Of a stretch of 64,000 nt of DNA, positions 1-64,000 are shown one piece after another; position 1 is the first letter of the stretch; each line of letters starts with the position of its first letter. This stretch comes from Notolepis coatsorum (lineage: Eukaryota > Chordata > Actinopteri > Aulopiformes > Paralepididae): positions 86,193,796 through 86,257,795 of the forward strand of contig OZ020589.1 of the NCBI GenBank assembly GCA_963971535.1, given 5' to 3'. The position numbers and the translations under genes are program-made. The notes beneath the pieces were generated by a model, which was not told where the DNA came from, ran no database searches, and saw nothing but the letters and a program-made list of their open reading frames with translations.

Positions 1-245
1 GAAAGTGCTAGGGTTTCCATCACCCTCTGCAGTGCTTTCCGGTCCAAGGCAGAGAGGTTTCCGTACCAGAAAGTTAGTCAGTATGGTTTCTATGGTGCAT
101 CGGTAGAAATTCACCAGAATCTATGGAGACAGATGGGCTTTCCTCAGTCTCCTCATGAAAAAGAGACGCTGGTGAACTTCTTGACCAGTGTTGAGGGCCA
201 AGAGAGGCCCTTGGAGATGTGGACACCCAGGTATTTGAAGCTGAA
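1..245 (-). mobile_element. LINE fragment, C-terminal part of reverse transcriptase (Rex1/CR1-L2 group)
   Basis: Reading the minus strand gives the block FKYLGVHIS followed by degenerate sequence matching the post-RT part of the other LINE copies in this window (VKK, RRLRK, IETILT, WYGN, LQRV). Frameshifts and stops break it, so it is a decayed fragment that runs off the left edge of the window. The clade is inferred from similarity to the better copies at 2434-3887 and 5444-7075. Confidence 0.75.
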
Positions 246-277
246 GCCAAGCTCAAGCTCTGTCTTGTTAACACGGA

Positions 278-600
278 AGGTTAGGAAGTCTGTTGGTTAA
301 GAAGTCTATCGTTAGGAAGTCTGTCGGTTAGAAAGTCTGTTGGTTAGGAAGTCTGTTGGTTAGGAAGTATGTCGTTAGGAAGTCTGTTGGTTAGGAAGTC
401 TGTCGTTAGGAAGTCTGTCGTTAGGAAGTCTGTTGGTAAGGAAGTCTGTCGTTAGGAAGTCTGTTGGTTAGGAAGTCTGTCGTTAGGAAGTCTGTCGTTA
501 GGAAGTCTGTTGGTTAGGAAGTCTGTCGTTAGGAAGTCTGTTGGTTAGGAAGTCTGTCGTTAGGAAGTATGTTGGTTAGGAAGTCTGTTGTTAGGAAGTC
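278..600. repeat. Minisatellite, 16-20 bp unit
   Basis: About eighteen copies of a unit close to TTAGGAAGTCTGTCG, alternating with a longer form containing TTGGT. It starts at the end of the LINE fragment and ends in sequence with no recognisable feature. No coding sense is apparent. Confidence 0.9.
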
Positions 601-714
601 AAGTATCCAGTTGCAAATGGTTGATGTCAAGGTCCTTGGTTTCCACGAGGTCACCAAGAGCTGAGGACCGCATGAGAGACAGAACTCTCAGCCATCTCCA
701 TCAGATAGAAGAAC
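601..714. other. Unassigned spacer
   Basis: No gene or recognised repeat seen between the minisatellite and the SINE. Confidence 0.5.
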
Positions 715-920
715 CCGATGGTAAATGGACTGCATTTATATAACACTTTTATCCAAAGCACTTTACAACGTATGCCTCACATTCACACACAGACGGCTCA
801 TCAGGAGCAGTTAGGAGTGTCTTGCTCAAGGACACTTTGACATGTTGCCAGTAGGAGCCGGAATTGAACCAGGAACCTTCTGATTACCAGGCAGACAACT
901 GCTCTACCTCCTGATATAGC
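715..920 (-). mobile_element. tRNA-derived SINE, minus strand
   Basis: On the minus strand the head reads like a tRNA: GGTAGAGCAGTTGTCTG resembles box A and GGTTCAATTCC is a good RNA polymerase III box B. The other end carries the common fish SINE tail with GTAAAGTGCTTTGGATAAAA and TATATAAATGCAGTCCATTT. The family name is not assigned. A scrap of a similar tail lies near 41600-41640. Confidence 0.75.
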
Positions 921-1189
921 ATAGCTCCAGAGTGCTTTGGTTGCATTTTGCAAACTAAATCAGTCACAGCTTTTTTTTCACGCTGTTTCTATGTGCAGTG
1001 TAAATTCCAATGCTTCTAACAAGCTTGGCATCCTAGTCATTCATTTCCGTCGAGGGAAAATAACATTAGCCGCTAGCTAAGCTAAACTAGCCAATCCTGC
1101 TCAGTGCTCAGACAGAAAACAGCTGAGCCGAGGTTAGAAAGGGGGAGCGGGGCTCTCTCTCCATCCCTCTCTCTACTTGTTCAATTAAG
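921..1189. other. Unassigned spacer
   Basis: Contains GCTAGC-rich stretches of the kind common in teleost intergenic DNA. No gene or structured repeat was recognised. Confidence 0.5.
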
Positions 1190-1540
1190 TCAAGAGTTTT
1201 TTATTTGTCACGTCATACAAGTATACAATGAAATGCGGGTGGTCTTGCCCGCAACAATGTGCAATACAGTAGTACAACATATAATAGAATCCAGTCAAAT
1301 CCATTGTGCAATAGACAGGTAATATAGTGGGACATCTCGGTATCTGTACATAGTTATTTACAGAGCATGTAGGACATGTTAGGTCCTTTGGTAGTGCAAT
1401 ACACTGTTACTGTTGCTATACTATTTTTAAAGTGACCTTTCCTTTGTGGCCCTAAGTGTGGGCGTGTGCAGCATGAGTGTGTGCCTGCTCATGTTTAAAG
1501 TGGCTGCTAGTGTGCGAGCGTGCACAGCGTGTGTGTCGTG
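1190..1540 (-). mobile_element. 3' end (3' UTR) of a LINE split by a hAT insertion
   Basis: The minus strand ends in GTGACAAATAAAAAACTCTTG, the same terminus as the plus-strand LINE at 26180-27105 (TGACAAATAAAACTCTTG). It matches that copy's 3' UTR up to 1540. The matching sequence resumes at 5444 after the hAT element, so this piece and 5444-7075 were one LINE. Confidence 0.85.
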
Positions 1541-1873
1541 CAGTGGAGGCTGCTGACCAAATTTGTAGGTGAAGCACAAATTATTATATTATATTATATA
1601 TTAAATTATATTTTTTAAACATCCTCAACGCTGCAACACCCCCATTCCTCCCAGGTGTCAGGCTCCTCATTCGCTTCCATTCATTTTGGGGACCATGTTT
1701 AAATATCATACTTGTCATACTGAAGTATAAACAAACTATACTGCTGTGACGATTTCAATAACACAGACCATTCTGAGTCAATGGTCTGCAAAACTGTACA
1801 TTGGAATATCTAACATGTATTTACCACCTTCCTCTGCACAAGGCCACAGATGGGTTTTATGTAACACAAGGAC

Positions 1874-2215
1874 AATGAATGAATGAATGAATGAATGAAT
1901 GAATGAATGAATGAATGAATGAATGAATGAATGAATGAATGAATGAATGAATGAATGAATGAATGTATGAATGATGAATGAATGAATGATGAATGAATGA
2001 ATGAATGAATGAATGAATGAATGAATGAATGAATGAATGAATGAATGAATGAATGAATGAATGAATGAATGAATGAATGATGAATGAATGATGAATGAAT
2101 GAAAATTGTATTTAACAGATTGCAGAATGGGTACAATACAGTACGGCTCAATACACACAAATGTTAAGGGGATGCAGACCAGAGAAATACTTTCGTCTTG
2201 TTTACATCAATTCAG
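1874..2215 (-). mobile_element. (CATT)n-tailed short retroposon, minus strand
   Basis: A long (GAAT)n run (about 1874-2100) is followed by a body shared with copies at 3950-4095 (plus) and 36619-36770 (minus). On the retroposon's sense strand the body ends with an AATAAA-like stretch and then the (CATT)n tail. It resembles a LINE 3' end or SINE tail; the autonomous partner is unknown. Confidence 0.65.
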
Positions 2216-2433
2216 TGCCACATACACACAGTCCTCATATCCCTCCTAGTCCTAGTTACACACAGTCATCATTATCCCTCCCATACAATACGCACAACAC
2301 AACAGACTAACTCGTCTTGCTCAATACTTGTTTATGAGTTTTAAGAGACAGCACTGTAATCTCTCTCAACCAAAGCTCTACTAGTTAACAAAGATCTCCA
2401 CCTTGCTATCTGAAACACTGACACCATTATCAA

Positions 2434-3887
2434 CCTAATAATATCAACCTGATATTGTATTCATCGACTACAGCTCAGCATTCAATACCATAGTCCCCTC
2501 CAAACTCATAGCCAAGCTCAGGGACCTGGGCTTGAACTATGACCTCTGCCAGTGGGTCTTGGACTTCCTGACGGGCAGACCCCAGGTGGTAAGAGCAGGC
2601 AACTGCACCTCCTCATCCATCACGCTCAACATAGGGGCACCCCAGGGCTGTGTTCTGAGCCCCCTCCTCTACTCCCTGTACACACATGACTGCGTAGCAC
2701 AGCGGAACAACAACACAATCATCAAATTTGCTGATGACACAGTAGTGGTGGGCCTGATCTCTGCCAACGACGAGAGGGCCTACCTGGAAGAGGTAGAGAA
2801 TCTGTCACAGTGGTGTCAGGAGAACTGCCTCTCCCTGAACGTCAGCAAAACAAAAGAGATGATTGTGGACTTCAGGAGGTCGGGGGTCAAGGACTACAGC
2901 CCCCTCAGCATCGACGGGGCACCGGTTGAGAGAGTGAACAGTTTCAAGTACCTCGGAGCCCACATATCCGAGGATTTGACATGGACCACACACATTGACA
3001 GTGTTGTGAAGAAGGCACGACAACGCCTCTACTTCCTCAGGCGCCTAAGGAAGTTCCAAGTCAGTCAGAAGATCCTTAGGAACTTCTACTCATGTCAATA
3101 GAGAGCATCCTGACTGGCAACATCACCTCCTGGTTTGGGAATAGCACTGCACAAGACCGTAGCAGACTACAAAGAGTGACACGTTCAGCCGAACGCACAA
3201 TTGGAGGGGGGCTTCCCACCCTCCAGAACATTTACAACAAGCGGTGCAGGGGGAAGGCTAAGAGAATAATTAAGGACTCGAGCCACCCGAACAACTGCCT
3301 CTTTGAACTGCTGCGGTCAGGCAAGCGATACCCGAGTCTTAAGGCGAGCACAGAAAGACTCAGAAGTAGCTTCTATCCCCAGGCCATCAGGCTGCTAAAC
3401 GAACAATAAACACTATGCAACAACCATCAAATGCACACAGCACACACACCCACACGCACACACTCACTTAAACAAACAACACACTGCAGCACCCACTCTC
3501 CACACTTTAGATCACACAAACACACTTTATATTTATTGATAAAGGATTTGCACTACAACTCGTACACCTACTGTAAATTGTACCTAAATTGCACCTCATC
3601 CCATTTCTGCCTTGCACTATATAGTATTGTATATTAGTACACTGCATAGTATTGTATATTATATGGTAACTCAGTTACGTCTATTCTGCATCGAACATTG
3701 TACATATGTCTATACTGAACACTGTGACCTAATTTTTTTACTTCTAATTTACATGCTATACTATGTTATTTTATTTCATACTTATCTTGTCTTGCACAGT
3801 CTCTGGAGCGTAACAGTAAGAAGCATTTTGTATAAAAGTATTCTGTACTTCTGTATGACAACTATTAAAGAAACTTGAAACTTGAAA
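2434..3887 (+). mobile_element. 5'-truncated LINE with reverse transcriptase (Rex1/CR1-L2 group)
   Basis: Translation from about 2444 gives a truncated [12 protein letters not shown] (motif with the first catalytic Asp), [31 protein letters not shown] with the catalytic FADD box, then FKYLGAHIS and the LRRLRKF block. One frameshift near 3090 separates the RT (2532-3101) from the C-terminal part (to 3409). The 3' UTR ends with a duplicated TTGAAAC. The direct repeat CATTATCAA at 2425-2433 and 3888-3896 is a likely target duplication. The endonuclease domain is missing, so this copy is dead. Confidence 0.88.
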
Positions 3888-3949
3888 CATTATCAATATA
3901 ACGTTAGCTACCAACTTTAGCAGGGCTCCTAATAACACAAGATACATTT

Positions 3950-4095
3950 CACTATGAATTGAAAATGGGGGACCCTGATGTAAACAAGACGAAAGTCTTT
4001 ATCTGGTCTGCATCTCCTTAATAATTATGTGTATTGAGCCGTACTGTATATTGTACCCATTCTGCAATCTGTTAAATAAAGTTTTCATTAATTCA
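3950..4095 (+). mobile_element. (CATT)n-tailed short retroposon, plus strand
   Basis: Inverted partner of the copy at 1874-2215, sharing the block with GTAAACAAGACGAAAG and TACCCATTCTGCAATCTGTT, then AATAAAGTTTTCATT. A further tail, AATAAAGTTTTCATTCATTC, is present at about 4621-4648. Confidence 0.65.
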
Positions 4096-5440
4096 TGCCT
4101 TTTGAAAAGTGACATGGTCGATGTAGGAGTTATGATGCGGTTTCAATTCGGTTACAGTAACGTTACACAAACTGACATTCTAAAGCCAAGAAGACACTTA
4201 CCTATAAAGACGGTATCTCGATCGATCTCATCTATCGTTGAATAGTGCAGCTTCTCCATGTGACGAGTCCGACTCGAGCCGCGTGCATTAATCCCATGGG
4301 AAATGTAAACAATAGTGTATCGCGAGCCAGCTTGTTGCATCAAATTGATGTTTGGCTTTTGTCTCCCGAGTGAAGTTAAACTACTACACTTCGGCTGGTC
4401 CAGGCTAAGCACTGCAGGCTTTCGTTTTACAACAACTGAGATAAAAAAAAAAATATATATATATATCATCAAACAGCAGTCTTTTGTGATCTAATCGATC
4501 CTTCATTTGAGTGAGGATGCTGTCGAAATCCACTATTCTGTTGATGCGTGACACGTTCCATTTTTGGGATTCTGACTCCCGACAGGTGGTCAATCAGACA
4601 GTCACCCAAGCGATTCACCCAAATAAAGTTTTCATTCATTCATTCATTTGCTGTCTCGTTATAACACAAACAGCTCACCATGAACCATGACAAGCTTAAT
4701 TACGTTAGTTAGCATCCAAGCTAGCGTGATAACATTAGTAGTTATTATCATCCCAGCTAGAAACTGCTACAGTAGGCTGCCTGGTTATACCTGCAATAAT
4801 GTTGTCATCCTCCTGGACAGATAGACTTGTTAAATCATAATATCCACAGGTGTGTTGTGCTGGTCCTCAGTAAATGTCTCGCCGCGAAAAATAAGTTGCT
4901 ATTAAGTGCTAAATGTTAGATACGAACGTGGCTGCTCTCAGTGCTCTGTTAATACAATTTTCAATCAATCAATCCTGCGAGGGGAGAAACAGCTGTGTAG
5001 CTACAGAGCTGCAGACATAGGAGCCATACTCAAATTGGATTTTGAAGGTTGTCAATCATTCAACCTCCGTGTATTGGATGTCAAGGGCTGTCAATCAATC
5101 AATCCTCCATTCAATGGCAAGAGTTAAACTGCACAGACCGTGCTTAGATGACATTAATAGCCTATTTTGATTGGCTGTTATTTATTATTTATTTAACCCT
5201 GGTCAACCTGTGCAGAAATTCTGCTTGAATAATTACTGCAGTGCAGGCCTGCTCAGAGCGGTCAATTTTGGCAATTTTTGAAGAAAAGAAAATTCACTGG
5301 ATTTTTTTTTACAGAGGAAAACATTTATAATAAAAAAATTATAATAATTAAAAAAAATATATATAGGTATATGTAAATTAATAATAATTATGAATTATGA
5401 GTGAATTTGTGTTTCACGTGTTGTCATAGAGAAACCTCCA
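4096..5440. other. Right part of the hAT element, non-coding
   Basis: Contains a short (CATT)n tail near 4621-4648 and otherwise AT-rich sequence ending in the right inverted terminus. No ORF resembles a transposase. Confidence 0.5.
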
Positions 5441-5443
5441 CTG

Positions 5444-7075
5444 GTGTCGTGTGTGTGCTCATGTGTGCTTGTGTGTGGAGAGTTCAGTGTTCTGTGGCAC
5501 TCAGTGTTCATTGTTCAAGGCTCTGATGGCCTGGGGGAAGAAGCTGAGCCGAAGCATCTCTGTCCTAGTATCTGGGGTTCGCAGGCGTCTGCCTGATCTC
5601 AGCAGCTGGAACAGGCTGTTATTGGGGTGGTGAGGGTCTTTCATTATTCTGCAGGCTCTGGATTTGCACCTCTTGTTGTATAGAACCTCGGCTGAGCGCA
5701 CCACTCTCTGTAGGGCCTTCTTGTCCTGTGCCGTGCTGTTTCCATACCAGGCAGTGATGTTTCCAGTCAAGATGCTCTCTACAGCTCCGGAGTAGAAGGA
5801 CTGGAGTATCTTCCCCGATACACTGAACTTCCTTAACTGTCTCAGGTGGTAGAGGCGCTGCTTCGCCTTTTTTTACGACTGTGTCTATGTGTGTTGACCA
5901 TGTCAGATCCTCTGAGATGTGGACCCCCAGTTACTTAAAGCTGCTCACCCTGTCCACGGTAGCCCCGTTTATCATCAGTGGTGTGTGTCTCTCCTATAAT
6001 CCACAACCAGCTCCTTGGTTTTACCAATGTTCAGGAGCAGGCTGTTGTCCTGGCACCAGCGTTCCAGTACCTCAACCTCCTCCCGGTAGGCCTTCTCGTC
6101 GTTGTCCGAGATCAGCCCCACCACCACCGTGTCGTCTGCAAACTTCACTATGGAGTTGGAGCTGAACTTGGCCACACAATCGTGTGTGTAGAGTGAGTAC
6201 AGCAGGGGGCTCAGAACACAGCCCTGGGGGGACCCGATGCTCAGGGTGATGGTGTTGGAGGTCTGACCCCCCACCCTGACCGCCTGTGGTCTTGCACTCA
6301 GAAAGTCCAGTACCCAGGCGCTCAGGGCGGAGCTCAGACCCAGCTCGATCAGCTTGTCCACCAGTCTGGTGGGGACTATGGTGTTGAACGCTGAGCTGTA
6401 GTCAATGATCAACAGTCTCACATAGCCCCCCTTCTGACGGTCAAGGTGAGAGAGGGTGCTGTGCAGTACCTGGGAGACCGCGTCGTCAGTGGACCTGTTT
6501 GTCCTGTATGCAAACTGCATAGGGTCCATATCACTGGGGAGGGAGGCACAAATGTGATCCTTGACCAGCCTCTCGAAACATTTCATGACCACAGAGGTGA
6601 GTGCCTCCGGTCTGTAGTCATTGAGACATGTTGGGGAGGGTTTCTTCGGTACATGGATGATGGTAGACATCTTGAAGCAGGCAGGGACCACTGACTTCGC
6701 CAGGGATTGATTAAATATGGCGGTGAACACAGGGGCTAGCTGGTTGGCACAGGACTTAAGTATGCGTCCTGTTATACCATCTGGGCCAGCCGCTTTCCTG
6801 GTGTTCACCTGCATAAATGCTCTTCTCACACTGTGTTCCGACAACGAGAGAGCGTCCCCGCCCCCCCCGCGGTTGCCCCCCGCGGTTGCCCCCCCCCCCC
6901 CCTCCACAACAGCCGGCGCGACAGTGACGTCGCTAGCCGTTGAGCCAGCGGCGCCACCGTCTACACCAAACCGAGCGTAGAAAGAGTTGAGTTTGTCCGC
7001 GAGATAGGCATCGTCGCTCCCCATTGAGGGGCCGCTGACTTTGTAGTCAGTTATTGTCCTCAGTCCCCACCATAA
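5444..7075 (-). mobile_element. LINE body (continuation of 1190-1540), reverse transcriptase
   Basis: Minus-strand LINE truncated at its 5' end by the (TG)n tract at 7090. It carries most of an RT ORF and 3' sequence that joins the 3' UTR piece at 1190-1540 once the hAT is removed. After the RT ORF there is a TAA in place of the Tyr codon of the FKYLG motif (about 5930) and a frameshift in a poly-T/A run near 5870, so the element is inactive. Confidence 0.88.
5975..7024 (-). pseudogene. LINE reverse transcriptase ORF (349 codons, partial)
   Basis: RNA-directed DNA polymerase of the LINE at 5444-7075, which would copy element RNA into DNA at a nicked target. Visible RT blocks in order: KAAGPDGITGRIL near residue 95, [38 protein letters not shown] with the first catalytic Asp, [20 protein letters not shown], and [11 protein letters not shown] with the two catalytic Asp residues. 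The reading frame is open over all these motifs but lacks the endonuclease at its N-terminus and is frameshifted at its C-terminus (DYRRDTHH then stop). It is a decayed mobile-element gene, not a host gene. The clade assignment (Rex1/CR1-L2) is from motif style. Confidence 0.88.
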
Positions 7076-7085
7076 TTAAGGAGCC

Positions 7086-7496
<411 letters not shown>

Positions 7497-7785
7497 CCTG
7501 GAAATAACGTTAACCTGGTCCAACTCCCAACTATTTAGCTGTTTGAAATGACAGCAGCCAGCTAGCTCGCTTGTTTGATTATCTCACATTTGCTATTAAG
7601 TAAAAACAAAACCATACGTTAACGTGGAAGCTCAGACATTTCAAGCATCAATGATGTAACTTTCGGAATTAATGCATTTGTTCCTGGAAATAACGTTAGC
7701 CTGGTCTAACTTCCAAATATTTCGCCGTTTGAAATTACAGCAGCCAGCTAGCTCACTTGTTTGATTATATCATGTTCGCTATTAA
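7497..7785. repeat. Direct duplication of ~110 bp
   Basis: Two diverged direct copies starting CTGGAAATAACGTTA (7498 and 7684) and sharing CAGCAGCCAGCTAGCTC. The first copy runs straight on from GCTATTAA to GTAAAAAC. The second is interrupted at that TTAA by the piggyBac-type element, so the first copy serves as an empty site. Confidence 0.8.
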
Positions 7786-8914
7786 CCTGTTAAGCCCTAG
7801 CCCTATTTTCTGAAAATCCGCCTAAAAATACATACCTAAGTAAATGGAAGATTGCTCCACATCTACAAGGCCATTTGCATGTTCTTGGTATCTAGGGACA
7901 TCTATGGATCTCAGGGAATGTATTACCAGTGTCAGAAATATTGTGTCTGTTATTGAGTAAATTGTGAGGAAACAAAGGAGAATATCAATTATGATTTTTC
8001 TTTGCATCTGTGACAGTGAATAACACCATGCTAAAAATTACCAGACATAAAAAGCACCTTCTTGAGATCATGTGTACAATAAATCTAAGGAAATGAATAA
8101 AGGGAAGATGATTAAACAAAAGGTTTTGAAGATACAGTACTGAATTCTGCCATCCGGACAAAATATTATTATATATAATATCAGGCCTATAAATTACCTT
8201 ATTATAGCCAACTTGTACATCTATGGATCGGACCAAATCTACTCTTTCCAATGCCAGAGTTCAATTTGGATTTAGTATCGCCAGGTGTGCAGGAAGAACC
8301 GAGAATGAAATCTACTGTATGTACAGTTCCATTCTTATAATGGATATGGCTCCGCCATTTTGGATCGGATTGCAACAGGGATTGTTGCTAAATGTTCACA
8401 GAAGGTAGACACACTAACTGTGCTCCAATCTATGCCAATAACATTCAGTTTTGTGGTAGATAATCCCGAGAAATAAGAGAAATTAAATATTATAATCAGG
8501 AAGTAATTTGCTTGCAGGAAGCTGGAATCGGCTGGGAAAGGTAGGTAGAAAGTCGAAATTTCAACACTCATTGAGAGCTCTGGATGCTCTCTACTCATAT
8601 GACTACAAAACCTTTAGCGACGCTAATTCAAAATGGCAAAGTTATGAAGACATTCCATAAACTAAAATCTAACTAAATAACAGAAAAACTAAAACTAAAA
8701 TCTATCTAATAACACTTTAACCTATTGGTAAACAAATGTATTGCTGAAAATATACACTATGACTGCTGTTGTGACATGGTTAGGGTCTTTACTCTTGGAT
8801 ACATTTGGAAAAAAGCAACATTATGTCATACAGTCTAGAGAGATTGATTTATGACATGATTGATTTATGACGTGATTGATTTATGACACCGGCAGACCAC
8901 ACGGGCTAAAGAGG
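7786..8914. mobile_element. piggyBac-type non-autonomous transposon
   Basis: Flanked by TTAA at 7782-7785 and 8915-8918. Termini are CCTGTTAAGCCC and the inverse of CCTCTTTAGCCC. The neighbouring duplicated segment shows the uninterrupted target with a single TTAA, which fits the TTAA target duplication and precise junctions of piggyBac elements. No transposase is readable in 1129 bp. Related copies are at 14215-15321 and 15322-17700. Confidence 0.82.
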
Positions 8915-9057
8915 TTAAGTAAAAACAAAATCATATGTTATGTGTAGTTCCAGTGATCGAATAGCAATTCTGTGAATTCTGCCCATCCATAGTGGATGTA
9001 CTTTTTCTTAATTTTTCTCAGCACTCTAACGGTGACAAATGTGCCTATTATAGTATA

Positions 9058-9425
9058 TAGGCAGCACGGTGGTGTAGTGTTGCCTCACAGCTAGAAGGTC
9101 CTGGGTTCGATTCCGCTTGGGGACCAGGTTGCCGTGTTGACAGGTACCTGTGTGGAGTTTGCATGTTCTCCCCGTGCTCGCAAGGGTTTCCCCTCCCAAT
9201 AAGATAAACCCAATGGAAAAACATGTAGAACAGATTGCTAAGGATGTCACATCCCTGACGAAGACGGACAGGAGCACTTGGTGTCTGCCCTTGGGGGGAA
9301 GGAAGACGGGATGGGAAAAGTGCAGAGACATTTCATCGGCAACTCAGTGCATGTGTGTGTGTGTGTTCCTGTGGGTCACCCATCTCGCATGTGTGTGTTA
9401 ATCTGCATGACAATTAAATACTACT
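9058..9425 (+). mobile_element. tRNA-derived SINE (DANA/mermaid-like)
   Basis: The head reads GGCAGCACGGTGGTGTAG, then TGCCTCACAGC, then GGTTCGATTCC (box B), GTGTGGAGTTTGCATGTTC and TCCCCGTGCTCG, the layout known from DANA/mermaid-type fish SINEs. The 3' part (GTGCAGAGACATTTCATCGG to GCATGACAATTAAATAC) recurs at 41812-41925, so it is a shared SINE tail. Confidence 0.75.
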
Positions 9426-9589
9426 TCTTCTTCCATATTTTAGCATTTTTTTTTATTTTTTTTTTGTTATTATTTGGTTGCAGTGCAGTGTTTGGTCACT
9501 AAGTGGTGCTTCATGTTTGTACTTGATGTAGCAACAGGTTTAATTTGATTTAACTTGAGCCAGTTACTCACTTGACTTCCTATCTACCT

Positions 9590-9810
9590 GCCGAATGGAA
9601 GCAGACAGTGACAGGTAGCCTAGGCATTGTCCAACTAACAGCTCTCCCGAAGGCTACCCGTCACTGTCTGCTTCCATTCATTGTGCTAAGCTAGGCTAAC
9701 ATGCAGGCAGATAGCTTTATACTAAACGCACAGAGAGGAAACTGGTATCTATCTTCTTTTCCAATTTCCCAAAATGAATCAGTCTCTCTCTCTGTTGGCG
9801 TGTTCCTTTA
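9590..9810. mobile_element. Partial copy of palindromic TA-flanked MITE
   Basis: Shares GCTTCCATTCATTGTGCTA, GAAACTGGTATCTATCTTC and the end GTGTTCCTTTA with the complete copy at 20777-21113. The central palindrome (GGAAGCAGACAGTGAC and its inverse) is intact and the left terminus is missing. A (TC)n tract follows. Confidence 0.7.
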
Positions 9811-9844
9811 ACATCAGTATCTCTCTCGCTGTCTGTCTCTCTCG

Positions 9845-9854
<10 letters not shown>

Positions 9855-9934
<80 letters not shown>
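9855..9934. repeat. (TC)n microsatellite
   Basis: About 80 bp of TC dinucleotides in a pyrimidine-rich region. Confidence 0.95.
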
Positions 9935-9940
<6 letters not shown>

Positions 9941-10157
9941 ATCTTTTTACCTCGTCATTTTACAACCTAACCTTTCTTCCTTCATTCCTCCCTCCACCCT
10001 TCCATCATTTCTTGCATTCATTTTTCTTTCTTTGAACACCAACTTGCCCTGGCCCCTCCATATATCTATTTTTCATCACAATCCTTTATGAAATGTTACC
10101 TTTTCTAACCAATCACCCTCTTTCCACCTCTCTTCCCTTCCTTCATTCTGTCCGCAG

Positions 10158-10364
10158 ATCTTCCTGGACTCCAACACCATCCGTCTTGGCGGCATCCCCC
10201 ACGGCAGCGCCGTAGATCCCCTGGAGGGGGCTCCGGCGGGCACCACTTACACCAAACAGACAGTGTACGAACTGTGTGCCTGCGCCAACGGCAAGCTCTA
10301 CCTATCTCCCGCGGATAAGGGCTCCACCTGCCAGACCACCAGCAACTTCTGTCTGTGGAGCTGA
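10158..10364 (+). CDS. 3'-terminal coding exon of an unidentified host gene
   Basis: A strong acceptor (polypyrimidine tract then TCTGTCCGCAG) is followed by 68 codons ending in TGA at 10362-10364. Codon third positions are GC-rich, unlike the surrounding AT-rich repeats, which suggests real coding sequence. The peptide begins IFLDSNTIRLGG and ends TCQTTSNFCLWS, with four cysteines at exon positions 40, 42, 58 and 65, so a small disulfide-containing secreted or extracellular C-terminus is plausible. The reading phase is assumed from the open frame. I do not recognise the protein. Upstream exons are not found in the window and may lie beyond the left edge. Confidence 0.6.
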   Translation: MFLDSNTIRLGGIPHGSAVDPLEGAPAGTTYTKQTVYELCACANGKLYLSPADKGSTCQTTSNFCLWS

Positions 10365-11279
10365 GACCGAGTGGGGAGGGGCTGCCGACAGAATACAAAG
10401 GACTATCATCGCAGCTGGGCGGAGAGATAATGCTAGCTAAACGGACGAATCAAAGTGGATTACAGCTTGGCTAGGAAGCTAACTCGCTAGCTAGCAAACA
10501 AACCGGATCTAAATGAATAGACTGGTAGATTAGCCTGGCGTGATGCTATAAGGCTAGCTAGCAGCCACGGAGGGAAGGACATGGAAAGTGGACCGGCTCG
10601 GCATAACGCTGAAGCTATCTCCATGCCATAGCACACCGATGTCATGCCGCGGGACTCCGTGTTGTTGTTGTTGTCCACCGTGGAGTCGCCGCCGCCACCG
10701 TCCCCAAAAGTTGGAGAGTCGCCTGGATTATATTTGGGGTTCACCTGAAGAACGGATGTTACTGTTTTGATTTGAAATGCGACAGAAAGTTGGCGGGAAA
10801 TTACATTCTGTGTGCTTTTTAGCTCAAAGGACACGAACCACGGACTATGAGCTAGCCTAGTGGGAAGCTACGGCTAACTAACGGACCGATCTATACCAGA
10901 AAGGCCTTCCCCCCCCCTTCCCCTCTAACTTCCCTCTAACCCCCCCCCCATTCACACCCAAACCTGACTCTGGTTTCCTACACTGCAAAAAAATCTCTAA
11001 AAGCGGTTACATTTTGTATTCAGTCTTAACGTCTTATTTTTCAGATCACTTGCTTCCACGCAACTTTCTTAAAACGAGTGACAACATCTTGAAATGAGGG
11101 GTAGATCAGACCCTCCTTTTCACACATATTCCAAATTTTCAAGATGTCTCTCATTTGAGTTTGAAAAGATTAATTTAAAGACTCAATACAAGATTACGTT
11201 TATCATGTTTTGCAGTGCAGCAATGCATTTCCTTACCAACACAAACTACTCTCTACAAACTATGCTTGCTTTAGCTTGT
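10365..11279 (+). other. Probable 3' UTR / downstream sequence
   Basis: Follows the stop codon of the exon at 10158. It holds many GCTAGC-type motifs and C-rich tracts near 10910-10950. No further ORF with gene-like features. The end of the transcript is not certain; AATAAA occurs near 11520 and 12885. Confidence 0.35.
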
Positions 11280-12130
11280 TCTCCTGTTTTCTCTCTCTCT
11301 CCATCCTTTGCCCTGTTTTTCTTTCCTGTATGTGAGTTTTGCATCTTTTTACATATTGAAACTTTCCACGTTATCTCTTGCAGCCCCCCCAACCGTTCTC
11401 CATCAACGTTGTCTCTCTTTGTTTCACTCTTTTTTCCCTCTCTCTCCTCTCTCTTCTTTCCCACGCTCTACTTCCCCCATTCCATCAATCCTCCTCCTTT
11501 CTCAAATTCTTTTAAAATAAATAAAGAACATCTGCTACCTTCTGTCTCGATCACAGCTGTCTCTCTTCTCCCCATCTCTTTTTTCTCTCCATCTCTCTTT
11601 TCACTGTCTCTCTTTTCCCCATCTCTCTTTTCTCTGTCTCTCTTTTTCCCATCTCTCTTTTCTCTGTCTTTCTTTTCCCCATCTCTCTTTTTGTTGTCTC
11701 TCTTTTCCCCGTCGCTCTGCTTCTGTGGCCAATGTTTTATCGTACGCCGACGATCGGTCTCCGTTGCTCCCTGTTAAAATCGCATTCTCCTCCAATCCTC
11801 AAGACTTCTTTTCTCATGCTCTCTTTCTTATTCTCTCTCTGTCCTTGTGTCTGTCCTATTTTTTATTGTCTTTTTTCCGTTTATCATCTGCTTGCTCCAC
11901 CATCCGACTCTCTCTCTCTTGTTATTCACCACTTACACCCTCTCTCTCTCCTCCTCACCTCCTTCACACCTCTCAACCCTATCTTTTCACCCACATGACC
12001 CTTTGAACTTTTTCCTCTCACCTTTCATGATCTCCTTGTGTGTCTCTCTAACATCAATGTCTCCTCCCGTCTATATCTCCCTGTCCACCTACAGTCCTTC
12101 TCCTCCTCTTCATCCTCCTCTGCTTCACCT
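11280..12130. repeat. Pyrimidine-rich low-complexity region with CTCTCTTTTCCCCAT tandem units
   Basis: Long CT-rich stretch. From about 11560 to 11720 it forms a tandem array of units built on CTCTCTTTTCCCCAT and CTCTCTTTTCTCTGT. Open frames across it are compositional artefacts. Confidence 0.85.
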
Positions 12131-12566
12131 CCTGTGGTCCTCCCGAAGCTAAGAAGAAATATCAGGAATCCCCTCCGGAAAACAAGGCTTGTAAAAAATA
12201 AAGAGAAAAAGCCACTTCTTCCAAAAAAAACTGAGAAAAACAAAAAAATTATAATAAAAAACACTCAAGCTAATGGAGCAAGAACAGATGGGAAATGTCG
12301 ACATTGTTGTCTTTGGTTGTTTTCTATATTATATCTTTTATTAGTCTCAAGATGGGAGAGTTAGTGTGAACACCTGAAAAATGGGCCAGGTTCGGATAGC
12401 TCATAATTTTACCCCGTTTCTGGGATGCCGGGAATTAATGTGGGATGTAGTGTCCATTATTTTCTAACCAAGTGATACACAGGTGCCTTTGCTACTGTTG
12501 GTAAAAGCACATCCCACGCTGAACGCTCACGCCATGCTCGGTGGACCATCTGGAGATCTCACTGGA

Positions 12567-13390
<824 letters not shown>

Positions 13391-13617
13391 GAGCTGCTGA
13401 GTGTGTGTGGGCGCTGTCCAGTGCTGAAGGTCTGACTCTGAGCTGCTGATTGTGTGTGGGCGCTGTCCGGAGCTGAAGGTCTGACTCTGAGCTGCTGAGT
13501 GTGTGTGGGCGCTGTCCAGTGCTGAAGGTCTGACTCTGAGCTGCTGATTGTGTGTGGGCGCTGTCCAGTGCTGAAGATCTGACTCTGAGCTGCTGAGTGT
13601 GTGTGGGTGCTGTCTGG
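13391..13617. repeat. 49-bp minisatellite, ~4.6 copies
   Basis: Unit starts GCTGCTGAGTGTGTGTGGGC, continues GCTGTCCAGTGCTGAAGG and ends TCTGACTCTGA. Copies differ at a few positions (GAGTG/GATTG, CCAGTG/CCGGAG). Confidence 0.93.
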
Positions 13618-14210
13618 TGAGAGGCAACTGAAAACAAAGTCTAATTTCTCTCTAACGTTACATCCACTATATTAATAAAATAAATAATATGATTTGTAAT
13701 TCCATAGCATTTTAACTATAACTATTAGATTTATTTATTATTTGATAGTATTTCTCATCCTTGCTGAGCAAGAGTTTTGTGTGAAAGCAATTAAAGGCCT
13801 GTCCGGTTGAGTTCAGTGATTGAAGCAAATACAATCCCAGGCTATTAATTGAAGTTTTACAGTATCTTACCTGCATTGAATTGGTTTTACTCCCTTTAAC
13901 AATTAGCAGAGTGCCCATGCACACACAACAAAGGTTATACACAGACTCCCAGTCAAAAAAATATACATTTCCCTCTGATCAGCAGGTAGTGATTGATTGA
14001 TTGCATTTATTTGGAAAAAAAATGTAAGCAAGCTTCTATACATATTCTTTAGAAAGGTCATCAAGGATAAACACAATAACGATACAAGCATATTTCCATT
14101 GTGGTGGGGGTGGGGGGTGAGAAGCATATTACAATACAGCTCCTATAACATCAACAACAATGGAAACAACAACACGTAAAAAACAAGCTAATCTAAAAAT
14201 AGGCTCAGGA
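13618..14210. other. Unassigned spacer with a short LINE-like tail
   Basis: Near 13990-14015 the minus strand reads AATAAATGCAATCAATCAAT, which looks like a short retroposon tail. Nothing else identified. Confidence 0.35.
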
Positions 14211-14214
14211 TTAA

Positions 14215-15321
14215 CCTCCCTGTTCCACTCGACAGGGTCGGTACCGACCCCTTTTGACCTTATTAAATTATTATTATATTTTTATGAAGATGGAAAAGAA
14301 AATTGTGATTTTAAAATCAACCGTTTTCAAGTATTATTATCACTAATATGTCACAAATACATGTAGAATGTAAAACGTTAGGTTGGCAATAGTTTAGCAA
14401 TAGGTTAAAAGTGAGTTTATATCATTTTAAGTTTTTTATGTGAAATCGTTTTTTTGACCCGGAACCGGATATGGAAATGTTGACCCATCGGAATTGGAAT
14501 CTTTTTGCGGCCATTTTGAAGAGGACCTCGCTAGCTATCTGCCAGCGTTGGTCCGCTATGGTGGTTCAAAGTTCAGCGTTCTGAATGAATCATATCAATA
14601 ATTGTTATGATTCGCGATAATAAGCTACAAAAGGTAACGTTTTTGACAAATATTGAAACGCAGTCAGTTTCTCCACACTATTGTTAACATGTAAGAAGAA
14701 TTAGATCTGAAATTAGTTTCAATATGGTTACACTGTGGGGGAAATAAAATATTACAGTCGATTACAGTAAATATCAGTATCTGTTATTATGCAAGCCTGG
14801 TGATACTATATCCAAATTGAACTCGGCCATTTGAAAGATACTATATGTATATATATATAAATGTGCGAATTGGCTATAATAAGGTAATGTATAAGCATAT
14901 ATTCTATATTCTATAATAATATTTCAAATTGCATTGGTCCGGATGGGAGAATTCAGTACTGTATATACAGAACCTTCAATTTGATCATCTTCCCTTTATT
15001 AATTTCCTTAGATATTTTGTACACATGATCTCAAGAGGGTACTGAATGAGCTCAGTGGCAGTTTTTTAAGTTTGGTCATTATTATCATGGTTTTATTCAC
15101 TGTCAAAGATGAAAAGAAAAATCATAATTCATATTTTCCTTTGTTTCATCACAATTTAAGCAAGCCTAGTAATAGACACAATATTTCTGACACTGAGAAT
15201 ACATTCATCCATAGATGTTCCTAGATACCAAGAATATGCAAATAGCCCTTGTAGAAGTGGAGCAATATTCCATTTACCTAGGTATACATTTTATGCAGAT
15301 TTTCACCTGGGGTGGAACAGG
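14215..15321. mobile_element. piggyBac-type element, second copy (inverted)
   Basis: TTAA at 14211-14214 and 15322-15325. Termini are CCTCCCTGTTCCAC and the inverse of CCTGTTCCACCCC. In reverse orientation it matches the element at 7786-8914, including GGTATCTAGG and ACATCTATGGATG, and its length (1107 bp) is close to that copy's (1129 bp). No transposase is readable. Confidence 0.7.
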
Positions 15322-15516
15322 TTAAGCCATATTTTCAGAAGATTGGCCTAAAAGTACATACCCAAGTAAATGGAAGATTGCTCCACTTCTACAAGCTCCA
15401 TTTGTAGGGTCTTGGTATCTAGGGACATCTATGGATGTATTATTATATAGAAATATTGTGTCTGTTACTATGCTTTTTACTAAGTGAATTGTAATGAACC
15501 AAAGGAGAATATGAAT

Positions 15517-15651
<135 letters not shown>

Positions 15652-15703
15652 TTCATCTTTGATGGTGAAATAGCACCATGCTAACATTGACCAAACATGT
15701 ACA

Positions 15704-16135
15704 GATCAAGCATCTACTGCTCCTCTACCACTACTCCACCACTCCACTGCCTTTTGTGACTCCTATTGTTCTGGACCGGACTAGATTTCACAGCTCCACT
15801 GCCTCCCACAGGCTGGGGAGATTTTCATCTTAAATTTTTATTCGTCCCAAATGTCCTAGCCCCATCCGATTTCTTAGCTTTTTTCACTGTTTATTTATCA
15901 TGCATTGCAACACTAATATATGGTCAGTACCCCAAGTCAGACTGCCCATATAAAAATGATCTTGGGGGTCTGAGGGCAGTAGCCCCCGACCCCCTCCCTG
16001 GGGAAGCACTTAAGTTAAGTACCCTTAATTTTTTACGTTTAGACCCAGCCACCAGCCCCCGAAAATTAACACCTGAGTGCTAGTTCTAAAGTGACAGAGG
16101 AGTGGCAGAAGGGACCTGAATCTGAAGGGCTTTAT
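15704..16135 (+). repeat. Unclassified interspersed repeat, copy 1
   Basis: About 430 bp homologous to the inverted copy at 18800-19265. Shared blocks include TGACTCCTATTGTTCTGGA, CACTGTTTATTTATCATGCA, GGGGTCTGAGGGCAGTAGCC and ATTAACACCT. An open frame at 15766-16083 (105 codons) shares the phrase FLAFFTVYLSCIATLIYG with the other copy. No match to a known family is recognised. Confidence 0.65.
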
Positions 16136-16304
16136 CTGTAGCTCATTCAGCACCTTCTTTAGATCAAGTGTACTACGAATCTAAGCAAATTAATAAAGGG
16201 CAGATGATTTACAGGGGCTTTTGTAGATACAGTACTGAATTTTGCCATTCAGACACATGCAATTTGAAATATGAATATAGAATATAGAATATCAGGCCTA
16301 TAAA

Positions 16305-17384
16305 TAGAGATGTTCCGATACCATTTTTTCCTTTCCGATCCGATTCCGATACCTAAGCTTTGGGTATCGGCCGATACCGATACTTATCCGATACCAGTGC
16401 ATACAAAAAAAAAAAAAAAAAAAAAAAAAATATTATATAAATGATAAAAAAAAATTAAAAATGTAATACAGCTACTGTTTTATATATACTGTTTTTTAGT
16501 AATAACTATAAAGTAATGGTATTTATTCAACAACAGGTGATTGTATAGATTAGTATTAGTATTGAAAACTATCTCAATGAGTTCACCCACGGAAAGGTTG
16601 TTGGCACATTAGTTCCACACGGACATTATTCGTTGCTGCACTTGCTTCCACAAGAAGGCTCCGTTTAGTACCAGAGGCTCTGTTGTTGTGATTTTTGCAA
16701 AATAAATATTCAACATTCTCTTTTGAGACTCCGCCTCAGACTCTTATCATTTGGCACTAAAAGCTAAACATTGTCACCGATATGGCTGTCCGCAACATGT
16801 CATTAATTGTGTATGCGACGTGCAATTGTGCAATGACGACGTTAACGTGAGCTAGGTTAGCTAGCATGAGCTACCGGTATATGGAAAGACTGTAACGTTA
16901 CTGGTGACATTGTGATTTAACTTGGAATACTCCTTTGCCAACTTGCTGTACTTTGCTTGCAGGTCTGCAGCCATTATAGCTGGATTATGAATAGCCCCAA
17001 CTTTAGCCAAGGTAACGTTAAAGCTAGCTTTCGGTTAGCTGTTCAATGCTAATAACACCAGCCACCAAGCGAACTCATCAGAGCTCCCCGTCAACAGCGC
17101 TCTGTCGGGACGATGGTATTTTAAGAAAGTATCTGCTCTGCTGTTAAAATGACAAATGGCAATTGACACTTTAATCCACGGTCGATTAAGCACACGTTTG
17201 TTTTATAATGCTCACTCGGCAAGTAGGGTATATCTGCAGAGCCCAACGTCTGCAGTGTTGTTGATAAATTACGTCATATGGTATCGGAGCGCAACATTAG
17301 AGGGTACTCGCCGATACCGATACCAGCATTTTAGGCAGTATCAGCGGCATTTCCGATACTGGTATCGGTATCGGAACAACTCTA
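16305..17384. mobile_element. hAT-type MITE (1080 bp)
   Basis: Inverted ends TAGAGATGTTCCGATACC and GGTATCGGAACAACTCTA. Exact 8-bp direct repeat CCTATAAA at 16297-16304 and 17385-17392. Removing it rejoins piggyBac copy 3 as CCTATAAATGACCTAAT, matching the uninterrupted copy at 8187. Contains a short poly-A run and no transposase. Confidence 0.88.
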
Positions 17385-17700
17385 CCTATAAATGACCTAA
17401 TTATGGCCAAGTCATACATCTCTGGTTCGGGCCAAATCTCCTCTTTCCAATGGCAGAGTTAAATCTGGATTTAGTACCACCAAGCGCCCGTAACAGGGCA
17501 GCAAAGACTGTGAATGAAATCTACTATAAGTACAGTTACCTTTTTATAATGTACATAGCTCCGTAATTTTTCACCAGATTGTGACACGTTTTTTTTTCAC
17601 AGAAAGTTAAAGAAACAATATACGTTATATTTTATGGCAATAACGTTCAGGTTTTTTTCGACCCGTGAGATATAATCACGAAAATAATGTCCATTATCGG

Positions 17701-18475
17701 GATTGTGAAAAAGAATAAACATTGATTGGGACATCCCTAAACTCGACCATACAATTAGTTTCATTCATTATTGAATTATTTCTTATTTCTGTTTGCCAAA
17801 TAATTATTGAGTATGAAGCGTTACCACTGTAAATCCACCATATACTATTTGTGACCTGGATGAACGTCCTGATTATGAGAATCCTGAATAGGATACTGGG
17901 ATATACTGATGTTATCCAGCAAGCTTGTATACATCCTACTGTTGGTTTCCACAGTCGGTGTGAGCTCAGCTGGCTACTATGGTGTATTTATGGATATGAA
18001 GATATGTACAAACAGCTTATCCCAAATAACTGGGATATGACTGATTTCTCCATCACGCTGTGTGACAGTGCACTCAATAATATCAAGCGTAGCGAGGTGT
18101 TTGTAGATCATGTTTGCTGTTGGATTTACAGTCTGCATTCGCTCATGTTTCATGGTAATATTCCACATATTCTGATTATTTATGGACAGAGGAGCAAGCA
18201 GATCGTGTTTCCTGCTGGCATGGGGAACTAACCAACCTTCATGAACACAGACACACACACGCACACAGACACAAGTTGTTAAAATGGCTACCGACTCCAA
18301 GTCAGATTTAAAAGTGCTATAGATAACATTCAGCCACTAGATGTCGCACTAGAGCACCAGCATGTCATTTATCCAATCAGGTGCGTTCCACACGGGGAAA
18401 TCGGAAGTAGGGAGGTTCAATTAATTAATCAATAGTTATTTTGGGGGGAAAGCAAGACTTTTATTCCACACTTTT
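17701..18475. other. Unassigned region
   Basis: Includes an open frame of 126 codons at 17851-18231 with no recognisable domain, near-tandem TGGGATAT motifs and a short (CA) run. It may be decayed transposon sequence. Confidence 0.35.
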
Positions 18476-18476
18476 C

Positions 18477-18610
<134 letters not shown>

Positions 18611-18799
18611 CTACTCTACATACAAATGTTATAGACCTACCTGCAGCTGTAGAACTCCTGGCCTCTCCAAATGTCTTTTTTGAACGACTCACTATTTATA
18701 TAATTTTTTTTATCAGCACAGAAACCAGCACAGAGCCAGTGGCAGGGTTTGTAATCTACAGTACCCTATTGACACATTAACTGCCACGCTTATATCCAT

Positions 18800-19265
18800 C
18801 AATGTACAGATGAATCTTTTCAGAATCGGGTCCCTTCTGCCACTACAATGTCACTTCGATGTCCGTTTAGAACTAGCACTAGGTGTTAATTTAGTGCAGT
18901 AAACAAAGCAAGGGTACTTAATTTAAGTGCTTAAGTTAATTTTCTGCAGTAAACAAAGTGAGGGTACTTAACTTAGGTGCTTCCCCAGGGAGGGGACCGG
19001 GGGCTACTGCCCTCAGACCCCCAAGATAATTTGTATATGGGCAGTCTGACTTGGGCTACTGTACCATATATTAGTGTTGCAATGCATGATAAATAAACAG
19101 TGAAAAAAGCTAAGAAATTGGATGGGGCTGGGACATTTGGGACGAATAAAAATGTAAGATGAAAATCTTTCCAGCCTGTGGCAGGCAGTGGAGGTGTGAA
19201 ATCCAGAACAATAGGAGTCACAAAGTGGAGTGGTGGAGTAATGGTAGAGTAGCAGTAAAAGCTGG
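18800..19265 (-). repeat. Unclassified interspersed repeat, copy 2 (inverted)
   Basis: Reverse-complement homologue of 15704-16135. It contains an internal ~55-bp direct duplication (GCAGTAAACAAAG, GGGTACTTAA at about 18896 and 18950). The minus-strand frame 18973-19221 keeps the same reading phase as copy 1. Confidence 0.65.
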
Positions 19266-20776
19266 ATTTCTAAGGGCTTCTACTGTATGATCACTGCCAC
19301 CAGTCTAAGCCTATGGAGATGTTTACCTTCTTTGCAGGGCTATAACTTTTTAAATTGTATTGCTAAATTGACATTACTATGGCCCATTCAACATCGATTA
19401 TCTATCGTTGAGGATGTAGGAACGTTTTACTTTTTCATTCATAGATTCATACGAAAATACCGCCTAGAATATAAATATGTTTTAATAGTTTTCTGCAGTA
19501 ATTCCTAGAACGCTAGTTATAGGCATAAACGCATATATAGATTATCAACTGCCGTTTGTTGGCAATACACACTATATAAAAAATGTCAACTGTACATGAT
19601 CCTAATTAAACGTTATGACTGATCATGCGCGGATGAACGGGGGGGGGGGGGTCGTTTATAATTCCGTGATCATCAGTAAATGCTTTATGTAGTATGGGTG
19701 ATATATTGATCAGAGCAGTTTGCATGCATAATAATAAACACTCACGCTGCAAATGACGTCAGCGTCCTCTTACTGTTCGCCGATGAGACTGGAGGAAAAA
19801 GATCCCACTTATTTGACGGTGATCTCCTAGATCCATTTCCGGTTTGTATAATCATAATAAACGCCCAAATCATATCGATTATTGCGTTATGGCAGCGATC
19901 GCTACACACGGACGTGTGTCTACAGTCCCGCAACAATATGTGAGTGGCGGACGCATTTGCCAGATGCACGGAGATCTCCAGAGATCCATTTCCGGTTGCA
20001 ACTCGCCGATCATCCACCAGGCGGCAGTATTGAAGCGTTGCAGAGTTGTGCAGGCTCCCACTGTATCAGACCAGGCTCCGTGAGGGCATTCTGAATACCA
20101 TGGCGAAAAAATCAAATATTATCTCAATAACGTTGTACGCCGTGGAATGGCAGAATTAGCATGAACTTGAATCACGTTGTACAACGTTTTTGGCGCAGGA
20201 TGTGTTAAAGCCAGATGTTCATTCATATTTAATTAACATTTCCAGTTTCCTTACAAAAGGCACATTACAAGGTCTAGAAACGATAGCGAGTTAAAGAGTG
20301 AGTCCCTTGGTTCCCTTGTCGTTCCTTCCAAAGAGCCGTTCAAAATAACCTTTTCATGGAAAGGGCTTTCATATGTGGTCCTAAATCAGATACAGGTCTG
20401 ATCTTTTACAATGCGACCTCAGTCTGAACAGTTATGCAACTTTCATGTGACGTTTAGGTCACTCAAGATTGACATTTGTCACAATTTGTTCATAATGTGA
20501 ACAGCCAAACTAAATAAATCAGATCAGAACAATAAATCAGAATTGAGCATTAAGGCTAGCAGTGTGAACGTAGCCTAAAGTGCATTGTCAGCATGGGCGT
20601 TTGAATTGTCCACTTCCATTATTCATTAGGTTGCAGAGTGAGTCAGTGAAGCCTTTTATTGTACTTTTTATGTATAAAGTATAAATCCACTTCCTGAAAG
20701 TAACCATGCTATGCATACACTATAAAACCCAGAAGACCGTAGACATTTGGCCATTTTAAGTCAACCATCAGAAAGT
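19266..20776. other. Unassigned region
   Basis: A G-run at about 19640 and overlapping short ORFs around 19742-20115 on both strands without recognisable domains. No gene supported. Confidence 0.4.
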
Positions 20777-21113
20777 TAAAGGAACACAACATTATGGGAA
20801 TCATACTGTATACAGTATTCGCTCTAGAGAGAGAGAAGATAGATACCAGTTTCCTCTCGTTCAGTTGAAAGCTATCTGGCTGCACGTTAGCCTAGCTTAG
20901 CACAATGAATGGAAGCCGACAGTACCGGTTAACACTCTCTCCCGAGCTAGGCTAACCAGTACTGTTTGCTTCCATTCATTGTGCTATGCTAGACTAGCTT
21001 GCAGCCGGTTAGCTTTCTACTGAGCGCACAGAGATGAAACTGGTATCTATCTTCGTGTCTCTCTCTGGGGAGGACGGTAAGCTAATTTCCCAAAATGTTG
21101 CCGTGTTCCTTTA
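20777..21113. mobile_element. Palindromic MITE flanked by TA (Tc1/mariner-like)
   Basis: Ends TAAAGGAACAC and GTGTTCCTTTA. The element is a long imperfect palindrome: GATAGATACCAGTTTCCTCTC against GAAACTGGTATCTATCTTC, and CACAATGAATGGAAGC against GCTTCCATTCATTGTG. If TA is the target duplication the termini are AAGGAACAC. The superfamily is inferred from the TA flanks only. Confidence 0.65.
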
Positions 21114-21476
21114 GGAATACTGAACCTCCGTACTGAAAGGTGAGTACTGTGGGGGGGTTTCAGACATGGCCCGTATGTACTACACACCTCATCCCATCTC
21201 CAGCTGGGGTGCTGCATTCTCTACAGCTCAGTTGCTATGGTTACAATGGGAATACGGCTGTTCATACATGTAAACAGGAGGGTTTATGAGCAGGATTACG
21301 AAGATGCATATAAACTGATTATCCCCCCAAAACACTGTAACCAGGATATGAGCTATTGTCCATAATTATGTGCGTTTTCTGTAAACACACTCAATGATAT
21401 CTGCATTGGGGGGTGATATCAATGTAAGAGGGGTGTTCGTGAGGTGGATATGAAGAAACATATTATCCATAATAAT
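21114..21476. other. Unassigned spacer
   Basis: Left flank of the L1 insertion. A weak resemblance to 17850-18230 (ATGAAGATATG, GGGATATGA) suggests an old repeat. Confidence 0.3.
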
Positions 21477-21486
21477 AATCCAGAGA

Positions 21487-22515
21487 GGGAATATTTCCAC
21501 TCCCAAGCATCTGAAATGTTTTACCATCGGTATCTGTCCTGGGAGGGTTGTATTTTTTTTTTGCAGGGGTGTTAAGTGGAAGGAAAGCCGACTTCGGCCA
21601 ATTTATCTTAAATCCCGATAAATCACCAAAGTCCTCAATCAACTTGAGCAGATGAGGCAATGTGGTGTTGGGGTTTTCCATGAACAATATTACATCGTCC
21701 GCATATAAACACATTTTTTGTTGTGTGCCCTTGATTACGATAGGTTCTATGGATTGGGATTGTCTTATATATTGTGCTAAAGGCTCTAATGATAGATTGA
21801 ACAGTCCGGGACTAAGAGGACAACCCTGTCTGGCAGAGCGTGATACCGGAAATATTTCGGAGATGATTGTGCCTGTTGTAATCATGGCCGATGGGTCTTT
21901 GTATAATACTTTAATCATATCGATGAATCCTTTTCCTAACCCCATCCTTTCTAGCACTGCCCACAGATACGACCATTCCAGCCTGTCAAAGGACTTCATA
22001 GCATCCAGGGACAGCATCGCCTTAGGTATGGTGTCCTCCTTGTCGGCATCAAGTACGTGCAGTATACGTCTTATGTTCTCAGTGATCAGGCGGCCTCCTA
22101 TGAAGCCAGTTTGGTCCGGGTGAACTAAAGACGTCATATGCTTTTGTAATCTGATGGCTAATACCTTAGAGTACAGTTTGATATCTGTTCCGAGGAGGCT
22201 TAAAGGTCTATAACTACCGCACTCGTTGGGGTCTTTGTCTTTTTTAAGGAGGACTGTTATGAGTGCAATATTGTCATTTTTATGGAAGTTCCCCTCCTTG
22301 ACTGAGTATAAGATCATATTTAGTAATAAGGGGCCAATAATGTCCCAACAAGAAAGGTACATTTCTGATGGGAAACCGTCTCTTCCAGGAGCCTTACCAC
22401 TTTTCATTGCGGTTATGGCCTTCTTGAGTTCCTCTAGTGTGATCGGTGTTTCTAACTGTTTAGCGTCATCCTCTGAAAGTTTAGGGAGAATAATTTGATT
22501 AAGAAATGTGTCCAT
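21487..22515 (-). pseudogene. L1-type reverse transcriptase (inverted part)
   Basis: RT of the L1 element, copying its RNA at the nicked target. Visible blocks in order from the N-terminal side: ITLEELKKAITAMKSGKAPG, DGFPSEMY, SYRPLSLLGTDIKLYSKVLA, HPDQTGFIGGR, AMLSLDAMKSFDRLEW (the motif with the first catalytic Asp), SARQGCPLSPGLFNLSLEPL, CLYADDVILF with both catalytic Asp residues, then SGFKINWPKS. The YADD box is intact. A frameshift near 22510 separates it from the endonuclease frame, and the protein is cut at PSLD by the inversion breakpoint. Not functional as it stands. Confidence 0.9.
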
Positions 22516-23684
22516 TTTGTTTGATCGAAGGTCATTTCTGATTTATATAAGTCGGAGTAGAATACTTTGAATGTATCGTTTATTTTTACAGGATCTGTTA
22601 CAAGTACTTGTTGTGCTCTAATGGTAGTTATATCTGCAAATGTTGCATTAATTCTTAATCGCATGGCTAATAGGTGGCTGGGTTTGGAACCATGGGAGTA
22701 CTGCTGTTGTCTTGTGCTGCGTATTTGTATTTCCGATTGTTGTCTGTATATGGCATTGATCTCTATTTTTTGTACGTTAACTTGATTTTCTAGTCGAGTT
22801 GAGTTGTTGTATTTCAGAGAATTAAATAACGTTGAGTAAAGCGTTTCCAGCTCATCCAGTTTTGTGCTTTGATTCTTGCGCATTTTGGAGGAAAAGCTAT
22901 CCGTGAAGTCTTTGATCATTCCCTTTACCGACATCCATATTATTCTGGGGTCTTGCACCGAGTTTGCATTCTCCCGTTGGAATACTATAAGAGCTTCTTT
23001 GAGTTGTGTAATGAATTCCTTGTTATTAAGCAGCAACGAGTTAAATCGCCATCTTGGGGCTCGGGAGGATAGTATACCAAATGTACCTTTAAGGAGTAAA
23101 TAACAGTGATCTGATAGTGCGTTGGGTATCATTTCCACTTCATAATTATCAAATAGTCTCTGTGATGCAAAGACATAATCTATTCTGGATAGTGTATTAT
23201 GTCTCGCAGATCGACAAGAGTACTTTCGGGTCCTGGGATTAAGTAACCGCCATAAGTAATTTACACCTGTAATCTTTGACCAATCCTTTAATGCCTTCGA
23301 TGAATTCTTTTGTTCGCTGGAAAAGGCGAGGTAAGATTTGTCCATCCTTGGGTTCCAGATGGCATTAAAATCCGCTCCTATTATAAATGAGTAATCGGGA
23401 ATGTCTAACATTGCATTGGTTAGTGTAGTGAAGAAATCTTCTTCGTACAAATTTGGGGCGTATACCGCTATCAACGCTATTTTCCTGTTCTTATGTTCAA
23501 TCTTAGCTATAGTTATCCGACCTTCTACATCAGACCATACTCCCTTTAGTACAATATTCAACTTACGTTTAACGACTATTGCTACACCCCGAGTTCTCGT
23601 ACCAATAGAGGAGTGACTGATATTATGGTATATGTTGTCCGCTAATTTATCTATGTCTACCATAAGACAAACGGTGAAGCACAA
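22452..23684 (-). pseudogene. L1-type AP endonuclease domain and linker (inverted part)
   Basis: APE-like endonuclease that nicks target DNA for target-primed reverse transcription. Motifs include RGVAIVVKRKLN, ALIAVYAPN, SFIIGADFNAIWNPRMD, LSRIDYVFAS and MIPNALSDHCYLL, the last containing the SDH catalytic triad element. The first ~50 residues of the domain are missing because the copy is 5' truncated at the inversion junction; the apparent start codon at 23684 lies in sequence from the opposite-strand part. After the domain comes a long linker ending in FYSDLYKSE, typical of L1 just before the RT, where the frame breaks. Confidence 0.88.
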
Positions 23685-25117
23685 CTACACAAAAATCCAA
23701 AACAAAATCAAAGACGACCTTGATAGATGGGCAAAACTTAAAAACACAGTACAAGCACGGATATCAATAGTTAAGATGGATGTACTACCTAAAATCAACT
23801 TCTTCTGTTCAATGCTACCGTTACCCCCTCCAGAGGGTTACTGGAAAAGATTACACTCCTCCACATACAAATTTATTTGGAATAACAAACCACCACGTAT
23901 AAAAAGATCCACCGCACAGAGAAATAAAGCAGATGGTGGCATGGCATTTCCAGATTTTTTCCTATATTTTAAGGCGTACTCATTAAGTCCATTGACAACA
24001 TGGTTTGACTCCCAAGCATTAGCATCCTGGAGAAAAATAGAAGAAAACATAGTAGCCCCACATAGACTGAAGGACAAAGCATACACTAAACTACCAATCA
24101 AGCACTGTGAACGAAAATTTGGCCCCATAATTACTCATGCGATCCGGATATGGCGTGAATCACACAAAAAAATATCCTAACCCACAAAAATGGCACAATC
24201 ATACTCCCTTATTCAATAACAATGCTCTCTTAATTGGAAAACGACCTATAAGATTCCCTATATGGGAAGAGCAAGGCATACACTCATTAGGGGATGTTTT
24301 TAACAAACAGGGTTTTTGTAGTGATAAAGAAATACGCAAAAAATTTTATCTCACCAAGTCCACATGGCTTTTTCACAAACAGTTAGAGCTATGTTTGAAG
24401 TCTCACGGTGTTCCATTAGACAGACCAATTGAACACCACAGATACCACAAATTCTTCTACGCAAGAGAGACATCGAGAGGTTTTGTTTCAGAATTTTATC
24501 ATCAATTACTAACGTCCTCGTATGAAACCCTCCAACTTGACTCTGTCTGGAGGAGGGATATACCAGACCTGGAAAATGACTTTGATTGGCAAGGAGCCTG
24601 GGCAAATGTCCGACTTACATCAAGGAACCCGGATCATCAACAAATCAATCTTAACTATATTCACAGGACATACTTGACTCCTATAAGACTGTGCCGAATG
24701 GGGCTTAAACAAGATTCCAAATGCACCCAATGTACAAATGGGGACGAAGGGACATTTATGCACATGTATTGGGACTGCTCACCAGTTAAGGCATTCTGGA
24801 AAGATGTGACCCAACAAATATCAAAACTCGTATCTTGGAATATACCTGTACACCCCTCGGTATTACTATTGAATGATGTTTTTGAGTTTGCAGTGAATCC
24901 ACAGCTAAAGAGATTGGTTTTATCGGGTATCACAGTAGCCAAAAAGCTGATCGCATCACGCTGGTTTCAACCGGAAAAAATGTGCCGTAAAGTTTGGTTT
25001 CTTACATATCTCGATGTAATTTACCATGAAATATCTACAGCAAGAATTCTGGGTCTCAATGAATCCAAAATGTCAATGTGGTTAGAAGTGGTGGAGAGAA
25101 TAAAAGCTAGCTTATAA
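23672..25117 (+). pseudogene. L1 ORF2 C-terminal region (plus-strand part)
   Basis: Starts at TVKHNYTKIQNKIKDDLDRW and continues with IWNNKPPRIKRSTAQRNKAD, GGMAFPDFFLYFKAYSL, then after a frameshift near 24165 with WHNHTPLFNNN, LGDVF, and a Cys-rich stretch CTQCTNGDEGTFMHMYWDCS that is the typical C-terminal zinc-knuckle-like motif of L1-type ORF2. It ends at 25117. Together with the minus-strand pieces it accounts for nearly the whole ORF2 downstream of the truncated endonuclease. Confidence 0.88.
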
Positions 25118-25399
25118 TGGTAGTGTCTGGTTAGGTGCGAGGGATAGTGGAGGTACTTCTCAAGGTGGGGTCCGGGAGGGGGGGGTTCGAGCTGAGCATA
25201 TGTGTGTAGGTTTTTTTTTTTAGATAACAGGTATTATGGGTATATCTTATATAAGACAACTAACTAAAAGGTGATCTCATTGGATGTGCCCTGACAATTA
25301 ATGCTTGTATATCTTATCGTGTGTTGTCATGTTTGTTTATATGTTTGTTTAAAAAATAATAAAAAAATAAAATACAAAAAAAAATTAAAATCCAGAGAA

Positions 25400-25750
25400 C
25401 TCTGTGCATCTAAGCACCCTCAATCATATTAGGATACTGTATAGACTCTTATCCTATTTACCGTTGGCTTTCAACCCCCTGCATCTGTTTCCATGGTAAA
25501 TTGGTAATGGTAATACAAATTCAATTTATTCATGGGTACAAGGGTATTATGTGTGCAGGCCCGGATGAGGCAGATGAAGACCTTAACTTTACAACAATTA
25601 TCCAGAATACTGTGTGGAAATTTACTCACTTTATGGGGGGGTGGTTAATAATTTTAAAAAGATGTCCGTTGCGACAATGTTATGATGTTATTTTCATCTG
25701 CGGCAGTGTGGACCCGACGAGGCGAACAAGGACAAGACAAAGGAATGAGC
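25400..25750. other. Unassigned spacer
   Basis: Right flank of the L1. Weak repeat-like similarity to 21290-21460. No gene recognised. Confidence 0.35.
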
Positions 25751-26179
25751 CATGGGAGGTAGTCTCCTGCCCTCTCCTCCCTCTGTCTCTCTCTTTCTCC
25801 CTCTGTCTCTTTCTCCTCTTTTAACACTTCATCTGCTTCTCTCTCTCACCAACTTCTTCACCTCATACTATAACTTTTTCTTCCCGTCGCTGTATCCTCT
25901 CTTGCTCCGTCCATCTATCTTTATGTTTGTCTCTCCACCTATGTCTTTGTCTGTCTGTCTATATCTATCTTTCTTATCTGTATGTCTCTCTATCTATGTC
26001 TTTCATTCTATCTGTCTATACCTGTCTCTGTCTGTCTCCGTCTTTCATTTTGTCTGTCTATATCTACAGTATGTGTGTCTCTGTCTATCTGTATCTGTCT
26101 GTCTCTATGTTGTTCATTCTGTCTGTCCATATCTACAGTATGTGTGTCTCTGTCTATCTTTATCTTTCTGTCTCTCTAA
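25751..26179. repeat. Pyrimidine-rich simple repeat, (TCTG/TCTA)n
   Basis: TCTGTCTATCT-type tetranucleotide repeat with an internal ~85-bp direct duplication (TATCTACAGTATGTGTGTCTC at about 26060 and 26130). Apparent ORFs here are artefacts of composition. Confidence 0.9.
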
Positions 26180-27105
26180 AAAAGGCGAAGCAGCGCCTCT
26201 ACCACCTGAGACAGTTAAGGAAGTTCAGAGTATCTGGGAAGATACTCCAGTCCTTCTACTCCGGAGCTGTAGAGAGCATCTTGACTGGAAACATCACTGC
26301 CTGGTATGGAAACAGCACGGCACAGGACAAGAAGGCCCTACAGAGAGTGGTGCGCTCAGCTGAGCGTACTACGGGTATTGCACTACCACCCCTGCAGGTC
26401 TTATATAAAAAGAGGTGCAAATCCAGAGCCTGCCAAATAATGAAAGATCCTCACCACCCCAACAACAGCCTGTTCAAGCTGCTGTGGTCAGGCAAACGCC
26501 TGCGAACACCAGCAACTAGGACAGAGAGACTTCGGCTCAGCTTCTTCCCCCAGGCCATCAGAGTCTTGAACACTGAACTCTCCACACACAAGCACACATG
26601 AGCACACACACAACACACACACTGTATACGCTCACACACTAGCAGTCACTTTAGCATGAACACACACATACACACATGCTGCACAAGCTCACACTCAACG
26701 GTCACTTTACACAATGAAAAGGTCACTTTAAAAACAAGAACGGGAGTGGTTCTTGTATAGTAAATAGATAGATATATAGCAAGCTAGCATAAGGACACAT
26801 AGTACAACTGTAGATTGTATAGTATAGCATTGTATAGTAGTGTACATAAGACCCAGTGCCTCATCCGTAGCTAACCGTGTATTGAACTATCGCAGGACCT
26901 TAGCATGTCTTACCATGCTTTTTGTAAAATGTATGTACATTATACTTGTTATGTCTTATTTGTATTACTTGTATTATTGCACAAATGTCTATTCTCATCA
27001 TATTCTTATTACTTGTATTATTGCACAATCGCTGTGGGCATGACCCCCTGCATTTCACCCCCCGCGTGTATGCCGTGACAAATAAAACTCTTGTCTCTTG
27101 ACTAT
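26180..27105 (+). mobile_element. 5'-truncated LINE (Rex1/CR1-L2 group), 3' part
   Basis: Begins at the KKAKQRLYHLRQLRKF block after the RT. An open frame continues through SGAVESILTGNITAWYGNST, LQRVVRSAERTTG, KRCKSRACQIMKDPHHPNNS and LSFFPQAIRVLN to a stop at 26601, then a 3' UTR ending TGACAAATAAAACTCTTG. It is the sense-strand counterpart of 1190-1540 plus 5444-7075 and was used to prove that those two pieces belong together. Confidence 0.9.
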
Positions 27106-27399
27106 TGTGTATTTCTGTCTATCTTCATCTGTCTGTCTTTATAGCTATGTCTTTCTTTCTGTCTGTCTATTTCCCACTACCACTCTCTCTGTTCTGTCAC
27201 CTGGCAGCAGTCGATGACTGAGGTTACATGGAGACCACAGTTGGACTGCAAGATATTGAGTCGTTGTTGATATGAACGGTTCACTTCATGTGGCTAACAG
27301 TAGCTGTACAGTATGTACCGGTAACTATCTAAGTGGAGTACTATACCACACTCGTTATCTACTCCTTAGCTTAGCTGAGCCACCAGAAAGTCAAAGGGA
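27106..27399. other. Unassigned spacer
   Basis: Some TCTGTC-type simple repeat at 27115-27190, then unique-looking DNA. No gene seen. Confidence 0.4.
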
Positions 27400-27665
27400 G
27401 ATTGTGGGTATTTATTCCTCCATATGAATCACAGCGGCGAGCAACCAGGGTAATGATATCCTTAATCATATCCTACATCCAGCAACACTGTACTTATTGT
27501 ACTTATTTTATGCCTATACTTATGTCTGCACATTCTACATTGCACTGCTTTAATTGCTTTTATTCTGTCAACTGTATGCAAATTATATGCCTATGTTCAT
27601 TTTATGCTATTTGCTGTGAAGCACTTTGAGCTGCAATCCATGTATGAAAGGTGCTATATAAATAA
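27400..27665 (+). mobile_element. LINE 3' end with (TTA)n tail
   Basis: Contains TGTGAAGCACTTTGAGCTGC and GGTGCTATATAAATAAAG, a 3' terminus widespread among fish LINEs. It is followed by a TTA trinucleotide tail (27666-27763). Confidence 0.6.
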
Positions 27666-27666
27666 A

Positions 27667-27763
<97 letters not shown>
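27666..27763. repeat. (TTA)n microsatellite
   Basis: About 98 bp of TTA trinucleotides, probably grown from a LINE tail. Confidence 0.97.
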
Positions 27764-27765
<2 letters not shown>

Positions 27766-29337
27766 CAGCTGTATACTTTGGTCCAAAACTCAAATGTAGT
27801 AAATAGCAGTAGCTCTCCTTCTCTCTTCTGTTACTCCAGACCTCCACTAAAAGCAAACTAGAAACTCGCCAGCGTTCTCACTGAGATCCCAAAACCCCTC
27901 CCCCTGAATAGCTCTCTTAACATCTTAAGCCTCGTCTGTCGGCTTCAGGCTGTGTCAACCAACACACCGTTTGAAAGCTAAAATGACCACTGTTTGATTG
28001 ACACCCTACTCGGCCTATTACATGCTTCCAATCTTTTCCAAAACAACCAACGAACATCAGTTTCTAAAAAGTGACCACGTCCGGTTTCGCATACGGATAC
28101 AAGCATTAGAAAAGCAACACTCACATGTACATACATTGCTACAGTACATTCTGCTTATTTTCATACAGTTATGTTAGTCTTTTTTAAACTAACTGGAAGT
28201 GGGAATTAAGCGACGTCTCTTTCCAGAAATCATGACACGGTTCCTCAAGATAATCCACAGACCCTGTTTATTAGTGAAGTAACAATTTATGTTCATATGG
28301 TCAATAGAATTGATATTATCGTGTATTTTTTATTAATGGGTTATTCAACATTATTATAGCATTATTCAGAATGGCTAAGCTGAAAACAGACAACAGTTGG
28401 CTTGACTTTTGTAACCAACTGAAGTGATCACACACCCACTCTATCTCACATAACCCCCCCCCCCCCCCTAGCAACCAGTTTTGGCTGATTAACAAGAGAC
28501 ACACACACTAATGCATGTGACAGAGATTAAGACTCACACACCTGGGATAATGCCGTTAACATTGAGTGACAGAAACCCCCATCCCAGAGACTCACACACA
28601 CCCAGACACCCCCACTCAGCCAGAGACCAAATCAGTTTACCCAGGTAGTGATAAACGAATCACATCACAGCATTTAGATGTGGTTGAAACACATATAAGC
28701 CACACATGTGCTGTCATAGCTCCACCTACAGGCCTAATGGAGAACACCAGGAGAACACCAGGATGTGAATGGAGGGTGAATGTGAGGTATAACATGTAAA
28801 GAAGTTTCGATTGATCGCAAGACTACACTGTAAAAAAAATAATAATAATAAGTTACCAGAAGGTTTAAAATATTGAGTTCAGTTACTGTGCATTAAGGGT
28901 TTCAGTTTTCAATCCATAATAAGTTAACAGAAAAATAAGTACACAACCACATTATTTCAACCTAATAAAACTATGTTTATTTTCATTGTTTTAAAGAACA
29001 CAAGTTGACTTGGTAATACTCACATTTTGAGTAAAAGAAATTGCTTTTAACATGTGCAATGTTCAATGAAATAGAAAAATAAATAATAAAATTAGTTGAT
29101 TAATCCCACTGGTCACAATGGTGACCGTAATAATGTTTTTGTTATAAGGCTCTGCTAATGTTACTGAATGATGTAGCAATGTATTTCCAGCTAAATTGAA
29201 ATAATAAACAAATAAAGGGTCTCAATTAAATATGTGTAGTGTCACATGACCAGAGCTGTTTACATATTGGCTGTACAATGAGAAGAAGATGGCTGCATCA
29301 AAGCTCCCACAAAAACAGTTAGTAAAAGCACTATATA
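27764..29337. other. Unassigned region
   Basis: C-run at about 28448. From about 28828 an AT-rich block starts CACTGTAAAAAAAATAAT, a type of MITE start common in fish, but no closing inverted end is convincing. No gene supported. Confidence 0.35.
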
Positions 29338-29935
29338 AGCTCAGAACACAGCTCAGAACACAGAACACAGCTTAGAACACAGCTCAGAACACAGAACACA
29401 TCTCAGAACACAGCACAGAAGACAGCTCAGAACACAGCCCAGAACACATCTCAGAACACAGCTCAGAACACAGAACACATGCAGAACACAGCACAGAACA
29501 CAGCTCAGAACACAGCTCAGCACACAGCTCAGAACACAGCTCAGAACACAGCTCAGAACACAGCTCAGAACACAGCACAGAACACAGCTCAGAACACAGC
29601 TCAGAACACATCTCAGAACACAGCTCAGAACACAGCACAGAACACAGCACAGAACACAGCTCAGACCACAGCACAGAACACAGTCAGAACACAGCTCAGA
29701 ACACAGCTCAGAACACAGCTCAGAACACAGCTCAGAACACATCTCAGAACACAGCTCAGAACACAGAACACATGCAGAACACAGCACAGAACACAGCTCA
29801 GAACACATCTCAGAACACATCTCAGAACACAGCTCAGAACACAGAACACATGCAGAACACAGCACAGAACACAGCTCAGAACACAGCTCAGAACACAGCT
29901 CAGAACACAGGACACCTCAGAACACAGCTTCATCT
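29338..29935. repeat. 12-bp minisatellite, CAGAACACAGCT units
   Basis: About 600 bp of units CAGAACACAGCT with variants CAGAACACATCT and CAGAACACAGCA, and an occasional insertion ACACATGCAGAA. All six frames look open because 12 is a multiple of three; no coding meaning is implied. Confidence 0.95.
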
Positions 29936-30051
29936 AACGAGGCGTCGCAAGGTTTAACTGAGGCTAACGTTAACATGATGGCACACACACAGTGCACACA
30001 CAAAGCACACCCTCCTCCTCCTCCAATCCCTCCACCAGAGCAAGGCCAGCT

Positions 30052-30089
<38 letters not shown>

Positions 30090-30274
30090 GCGCGTTTCAC
30101 AGATGACGTTCGCCAAACTACATTTTCCAAACAGAAAATACACACAGCACGGTCCTTCTGACACACAAACCCGTAGTCGACTGTCCACGAGGGCTGGAAT
30201 GTCCGAATTTTCTTTGCATTCTTAGCGGGGGTTGCCATCATGACACTGCACAGAATGCAACCTCAGCACTGGGA

Positions 30275-30640
30275 AATATTTCACTATAATATTTCAAAGC
30301 GAAGAAGAAAAAAATTATAATAATAATAATATTTTAATTTTAATTCTTTTTTTTTATGCTTGGACCCCTTCTCTCCTCCCTCTGGGAACTGCACGAGGGC
30401 CGCGGGAGGCCAGCTGACTGCTACAGCTGAGCACCATGGGAACAGCTGTATAGCTGTCATATAGGGGTGTGCAGAACATTCGACTTACAAAAAAGAACCT
30501 GTGGGAGGATTTCAACAAGAGATATGCGACAACAGTGCAAAATATTTCACTATAATATTTCAAAGCGAAGAAGAAAATTCGGCATAATAATATATATATA
30601 TATATATTTTTTTTTTATGCTTGGACCCCTTCTCTTCTCC
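30275..30640. repeat. Tandem duplication of a ~100-bp segment
   Basis: The segment AATATTTCACTATAATATTT, AAAGCGAAGAAGAAAA ... TTATGCTTGGACCCCTTCTC occurs at about 30277-30380 and again at about 30541-30640. The second copy leads into the L2-like LINE coding sequence. Confidence 0.85.
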
Positions 30641-31695
30641 CTCTACACTAAATCTCTGGGTAACATTATCACGTCTCATGCCTTCTCATATCATTGCTAT
30701 GCCAATGATACTCAACTCTACCTCTCATTTCCTCCCTCGGATATCCATGTCTCTGAGCAAATCTCAGCCTGTCTGTCCAACATCTCCACCTGGATGACGA
30801 CCAACCACCTCAAACTGAACCTAAGTAAAACAGAATTGCTTCACCTGCCGGCCAAATCCTCCCCCCTGACCGACCTTTACATCACAGTCGAGAATGCAGC
30901 TGTGACCGCGTCCCCGACCGCCAAGAACCTTGGTGTTGTCCTCGACGACCAGTTGAACTTCTCTGCTCACATCGCAGTGACAACCAGAACCTGTAGATTC
31001 CTCCTGAGCAACATCAGAAGGATCCGCCCCTTCCTGACTAAATAAGTCACCCAACTCCTCCTCCAATCAACAGTCATCTCCCGCCTCGACTACTGCAACG
31101 CACTGCTTGCTGGCCCTCCGGCCACTGCCACCAAGCCTCTTCAACTCATTCAGAACGCAGCGGCCCGCCTGATCTCAAACCTACCGAAGTCAGCCCATGT
31201 CAGCCCACTTCTTAGGGACCTGCACTGGCTCCCCATTGGCAAAGCGAACCGCTCCCGCCTACCTCCGGTCAATGGTCTCTACACACCCTCAAGACCCCTA
31301 CGCTCTGTAGCTTCTGGCCACCTCAGACCCACTCCTATCCGAGCTCCTGGAGGGTCATCAAGGAGAAGCCTCATATTCTCAGTCCTTGCCCCGCAATGGT
31401 GGAACGAACTTCCCACCACAGTTAGGACAGCCGAAACCCGTCCAATCTTTCGCAGATGACTAAAAACACACTTCCTCAACCACTATCTGAAATAAATTTA
31501 AAAGAAAATTTAAAGTCTAACCCTAACTAACCTTACTGTCATGTACTTGTCCTAATATACTAACCTACACTGTAGCACTCAACACTTTGATGAACATTGT
31601 TACTCAGCTGATAAGAGTTGTGCCCTTCCTGATGACTTGTCATACAGAACTTGTAAGTCGCTTTGGATAAAAGCATCAGCTAAATGTAAATGTAG
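30600..31695 (+). mobile_element. L2-like LINE, C-terminal half of reverse transcriptase and 3' end
   Basis: The frame reads MLGPLLFSLYTKSLGNIIT, HCYANDTQLYLSF, LKLNLSKTELLHLPAK, NLGVVLDDQLNFSAHI, a stop at 31043, then LDYCNALLAG, IQNAAARLIS, LHWLPIG, APQWWNELPTTVR and LKTHFL. The catalytic box is YAND instead of YADD, and several stops and frameshifts follow, so it is dead. The 3' end has TAAGTCGCTTTGGATAAAAG followed by TAAATGTAAATG, the usual tail of fish L2-type LINEs. Confidence 0.85.
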
Positions 31696-31900
31696 CCCTT
31701 TCCAACATCCAGACAACTTTTATCAATTAGCCCTAACCATAACCCCACCCCTAGCCCTTTCCAACATCCAGACAACTTTTATCAATTAGCCCTAACCATA
31801 ACCCCACCCCTAGCCCTTTCCAACATCCAGACAACTTTTATCAATTAGCCCTAACCATAATCCCACCCCTAGCCATTTCCAATATCCAGACAACTTTTAT
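31693..31900. repeat. 59-bp minisatellite, ~3.5 copies
   Basis: Unit AGCCCTTTCCAACATCCAGA, CAACTTTTATCAATTAGCCC, TAACCATAACCCCACCCCT. Copies are nearly identical. It begins directly after the LINE tail. Confidence 0.93.
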
Positions 31901-31965
31901 GCGGTTTGAAGAGACAATCACCCTCCATGTAAACATAATCTCTTTCCTCTCCTATTCACTCTCCC

Positions 31966-32009
<44 letters not shown>

Positions 32010-32529
32010 CTCTTTCCTATAGCTGTGACCCTCTCAGTACAACTTATCAACCTTATCTGATTGTCTTTCTTCACCATCTCTCTCGCTCTCTCTTCCTTCC
32101 TCACTTTAATCACCTCTGTCTTTCGTTCCAAAGTCACACTTTGTTTTATCTGTATTTTCCTCAGCACCTCTCTTTCCATCTTTTGGTCTCATTCTTTATA
32201 CCTCTCTCTCTCTCTTTCATCTCTCTCCACCTCCTTTTTTACTGACCTTGAAATCTTCTAAATTACTGTCCAATGTTTTCACTTTAGCATCTCTATCTCT
32301 CTTTATATCTCTCATCTCTCTCCACCTCCTTTTTACTGACCTTGACATATTCTAAATTACTGTCTAATGTTTTCACTTTAGCATCTCTCTCTTCAATGTG
32401 TTTTTAGTGGTGGTTTGAAGTGATGACGGTTCTGGAGTCTAATTTACCATGAAATGGAAACATCCTTATACAACTACCTTGCTTACACGTGCATGCACAC
32501 ACCTACATGTCCATTATACACTCACACTC
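31901..32529. other. CT-rich spacer
   Basis: Short (CT)n tracts near 31965-32000 and a ~90-bp direct duplication (TACTGACCTTGA, TTCTAAATTACTGTC at about 32240 and 32334). No gene seen. Confidence 0.5.
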
Positions 32530-33152
<623 letters not shown>

Positions 33153-33166
33153 TCAATCATATTATA
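33153..33166. repeat. Left target-site duplication of the Penelope-like element
   Basis: TCAATCATATTATA, repeated exactly at 53269-53282. Confidence 0.8.
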
Positions 33167-34362
33167 GTATATCAAAGCAGGGTAGCCGGACCAGCACTCA
33201 CAGGTTCAATGTTTTTTATTGGCAGCCTGAGTCAAAAGCAGACATGTTTCGGACAATGTCCTTCATCAGTGGTATGGCTAGCACTGGAAATGCATTCAAG
33301 GTGATGTTTAAATACACCTGGCAGGTAAATGACACGGCAGGAAATGACATCACAACGCAGGTGTGCCTATGCAATATGACTAAATGAATGACCTATCAAA
33401 AAGAGTCCAATCATAATTTATACATATGTATAGATATAACTATATAATCAATAAATATTTATAAACAATACAATACAAAACGAAACAAAACAAAATTACC
33501 AGAAACTTGATAACATATAGCATGCCCTTTAATTTATAGGGCTAATTGAGCCACTTTACTTAATTGAATTAATTAATTTCAAATTATCCATTGGGCATCT
33601 TTGTGAATCATGCCTCTAGTTTGGCAACAAACAACATCTTTAATCAGACCAGAAATAACAATGTGGGAGTAAGGAGGTTAAAGGAAACAGGTTAAGACGT
33701 TTTCTTCATTCATACCTTTAGGTTCGATACAATTGAACAGGTGGATATAATAACATTCACGTTGCAGCAGCAGCTTGTGTCTGTCTCCACCTCGCGCTGG
33801 CCTGAGTACTAACTCTAGTCCCATATATTTGAGGTCATTGACGGTATGCTTACACTTAGAGAAATGCCGAGCTACCGATGACTTGACATCTAAATTCCTC
33901 ACAGCACATTTGTGTTCACTTATTCTTGATTTAAAGGCTCTCGTTGTTTTGCCCACATAGGAAAAATTACAAGGACATTTTAGCAAATACACCAGATTGG
34001 ACGAATTACACGTAATCCGTCCTTTGATTGGGATATTTTTCCCCGTTTTTGGATGTGCGAAAAATTTATCTTTAATCATACCCTGGCACTGAACACAGGA
34101 TTGGCAGGGAAAATTTCCATCTGGGATGTTGGACATAAAATGAGAAGGTTTCTTTAAGGGCAAATCAGTTTTGACTAGGAGATTAGATAAATTCGCTTGT
34201 CTCTTGTAAAAATAGTTAGGCGAATGCTGAAACGCTGTCCCTATGAGAGGGTCGGACTGCAGAATATGCCAATGTTTATTGACAATTTCAGTTACAGTTT
34301 CTCTCGTAATAGGGCTGTAAGTAGACAACGTGGCCCTGTCGATATGCTTGGTTTTATTAAAG
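33167..34362 (-). mobile_element. Penelope-like element, inverted 3' fragment (GIY-YIG part)
   Basis: Minus-strand copy of the C-terminal end and 3' UTR of the same element as 51224-53268. The frame 33678-34328 encodes the last ~215 residues including LVYLLKCPCNFSYVGKTTRA and FKSRISEHK, a GIY-YIG endonuclease core typical of Penelope-like elements. The frame is intact here, whereas the plus-strand copy has two stops. A ~47-bp deletion relative to 51990-52060 lies near 34331. Such inverted partial copies attached at the 5' side are a known structural habit of Penelope-like elements. Confidence 0.87.
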
Positions 34363-35199
34363 GCATTGTCAACATTTCAGATGTATTATTGAGCGACCCA
34401 CACCATAATATCCTGTCTAAAGGCTTATCTTTTGTAACAGCCTGCAAGGTGGATGCATTTACTACCAAGGTAGAGCTATTTAAGTTTTTTAGAAATATTA
34501 AGTTGAAAGCATTTTATGCCAGAGGGTTTGATAAGAGAACTCAATATGCTAATGAAAATGTGTTGATAAGTGATGATGATGATGCTGATGCTAGGCCTGA
34601 GATAGAGCCAGACACCTTTAAAAGAAAAGTATTTAAACCCCGTAGTCTGTTTACTCCCCATCTCAATCCTCCCTCAGTTGAAACTTTCTGCAGATTAGTA
34701 CAAAGTGATGTCCTTGAGTTATGTGAGACCAGTCACAAAGCCCATCTTTATCCAAATTTACTTGAATCGGAGTCTGCAGCACTGAAGGAGCTCATGAAGA
34801 AGGATGATTTAATTTTTAGAAAAGCTGACAAGGGGTCTGGTATCGTGCTCCAAAACAAGAGCTCGTATATATCTGAGATAAACAGACAATTGAATGAGAT
34901 TGAGGTATATACCCTTCTAAATTCAGACCCTGTGTTCAGATTTTCTACGGAAATCAAAACGGTCCTTAAAAGCCTGAGATTGTCTGAGGTAATTACAGAA
35001 AATGAATTTAAGTTTATGTTCGTAGAGTACCCGGTTACTCCTATTATTTACACTTTACCTAAAATCCATATGATTAACCCTCCTGGTAGACCTATTGTTT
35101 CCGGTATTGGCTCTGCCACAGAAAAAATATCTCAGTTCATTGATGCGCATATTAAGGATTTGGCCTCTTCTCAGCGTGGTTACTTGAAGGATACTACTA
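34363..35199 (+). mobile_element. Penelope-like element, N-terminal half of RT ORF (before insertion)
   Basis: Open frame reading NISDVLLSDPHHNILSKGLS, FVTACKVDAFTTKVELFKFF, FRKADKGSGIVLQNKSSYIS, TPIIYTLPKIHMINPPGRPI and VSGIGSATEKISQFIDAHIK, ending LKDTT at 35197. These are the N-terminal and first RT blocks of Penelope-type reverse transcriptases. The frame is cut at 35199/35200 by the 16-kb insertion and resumes at 51226 with FLNRL. In the intact element the protein would prime reverse transcription at a nick made by its GIY-YIG domain. Confidence 0.88.
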
Positions 35200-35827
35200 C
35201 ACAGGAAAAACTGGGGAGTCATTTTCCCAGAGTAATTATTACGGAGTTATTATTTTCCTCTCAAGTAGTCATATTTACTCCATTTGGGGCATAATCATTG
35301 CCTGTGGCCAATAGAGTGAGAGTAAAGTTCCAGAAGAGTTTCTATTGGAGTAATACAGCATTGGTCACGCCTACTATCCATATAATTCCCAAAGGTGCCG
35401 ACGCCATCTTTCTCTCTCGCTTCAAGCTCAGGTATACCAGCAAGAGCGCAATACAGCGATATTTTCCTTCTCTTGGATGCCAAATACCAGGTAAGATTAT
35501 TATTATTATTTGTTAATTTATTAAACAGCAATGTGTGTAACTAATTTGCAACATTACAGCTAAGCCACAGAGCCATCTATCACGATGTTCGCATGTTAGC
35601 TGCTATACGTTTGCACGCACGCTATTAAATAAACGTTTTACAGTTGTATGGACAAGTATTCAATTATCAACAGTATTGCTATCAGGGACAGTGCACATTA
35701 ATCAACATGTCGGTTTTCATGTAAAATGTATATGAGCTAGTGTATAGCCAGAAGCTAATTTCCACCTGTATAGGCCTGAGACCATACCTGTAGACCATGC
35801 CTGTAGGCTGTTGTTAAAAGTAGTGAT

Positions 35828-37421
35828 CAGTGATGCCACAGATTACTTGTAAAAGTAATCCGATTACTGATTACTGATTACTCCTTTAAAAAGTAATCCA
35901 AGTTACTTTACTGATTACTTGATTATCAGAGTAACTTAGTTACTTTGAAAGTAACTAGGTTACGAAGTCGTCGTCGTTCCCCCAACAGTTTTTTTAAAAC
36001 GCTTTATTGAAAGTGCATAAATTGTTTTTAACATGTTTCTCTGCACATAACGTAAATTGTTAAACTAGTGCTTCAGCTTCTGTAGTATGGTAAAGCAACA
36101 GTCTATGATGCTCACAGCATTAGAGCAGCCAGCCAGTGGTTTTACAAAACCAGTGTATATAATCCATTCACATCTAACAAATGCAGGCTGAACTATTCAA
36201 TTATATCAACTGTAACTATTAAATTGTTTTTATAAATGTCTCTCTATAAACATACAATGCAGTCTCTCTTTAACATGTAAATTAACTGTAAATCTGGCAA
36301 ATAAGAGCTTTTGCTCTGCCACCATCAGTCCTCCTGTACCTAGTCGAAGCGTCGTAGTGTTGTGATTCCAGATGCTTTCAATGCAATTGGATGTGCTGTT
36401 TTTAGCGGTAGACAGTATTTACGTTTAGGTCGCTTTCACATATAGTTTTGGTGGACTCGGTGCGGTTCTGGGGGTGAAGTTGAAACATCTGAACAATGTC
36501 ACGCGGTCGAAAAGGGCGCTTGTCTATTGGACAGTGGAAATGTGTGTGTGGCTGCTGCGATCCCGTGTGTGCGCGCGCGCGCGTGTGTGTGTGTCTGTGT
36601 GTGTACTGCGGAGCCCTTCAGAATGAATGAATGAATGAAAACTTTATTAACAGATTGCAGAATGGGTACAGTACAGTACGGCTCAATACATACAATTGTT
36701 AAGGGGATGCAGACCAGAGAAAGACTTTCGTCTTGTTTACATCAGGGTCCCCCATTTTCAATTCATCGGAGCCGAGTTTTGACATGGCATTGATCCATTG
36801 TTCTATTGAAGCACATTACCACCATCCTCTCGCTAAACAACTTGTAGACCACGGTGTTTTTATGAGTGCCCACAAGTAGCTGTTTTAATAATATAATAAG
36901 CCGCGCGCCTCGGTAATAATAATAAGCCGCGTTTTTTCTTCCTGTAAGCGTTTTGGGGTGGAATTCTCAGACGAATGCAACGGAGCCCTGCCGTCACACG
37001 ATTGGCGCATATGTCAAATGACGTGCTGTGAAGACCCGCCCTACTCTGCCTCTGATTCGCAGACTGTGGATGGGGAATGTGATTGGGCCAAAGCAGAGTC
37101 ACTCACAGACAGAGAGTCCAGTCACGCCGCGGGCCACATTCTTGTGTAACCCTTTCACTGCCACACCACGTCACTCCCAAATAAGAAAAACAGCTCAAAA
37201 ATGTATTTTTGACTGTCGAAAACGAAATAAAATACTGCATTCCGCCTGCATTATGAATTTATGATGAGATAGTAACGAAATAGTAATGCACAGCCACTTG
37301 GACAAGTAACTGCAATCAGATTACTGGCTTTTAAAGATTAACGCGTTAGATTACTATTTTCGGGGAAAAGTAATCAGATTACAATAACGCGTTACTTAGT
37401 AACGCGTTACCGGCATCACTG
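35828..37421. mobile_element. hAT-type element (1594 bp)
   Basis: Ends CAGTGATGCCACAGATTACT and the inverse of CAGTGATGCCGGTAACGCGT. Exact 8-bp direct repeat GTAGTGAT at 35820-35827 and 37422-37429. Copy B of the host duplication shows the empty site. It is a member of the fish hAT group with the GTAACGCGTTACT terminus. No transposase is visible. Contains a nested (CATT)n-tailed retroposon at 36619-36770. Confidence 0.9.
36619..36770 (-). mobile_element. (CATT)n-tailed short retroposon, minus strand
   Basis: Third copy of the family at 1874-2215 and 3950-4095, with (GAAT)4 then AAAACTTTATTAACAG, TGCAGAATGGGTACAG and CGTCTTGTTTACATCAGGG. Confidence 0.7.
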
Positions 37422-38217
37422 GTAGTGATATAACTATATCCATACAAAAACTGACTTATTAAGAACATACAAGACAAGTAGACATAGTACAGGAGATGGA
37501 ACAATTATATGTTACATGTTGGCGTTTTTTGCTGAAACGGTGGCAGAGACAACGTGTGTTTTACTCTAAATAGAGTCACCGTACATTACAGCTAAGCCAC
37601 AGAGCCATCTATCACGATGTTAGCATGTTAGCTGCTAGCACGCACGCTATTAAATAAACGTTTTACAGTTTTATGGACAATAACTTAAGAACAGGTACGT
37701 CGGTGCAACACGAGTATTCAATTATCAACAGTATTGCTATCAGGGACAGTGCACATTAATCAACATGTCGGTTTTCATGTAAAATGTATATGAGCTAGTG
37801 TTAGCCAGAAGCTAATTTTCACCTGCATGCGGCTATACCTGTATAGGCCTGAGACCATACCTGTAGACCATGCCTGTAGGCTGTTGTTAAAAGTAGTGAT
37901 ATAACTATATCCATACAAAAACTGACGTATTAAGAACATACAAGACAAGTAGACATAGTACAGGAGATGGAACAATTATATGTTACATGTTGGCGGATTT
38001 TGCTGAAGAGACAACGTGTGTTTTACTCTAAATAGAGTCACGTAAATTTGCCGCAATGTGCTGTAGGTTGACTGTTTTACTAGTGGTAAATGGACATAAC
38101 AAGTTAATTTGACGCACTGTTCGGTTCAACAAGTGTTTATTTGAACCATTGTACTGGGTTGACTAATTTGTGTGTTCTGCCTCCATGTATAATATAATGG
38201 AAACTTGTGGAACTATC

Positions 38218-38336
38218 CTCACAGTAAATTTCACAGAGTAAATTTTACTCAAACTGAGTCAATTTGAGCCCAAGACGTGAGTAAAGTTTTACTCAGTTTG
38301 AGTAAAATGTACTCAGCGAAATTTACTGTATGGTGC
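38218..38336. mobile_element. Short palindromic MITE related to the right terminus of the 16-kb element
   Basis: Left arm CACAGTAAATTTCACAGAGT, AAATTTTACTCAAACTGAG; right arm is its near inverse, ending AGCGAAATTTACTGTA. The left arm resembles the inverted right terminus of the 16-kb transposon (CACAGGAAAATTCGCAGAGT, CAAATTTACTCAAATTGAG). It is either a MITE of the same family or the old left end of an inner 13-kb unit. Confidence 0.6.
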
Positions 38337-38435
38337 TTTTGTAATATTTTCTAATTGTAACACTCCTCATAATGCATGAGTTGTTGTGCCCTATATGTAT
38401 CATCTTAGTAACTGTTATTATTTATTTGCCATCAG

Positions 38436-41400
38436 ATGCAGGCTGTACGTGTTAAACACGTTGACCGGCAGAAATTCATCTGTTTTGAGGGCCAATTGAC
38501 CTTCACAACTTTTTTGGAGTGTGGTGAGTGAAACATTTTGCACAGCGTGCCGTTGGTTCTCAAAATGGCGTCCGCCTTGATAGTTAGGAACCAAATGGAC
38601 CCTTATTGGTCTGTAACTCTGACTGTGAACACATGGACCCCAACGTCCATTGTACACCGTCAAGAGTTAAATTAACATTGATTTTACAATATAAATTGGG
38701 GTCCCAAAGATACAAATGCCATTAAATGGGTGCCCTTGGAATTAAAATGGTTGAGAATCACTGCTAGAGCCGTACAAATATTGTCTTATGGGGGTCCATG
38801 GCACATCTTTTCAAATGGGGGGTCTGTGGGCTAATTGTCCATTTGGGGGGTCCTTGACATGAAATGTTTGAGAACCACTGCCCTATGCAACAACATACTG
38901 GGTATCAGTTTAGGCTTTCCCTGCATGTTAATTTAAGCTGTAGGCCTACAGTACAAAGCACAATCCATTTTATTTAGGATAGAGTGAACCAATCAATGTC
39001 TTACACCCCTTCCTGACAGGCAGTGACGCGAGCGAGCGTGATTGCGAAAATGATTAAAATGTATTCGTTTCAATCAGACTATCCTGACCTGCCACGAGCG
39101 ACAGCAAACTGAGCGGCGATGTCGTTCCCCCCTCAAATATTCGCTCGCTGTGTCTCTAGTTGAGCGATTACGCGGCCGAGTCACGCCCCTAAACACTTTT
39201 TATTGGTCAAGAATCGCAGGCTGCTTTGCCCCTGTGTGCTTCCAGGTAACACACACACAGACACACCCGGACACGCGCCGCCTCATATCAGGACAGTGTC
39301 GCGCACGATTTCGTCTCCAGTTCGCACGCTCGCTGCCTGTCAGGAACCGGTGTTAAGTATGTCAATTAAGGCTGTCAATCTTCCTCATATGATCACATTT
39401 TCAGTGGCTATTTTAATATCCCATTTTATGACATTTTAATTAATACAAATTAAATAAATTGCACAACAGATTTATCAATAAGCTTGTGCAATCTTGTTTT
39501 GTCTATAGTTGCCAAGAAATTTGAAATTCCTAGTACCTTGGACTTAAAGGTCTATGATGACTCAAACACTGAAGTCGACGACGAGGCGTTTCAATTTCTT
39601 CTAAAAAAACCAGACCTGGGTGTGTTGGAGATTTGTTCACCCCAAGACTCAAATCCTGAAGGTGAGTTGCTAACATGGAGCCTTATAGCCTCATCCATAC
39701 AGTCCTGGCTGCTTGAAGCCTTTTTACAACATTTCCGGGTTCCCGTTTTTTTCGCTCTGATTGGCCAGGTCATGTGACATGAGCGGCAATCGTGGGACGG
39801 CAAGTTTCTACACTGGTTAAGGGCACTCTTCGAAGTTGGTTAAGGTTAGAGTTTGTCTTAGAGCATGGCGATAGAACGCCAGGTAGTTTGCAGGCTGTTC
39901 GACGCGGAAATGGGCAAACACGCTATTGGGCGCACATGTCACATGACCTGGCCAATCAGAGCGCCGGAAACGCGGATGCGTTGTAAAAAGGCTACACGTG
40001 TCCTGGCTAACCTAAAATGTCACACAGGTACTGTGTATTTTTGTACTTTGAAATGATCTTTGTATATATGCCCAATGTAACGTGTGGATCCTTCCTAATC
40101 TAATGTGGTCTTTTTACATTACACTTGTCACAAACATTCCTATCTAATCACACTTATATGTCTACATGATTGTTAGATTCAGTGAGGACCTCTGCAAGCA
40201 ACTCCAGCAGCCAAAGCTCCGTTCTCAGCTCTGGTGCAGACAATGAGGGGGAGTCTGATGACACCATCATTTTGCAGTCTAGTCCTGTTCCAAGAAACGG
40301 TGCTGACCTGACTCGTATCACTCTGGTAAGCTTTGCATATGACTGTTTGAAATGGAGATGGTGACTCTGATAAAGGGGTAGCATGGGCATTGGGGATGGC
40401 CAAGTACAATTGGGGAGAAAATGGGGGGGGGGGGGTCATGGTTTACATTTGTCACCTTAACCCTTTCACTGCCGCACAACAGCAGGTTAACCCTTTCACT
40501 GCCGCACTACAGAAGGTTAACCCTTTCACTGCCGCACTACAGAAGGTTAACCCTTTACTATCACATACTGTACCACATACTGTATACCACATACTGTACC
40601 ACATACTGTACCACATACTGTACCACATACTGTATACAACATACTGTATACCACATACTGTACCACATACTGTACCACATACTGTACCACATACTGTATA
40701 CCACATACTGTACCACATACTGTATACCACATACTGTACCACATACTGTACCACATACTGTACCACATACTGTATACCACATACTGTACCACATACTGTA
40801 TACCACATACTGTACCACATACTGTACCACATACTGTACCACATACTGTACCACATACTGTACCACATACTGTATACCACATACTGTACCACATACTGTA
40901 CCACATACTGTACCACATACTGTAACACATACTGTACCACATACTGTACCACATACTGTACCACATACTGTATACCACATACTGTACCACATACTGTACC
41001 ACATACTGCACCACATACTGTATACCACATACTGTACCACATACTGTATACCACATACTGTACCACATACTGTATACCACATACTGTACCACATACTGTA
41101 TACCACATACTGTACCACATACTGTACCACATACTGTATACCACATACTGTACCACATACTGTACCACATACTGTACCACATACTGTACCACATACTGTA
41201 CCACATACTGTACCACATACTGTATACCACATACTGTACCACATACTGTATACCACATACTATACCACATACTGTATACCACATACTGGTACTAGTGTGG
41301 CAGTGAAAGGGTTAAATATACTTGGCCACCAAATGACTGTCTATCCATGTGTGTCCTCCCCCCCCCCCCTTTTTACTCCCGCTTAGATGACTGAAAAGAT

Positions 41401-43325
41401 TCTGAGGGACACAGCTGGAGGAGAGAGGATCATTGCCGATTATGCTCGGACGAAAACCCTAACGGATACCAGAAGACGCGACATGGTGAAGATATTGGTT
41501 GCGCACATGGCAAAAGAGCATGGGTAATTATGTTATCTAAACATTACGCACCCAATACACATTTTTGGTTTTTACTAAGATCCTCCTTTTTGCAGAATTG
41601 GTAAATGATAAATGGTTATCCAAAGCGCTTTACATAGATTGTGCAGAAGGCATTGGCACAGCAATACTTTTGTTTGGATCTCATACTTGTGTATGTGTGC
41701 ACTGTAGGACGAGTCCTTCAAGGCGTGTTAAAGAAGACTACGCAAAGGGCATCACTGCCTTATTCCCATACCTGGCCGATCCCCAGGGCAATTTGGGATA
41801 TGTAAGTACATCAGGGAAAAGTGCAGAGAGACATTTCATCGGCGACTCAGTGCATGTGTGTTCCTGTGCGTCGCCCATCTTGCGTGTGTGTTAAAACTGC
41901 ATGACAAATAAAGACTTCTAGTCTAACAATTATTATGTTTATAGGTCATTCTTGTTATATAATTTCTAGGGATGTTCGATATTGGCTTTTTTTTACCAAT
42001 ATCCGATATACCGATATTGTCCAACTCTTTAATTTCCAATACCGATATCAACCGATACCGATATATGCAGGGTTTCTCCCCCCCCCCCCCCCCAAAAGGA
42101 ATAATTTCAGGTAATTAACATTAGGCTACATATCTCTTGTCGTGGAATTAACACAACATTATGCATAACATTATCCAATCACATGCATGGTACATAAAAC
42201 ACCAACCCCATTACTCCTCACTTCTCTGGAATTGCTTAAAAGGGCTGTGCGGAGTACGATTTCAACTAAATATTTGTTAACATTTCTGTATGCTGACCAT
42301 TTCTCCTAACCTCAACAATTTAAGAACCACAGATGTCCTACCTGTTGACCTTGATTTTAGCAATTCTTCAGAGAAGGGCATGTGTTAAGTTTTAAGGAGA
42401 GAAATAAACACATTTACACATGCCCATTTAAACCAAATAATTTTTTTTTTTTCTCTTTACTTCTTGTGTTTTAGGAGCAGTATTACAATCCAGTAGATGG
42501 GAGTGGGTTTCTGGCATGGAGGGTGAAATCACTTCAAAAGATAGCATCAGAGGGACAAAAGAAGAGCCGTAATGTTCAGCCACTGATCGGTATGTAATTT
42601 AGATTGTCCCAGTCCACTGTTTATCTAGCAACTGTGAAGATGGATCATTATAGTAAATGCATATCACTGGAAAGTATTGCAGCAGTATGTGTGGTTTCTA
42701 CACTGTTACAGGTGGTCCAAGTTCTGGCGACAGAGCCCCCTTCTCTGAGGAAAACCAGCTAACCACAGACACCCAGTTTCGTGAGGCCAGTGCACTGATG
42801 AAGCATACAACTGATGAAGCAATCATCAAGGAGAAGATGAAACAGACCTTCACCCATCGCCAAGAAATGATGCATGACCCAATCAAGTCCTCTGAAATAT
42901 TCACCACCTTTCCACGATTCCTAGACATCACAGGAATGGTATGTGGCTTGCATTAAAGTCTAACTGAAATAAAAAATGACCTTTTTAAACAATTTTGATC
43001 ACATCCCTGGTCATAGGGTGAACCTATTTAATAGGGCTGTCCCTGACTAAGGATTTGGATGGTCGACTAGGATTGTTAAAAAAAAAAAAAAAAAACGTTT
43101 TTTTTTTTTTTTTTTTTTATCATTCCATTTGGGCTGTGGGGGGTGCTTAATGTCTGAAGGAGTCAACTGAAGGCTTCTTGTCCTCTGCAAAAGCATACAA
43201 TTGGTCCACTGATGAAATCCTCTTTCAGTGCCTCTGTGCCTGTTTTCGTAGGCAGTTAGCCTCTGGTATGCCTGCCATTAGCGTTAGCCACGCTTCTATG
43301 CCTCTTTTCTTTTGAAAAAAATTAT

Positions 43326-43356
<31 letters not shown>

Positions 43357-45413
43357 TTATAATATTATATTCGACTAAGAGGTTGGCCAGTCGACTACGG
43401 CCCCTTTCGACCGATTAGTCGACTAATCGATTAATAGGGGTCAGCCCTACTATTTAACAATGTATGACAAAAAAATTTCAACCATGTTTTATTCCATCTT
43501 GTCTGCAGATTGAGCAGGATTTCAGTCTGATGTTTGGTGATGACATCTCTGCAAAGTTCCTGGAGAAGTGGCCTACTTTCTGCAGGCAGAAAGTCCTTGA
43601 ACAAAGCCGTGGCCTCACCCAGACCGGCGACCTTCAAGACCTGCTTCAGAATGCTGAATCCACAACAGACACAATAGAACTGAACAATGGTATGCTTGAA
43701 TTAAAGGAATATAATAATGGAAGGGTGAATTGTTTTTTAAACAAATGGAAACACAGCTTTTAGTCAAATGTATTTCTGATTTTTTTTATTTAATTTTTTG
43801 TATTTTTAGCATGGGACAGTGAAATGTCCTCCCTCTTGCTTCTTGTCCACCTCCTGCCACCATCACCTCAGGGACGCAACAAGAGACCGGGAAAGCTCTC
43901 AGCCAGAGAAGCCATTGACTCCCTTGTGAAGTTCATAAAGGTAAGGTTACAGTTGCCTATATTATCGGCCGATATTGGCATTCAAATGTGATATAGGAAA
44001 ATATCGGTAAAAAAAAATTAATTATTCTTTTTACATTTCTATAACCAACTTTTATTTACCCAGGCAAGTAAGAACAAATTCTGTGTCAAAAGTATGCATA
44101 ATGTTATGTTAATTCCACAACAAGACATATGTAATGTTAATTACCTGAAATTATTCAGTTTTTTGGGGGGGAAACCCTGCATATATCGGTATCGGTTGAT
44201 ATTGGTATTGGAAATTAAGAGTTGGACAATATCGGTATATCGGTAAAAAAAGCCAATATCGAGCATCCCTAGTTACAGTTGAATTAAAGTATAAGAAGGA
44301 TCACTGTTCTGTCTAGGGGTGCACGATATTGATTTGTTGACCCCGATATCGATACCAATAACTTTCTGCTCCTCAAGGTCGATACCGATAACCGATATAT
44401 ATATTTATTGTACTATAATTATACATTTTTTTATGTATATTCCTGTAGTTTTGACCTAACCAGATTTATCATGACATGAGCGTTACTATATGAACAAAAC
44501 AAAGCCAAGAGAACAGTTTTGACTCTTCAAATAAAGTGACTATTTATTTTTCCAAATAAATATAATTTGAGTCGATCACAAAATTCACAATCCGTCAATG
44601 TCATTAACAATGTGTTTCCCTGAACAACTAAAAACCAACAGGTATTGTGCTTTGTCAGTAGGGATGCTGTTCACATTTGAACCGATACGGTACCGGTACC
44701 TGTGAATCGATACCGGTACCCAACGGTACCTTTTTCGGTACTTTAGTCTCTAAAAATGTAATCTACCTACCTCAGTTGTGAGAAGAAAAAAATCCAAACT
44801 TCAAATAACCACATTTTCGACCGTTTTTGGCTTGCCTTTGCCCCGACTGCTTTGTTGTTGAATCAAGTCAAATCCTAAATAAGCATATATAGTGCGTGTG
44901 AATGTTGACATGAAAAGAAAAAAGTAAAAAAAATATATATATTTTTTTTATTATCAGAGCTATCAATACTTTTATCGGGATGACGTCATAATTGCTGATA
45001 TCGGCCTGATAATTATCGTGCATCCCTGATATTGACCTGCATGATTGAAATCATGCAAAGACCACGGTTTGCAAACCGTGACTAATTTTAATAGCAAGAC
45101 TAATGAAGTTCTCTTGTCACAGACTGGGACCAGTATCCAGGGGCATTTGGACAGCATCACGGAGAGCCTTCAACCCTATCTGCTTGCTGTGGGGACCCAG
45201 AGGAGTGTGATTCACAAGTACTTCATTGTGATTGACAAACATGCAATCCCTTGTAAGTCACCAGACTCTCTTGCCTCTTTTGATGAGCTTTTCAAAGCTC
45301 ATTTTGTCTTTGGTACCTCATACAACCGGGATCTGGCCAATATGTACAACTTCTTGCAAACCGCCATTTACAAGATCGATGCTGCTACCACTAATTGTCA
45401 ACCCCAGGGTTAA
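38436..45413 (+). CDS. Ten-exon SAMD3-like protein (fish-expanded family), 521 codons
   Basis: Coding exons: 38436-38523, 39509-39661, 40177-40325, 41387-41523, 41708-41801, 42475-42589, 42712-42938, 43509-43689, 43810-43940, 45123-45413. All nine introns are GT-AG, and the phases join into one open frame. Residues 1-75 look like a ubiquitin-like CIDE-N/PB1-type fold (VAKKFEIPSTLDLKVYDDSN, TEVDDEAFQFLL, GVLEIC). A Ser/acid-rich linker follows (about 80-130), then the conserved family core: DMVKILVAHMAKEHG, FPYLADPQGNLGYEQYYNP, TFTHRQEMMHDP, FTTFPRFLDITGMIEQDFSL, LLLLVHLLPPSPQGRNKRPG, QPYLLAVGTQRSVIHKYFIV and LASFDELFKAHFVF. No SAM domain is visible; the name follows database habit for relatives and the function is unknown. 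One extra C in CCCC near 45402-45405 shifts the last codons, so the stop at 45411 comes ~10 residues before the frame's probable natural end at 45441. ATG 38436 sits beside a possible acceptor (CCATCAG), so an upstream exon may exist. Confidence 0.78.
38700..38998. other. Intron 1 segment with hAT-like end
   Basis: Ends near 38880 in GTTTGAGAACCACTG, a common fish/vertebrate hAT terminus (inverse of CAGTGGTTCTCAAAC). The opposite end is not clear; a degenerate version (GGTTGAGAATCACTG) is present near 38750. Confidence 0.45.
38999..39356. mobile_element. TIR-bounded MITE in intron 1 of the SAMD3-like gene
   Basis: Left end CTTACACCCCTTCCTGACAG then GCAGTGACGCGAGCGAGCGTG. Right end is its inverse: CGCACGCTCGCTGCCTGTCA then GGAACCGGTGTTAAG. 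No clean target duplication, so the superfamily is not assigned. Confidence 0.65.
39710..39999. mobile_element. hAT-type MITE in intron 2 (family shared with 57350-57725)
   Basis: Starts TGCTTGAAGCCTTTTTACAA and ends TTGTAAAAAGGCTACACGT, with exact 8-bp repeats GTCCTGGC at 39702-39709 and 40000-40007. Contains TTGGCCAGGTCATGTGACAT in inverted pairs. The inverted copy of this intron near 49960 lacks the element. Confidence 0.88.
40390..40437 (+). mobile_element. SINE 3' scrap
   Basis: GATGGCCAAGTACAATTGGG then GAGAAAATGGGGG is the 3' end of a tRNA-derived fish SINE of the kind seen at 53911-54395. Confidence 0.55.
40461..41311. mobile_element. piggyBac-type MITE filled with minisatellite (intron 3)
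   Basis: TTAA at 40457-40460 and 41312-41315. Ends CCCTTTCACTGCCGCAC and the inverse (GTGTGGCAGTGAAAGGG). The left end is repeated four times as a ~31-bp unit (40461-40557). The rest is a 12/17-bp array. Confidence 0.8.
40558..41290. repeat. 12/17-bp minisatellite, CATACTGTACCA units
   Basis: About 730 bp of CATACTGTACCA with frequent longer units CATACTGTATACCA. Every frame is open through it; not coding. It lies within intron 3 of the SAMD3-like gene. Confidence 0.95.
41812..41925 (+). mobile_element. SINE 3' tail fragment (intron 5)
   Basis: Shares GAAAAGTGCAGAGA, ACATTTCATCGGC, ACTCAGTGCATGTGTG and GCATGACAAATAAAG with the SINE at 9058-9425. Confidence 0.65.
41968..42130. mobile_element. 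hAT MITE end (intron 5), related to 43956-44271
   Basis: Begins TAGGGATGTTCGATATTGGC and continues with CCGATATACCGATATTGTCC and GATACCGATATATGCAGGG, then a C-run. It matches the reverse complement of 43956-44271. The far end is not identified. Confidence 0.65.
43032..43449. mobile_element. hAT-type MITE (418 bp, intron 7)
   Basis: Ends TAGGGCTGTCCCTGACTAAG and the inverse (AATAGGGGTCAGCCCTA), with exact 8-bp repeats CTATTTAA at 43024-43031 and 43450-43457. Interior has poly-A/T runs and GTCGACTA motifs. Confidence 0.88.
43956..44271. mobile_element. hAT-type MITE (intron 9)
   Basis: The right end is the inverse of TAGGGATGCTCGATATTGGC, and the left end has CGGCCGATATTGGC. The 10-bp repeat GTTACAGTTG (43946-43955, 44272-44281) includes the 8-bp target duplication. 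Its central part carries AACAAATTCTGTGTC and a TTATTTACCCAGGCAAG stretch. Confidence 0.78.
44316..45029. mobile_element. hAT-type element(s), degenerate (intron 9)
   Basis: Outer ends TAGGGGTGCACGATATTGAT and TTATCGTGCATCCCTGA are inverted, but no clean target duplication is visible. A second hAT-like start (TAGGGATGCTGTTCACATTT then GAACCGATACGGTACCGG) lies inside at 44660. Confidence 0.6.
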
Positions 45414-45454
45414 AGAGATGAGGGCTCGGATGCTGCACTGATTTCTTTTTTATA

Positions 45455-45590
45455 CTGAGAGGATATTTTATCTCGGGCCTCTGATGCTGCACAGACTTTT
45501 GATACTGAGAAGATATTTTATCTTGAGGCCTCTGATGCTGCACAGACTTTTGATACTGAGAAGATATTTTATCTTGAGGCCTCTGATGCT
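45455..45590 (+). repeat. 51-bp repeat (about 3 copies) between the SAMD3-like gene and the transposase ORF
   Basis: Unit GCCTCTGATGCTGCACAGAC, TTTTGATACTGAGAAGATAT, TTTATCTTGAG. The period of 51 bp is 17 codons, and the last two copies are open in the frame of the downstream transposase ORF. The first copy is diverged with a 1-bp deletion and an in-frame TGA. Confidence 0.85.
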
Positions 45591-45608
45591 CCAGTGTTTT
45601 TTGATAAG

Positions 45609-48041
45609 ATGTTGTGTTTCATTTGCAAAAACTCTCAGGCAAATGCCAATTCACTGATGAGGCACTTAAGGTTGATCCACGGACTTTGTTCAGGAAGGAC
45701 ACTTCGTCTTAAATGTGGTCAGCCTGGTTGTTTACATGTCTTTTGCACTTTTTCTGGGTTTCGAAAGCATCTTAAAGCACGTCATCAACCATGTGATGAT
45801 CCTGGTGAAGGCCGCTCTACAGCTGAACATTTAGCTGAAAGTTATGTTGATGACTTTCCATCAGGCAGTGCCCCTTCTGACCCAGTCCTTCCAGTCCTTC
45901 TTAATAATAGTCTTGTAGACAGCTGTGCTGCAACAGTAGCTGAACTTAAATTGGCAGGTGTAGGTGAAACAATAATCAACTCTTTGGTAACTTCAATGGA
46001 AGTGATTGTTGATGATATCCATAATCAAGCAAAACAATATGTGAAGCAGTGTCTATCTTTACAGGAACCTATCAAAAGTGAGGTTGAGTGTAAAATTGAT
46101 CAGTGTTATGAAGAAATTGAAAATCCCTTTTGTATCTTAAATTCTGAAACTAAAAGAAGGCAATATTTTACAGAGAAGTGGGGAAGGGTAGACCCAGTTG
46201 AATATGTCCTTGGTACAAGATTTGATACCCTGCGCAATCGGACTACTGGAACTTATGATCAGGCTGTTGTTACTGATAAATGTGTTTATATCCCAATTTT
46301 GAAAACATTAGACTTTATTTACAAACACCCTAATATAAAAGAGATGATGCAGAGTGATTCCAGTTTAAGAGAAGATCTTCTTAATGACTTGTGTGATGGA
46401 GAGTATTTCAAGAGTCATCCTCTATTTTCAAAACAGAAGCATGCAATTCAGGTGCAGCTTTTCTATGATGATTTTGAATGCGCGAATCCGTTGGGGAGTA
46501 AAAAGGGAATACATAAATTAGGAGCAATCTATTTCACCTTGCGTAATTTTTCTCCAAAGTACAACTCAATTCTGCTTAATATTCATTTGGTCGCTTTATT
46601 CCATGCCCAAGACATTAAAACACATGGCTTTTCTAAAATACTTGCTCCACTTGTGGAAGATATTAAAATACTGGAGAAGGATGGAATTAAGGTCCCATTG
46701 TATGATCAGCCAGTGTATGGAACTATTGTCCAAGTTACAGGTGACAACCTTGGTATTCACGGTTTGTTTGGTTTCGTAGAATCATTCAGTGCCAGATATT
46801 GTTGCCGCTTTTGTCTTGCTGAGAAAGAGGACTTTCAGACGGAATTCAAAGAAGATTCACCCAAGATAGTTATGCGAACTCAAGCACTTCATGCAGAACA
46901 CTGCCACACAATGGAGACTACTATTGGTCTTCCCTATGTGATGGGAGTTAAACGTTCTTGCATTCTAAATTCCTTGCAGTACTTCAATACATGTGACAAT
47001 TTCTCTGTCGATATTATGCATGATATCTTGGAGGGCGTGGCACAATATGAAATGAAACTGCTAATACTACACTTGATTAAAAACTACACAACATCAAAGG
47101 AAATAGACTTGAGAATTAAGAGCTTTAACTATGGTTACCTGGAACAAAACAACAAGCCACCTGCATTGAAGTTAGTAGAGACCTCAAATGACTTGGGGTT
47201 AAATGCAATCCAATCTTGGTGTTTACTTCGCAATCTACCACTTATCTTTGGAGACTTGGTTTGTCCAAATGATCAACACTGGTATTTGCTTCTGCTGTTG
47301 CTTCAAATAGCAGATATTGTATTTTCTCCCAGGTTATCAACTGGCATTACTATTTATTTAAAACACTTGATTGCAGAGCACCACGGGTTATTCAAGCATT
47401 TGTTTCCCAACAGGAGGCTACTACCAAAGCATCATTTTATGGTGCACTATCCTACATGTATTCGTAAAATTGGACCACTTTTGCATGTCTGGTGCATGCG
47501 CTATGAAGCGAAGCATAATTTCTTTAAAAAACAACTAAAAGGCTTCAAAAATATAACTAAAACGTTGGCAAAGAAACACCAAAGTCAAGTAGCATACAAT
47601 TGGCAGACATTTGATCCCAACAGACTGGTGCTTGGTCCAAGTAAAATGGTAGCATTAAATGTGATGGACAGAGGCTGTGAGATAGCGGAGACTGTTCAGG
47701 TACCAAGTGACACCAAGGTGTTAAATGTTAGATGGGCCAAACACCATGGAAATATGTATCGTCCAGGTTTAGTTGTTTGCCTTAAAGTTCTTAGTGAGGT
47801 TCCAGTTTTTCACAAAATCCACCGTGTTGTTCTTAAAGATGAGAGGTTACTGTTGTTTACATTTGCACTACAAACCGTGTCTCTGGATGACCATTTTTAT
47901 GCATTTAAAGTTGTGTGTACTACAGATGGACCTCATGTAGTTGATGTCAAAGAGCTTTTGTTTTACAAAGCATTCGATATACAGATGTCATACAGTGATG
48001 ACGATTCAAGCTCATTTATTGTTCCATACTGTTTCCTGTGA
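45609..48041 (+). CDS. TNP2/CACTA-type transposase-like protein with two C2H2 fingers (~810 aa)
   Basis: Predicted transposase that would cut and join the ends of the element it sits in. Residues from the first ATG: two C2H2-type fingers (CFICKN...RHLRLIH and CGQPGC...KHLKARH) within the first ~65, then a low-similarity linker. The core has FYDDFECANPLGSKKGIHKL, LHAEHCHT, QVTGDNLGIHGLFGFVESFS, CCRFCLAEKE, NFSVDIMHDILEGVAQYEMK, HHFMVHYPTCIRKIGPLLH and CMRYEAKHNFFKKQLKGF. Asp in FYDDF, Asp in VTGDN and Glu in RYEAK are candidate DDE residues by position (inferred). The frame is uninterrupted over 2.4 kb and AT-rich like its surroundings. It also stays open upstream of the ATG through the 51-bp repeats, so the true start, or an upstream exon, is uncertain. 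It lies 170-200 bp after the SAMD3-like gene on the same strand. Confidence 0.8.
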   Translation: MLCFICKNSQANANSLMRHLRLIHGLCSGRTLRLKCGQPGCLHVFCTFSGFRKHLKARHQPCDDPGEGRSTAEHLAESYVDDFPSGSAPSDPVLPVLLNNSLVDSCAATVAELKLAGVGETIINSLVTSMEVIVDDIHNQAKQYVKQCLSLQEPIKSEVECKIDQCYEEIENPFCILNSETKRRQYFTEKWGRVDPVEYVLGTRFDTLRNRTTGTYDQAVVTDKCVYIPILKTLDFIYKHPNIKEMMQSDSSLREDLLNDLCDGEYFKSHPLFSKQKHAIQVQLFYDDFECANPLGSKKGIHKLGAIYFTLRNFSPKYNSILLNIHLVALFHAQDIKTHGFSKILAPLVEDIKILEKDGIKVPLYDQPVYGTIVQVTGDNLGIHGLFGFVESFSARYCCRFCLAEKEDFQTEFKEDSPKIVMRTQALHAEHCHTMETTIGLPYVMGVKRSCILNSLQYFNTCDNFSVDIMHDILEGVAQYEMKLLILHLIKNYTTSKEIDLRIKSFNYGYLEQNNKPPALKLVETSNDLGLNAIQSWCLLRNLPLIFGDLVCPNDQHWYLLLLLLQIADIVFSPRLSTGITIYLKHLIAEHHGLFKHLFPNRRLLPKHHFMVHYPTCIRKIGPLLHVWCMRYEAKHNFFKKQLKGFKNITKTLAKKHQSQVAYNWQTFDPNRLVLGPSKMVALNVMDRGCEIAETVQVPSDTKVLNVRWAKHHGNMYRPGLVVCLKVLSEVPVFHKIHRVVLKDERLLLFTFALQTVSLDDHFYAFKVVCTTDGPHVVDVKELLFYKAFDIQMSYSDDDSSSFIVPYCFL

Positions 48042-48132
48042 TTTAAAAAAGGAAAAGAGAAAATCACTAAGCTCTTGAACTATTGCACTGGGGATGAACA
48101 CTATTAGTTTTCTTTTATTTCTTTGGGGTGAA

Positions 48133-49700
48133 CAGATGCTGCTGTCACTTTATATAGAGGCCAAAATGTAATTGATCGATTACTCTCCCCATGAAGCCTT
48201 AATTGAAGTCATGGTGATTTCTTTTTGTTGCATTCCTGAGCCAATAATTTGATGACTGGCTTGAATTATTGGCTCAGGAATGCGACAAACAAACAAATCT
48301 CCATGAATTCAAGGATTCATGGGGTGTGTAATTGGTAGATTTCTTTTTTTGGGTGAGCTATCCCTTTTTAAAAGGGTGTACAGATGCTGCTGTCACTTTA
48401 TATAGAGGCCAAAATGTAATTGATCGATTACTCTCCCCATGAAGCCTTAATTGAAGTCATGGTGATTTCTTTTTGTTGCATTCCTGAGCCAATAATTTGA
48501 TGACTGGCTTGAATTATTGGCTCAGGAATGCGACAAACAAACAAATCTCCATGAATTCAAGGATTCATGGGGTGTGTAATTGGTAGATTTCTTTTTTTGG
48601 GTGAGCTATCCCTTTTTAAAAGGGTGTACAGATGCTGCTGTCACTTTACAGAGGCCAAAATGTAATTGATCGATTACTCTCCCCATGAAGCCTTAATTGA
48701 AGTCATGGTGATTTCTTTTTGTTGCATTCCTGAGCCAATAATTTGATGACTGGCTTGAATTATTGGCTCAGGAATGCGACAAACAAACAAATCTCCATGA
48801 ATTCAAGGATTCATGGGGTGTGTAATTGGTAGATTTCTTTTTTTGGGTGAGCTATCCCTTTTTAAAAGGGTGTACAGATGCTGCTGTCACTTTACAGAGG
48901 CCAAAATGTAATTGATCGATTACTCTCCCCATGAAGCCTTAATTGAAGTCATGGTGATTTCTTTTTGTTGCATTCCTGAGCCAATAATTTGATGACTGGC
49001 TTGAATTATTGGCTCAGGAATGCGACAAACAAACAAATCTCCATGAATTCAAGGATTCATGGGGTGTGTAATTGGTAGATTTCTTTTTTTGGGTGAGCTA
49101 TCCCTTTTTAAAAGGGTGTACAGATGCTGCTGTCACTTTACAGAGGCCAAAATGTAATTGATCGATTACTCTCCCCATGAAGCCTTAATTGAAGTCATGG
49201 TGATTTCTTTTTGTTGCATTCCTGAGCCAATAATTTGATGACTGGCTTGAATTATTGGCTCAGGAATGCGACAAACAAACAAATCTCCATGAATTCAAGG
49301 ATTCATGGGGTGTGTAATTGGTAGATTTATTTTTTTGGGTGAGCTATCCCTTTTTAAAAGGGTGTACAGATGCTGCTGTCACTTTACAGAGGCCAAAATG
49401 TAATTGATCGATTACTCTCCCCATGAAGCCTTAATTGAAGTCATGGTGATTTCTTTTTGTTGCATTCCTGAGCCAATAATTTGATGACTGGCTTGAATTA
49501 TTGGCTCAGGAATGCGACAAACAAACAAATCTCCATGAATTCAAGGATTCATGGGGTGTGTAATTGGTAGATTTCTTTTTTTGGGTGAGCTATCCCTTTT
49601 TAAAAGGGTGCAGATGCTGCTGTCACTTTACAGAGGCCAAAATGTAATTGTCTTTTATTTATGACCTTTTTTCTATCGATTACTCTCCCCATGAAGCCTT
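48133..49700. repeat. Palindromic satellite array, ~246-bp unit, six full copies plus a partial
   Basis: Unit starts (CAGATGCTGCTGTCACTTTA) are at 48133, 48381, 48629, 48875, 49121, 49367 and 49611, giving periods of 248, 248, 246, 246, 246 and 244. Copies are almost identical. Each contains a ~135-bp palindrome from CCCCATGAAGCCTTAATTGA to AAGGATTCATGGGG, whose inner arms are TTGCATTCCTGAGCCAATAA and its inverse around a short spacer. It sits just downstream of the transposase ORF. Confidence 0.95.
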
Positions 49701-49723
49701 GAAGTCATGGTGATTTTTGTATA

Positions 49724-50460
49724 TAATGGAGTTGTTTGCAGAGGGGCTCACTGAATCTAACAATCACGTAGACATATACCAAGTGTGATTAGCAAGAGAG
49801 GAATGTTTGTGACAAGTGTAATGTAAAAAGATTAGGAAGGATCCACACCAAGCAAGTTCTTCCTCAGACGTGTTTTTTTTTTTTTTTACTATGTTACATT
49901 ACATTGGGCGTATAGAAACAAAGATCATTTCAAAGTACAAACATATACAGTACCTGTGTGACATTTTGGATGAGGCTAGGCTCCATGTTAATAAGCAACT
50001 TGGGGTGAACAAATCTCCAACACACCCATGTCTGGTTTCTTTAACTGAAACGCCTCCTTGTCGACTTCAGTGTTTTAAGTCATCATAGACCTTTAAGTCC
50101 AAGGTACTAGGAATTTCACATTTCTTGGCAACTGAAAACAAAGATTGCACAAGCTTATTGATGAATCTTATTTTATTAATGACCTTTTTTTCTTTCTATC
50201 GATTGCCCCTTGAAGTCATGATTCTCACACGCTGTTGTAAAACTGTTTGCATCCCAACTGAAACGCCTCCTTGTCGACTTCAGTGTTTTAAGTCATCATA
50301 GACCTTTAAGTCCAAGGTACTAGGAATTTCAAATTTCTTGGCAACTGAAAACAAAGATTGCACAAGCTTATATTGATGAATCTTATTTTATTAATTTTTT
50401 TTTCTATCGATTGCCCCTTGAAGTCATGATTCTCACACGCTGTTGTAAAACTGTTTGCAT
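49724..50460 (-). repeat. Inverted copy of SAMD3-like exon 2, intron 2 and start of exon 3
   Basis: The reverse complement matches 39440-40207, including exon 2 (AAGAAATTTGAAATTCCTAG, GACTTAAAGGTCTATGATGA), the intron 2 flanks without the hAT MITE, and the exon 3 start (TTAGATTCAGTGAG). The exon 2 part is present twice in direct orientation (50036-50250 and 50255-50460), so the region was also tandemly duplicated. Frameshifts and deletions make it non-coding. Confidence 0.9.
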
Positions 50461-50569
50461 CCCAAAGGATATGCCTGCATGTTGCAAATAAAAGTGCATT
50501 GTTAAATACTGATTTCTGCTTTGCCCCCGTTTATTTTAAATGTATTATTCCAGAGTAAATTATTATTTA
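50461..50569. other. Spacer
   Basis: Includes GCAAATAAAAGTGCATTG, a possible polyadenylation signal for leftward or rightward transcripts of the element. No other feature. Confidence 0.3.
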
Positions 50570-51085
50570 ATTCTATATTGAGTGAAATATGATATTCTAT
50601 ATTGAGTGAAATCTATTCTATATTGAGTGAACTACAACTCCATATTGAGGGAATTACAACTCTATATTGATTAAAATACCACTCTATATTGAGTGAAATA
50701 TGATATTCTATATCGAGTGAAATCTATTCTATATTGAGTGAACTACAACTCCATATTGAGGGAATTACAACTCTATATTGATTAAAATACCACTCTATAT
50801 TGAGTGAAATATGATATTCTATATCGAGTGAAATCTATTCTATATTGAGTGAACTACAACTCCATATTGAGGGAATTACAACTCTATATTGATTAAAATA
50901 CCACTCTATATTGAGTGAAATATAACTTTAAGTATCTCTATATTGAGTGAAATATAACTTAAAATATCTCTATATTGAGTGAAATATAACTCTATTGAGT
51001 GAAAATATAACTCTATATTGATTAAAATACCACTCTATATTGAGTGAAATATAACTTAAAATATCTCTCTATATTGAGTTAAATG
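50570..51085. repeat. AT-rich array of CTATATTGAGTGAAAT units with 112-bp higher-order period
   Basis: The short unit CTCTATATTGAGTGAAATA is repeated with variants. A 112-bp higher-order unit recurs at 50589, 50701 and 50813 (marked by GATATTCTATAT). It lies just inside the right terminus. Confidence 0.9.
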
Positions 51086-51223
51086 TTAACACTAAATGGA
51101 GTAGAAATAACTCTGAAGATTTAACTCTGTGACAAGAGTCATTTTCGTCGGAGCCAATACTGTCTTTTTGGGAGTAAAATTTTACTCAATTTGAGTAAAT
51201 TTGACTCTGCGAATTTTCCTGTG

Positions 51224-53268
51224 TACTTTTTTGAACAGGCTCTCGTCCTGCAACATTAGTCCTACAGACTTACTAGTTACCATAGATGTAGTCAGCCTTT
51301 ACCCCAGCATTCCACATGCAGATGCGCTGGACGCGCTGAGTTTTTATTTAAACTCGAGGGAAGTATTACTCCCCCCTACAGAAGCGCTGGTTAGTTTAAC
51401 CGATCTAGTTCTAACTAGAAATTATTTTAGATTCCAAGATAAATACTATTTACAAAACAGAGGCCTCAGCATGGGCTCTCCAGCCGCTGTGAACCTAGCC
51501 AATCTGTATATGTCCAAATATGAAGTGGATCATATCTTTAATAATAACCCGTTTGAGAAATGTGTCAAATCGTATATGCGCTATATTGACAATCTGTTTT
51601 TTATTTGGTCTGGTTCATCATCCGAACTTTTTGCCTTCCTTGAGTACCTGAACTCCTGTAGAAGAACGATAAAGTTTACATTAAAGTTTGATATGTATAA
51701 TTTACCCTTCCTCGATGTTTTGATCAAGAAAGCCCCAGATGGCATCTCATTACACACAGAGGTTTTTAAAAAGGAGACGGATCGTAACTCGTTCTTGCAT
51801 TATTCTAGTTATCACACCCCAGCCTTGAAGAACAGTCTTCCTTATAGCCAAATTCTTCGATATAAGAGAATATGTGATACTGACGATACATTTATTGCAC
51901 AAGCAAAGGTACTCCGTGGCAGTTTCCACGAGAGAGGATATAGTGCTGATTTGACACTAAAAGCCTTTAATAAAACCAAGCATATCGACAGGGCCACGTT
52001 GTTTACCCCCAGAAAGAAAGAAGATAAACCTGACAAAGTATCTTTCGTGTCTACTTACAGCCCTATTACGAGAGAAACGCGGAGTATTGTCAATAAACAT
52101 TGGCATATTCTGCAGTCCGACCCTCTCATAGGGACAGCGTTTCAGCATTCGCCTAACTATTTTTACAAGAGACAAGCGAATTTATCTAATCTCCTAGTCA
52201 AAACTGATTTGCCCTTAAAGAAACCTTCTCATTTTATGTCCAACATCCCAGATGGAAATTTTCCCTGCCAATCCTGTGTTCAGTGCCAGGGTATGATTAA
52301 AGATAAATTTTTCGCACATCCAATAACGGGGAAAAATATCCCAATCAAAGGACGGATTACGTGTAATTCGTCCAATCTGGTGTATTTGCTAAAATGTCCT
52401 TGTAATTTTTCCTATGTGGGCAAAACAACAAGAGCCTTTAAATCAAGAATAAGTTAACACAAATGTGCTGTGAGGAATTTAGATGTCAAGTCATCGGTAG
52501 CTCGGCATTTCTCTAAGTGTAAGCATACCGTCAATGACCTCAAATATATGGGACTAGAGTTAGTACTCAGGCCAGCGTGAGGTGGAGACAGACACAAGCT
52601 GCTGCTGCAACGTGAATGTTATTATATCCACCTGTTCAATTGTATCGAACCTAAAGGTATGAATGAAGAAAACGTCTTAACCTGTTTCCTTTAACCTCCT
52701 TACTCCCACATTGTTATTTCTGGTCTGATTAAATATGTTGTTTGTTGCCAAACTAGAGGCATGATTCACAAAGATGCCCAATGGATAATTTGAAATTAAT
52801 TAATTCAATTAAGTAAAGTGGCTCAATTAGCCCTATAAATTAAAGGGCATGCTATATGTTATCAAGTTTCTGGTAATTTTGTTTTGTTTCGTTTTGTATT
52901 GTATTGTTTATAAATATTTATTGATGATATAGTTATATCTATACATATGTATAAATTATGATTGGACTCTTTTTGATAGGTCATTCATTTAGTCATATTG
53001 CATAGGCACACCTGCGTTGTGATGTCATTTCCTGCCGTGTCATTTACCTGCCAGGTGTATTTAAACATCACCTTGAATGCATTTCCAGTGCTAGCCATAC
53101 CACTGATGAAGGACATTGTCCGAAACATGTCTGCTTTTGACTCAGGCTGCCAATAAAAAACATTGAACCTGTGAGTGCTGGTCCGGCTACCCTGCTTTGA
53201 TATACTGAACTTTACGGGATTACAGCACCCAGTGTGAGAACTTGTGAGCGCGGTCTAACTTGACTATA
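51224..53268 (+). mobile_element. Penelope-like element, C-terminal half (RT core, GIY-YIG, 3' UTR)
   Basis: Continues the RT from FLNRL: LVTIDVVSLYPSIPH (first catalytic Asp), GLSMGSPAAVNLANLYMSKY, then YMRYIDNLFFIW, where the usual Asp pair has become Asp-Asn. Farther on are FLDVLIKK, HWHILQSDPLIG, CSSLVYLL-type block LVYLLKCPCNFSYVGKTTRA (GIY-YIG) and FKSRIS, followed by a TAA at 52456 and a TGA near 52578. The 3' UTR ends at 53268 before the target duplication. The catalytic change and stops show it is dead. Confidence 0.9.
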
Positions 53269-53282
53269 TCAATCATATTATA
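53269..53282. repeat. Right target-site duplication of the Penelope-like element
   Basis: TCAATCATATTATA, identical to 33153-33166. Confidence 0.8.
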
Positions 53283-53813
53283 TACATTTGTTACATTTGT
53301 CCGTCTGCTTCAGTGTCTCTGGTTATCAATGTCAATCGTTACCAAAATATTAATTTCTATTCTTATATTTACATTTGTCCGACTACATCAGTGTCAATGG
53401 TTATCAAAACATTTACTTAAATCATATACATATTTCTCCTTGGTTTCAATGTCTTTGTTTCAATATCAATAACGTCCACTATGCGCGTGCATGTGTGGGT
53501 TATCCTTATGAATGACATCGCAAGATCACACCTTTGAAGGAAGGAGCGAGGGTGAAAGTGGGAGAGCGAGAGAGAGAGTAGTAGTAGTTTAAGACTGTTC
53601 TTAAACTTCATAGAGAATATTCATTAACCCGACATATTAGCTAAACCCAAACGTCACAAAATGGCGTCTCATTAGCTTTAAGCTCTGACTGGTGCATTGT
53701 TACTATACACATACTTTTTTTCAAATTTTTATTTACCCTTTCTTTTATATAGCTTCTCTCCTTGTACAGTGTCCTTGAGTCTGAGAAAGGCGCTTCTCTC
53801 GTCAAATCCATTC
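53283..53813. other. Unassigned spacer
   Basis: Diverged direct repeats of ACATTTGTCCG...CAGTGTC at about 53290 and 53369. No gene seen. Confidence 0.4.

Positions 53814-53910
<97 letters not shown>
53814..53910. repeat. (TTA)n microsatellite
   Basis: About 97 bp of TTA trinucleotides directly before the SINE. A shorter TTA run (54396-54442) lies at its other end. Confidence 0.97.
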
Positions 53911-53911
<1 letters not shown>

Positions 53912-54395
53912 GGGCGGCTAGGTGGTGTAGTGGGCAAGGCACTCGCCACCAGTGTGGAGACGCTAGGATTCGCGTGTTCGAATCCAGCTCTCCACATTGT
54001 TTTTCAGTTTGGCTGGTCGTCCGCAGTAATACACATTGGCCGTATTACGGGGAGGGAAAACTGAAGGGTGGGGATCGAACGTTGTGGACAGCGACTCCTA
54101 CAAGTCGGTTGGTGCGCCTGCGCAGTAGAATCAGGAAGTGTCGGGGGCAGCGTGAGCCTCCCACGCGTTACTCCTCGACACTGAGAGATCGAGCTGCGCA
54201 GGTGAAAAGATGCGACTGCTGTTACCTCAAGTACCGGAGGGGACTTGTGCTATGTATGACTTAGTCCACATTGCAGCCGGCTTGTGGGAGGCAAGAAACA
54301 GCGTTCGTGACAGGGGAGGGTTGAATTGGATGATACGAAATTGGGATGGGAGAAAATATAGAAAAATGGGAGAAAAAGTGGATCAAAAAAAAATT
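53911..54395 (+). mobile_element. tRNA-derived SINE, full-length-like
   Basis: Head GGCGGCTAGGTGGTGTAGTG (box A region) and GTTCGAATCC (box B), then a body with ATTGGCCGTATTACGGGGAG and GGTGAAAAGATGCGACTGCT, and a 3' end GAGAAAATATAGAAAAATGG followed by an A-run. The layout matches the widespread percomorph-type SINE whose 3' end is also seen at 40390-40437. Confidence 0.78.
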
Positions 54396-54409
54396 TATTA
54401 TTATTATTA

Positions 54410-54440
<31 letters not shown>

Positions 54441-54442
54441 TT

Positions 54443-54873
54443 GGTGACATGTGCTTCCTTCAACCTTTAGAACTCAATTCACAGATAACAAATAACCTTA
54501 TTCCACATCATTATCAAGTGTTCAGGGCTCCAGCATTAAATAATCATTTTACAATGTACATTTTTATAACCATAACGTCTTCTATGACCCAGTGGCACGT
54601 GTGCACCGTCTGTAACTGATAACGTGACAATCGCCATTTTTTCCAAGTGCTGTGGCGTGTCGCAATGCGCACTCACACAATATATGTCAAATATCATATA
54701 CGTTATTAACCATCCAAATTATTTAACAATCCTCATTACATGCATGCTACCTAACGTTTTAGCTTTTAGAGGTAGAGTTTCTGTACTTTTCACAGTGTAC
54801 TGACCTGAAACACATAGATTTTCTCACACAGAAAGAAGAACTGTTTGCTTCAAGGAGAGGGCGGGCCGTCACC
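54443..54873. other. Unassigned spacer
   Basis: Contains the ~60-bp similarity to 33046-33104 at about 54805-54860. No gene seen. Confidence 0.4.
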
Positions 54874-54877
54874 TTAA

Positions 54878-55249
54878 GGCGAGACACCCCAGGTGAATAG
54901 GCAAATATACTTTCTTTTGTTGATTTTGAGATTTTGTTATATTTTGCTTCCTAAACATGTCTTCTATGAAACTAGTGACAATAAAACGTCAATAACACAC
55001 ATTTAGTTGTTTATTTTACTTCATTTTTCCTTATTGCCACTATTGTTCTGTTGTCCGCCAGTTGTTGTTCAGTTCAGTTGTTGCTCTGTATGTATGTCCT
55101 GCCTTTTTAATAATGTTCCTTTGTGTTTTATTTTTATTTATTTGATTTTATCCCCCATCCCCTTTCCCCTAGGGGACTTTTTACCCCCAAATAGGCTGTT
55201 ATTGAAAATAAGAACTTGTTCTTAATTAACCTGCCTATTCAAATAAAGG

Positions 55250-55283
<34 letters not shown>

Positions 55284-56165
55284 GCATCCATAAATGTGCA
55301 CATATTTAATGGAGAAGTGCCTCATTTGCACATAAAATTAAGAAAACGTGCAATATATTTTTCTTAGTTTATATGTACATAACAAACTGGGAACGTTTCA
55401 TAGTGATATCTATTCAAATATTTGTTTGCCTATTAGGGGGTACTTGTTTACACTGTTACTACACTGTTTGTAGCCTGTGTGTAGTTCTGTTCAGTTCAAT
55501 AACATCATTATTATTATTATTATTATTCAGTTATCAGGCATGTGTTTAGGTTCTCTATTACTAATGGTTTGATTAGGTATTGTGTTTGTAAATAGCTCTT
55601 TCAAAGAAAAAATTATGGAGTTTTACCATACAAATCTTTAAGGCCGTTTTCTCAAAATGAGTTTTTCCTCATACTCTGAGCCAGAAATCTCCACTTCAGT
55701 AGCACTCACATACACCAAACCTTCCAGTTCTATTCATATCTATGTTATGAAGGTATTTACAGAAGGGTTTGTTGATATCGCATTCATACCCTGATTTTTA
55801 TCACATTTTATTCCTAAAAACATGGAAAAATATGGAATTTTACCATACAAATTGACTGTTGACAGTATTTTCTGATTTATGGAGTGATAAAAAGAGATAT
55901 AAAAAATCCCTACAAAATGAAACTATAATTTTGAAAATGGCTTTATCCAATGTTCAGATTTCTGTCCTGGAATTATATGCAAATTAGTGCATATTTAAGT
56001 AAATCATGCCTCATTTGCATATTTAAACATACAATTTCAGAAAACGTGTAATACAAAAAAGTCTTGTCTTAATATAAGTAATCAACTGGGGAAGTTTCAT
56101 TGTGATATCTATTAGTTAAATTTCTTACCCTATTCACCTGGGGTGTCTCACCCCAGGTGAATATG
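54878..56165. mobile_element. TTAA-flanked DNA element with GACACCCCAGGTGAATAGG ends
   Basis: TTAA at 54874-54877 and 56166-56169. Left end GGCGAGACACCCCAGGTGAA; the right end contains its inverse (ATTCACCTGGGGTGTCTC) plus a second inverted copy forming a local hairpin. Two internal segments (GCCTCATTTGCA... at about 55320 and 56008) are diverged direct repeats. piggyBac or Kolobok are both possible from the TTAA. Confidence 0.55.
55010..55280 (+). mobile_element. LINE 3' end with (GAT)n tail
   Basis: Contains AAGAACTTGTTCTTAATTAA, CCTGCCTATTCAAATAAAGG, then (TGATGA)n. This terminus is widespread in fish L2-type LINEs. It is nested in the TTAA-flanked element. Confidence 0.65.
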
Positions 56166-56169
56166 TTAA

Positions 56170-56434
56170 GGGGACCTGGCGCACATCACCGGAACTAATT
56201 CCGCTAGTTCCGCTCTCTGCTTCCTTAATCACCTATATCTCTTCACAGTAAATGTGAAATTAGTTAATTATGATAGCGTGCAGCTGGCAACATAAAGTCT
56301 ACCACAATGCTTCTAATAATAATAATCAGATATAAACAATTGCAAAAATTACACACGATATGCACATTTTCTTGAGAGTACTACACAGGCATGTATACGT
56401 GACATAGTGTGGTCCCTCTCTCGCTTGTGAACGT
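56170..56434. other. Unassigned spacer
   Basis: No feature recognised. Confidence 0.4.
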
Positions 56435-56845
56435 GCTGTGGAGGGTGCAGTGGAGGGTGCAGTGGACGTTCTGTGGAGGGTGCTGTGTAGGGTGCTGTGG
56501 AGGGTGCATTGGACGTTCTGTGGAGGGTGCAGTGGAGGGTGCTGTGGACGTTCTGTGGAGGGTGCAGTGGAGGGTGCTGTGGACGTTCTGTGGAGGATGC
56601 AGTGGAGGGTGCTGTGGACGTTCTGTGGAGGGTGCAGTGGAGGGTGCTGTGGACGTTCTGTGGAGGGTGCAGTGGAGGGTGCTGTGGACGTTCTGTGGAG
56701 GATGCAGTGGAGGGTGCTGTGGAGGGTGCTGTGGACATTCTGTGGAGGGTGCAGTGGAGGGTGCTGTGTAGGGTGCTGTGGAGAGTGCGGTGGAGGGTGC
56801 TGTGTAGGGTGCTGTGGAGGGTGCAGGGTGCAGTGGAGAGTGCAG
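56435..56845. repeat. 12-13-bp minisatellite with ~60-bp higher order, GTGGAGGGTGC units
   Basis: Units GTGGAGGGTGCA and GTGGAGGGTGCT are interspersed with GTGGACGTTCT. Frames are open on both strands by composition. Confidence 0.93.
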
Positions 56846-57341
56846 ATGCAAGTCATCTCCAAAAACCATCGCCTGAAAGGGCATTATCCACATTATCCAC
56901 ATTGCCCCGCTTTCACTTGCAATGCATTTACATAAAAGCTGCCCCCTGCTGCTGATCTGGGCTCACTGCTCAGATATTTAAATATATAAGTTCAAAATGA
57001 GAAAACCACAGCGTTTTAAAAACAAGAACATGTTATCGTGAGTATATAATTCCAATAGTGTATTCTGTCTGTTCGCTCGAGACTGGCCTTCAAATGTAGA
57101 GACTTGTGGGTAATGTAGTAGTTACCATGGACTGGCTACACATCCAGCGGTGTCCTCTGATTGGTTCCTGTCCTCTATTTCTGCAAGATCATGCATGTGA
57201 CAGGAAGTAATATTGTTAAATGAGTTGGAATGGACCTACACATGTTCCATAGCAGGACAGAGCTTGACTCCTTAGGGCAGTGATTCACAAACATTTTCAA
57301 TCAGGCCCAACTTGGGTAGTTGGAAATCATGTTTGAGTCCC
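56846..57341. other. Unassigned spacer
   Basis: Near 57278 CAGTGATTCACAAACATTTT resembles a hAT start, without a visible partner end. Confidence 0.4.
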
Positions 57342-57349
57342 ACCTGGTC

Positions 57350-57725
57350 GCGTGTAGCCTTTTTACAACGCATCCGCGTTTCCGGCGCTCTGATTGGCCA
57401 GGTCATGTGACATGTGCGCCCAATAGCGTGTTTGCCCATTTCCGCGTCGAACAGCCTGCAAACTACCTGGCGTTTTATCGCCATGCTCTAAGACAAACTC
57501 TAACCTTAACCAACTTCGAAAGAGTGCCTAAGCTTAACCGGCGAAAGAACTTGCTGTCACGCTCTAAGACAAACTCTAACCGTAACCAACTTCGAAGAGT
57601 GCCTAAGCTTAACCAGTGTAGAAACTTGCCGTCCCACGATTGGCGCTCATGTCACATGACCTGGCCAATCAGAGCGCAAAACGGGAACCCGGAAACGCAG
57701 ATGCGTTGTAAAAAGGCTTCAAGCT
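57350..57725. mobile_element. hAT-type MITE, second copy of the intron-2 family
   Basis: Starts GCGTGTAGCCTTTTTACAAC and ends GTTGTAAAAAGGCTTCAAGCT in the opposite orientation to 39710-39999. Exact 8-bp repeats ACCTGGTC at 57342-57349 and 57726-57733. Longer than the other copy because of an ~85-bp internal tandem duplication (CTCTAAGACAAACTCTAACC, twice). Confidence 0.88.
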
Positions 57726-57733
57726 ACCTGGTC

Positions 57734-58506
57734 CCCACCTAGATGTAAGCTAGAATAAATGTTAGGCTACAAACATGCCATTTCCTCTACTACTAACAAG
57801 ATTAACATAACAAGACACAAAGACACAATTATAGTTTTATATTTTATTTGAAAATTAACAAAAGCTTGGCAAATGATCCTGTGCCACTGTGAAATAATTA
57901 GGCCTAATGAAAAATTTTGTTGTAGGATAGGAGATTTATTTTCATTCAAATTATAATAATTTGCCACCTTTTGTGGCAAAACGTATTTAGGCTACTGAAT
58001 GTGGTCTGTATAAAGAATAACACATGACAGATCGTTTTTGTTGACATTGGCATCAGTTTTGCTAAATAAAAATGTATACATTTTCATTCATTCAATGAAA
58101 ACGCAGGATTTAGCGCAGTTGGTTGTTTCTGAGTACGTTTTGCAACTGTATCAAACAGAAACTTTGGCTAGGCTCTGCCCATATTTGGGATTCCGCTTCC
58201 AGGCGCACCTGCAAGACCAGCTAGCCAATCACGACAGGCATGCGCATGTTGGGGAAAGTGAGAAAATAGGGGCCAAGGGCACATGTTCACTCAGACAGAC
58301 TGAGTCGGAGCCACCCGGCAGACAGTTAGGCTGAGTCAGAGTATAAGTTAACACCAGTGAGCGTAAGGAGAACAGTGGAATGTTTTGTTTGATTTTAAAA
58401 TAAAAGGAAACTATTATGTTGGGAACCACAACTGGACTGTCTGTTGTTTTATTCTGCAACCCCTACACCTGGAATTACCACAATATATACATCAGTATCT
58501 ACATTT
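57734..58506. other. Unassigned spacer
   Basis: AT-rich, with a mildly GC-richer patch at 58160-58320. No gene supported. Confidence 0.4.
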
Positions 58507-59743
<1,237 letters not shown>

Positions 59744-59746
59744 ATA

Positions 59747-60440
59747 ATGTCTTCACCACCGAAGTGTTTAGAAGATGATGATCATTCTGACCTCCACCGG
59801 TGCTTCGCATTAGGGGCACGCGTCGCTGAGCAATCCCCGCCGGCATTGTCTCCGGCTCTGCAGCTGGACACTATGCTTGGGAGGCGGTCGGCTGTGTGGG
59901 GGCTGACGGCCTCTCTGGGCGGGTGATGTTTTTTGCAACGCGGGCGCCAGGTGTGTCGGTTGTGAGGGGTCAACTGCACAGCTTACGAAGGTCGGCTCCA
60001 GGCTAGAATCCTTTTCGCTGCCCCTTAGCGGCGTGGAGGGGGTTCTAGTCTGATGCCTCACGATAACATTAGCTCCTCCTCAGTGAAGTCGTAGCTTTGT
60101 TTTCCTGGGACCGTGATTCCGAATCTGCGGTTCAATTCCCCGGGTCTCTGGACAAACGGATACCCTCTGTCGCCGTGCTGCCCCGATTTTCAAGATGAAA
60201 AACACCCGGCGCGAGGGAGGTGAGCTTAGTGTTTCGTTATGAGAATATCTCAGGCTCAGGTCGTCTGCAGCCCGCGTACAATGAGGGGCTTGCTGCCGAT
60301 ACCGCTGTGTCTGGTAAACACCGTTCTGAAGAGGGGCGTGTGTTGCCTTTTTCCCTTTTTTCTTCGGATAAGAAGAGGAAAAGACAGCGGCTGTCTGAAG
60401 TGTTGGCCTGTATTGCTTTTCTCACATTTCTTACTTAGCT
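59747..60440 (+). pseudogene. Degenerate gag-like region, possibly of a DIRS-type retroelement
   Basis: From the ATG at 59747 the frame reads MSSPPK, then DDHSDLHRCFALGA and QLDTMLGRRSAVWG, a layout like the cysteine-containing start of fish DIRS-type gag proteins (D-x-H-x4-C-F-x-L-G), though most cysteines are lost. In another frame near 60110 it gives WDRDSESAVQFPGSLDKRIP and SVAVLPRFSR, again gag-like. Several stops and frameshifts break it. The assignment rests on pattern memory only. Confidence 0.35.
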
Positions 60441-61110
60441 TGCTTCTGCGTTAGCTAGTGGCTAGCGATAGCCGGTATGAGCTAACTGTTAGCCAGTTAG
60501 CTGTTTAGCTACGACGTTAGCTGGCGGCTGCGCTCGGCTGGAAACGTTAGCTTGATGCTATCAGTTAGCCTAGAGTTAGCTGTGTAGCTTGTGCTACAAC
60601 CATTGACGCTAGCCGTGAGATTAGCGGGCCCTGGCACTCTGACTACAACGTCATCTCTGGCAGAAGATGTCGTCGGGCCTACGCCATGACCGGCTGCAGG
60701 AAGGGGGCGTCACGCCGGAGCGAGGCTCCGGCCATTGCCTCTTCTGGCCTTGCCAGCGAGAGGCATTCGTCAACGTGGTGGACCAACCTGTGTTACGGCC
60801 TTTCGTCCTGCGTTCGTTGGTGCAGGTAAGGTGTCCATTGGACATTACCCCACTCTTCCTTCCTCCCCCTCCCAAATGTTTTTGGTTAATAACGATGTCT
60901 TTGTTTAACAAAACATATGTTACTTCACTATATTTGGAGATACGACGTGTGGTGTGAAAATTTTCTTGGTCGCTTTGTATAGCTTAGGTTAGCGTTGGCC
61001 AAGGATTATGTCTTCTCTCTACCTAAGAACAGCGTTGTTTTTTACATGAGTAAAAATGAACTGTTTTTTTTGTTGTATGATGAGAAGTTGTGTGTGTTCA
61101 TGTAACGTTT
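60441..61110. other. Spacer with GCTAGC-rich stretch and a diverged copy of the 575-bp repeat
   Basis: 60440-60640 is rich in GTTAGCTAG motifs. An open 53-codon segment from ATG 60667 runs to a GT-AG-like donor at 60826 (GGTGCAGGTAAGG), but no partner exon is found. 60860-61080 is a diverged relative of 61400-61685 (ACTATATTTGGAGATACG, TGGTCGCTTTGTATAG). Confidence 0.4.
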
Positions 61111-61685
61111 AGACAACGTGGCTGAGCCCACAACTGGCTGGGTGTTACCCTACAATGCTGTGCATAGTGGCATATGATCGAGGGCCTGAGTCCCTCTTTT
61201 AGCTTGTTATTCTTTACTTGAGGGTAATGATGAAAATAACAAGTGACAAGTTTTTTCACACATAAGCAGAGCTGTGGGAAACCTGTTTTCAAACAAGGTT
61301 TTCGGCTGTGGCTGGCGTGCATGATGTAAAGCTTTTACTCTACACATTTGGCGTCATATCAGGGGTGAGGTGGTTAGGGGGTGGGTGAAATTATTCCCCG
61401 GTTTGCCCCTGCCCCCCCCCCCCCCCCCTCCCCTCACCTCAAATATGATTTTGTTTACAAAATGTGTGTTGATTCACTATATTTTTGGGGATACGGTGTA
61501 AATCCCTCAGCTTCTGCTTGGGTTGTGCTCTTGCTTAGAGAGAGGCAATTTCTCTGAAAATTGTTTGGTCGCTGTTATGTAGACTTAGCAAGGCCTGTGA
61601 CCAGCACTTGATCGAGGACTTATGTCTTCTCTCATCATAAAAAACTGCGTTCTTCTTGCAGTAGTAAGAGTGAACTTTTGCCCTT
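61111..61685 (+). repeat. Direct repeat copy 1 (~575 bp)
   Basis: Almost identical to 62626-63205 (offset 1515 bp): AGACAACGTGGCTGAGCCCA, GTGACAAGTTTTTTCACACA, TTTTCGGCTGTGGCTGG ... CTTCTTGCAGTAGT, with a variable C-run near 61412. Confidence 0.95.
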
Positions 61686-62625
61686 TTTTATTGTTTGTTT
61701 GTTTGTTTGTTTGTTTGTTTGTTTGTTTGTTTGTTTGTTTGTTTATTTACACATATAAAAACAATTACATATATAATACAATATAATCCACAAGGGATGT
61801 GTAGGAGAATTGCCTAAAAACCCTCTAGGGGCTTGCATGTGGCATTCATCAGGAAGCAAAATTACATTATATCAAGATAAAATATTAAATCCCCCCCCCC
61901 CCCCAAACAAACAAACACACACAAGCAGGCCTACATAGACACCGAAGCAGGCACCCATGCCATACGATTTCTGGTATAGAGAAAACAATTAATGACAGGA
62001 AGAATATATAATAAAACGAAAATACAATAACAAAATACAACAAGCCATCAGACCACAGTTTGTAAAGGAAGTCCATATGGGAAATATTGGTGATTTAGGA
62101 GATGAGATTTCAGTGCTCTTTTGAATTTTAGAAAAGAAAATTCCAAAATACTGTATGTGGAGGCAAAGAGTTCCACAACTTTGACCCTCGGTAGAGCAAA
62201 CAAAACTGAGATTGGGAAGTGCGGGAAAAGGGTGGTCTAAGCAAACAGGAACTACATGTGGGGTAATTATGAATTTGGTGATTGTGGGCAAACATGTCAT
62301 GAAAAAAAGGGGGAAGGGCTCTGTTTAAAGAACTATGCACAAATAAACCAGTCTGAAGATGATTCACTTGATAAACACTGAGTATACCTAATTTATGGAA
62401 TAGAGGCTGAGAAGAATGACTTCGTTGAACACAGCTGATTATTTTTAGAGCTCATTTCTGCAGACGGTATATGGGCTCAAGTTTGGTCTGATGAGTACTA
62501 CCCCAAACTAAATTACAGTAATTGATATATGGGTAAACCATAGAGTAATATAACATTGTGGCAACCTCGGTGCTCAGCAAGTGACGTGTTTTTCCAAGAA
62601 TACCAATACTCTTGGCCATTTTTTT
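61686..62625 (-). mobile_element. LINE fragment, C-terminal region, with (AAAC)n tail
   Basis: On the minus strand: LSTEVATMLYYSMVYPYINY, CNLVWGST, then after frameshifts MFAHNHQIHNYPTCSSC, FCLLYRGSKLWNSLPPHT. These are the usual post-RT blocks of many non-LTR elements. The tail on this strand is (AAAC)n, seen as (GTTT)n at 61694-61742. The clade is not assigned. Confidence 0.72.
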
Positions 62626-63205
62626 AGACAACGTGGCTGAGCCCACAACTGGCTGGGTGTTACCCTACAATGCTGTGCATAGTGGCATATGATCGAGGGC
62701 CTGAGTCCCTCTTTTAGCTTGTTATTCTTTACTTGAGGGTAATGATGAAAATAACAAGTGACACGTTTTTTCACACATAAGCAGAGCTGTGGGAAACCTG
62801 TTTTCAAAAAAGGTTTTCGGCTGTGGCTGGTGTGCATGATGTAAAGCTTTTACTCTACACATTTGGCGTCGTATCAGGGGTGAGGTGGTTAGGGGGTGGG
62901 TGAAATTATTCCCCGGTTTGCCCCTGCCCCCCCCCCCCCCCCCCCCCCTCAAATATGATTTTGTTTACAAAATGTGTGTTGATTCACTATATTTTGGGTA
63001 TACGGTGTAAATCCCTCAGCTTCTGCTTGGGTTGTGCTCTTGCTTAGAGAGAGGCAATTTCTCTGAAAATTGTTTGGTCGCTGTTATGTAGACTTAGCAA
63101 GGCCTGTGACCAGCACTTGATCGAGGACTTATGTCTTCTCTCAACATAAAAAACTGCGTTCTTCTTGCAGTAGTGAGAGTGAACTTTTGCCCTTTTTTAT
63201 TGTGA
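62626..63205 (+). repeat. Direct repeat copy 2 (~580 bp)
   Basis: Partner of 61111-61685. Copy 2 continues into sequence (GTGATAGAGGGTTGTGTGTA, AACGTGGCATTGAATCCACA) that resembles the start of the unit itself, so the repeat is part of an older tandem series. Confidence 0.95.
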
Positions 63206-64000
63206 TAGAGGGTTGTGTGTATCGTGTTCACGTTTAAGTAAACGTGGCATTGAATCCACAACTGGGTTAGGTGTTGGCCTACAGAAGTTACATGTGTAGC
63301 TCTTTTACCAAGGGCTTCCCTGGTTCCACTCCATGTTAGGATGGGTGGGTCACGGGATTTCCCCCGGCCATGGGATACGTCACTGGGCGCGTTTTCCTAT
63401 TGGCCAGGAGACATCCGTGAGGTTACAGGCTCTGTGCTGCAGACCGCTGTCTTTGTCAAAGTTGTATGATGCGATGCATTCGAAAACTGTTCGTTTTCTG
63501 CTCTGCTCTCTATTACAGTGTGTATTGGGCCATTGGTCACTTGGCCCAATTATTATTGCATGTATCTTTTTCAATTATACTCACGTAGAGGTCTCTCTGG
63601 GGGAACTTCTGTCTTCCCCTCTTATGTGAGGAGCAGAATTGACGGGGTTGTCCTCAGACACGTCATATAAGGCCTGTGTCTGTGTCTTATTGACCGGCTT
63701 CCTGATGCTCGTCCCAGACAGCATGGAGGGAACGTTGTCTGGTGTTTCTTATTAGAATTCACCATTGATGTGTTTCGGGTTATTGACGTGCATATATCAC
63801 TGGCCCTGGGATGTGGAACCACGTTATGGGCCGGCGCGCCTTGGTTGCCCAATTGATAGAAACAACGTTTTTTATGCGGGCGACTAGGAAGGAGATTTTT
63901 TTATCTCTACCGAGCGCCAGTGCACTAGGTTAGACTCGATGACTCACGTGCATCTCCGGGGGGAGATGACGGAGTAGATCATTACATTGGCAGAGGGGTC
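63206..64000. other. Unassigned region to the right edge
   Basis: Starts with a diverged further unit of the preceding tandem series. It contains TTGGCGGAGGGGTC-like sequence at the edge (CATTACATTGGCAGAGGGGTC), a phrase I associate with fish DIRS-type elements. No gene supported. Confidence 0.35.

Follow-up and report, generated by a model that had tools for sequence, protein, structure and literature searches.

Is the ten-exon gene that lies beside a transposase in a single insertion of the Notolepis coatsorum genome a stray host gene or a working part of the transposon that holds it? We addressed this question in a 64,000-nucleotide stretch of contig OZ020589.1 (the window, to which all positions refer) and in copies of the element elsewhere in the same genome.

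Element boundaries and target site

The earlier note had described one insertion with CACAGG...CCTGTG ends and TA flanks that splits a Penelope-like RT frame. The features that bear on this description are given below, here and later with a strand only where one was assigned.

34191..35199, +, target: left part of the Penelope-like RT frame (ORF list, flank joining)
35200..51223, +, whole element with CACAGG...CCTGTG ends (window sequence and same-genome copies)
38220..38331, foldback with GAGT/ACTC, not an element end (alignment, motif count; present in the C8 copy too)
51178..51223, -, right terminal repeat (end alignments, same-genome copies)
51224..52457, +, target: right-hand remainder of that Penelope-like RT frame (ORFs, Pfam search, flank joining)

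The element spans 16,024 bp, with the left TIR starting at 35200 and the right TIR ending at 51223, and TA abuts both ends (35198-35199 and 51224-51225) as a 2-bp duplication. When the flanks were joined, an open RT frame was regained across the insertion site in the window, bearing out the description. The 64-kb window contains a single CCTGTGTA and three occurrences of TACACAGG.

Copies in the same genome, the check that had been proposed, fix these boundaries because they start at the same base and have matching duplications. CACAGG was found at the identical start base in 37 of the 38 left ends read in other copies, preceded by TA in 26, CA in 5, TG in 5 and CC in 1, and the remaining left end is missing its first C. 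All 20 right ends read, with the window copy in addition, finish in CCTGTG, and matching 2-bp flanks (9 TA, 1 TG, 1 CA) were present in 11/11 copies read at both ends.

The earlier note had named 38218 as a place to which the ends of other copies might map. In a nested composite, the true mobile part would begin at about 38218 and the left 3 kb would be an older insertion; the foldback at 38220-38331 does match the right end (83% over 46 nt) better than the left end does. However, the foldback is also internal to the C8 copy, and the 37 left ends start at CACAGG with flanks that differ in all but one pair. For the copies read, an element end at 38218 is refuted by the common CACAGG start and the matching duplications, and we regard the composite as extremely improbable.

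Segmental duplication or assembly artefact, rather than transposition, could also lie behind many copies, and would fit the single flank common to 2 of the 38 left ends, a pair on C43 (L063 and L064). Against this, the other 36 left flanks are all distinct, the 11 paired copies each carry a separate 2-bp duplication, and one copy is inserted in another where exon 4 meets intron 4 (L080 and L085; flanks judged by eye), leaving duplication or artefact a very unlikely source of the family.

The transposase

45447..45590, +, in-frame tandem repeats of 51 bp that include two acceptor-like CACAG sites (repeat scan, sequence inspection)
45459..48041, +, transposase ORF of 860 codons, first Met at 45609 (ORF list, motif inspection)

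The transposase N-terminus carries zinc-finger-like Cys/His pairs, with a zf-C2H2 match (E 3.3) that falls under the cut-off. Candidate D, D, C(2)C, H(3)H and E residues, chosen by eye, follow in the correct order, with the first D in YDDFE and the others at D381, C401-C404, H611-H615 and E635 of the 812-aa frame. The 112 residues around the first D aligned with the PF02992 protein of L001 at a score of 94, which was reached by 0 of 200 shuffles. The other L001 ORF gave no alignment with the transposase (70 of 200 shuffles were equally good), and single-sequence hhalign detected nothing. Pfam Transposase_21 (PF02992) did not match the transposase even at E 10, the transposase query found no relative in viral contigs, and sequence searches found no solved-structure relatives for either the transposase or the ten-exon protein. 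Two patterns were searched in the same genome: a differently coded FKAHFVFG pattern gave 0 matches and a KHHFL-type transposase pattern gave 1, close to our estimate for chance, each pattern being too narrow to exclude other families. The two acceptor-like CACAG sites are phase-compatible and would open exons at 45495 and 45546.

The ten-exon gene

35400..35490, +, likely 5' untranslated exon, only its 3' edge placed, by a CAG/GTAAGA donor after 35490 (putative, from sequence inspection)
38436..38523, +, coding exon 1 (this and exons 2 to 9 by splice/phase reconstruction)
39509..39661, +, coding exon 2
40177..40325, +, coding exon 3
41387..41523, +, coding exon 4
41708..41801, +, coding exon 5
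42475..42589, +, coding exon 6
42712..42938, +, coding exon 7
43509..43689, +, coding exon 8
43810..43940, +, coding exon 9, phase 0 at its end
45123..45413, +, coding exon 10, frame shifted late in the window copy (splice reconstruction, copy comparison)

All introns of the window copy are GT-AG, and phase is continuous throughout splicing. The perfect phase continuity claimed earlier for these ten exons thus holds for splicing and fails for the frame near the end of exon 10, where the window copy has one extra base, and so a frameshift, relative to 29 other copies measured (the C-terminus was translated in 2 of these 29). In the C8 copy all ten exons are present with their splice sites, giving an open frame of 530 aa (59.5 kDa). 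The window and C8 copies differ at 0 of 885 exon versus 5 of 1666 intron positions (P 0.12) in an alignment that took in only some of the exon sequence; compared one exon at a time, they differ at 2 of 1275 nt across exons 1-9. In three old copies, exons diverged by 1.7, 2.92 and 3.16% versus 1.5, 2.73 and 2.16% for introns, an exon-intron contrast with no sign of purifying selection on the gene. Three loci (L120-L122) considered as processed, intronless copies that would reveal the transcript were dropped, being older copies with introns.

The ten-exon protein may resemble fish proteins annotated as SAMD3-like. A Pfam search with the whole protein returned no match and Pfam found no DNA-binding domain in it; two pieces scanned singly contained no SAM domain, and the first 77 residues gave sub-threshold hints only (best PF11543, E 0.011). 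In the literature searched, no link of SAMD3 to transposons or to fish gene-family expansion was recognised; one paper, in the part available, merely names samd3-like among regulated zebrafish genes.

Subterminal motifs, repeats and insertions

35200..35349, left subterminal region with 7 GAGT/ACTC in 150 bp (motif count)
35828..37421, hAT-like insertion of about 1.6 kb with an 8-bp duplication, GTAGTGAT (empty site in the C8 copy)
40562..41288, satellite of 727 bp with a 12-bp basic unit, in intron 3 (repeat scan)
48126..49650, 246-bp tandem array (repeat scan, copy alignments)
49727..50383, -, antisense relic of the ten-exon gene: exon 2 (twice), intron 2 and the start of exon 3 (alignments)
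50572..51056, 22/111-bp array, TTGAGT-rich, within the right subterminal region (repeat scan, motif count)

Subtracting the hAT-like insertion and its 8-bp duplication leaves an element of about 14.4 kb; the C8 copy measures 14,204 bp. Satellite arrays had been reported before the right end, and these proved to be the array of 246-bp units, whose alignment ends shift by about one unit between copies, and the array of 22/111-bp units. GAGT/ACTC, a motif chosen post hoc, after looking, reaches at least 7 per 150 bp at three places in the 64 kb (the left end, 38.2 kb and the right end), against a mean of 0.84 per 150 bp in 1255 other intervals. The clusters below both ends and the antisense relic are additions to the earlier description. 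The relic is 88-90% alike to the ten-exon gene and was present in 40/40 scored matches.

Copies in the same genome and the place of the ten-exon gene

All 56 transposase places scored, from 2462 loose candidates, are 99-100% identical and 55 are without stops; the 30 transposase frames read are 0 to 6 of 2436 nt off their majority sequence, and left ends are 97-100% identical across 40 scored copies, near-identities that are biased upwards by the reading of the best-scoring copies. As judged from sequence, amplification of the element is recent, because the 30 frames differ by so little.

Exon 10 was present at 30/30 transposase loci read; conversely, 30/30 exon-10 loci read contain the beginning of the transposase frame. 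The earlier note had allowed that the two genes might never occur together at other loci; each of the 53 different copies read at this point, the window among them, has exon 10 ahead of the transposase (7 copies are common to both sets). Its claim of one EnSpm-like element with a ten-exon gene beside the transposase is borne out by many copies with identical ends. Among the matches listed, 32 of the 40 left ends lie within 31 kb of a match to exons 7-8, to exon 10 or to the transposase; for another 5 the antisense block is the sole match, and for 3 there is none. No exon-10 partner is found among the matches listed for 26 of the 56 transposase matches, because the full-identity exon-10 matches listed (83 of 3015 candidates scored) reach contigs up to C21. 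Two unpartnered transposase matches outside the 30 read, on C4 and C6, lie within exon-10 coverage.

The gene could be a passenger, a host gene captured once by the founder of the family and hitch-hiking since with no role in transposition. Constant content could stem from a single recent founder in so young a family, but gene order is retained in 53 different copies, and the antisense relic lies inside the same element and was present in 40/40 scored matches; because the relic is only 88-90% alike, the association of gene and element looks older than the present burst. Although selection on the gene is undetectable and the window copy persists despite its shifted frame, the two copies examined along their whole length (window and C8) retain every one of the nine introns with its splice sites. 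A two-protein CMC-EnSpm element is, moreover, known from zebrafish (PMC11202377, available in part). The gene had been proposed as passenger or accessory cargo; of these, the passenger role is the less likely, because the gene is found in 53/53 different copies read at exon 10 and elements of this group with two proteins are known. We consider a passenger unlikely.

Relationship to known elements

The element has the 5'-CA..TG-3' ends of CMC/CMCT (EnSpm-Mirage-Chapaev-Transib) elements and a target duplication within their range of 2 to 5 bp (2 bp in 11/11 paired copies and in the window). The label CACTA used earlier does not apply in the strict sense, which calls for CACTA ends and a 3-bp duplication; the element has CACAGG and 2 bp. 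Transposase_21 is a profile of part of the CMC/CMCT clade and is not among the shared features given in the available part of PMC12730594.

Two features of En/Spm-type design are present, a many-exon second gene within the element and repeated subterminal motifs (the motif picked after looking). In that design both proteins also arise by alternative splicing; here, phase-compatible acceptors were found. According to the available part of PMC2613891, the 11-exon product TNPA and the large-ORF product TNPD are both required in En/Spm, and the subterminal repeats are bound by TNPA. The present element is like maize En/Spm and soybean Tgmt* in having a many-exon second product, a large transposase ORF and motifs below both ends, and differs from their CACTA ends and 3-bp duplication; the En/Spm transposase ORF lies inside intron 1, whereas here it is downstream of the second gene. 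This likeness is one of gene plan and motifs.

Large two-protein fish CMC-EnSpm elements are already published: a zebrafish CMC-EnSpm that has two full proteins and a CMC-EnSpm family of Trachurus are likewise large fish elements (PMC11202377, in the part available). The zebrafish TIR is CACTCAAAAAAAT, compared with CACAGGAAAA in the present element, and 3 full copies in zebrafish and 6 in the alternate Trachurus haplotype compare with at least 55 stop-free transposase frames here; the available text leaves the identity of the zebrafish second protein unstated. SmTRC1 and other animal TRC elements are also animal CACTA relatives with 2-bp duplications, and differ in their CCC ends and Transposase_21 domain; the available part of PMC1636069 names one ORF for them, with the wording "two ORFs" and "second ORF" also occurring. 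Among CMCT lineages the ESTA families described are fungal, and their extra gene is a TET/JBP dioxygenase (PMC12730594, available in part). The element is best read as EnSpm-like, organised on the same two-gene plan as plant En/Spm.

A proposed two-protein model

We conclude that the window probably contains one copy of a recently amplified EnSpm-like (CMC) transposon, likely autonomous, that uses two proteins of its own. The large ORF would encode a DDE transposase that cuts at the CACAGG ends and, on insertion, duplicates 2 bp of the target, mostly TA. The ten-exon protein would most likely be the partner of this transposase, either an accessory factor or a regulator that binds the termini, in the manner of TNPA in maize En/Spm; its putative binding sites are the GAGT/ACTC clusters below both ends. 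Transcription would most likely run from the left end through both genes. Every copy checked carries the ten-exon gene beside the transposase, which suggests a functional component of the element and not a stray host gene. The element may be active at present.

A fuller reading can be offered tentatively. The ten-exon protein would be a TNPA-like partner that binds the GAGT/ACTC clusters; one left-end promoter would serve both genes; exon 9 would be alternatively spliced into the 51-bp repeats, giving an in-frame fusion of 1273 or 1256 aa with the transposase; the antisense relic would damp the dosage of the ten-exon protein; and the SAMD3-like families annotated in fishes as host genes would be mostly genes of this transposon lineage. 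As a whole, this combination is possible but doubtful.

Implications

If the ten-exon gene is integral to the transposon, proteins possibly counted as an expanded host family would be mobile-element sequence, and gene counts and expansion analyses would change. Because its copies are near-identical and stop-free, this is a promising candidate for an animal EnSpm-like element that is active today, and the role of its second protein is therefore directly testable.

Insertion and ends of the element

The element begins with CACAGG at position 35200 and ends with CCTGTG at 51223, with TA at either side. As the earlier note had claimed, this is a single insertion with exact ends that splits a Penelope-like RT frame: when the flanks are joined without the element, that frame is unbroken. 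The Pfam RVT_1 match in the right part of the RT frame is weak (E = 0.0032) and falls under its cut-off. By eye, a minus-strand frame at 33678-34376 looks like the C-terminal part of the Penelope-like protein encoded on the plus strand (51195-52457); left of the insertion, Penelope pieces are therefore found in either orientation.

Copies were sought in the same 3.42-Gb assembly. With a 441-base left-end query, the best 40 of 331 candidates were scored and all were 97-100% alike; with a 139-base right-end query, the best 40 of 402 were scored, and all but the window, which matched at 100%, stood at 92%. Because those 39 other copies match the last 139 bp of the window at 92% across 151 bp, about 12 bp seem to be missing from the right end of the window copy. 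Inspection of 38 left and 20 right ends beyond the window found the identical start base in 37 of the 38 left ends, the remaining one lacking the first C. The 30 printed flanking bases were distinct among left ends except in one pair, L063 and L064, which lie 8.2 kb apart (C43:88.12 and 88.13 Mb) and are probably a local duplication. The dinucleotide preceding the left end was TA in 26 copies, CA in five, TG in five, CC in one and AG in one, the last being the copy without the first C. All 11 copies examined at both ends carried equal 2-bp flanks (nine TA, one TG, one CA). The earlier note had allowed that other copies might place the left end at 38218; they map to the CACAGG start instead, and the shared start base and paired 2-bp flanks therefore exclude 38218.

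Copy number and age

The best 56 of 2462 loose candidates for the transposase were scored; all were 99-100% alike and 55 were free of stops. Thirty frames compared were 0 to 6 of 2436 nt away from the majority, the window copy being the most divergent, and since these were the best-scoring copies the real spread is larger. Judged by sequence likeness, the family is recent and numerous. Older copies are also present: in the classes compared, the divergence of three loci (L120-L122) from the window is 1.2 to 3.2%. Among the matches listed, 11 of 40 left ends (window counted) pair with a scored right end at a distance of 13.4-26.0 kb. Likewise among these matches, a transposase, either scored itself or deduced from an exon-10 match, lies within 12 kb of 34 of 40 right ends. 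One copy (C7, 59.68 Mb) apparently sits where exon 4 meets intron 4 in another copy, as seen by eye in flanks L080 and L085.

The ten-exon gene

The ten-exon gene is part of the element. Exon 10 was present in 30/30 transposase loci, the transposase frame was entered from 30/30 exon-10 loci, and exon 10 was detected in 60/60 loci across both sets; the sets overlap in seven copies, leaving 53 different copies, window counted, in which the adjacency proposed earlier holds. In 29 of 30 paired rows, the distance between the exon-10 and transposase matches was 488-497 bp; the remaining row had 542 bp, which fits one additional 51-bp unit. Among the matches listed for 40 left ends, a scored match to exon 7-8, exon 10 or the transposase lies within 31 kb of 32; five more have the antisense block alone and three have no marker, though a marker missing from the matches listed says little. 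In 22 of the 40, a ten-exon-gene match is joined by a transposase or antisense-block match.

The earlier description of a spliced gene stands in that every intron is GT-AG and phase is unbroken throughout, but the window's own frame is shifted near the end of exon 10, where a one-base length difference from 29 other copies truncates the protein; L004 and L012, among those 29, were translated through the C-terminus. The second full copy, on contig C8, has all ten exons in an open frame of 530 codons with the terminus PRVKEMRARMLH; its protein has two further amino-acid differences from that of the window. The ten-exon protein is putatively SAMD3-like; a description of it as such was not found in the open-access literature. 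A Pfam search of the protein, whole and in pieces, found no DNA-binding domain, and comparison of the window with C8 and older copies did not demonstrate selection on the gene.

An untranslated first exon ending at 35490 is probable besides the ten coding exons. The last codon of exon 9 is complete (phase 0), and from there the frame runs on into the transposase at either of two CACAG sites within the 51-bp repeats, giving a predicted fusion of 1273 or 1256 aa; a third acceptor site gave no longer frame.

Nested repeats and subterminal motifs

Two further features lie inside the element:

35828-37421, a hAT-like insertion bounded by CAGTGATGCC...GGCATCACTG, with the 8-bp duplication GTAGTGAT
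49727-50383, minus strand, an antisense relic that holds exon 2 twice, intron 2 and the first part of exon 3

The C8 copy lacks the hAT-like insertion, and its empty site is intact. A repeat in intron 2 (39711-39998) recurs at 57351-57724 (98.9% over 178 bp), and introns 5 and 9 hold an inverted repeat pair (41966-42167 and 44093-44272, 84%), probably a separate small mobile element.

Placed after the 246-bp array and before the right end, the relic is 88-90% like the sense copy, with frame-breaking gaps in its exon 2 part. Because it is found in C8 and in 40/40 matches scored (the best 40 of 578 candidates, each 99-100% alike), it seems to predate the burst. It is a possible source of antisense RNA.

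Within the outermost 150 bp, GAGT/ACTC, a motif picked after inspection, is found seven times on the left and nine times on the right; the mean over 1255 other 150-bp segments of the 64 kb is 0.84. Besides the left end and the right end, the latter taken together with its 22/111-bp array, only one other place has a count of at least seven, a foldback at 38.2 kb. This foldback (38220-38331), inside the likely first intron, is dense in the same motif as the ends, and may be either a related MITE or a regulatory cluster within the element.

Classification and proposed function

On its sequence features we call the element EnSpm-like; that part of the earlier CACTA/EnSpm-like label stands, while CACAGG ends and a 2-bp duplication depart from a strict CACTA definition. 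The transposase has no match to Pfam Transposase_21 (PF02992), which speaks against this placement. Candidate motifs by eye (812-aa numbering) are D (YDDFE), D381, C401-C404, H611-H615 and E635, with a spacing that we take to resemble RAG1. A search of the same genome for PF02992, with the best 150 of 253 candidates scored, gave a sole match:

L001, C6:153133834-153137205, a different EnSpm-like element with two overlapping frames

Alignment of 112 residues around the first D with the PF02992 protein of L001 beats all 200 shuffles. Also against the placement, the second L001 frame gave no alignment with the transposase, and single-sequence hhalign of transposase against L001 detected nothing. 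The CA..TG ends and 2-bp duplication fit the CMCT clade, whose features, according to PMC12730594, include such ends and a range of duplications covering 2 bp.

In plant En/Spm, according to PMC2613891, the 11-exon DNA-binding protein TNPA, which sits on subterminal repeats, and the transposase are both needed. The present element has an equal set of a many-exon gene, a large transposase in a single frame and clusters of subterminal motifs, with ten coding exons and a probable untranslated first exon where TNPA has 11 exons. On the reading with most support, the ten-exon protein would act as an accessory transposition protein.
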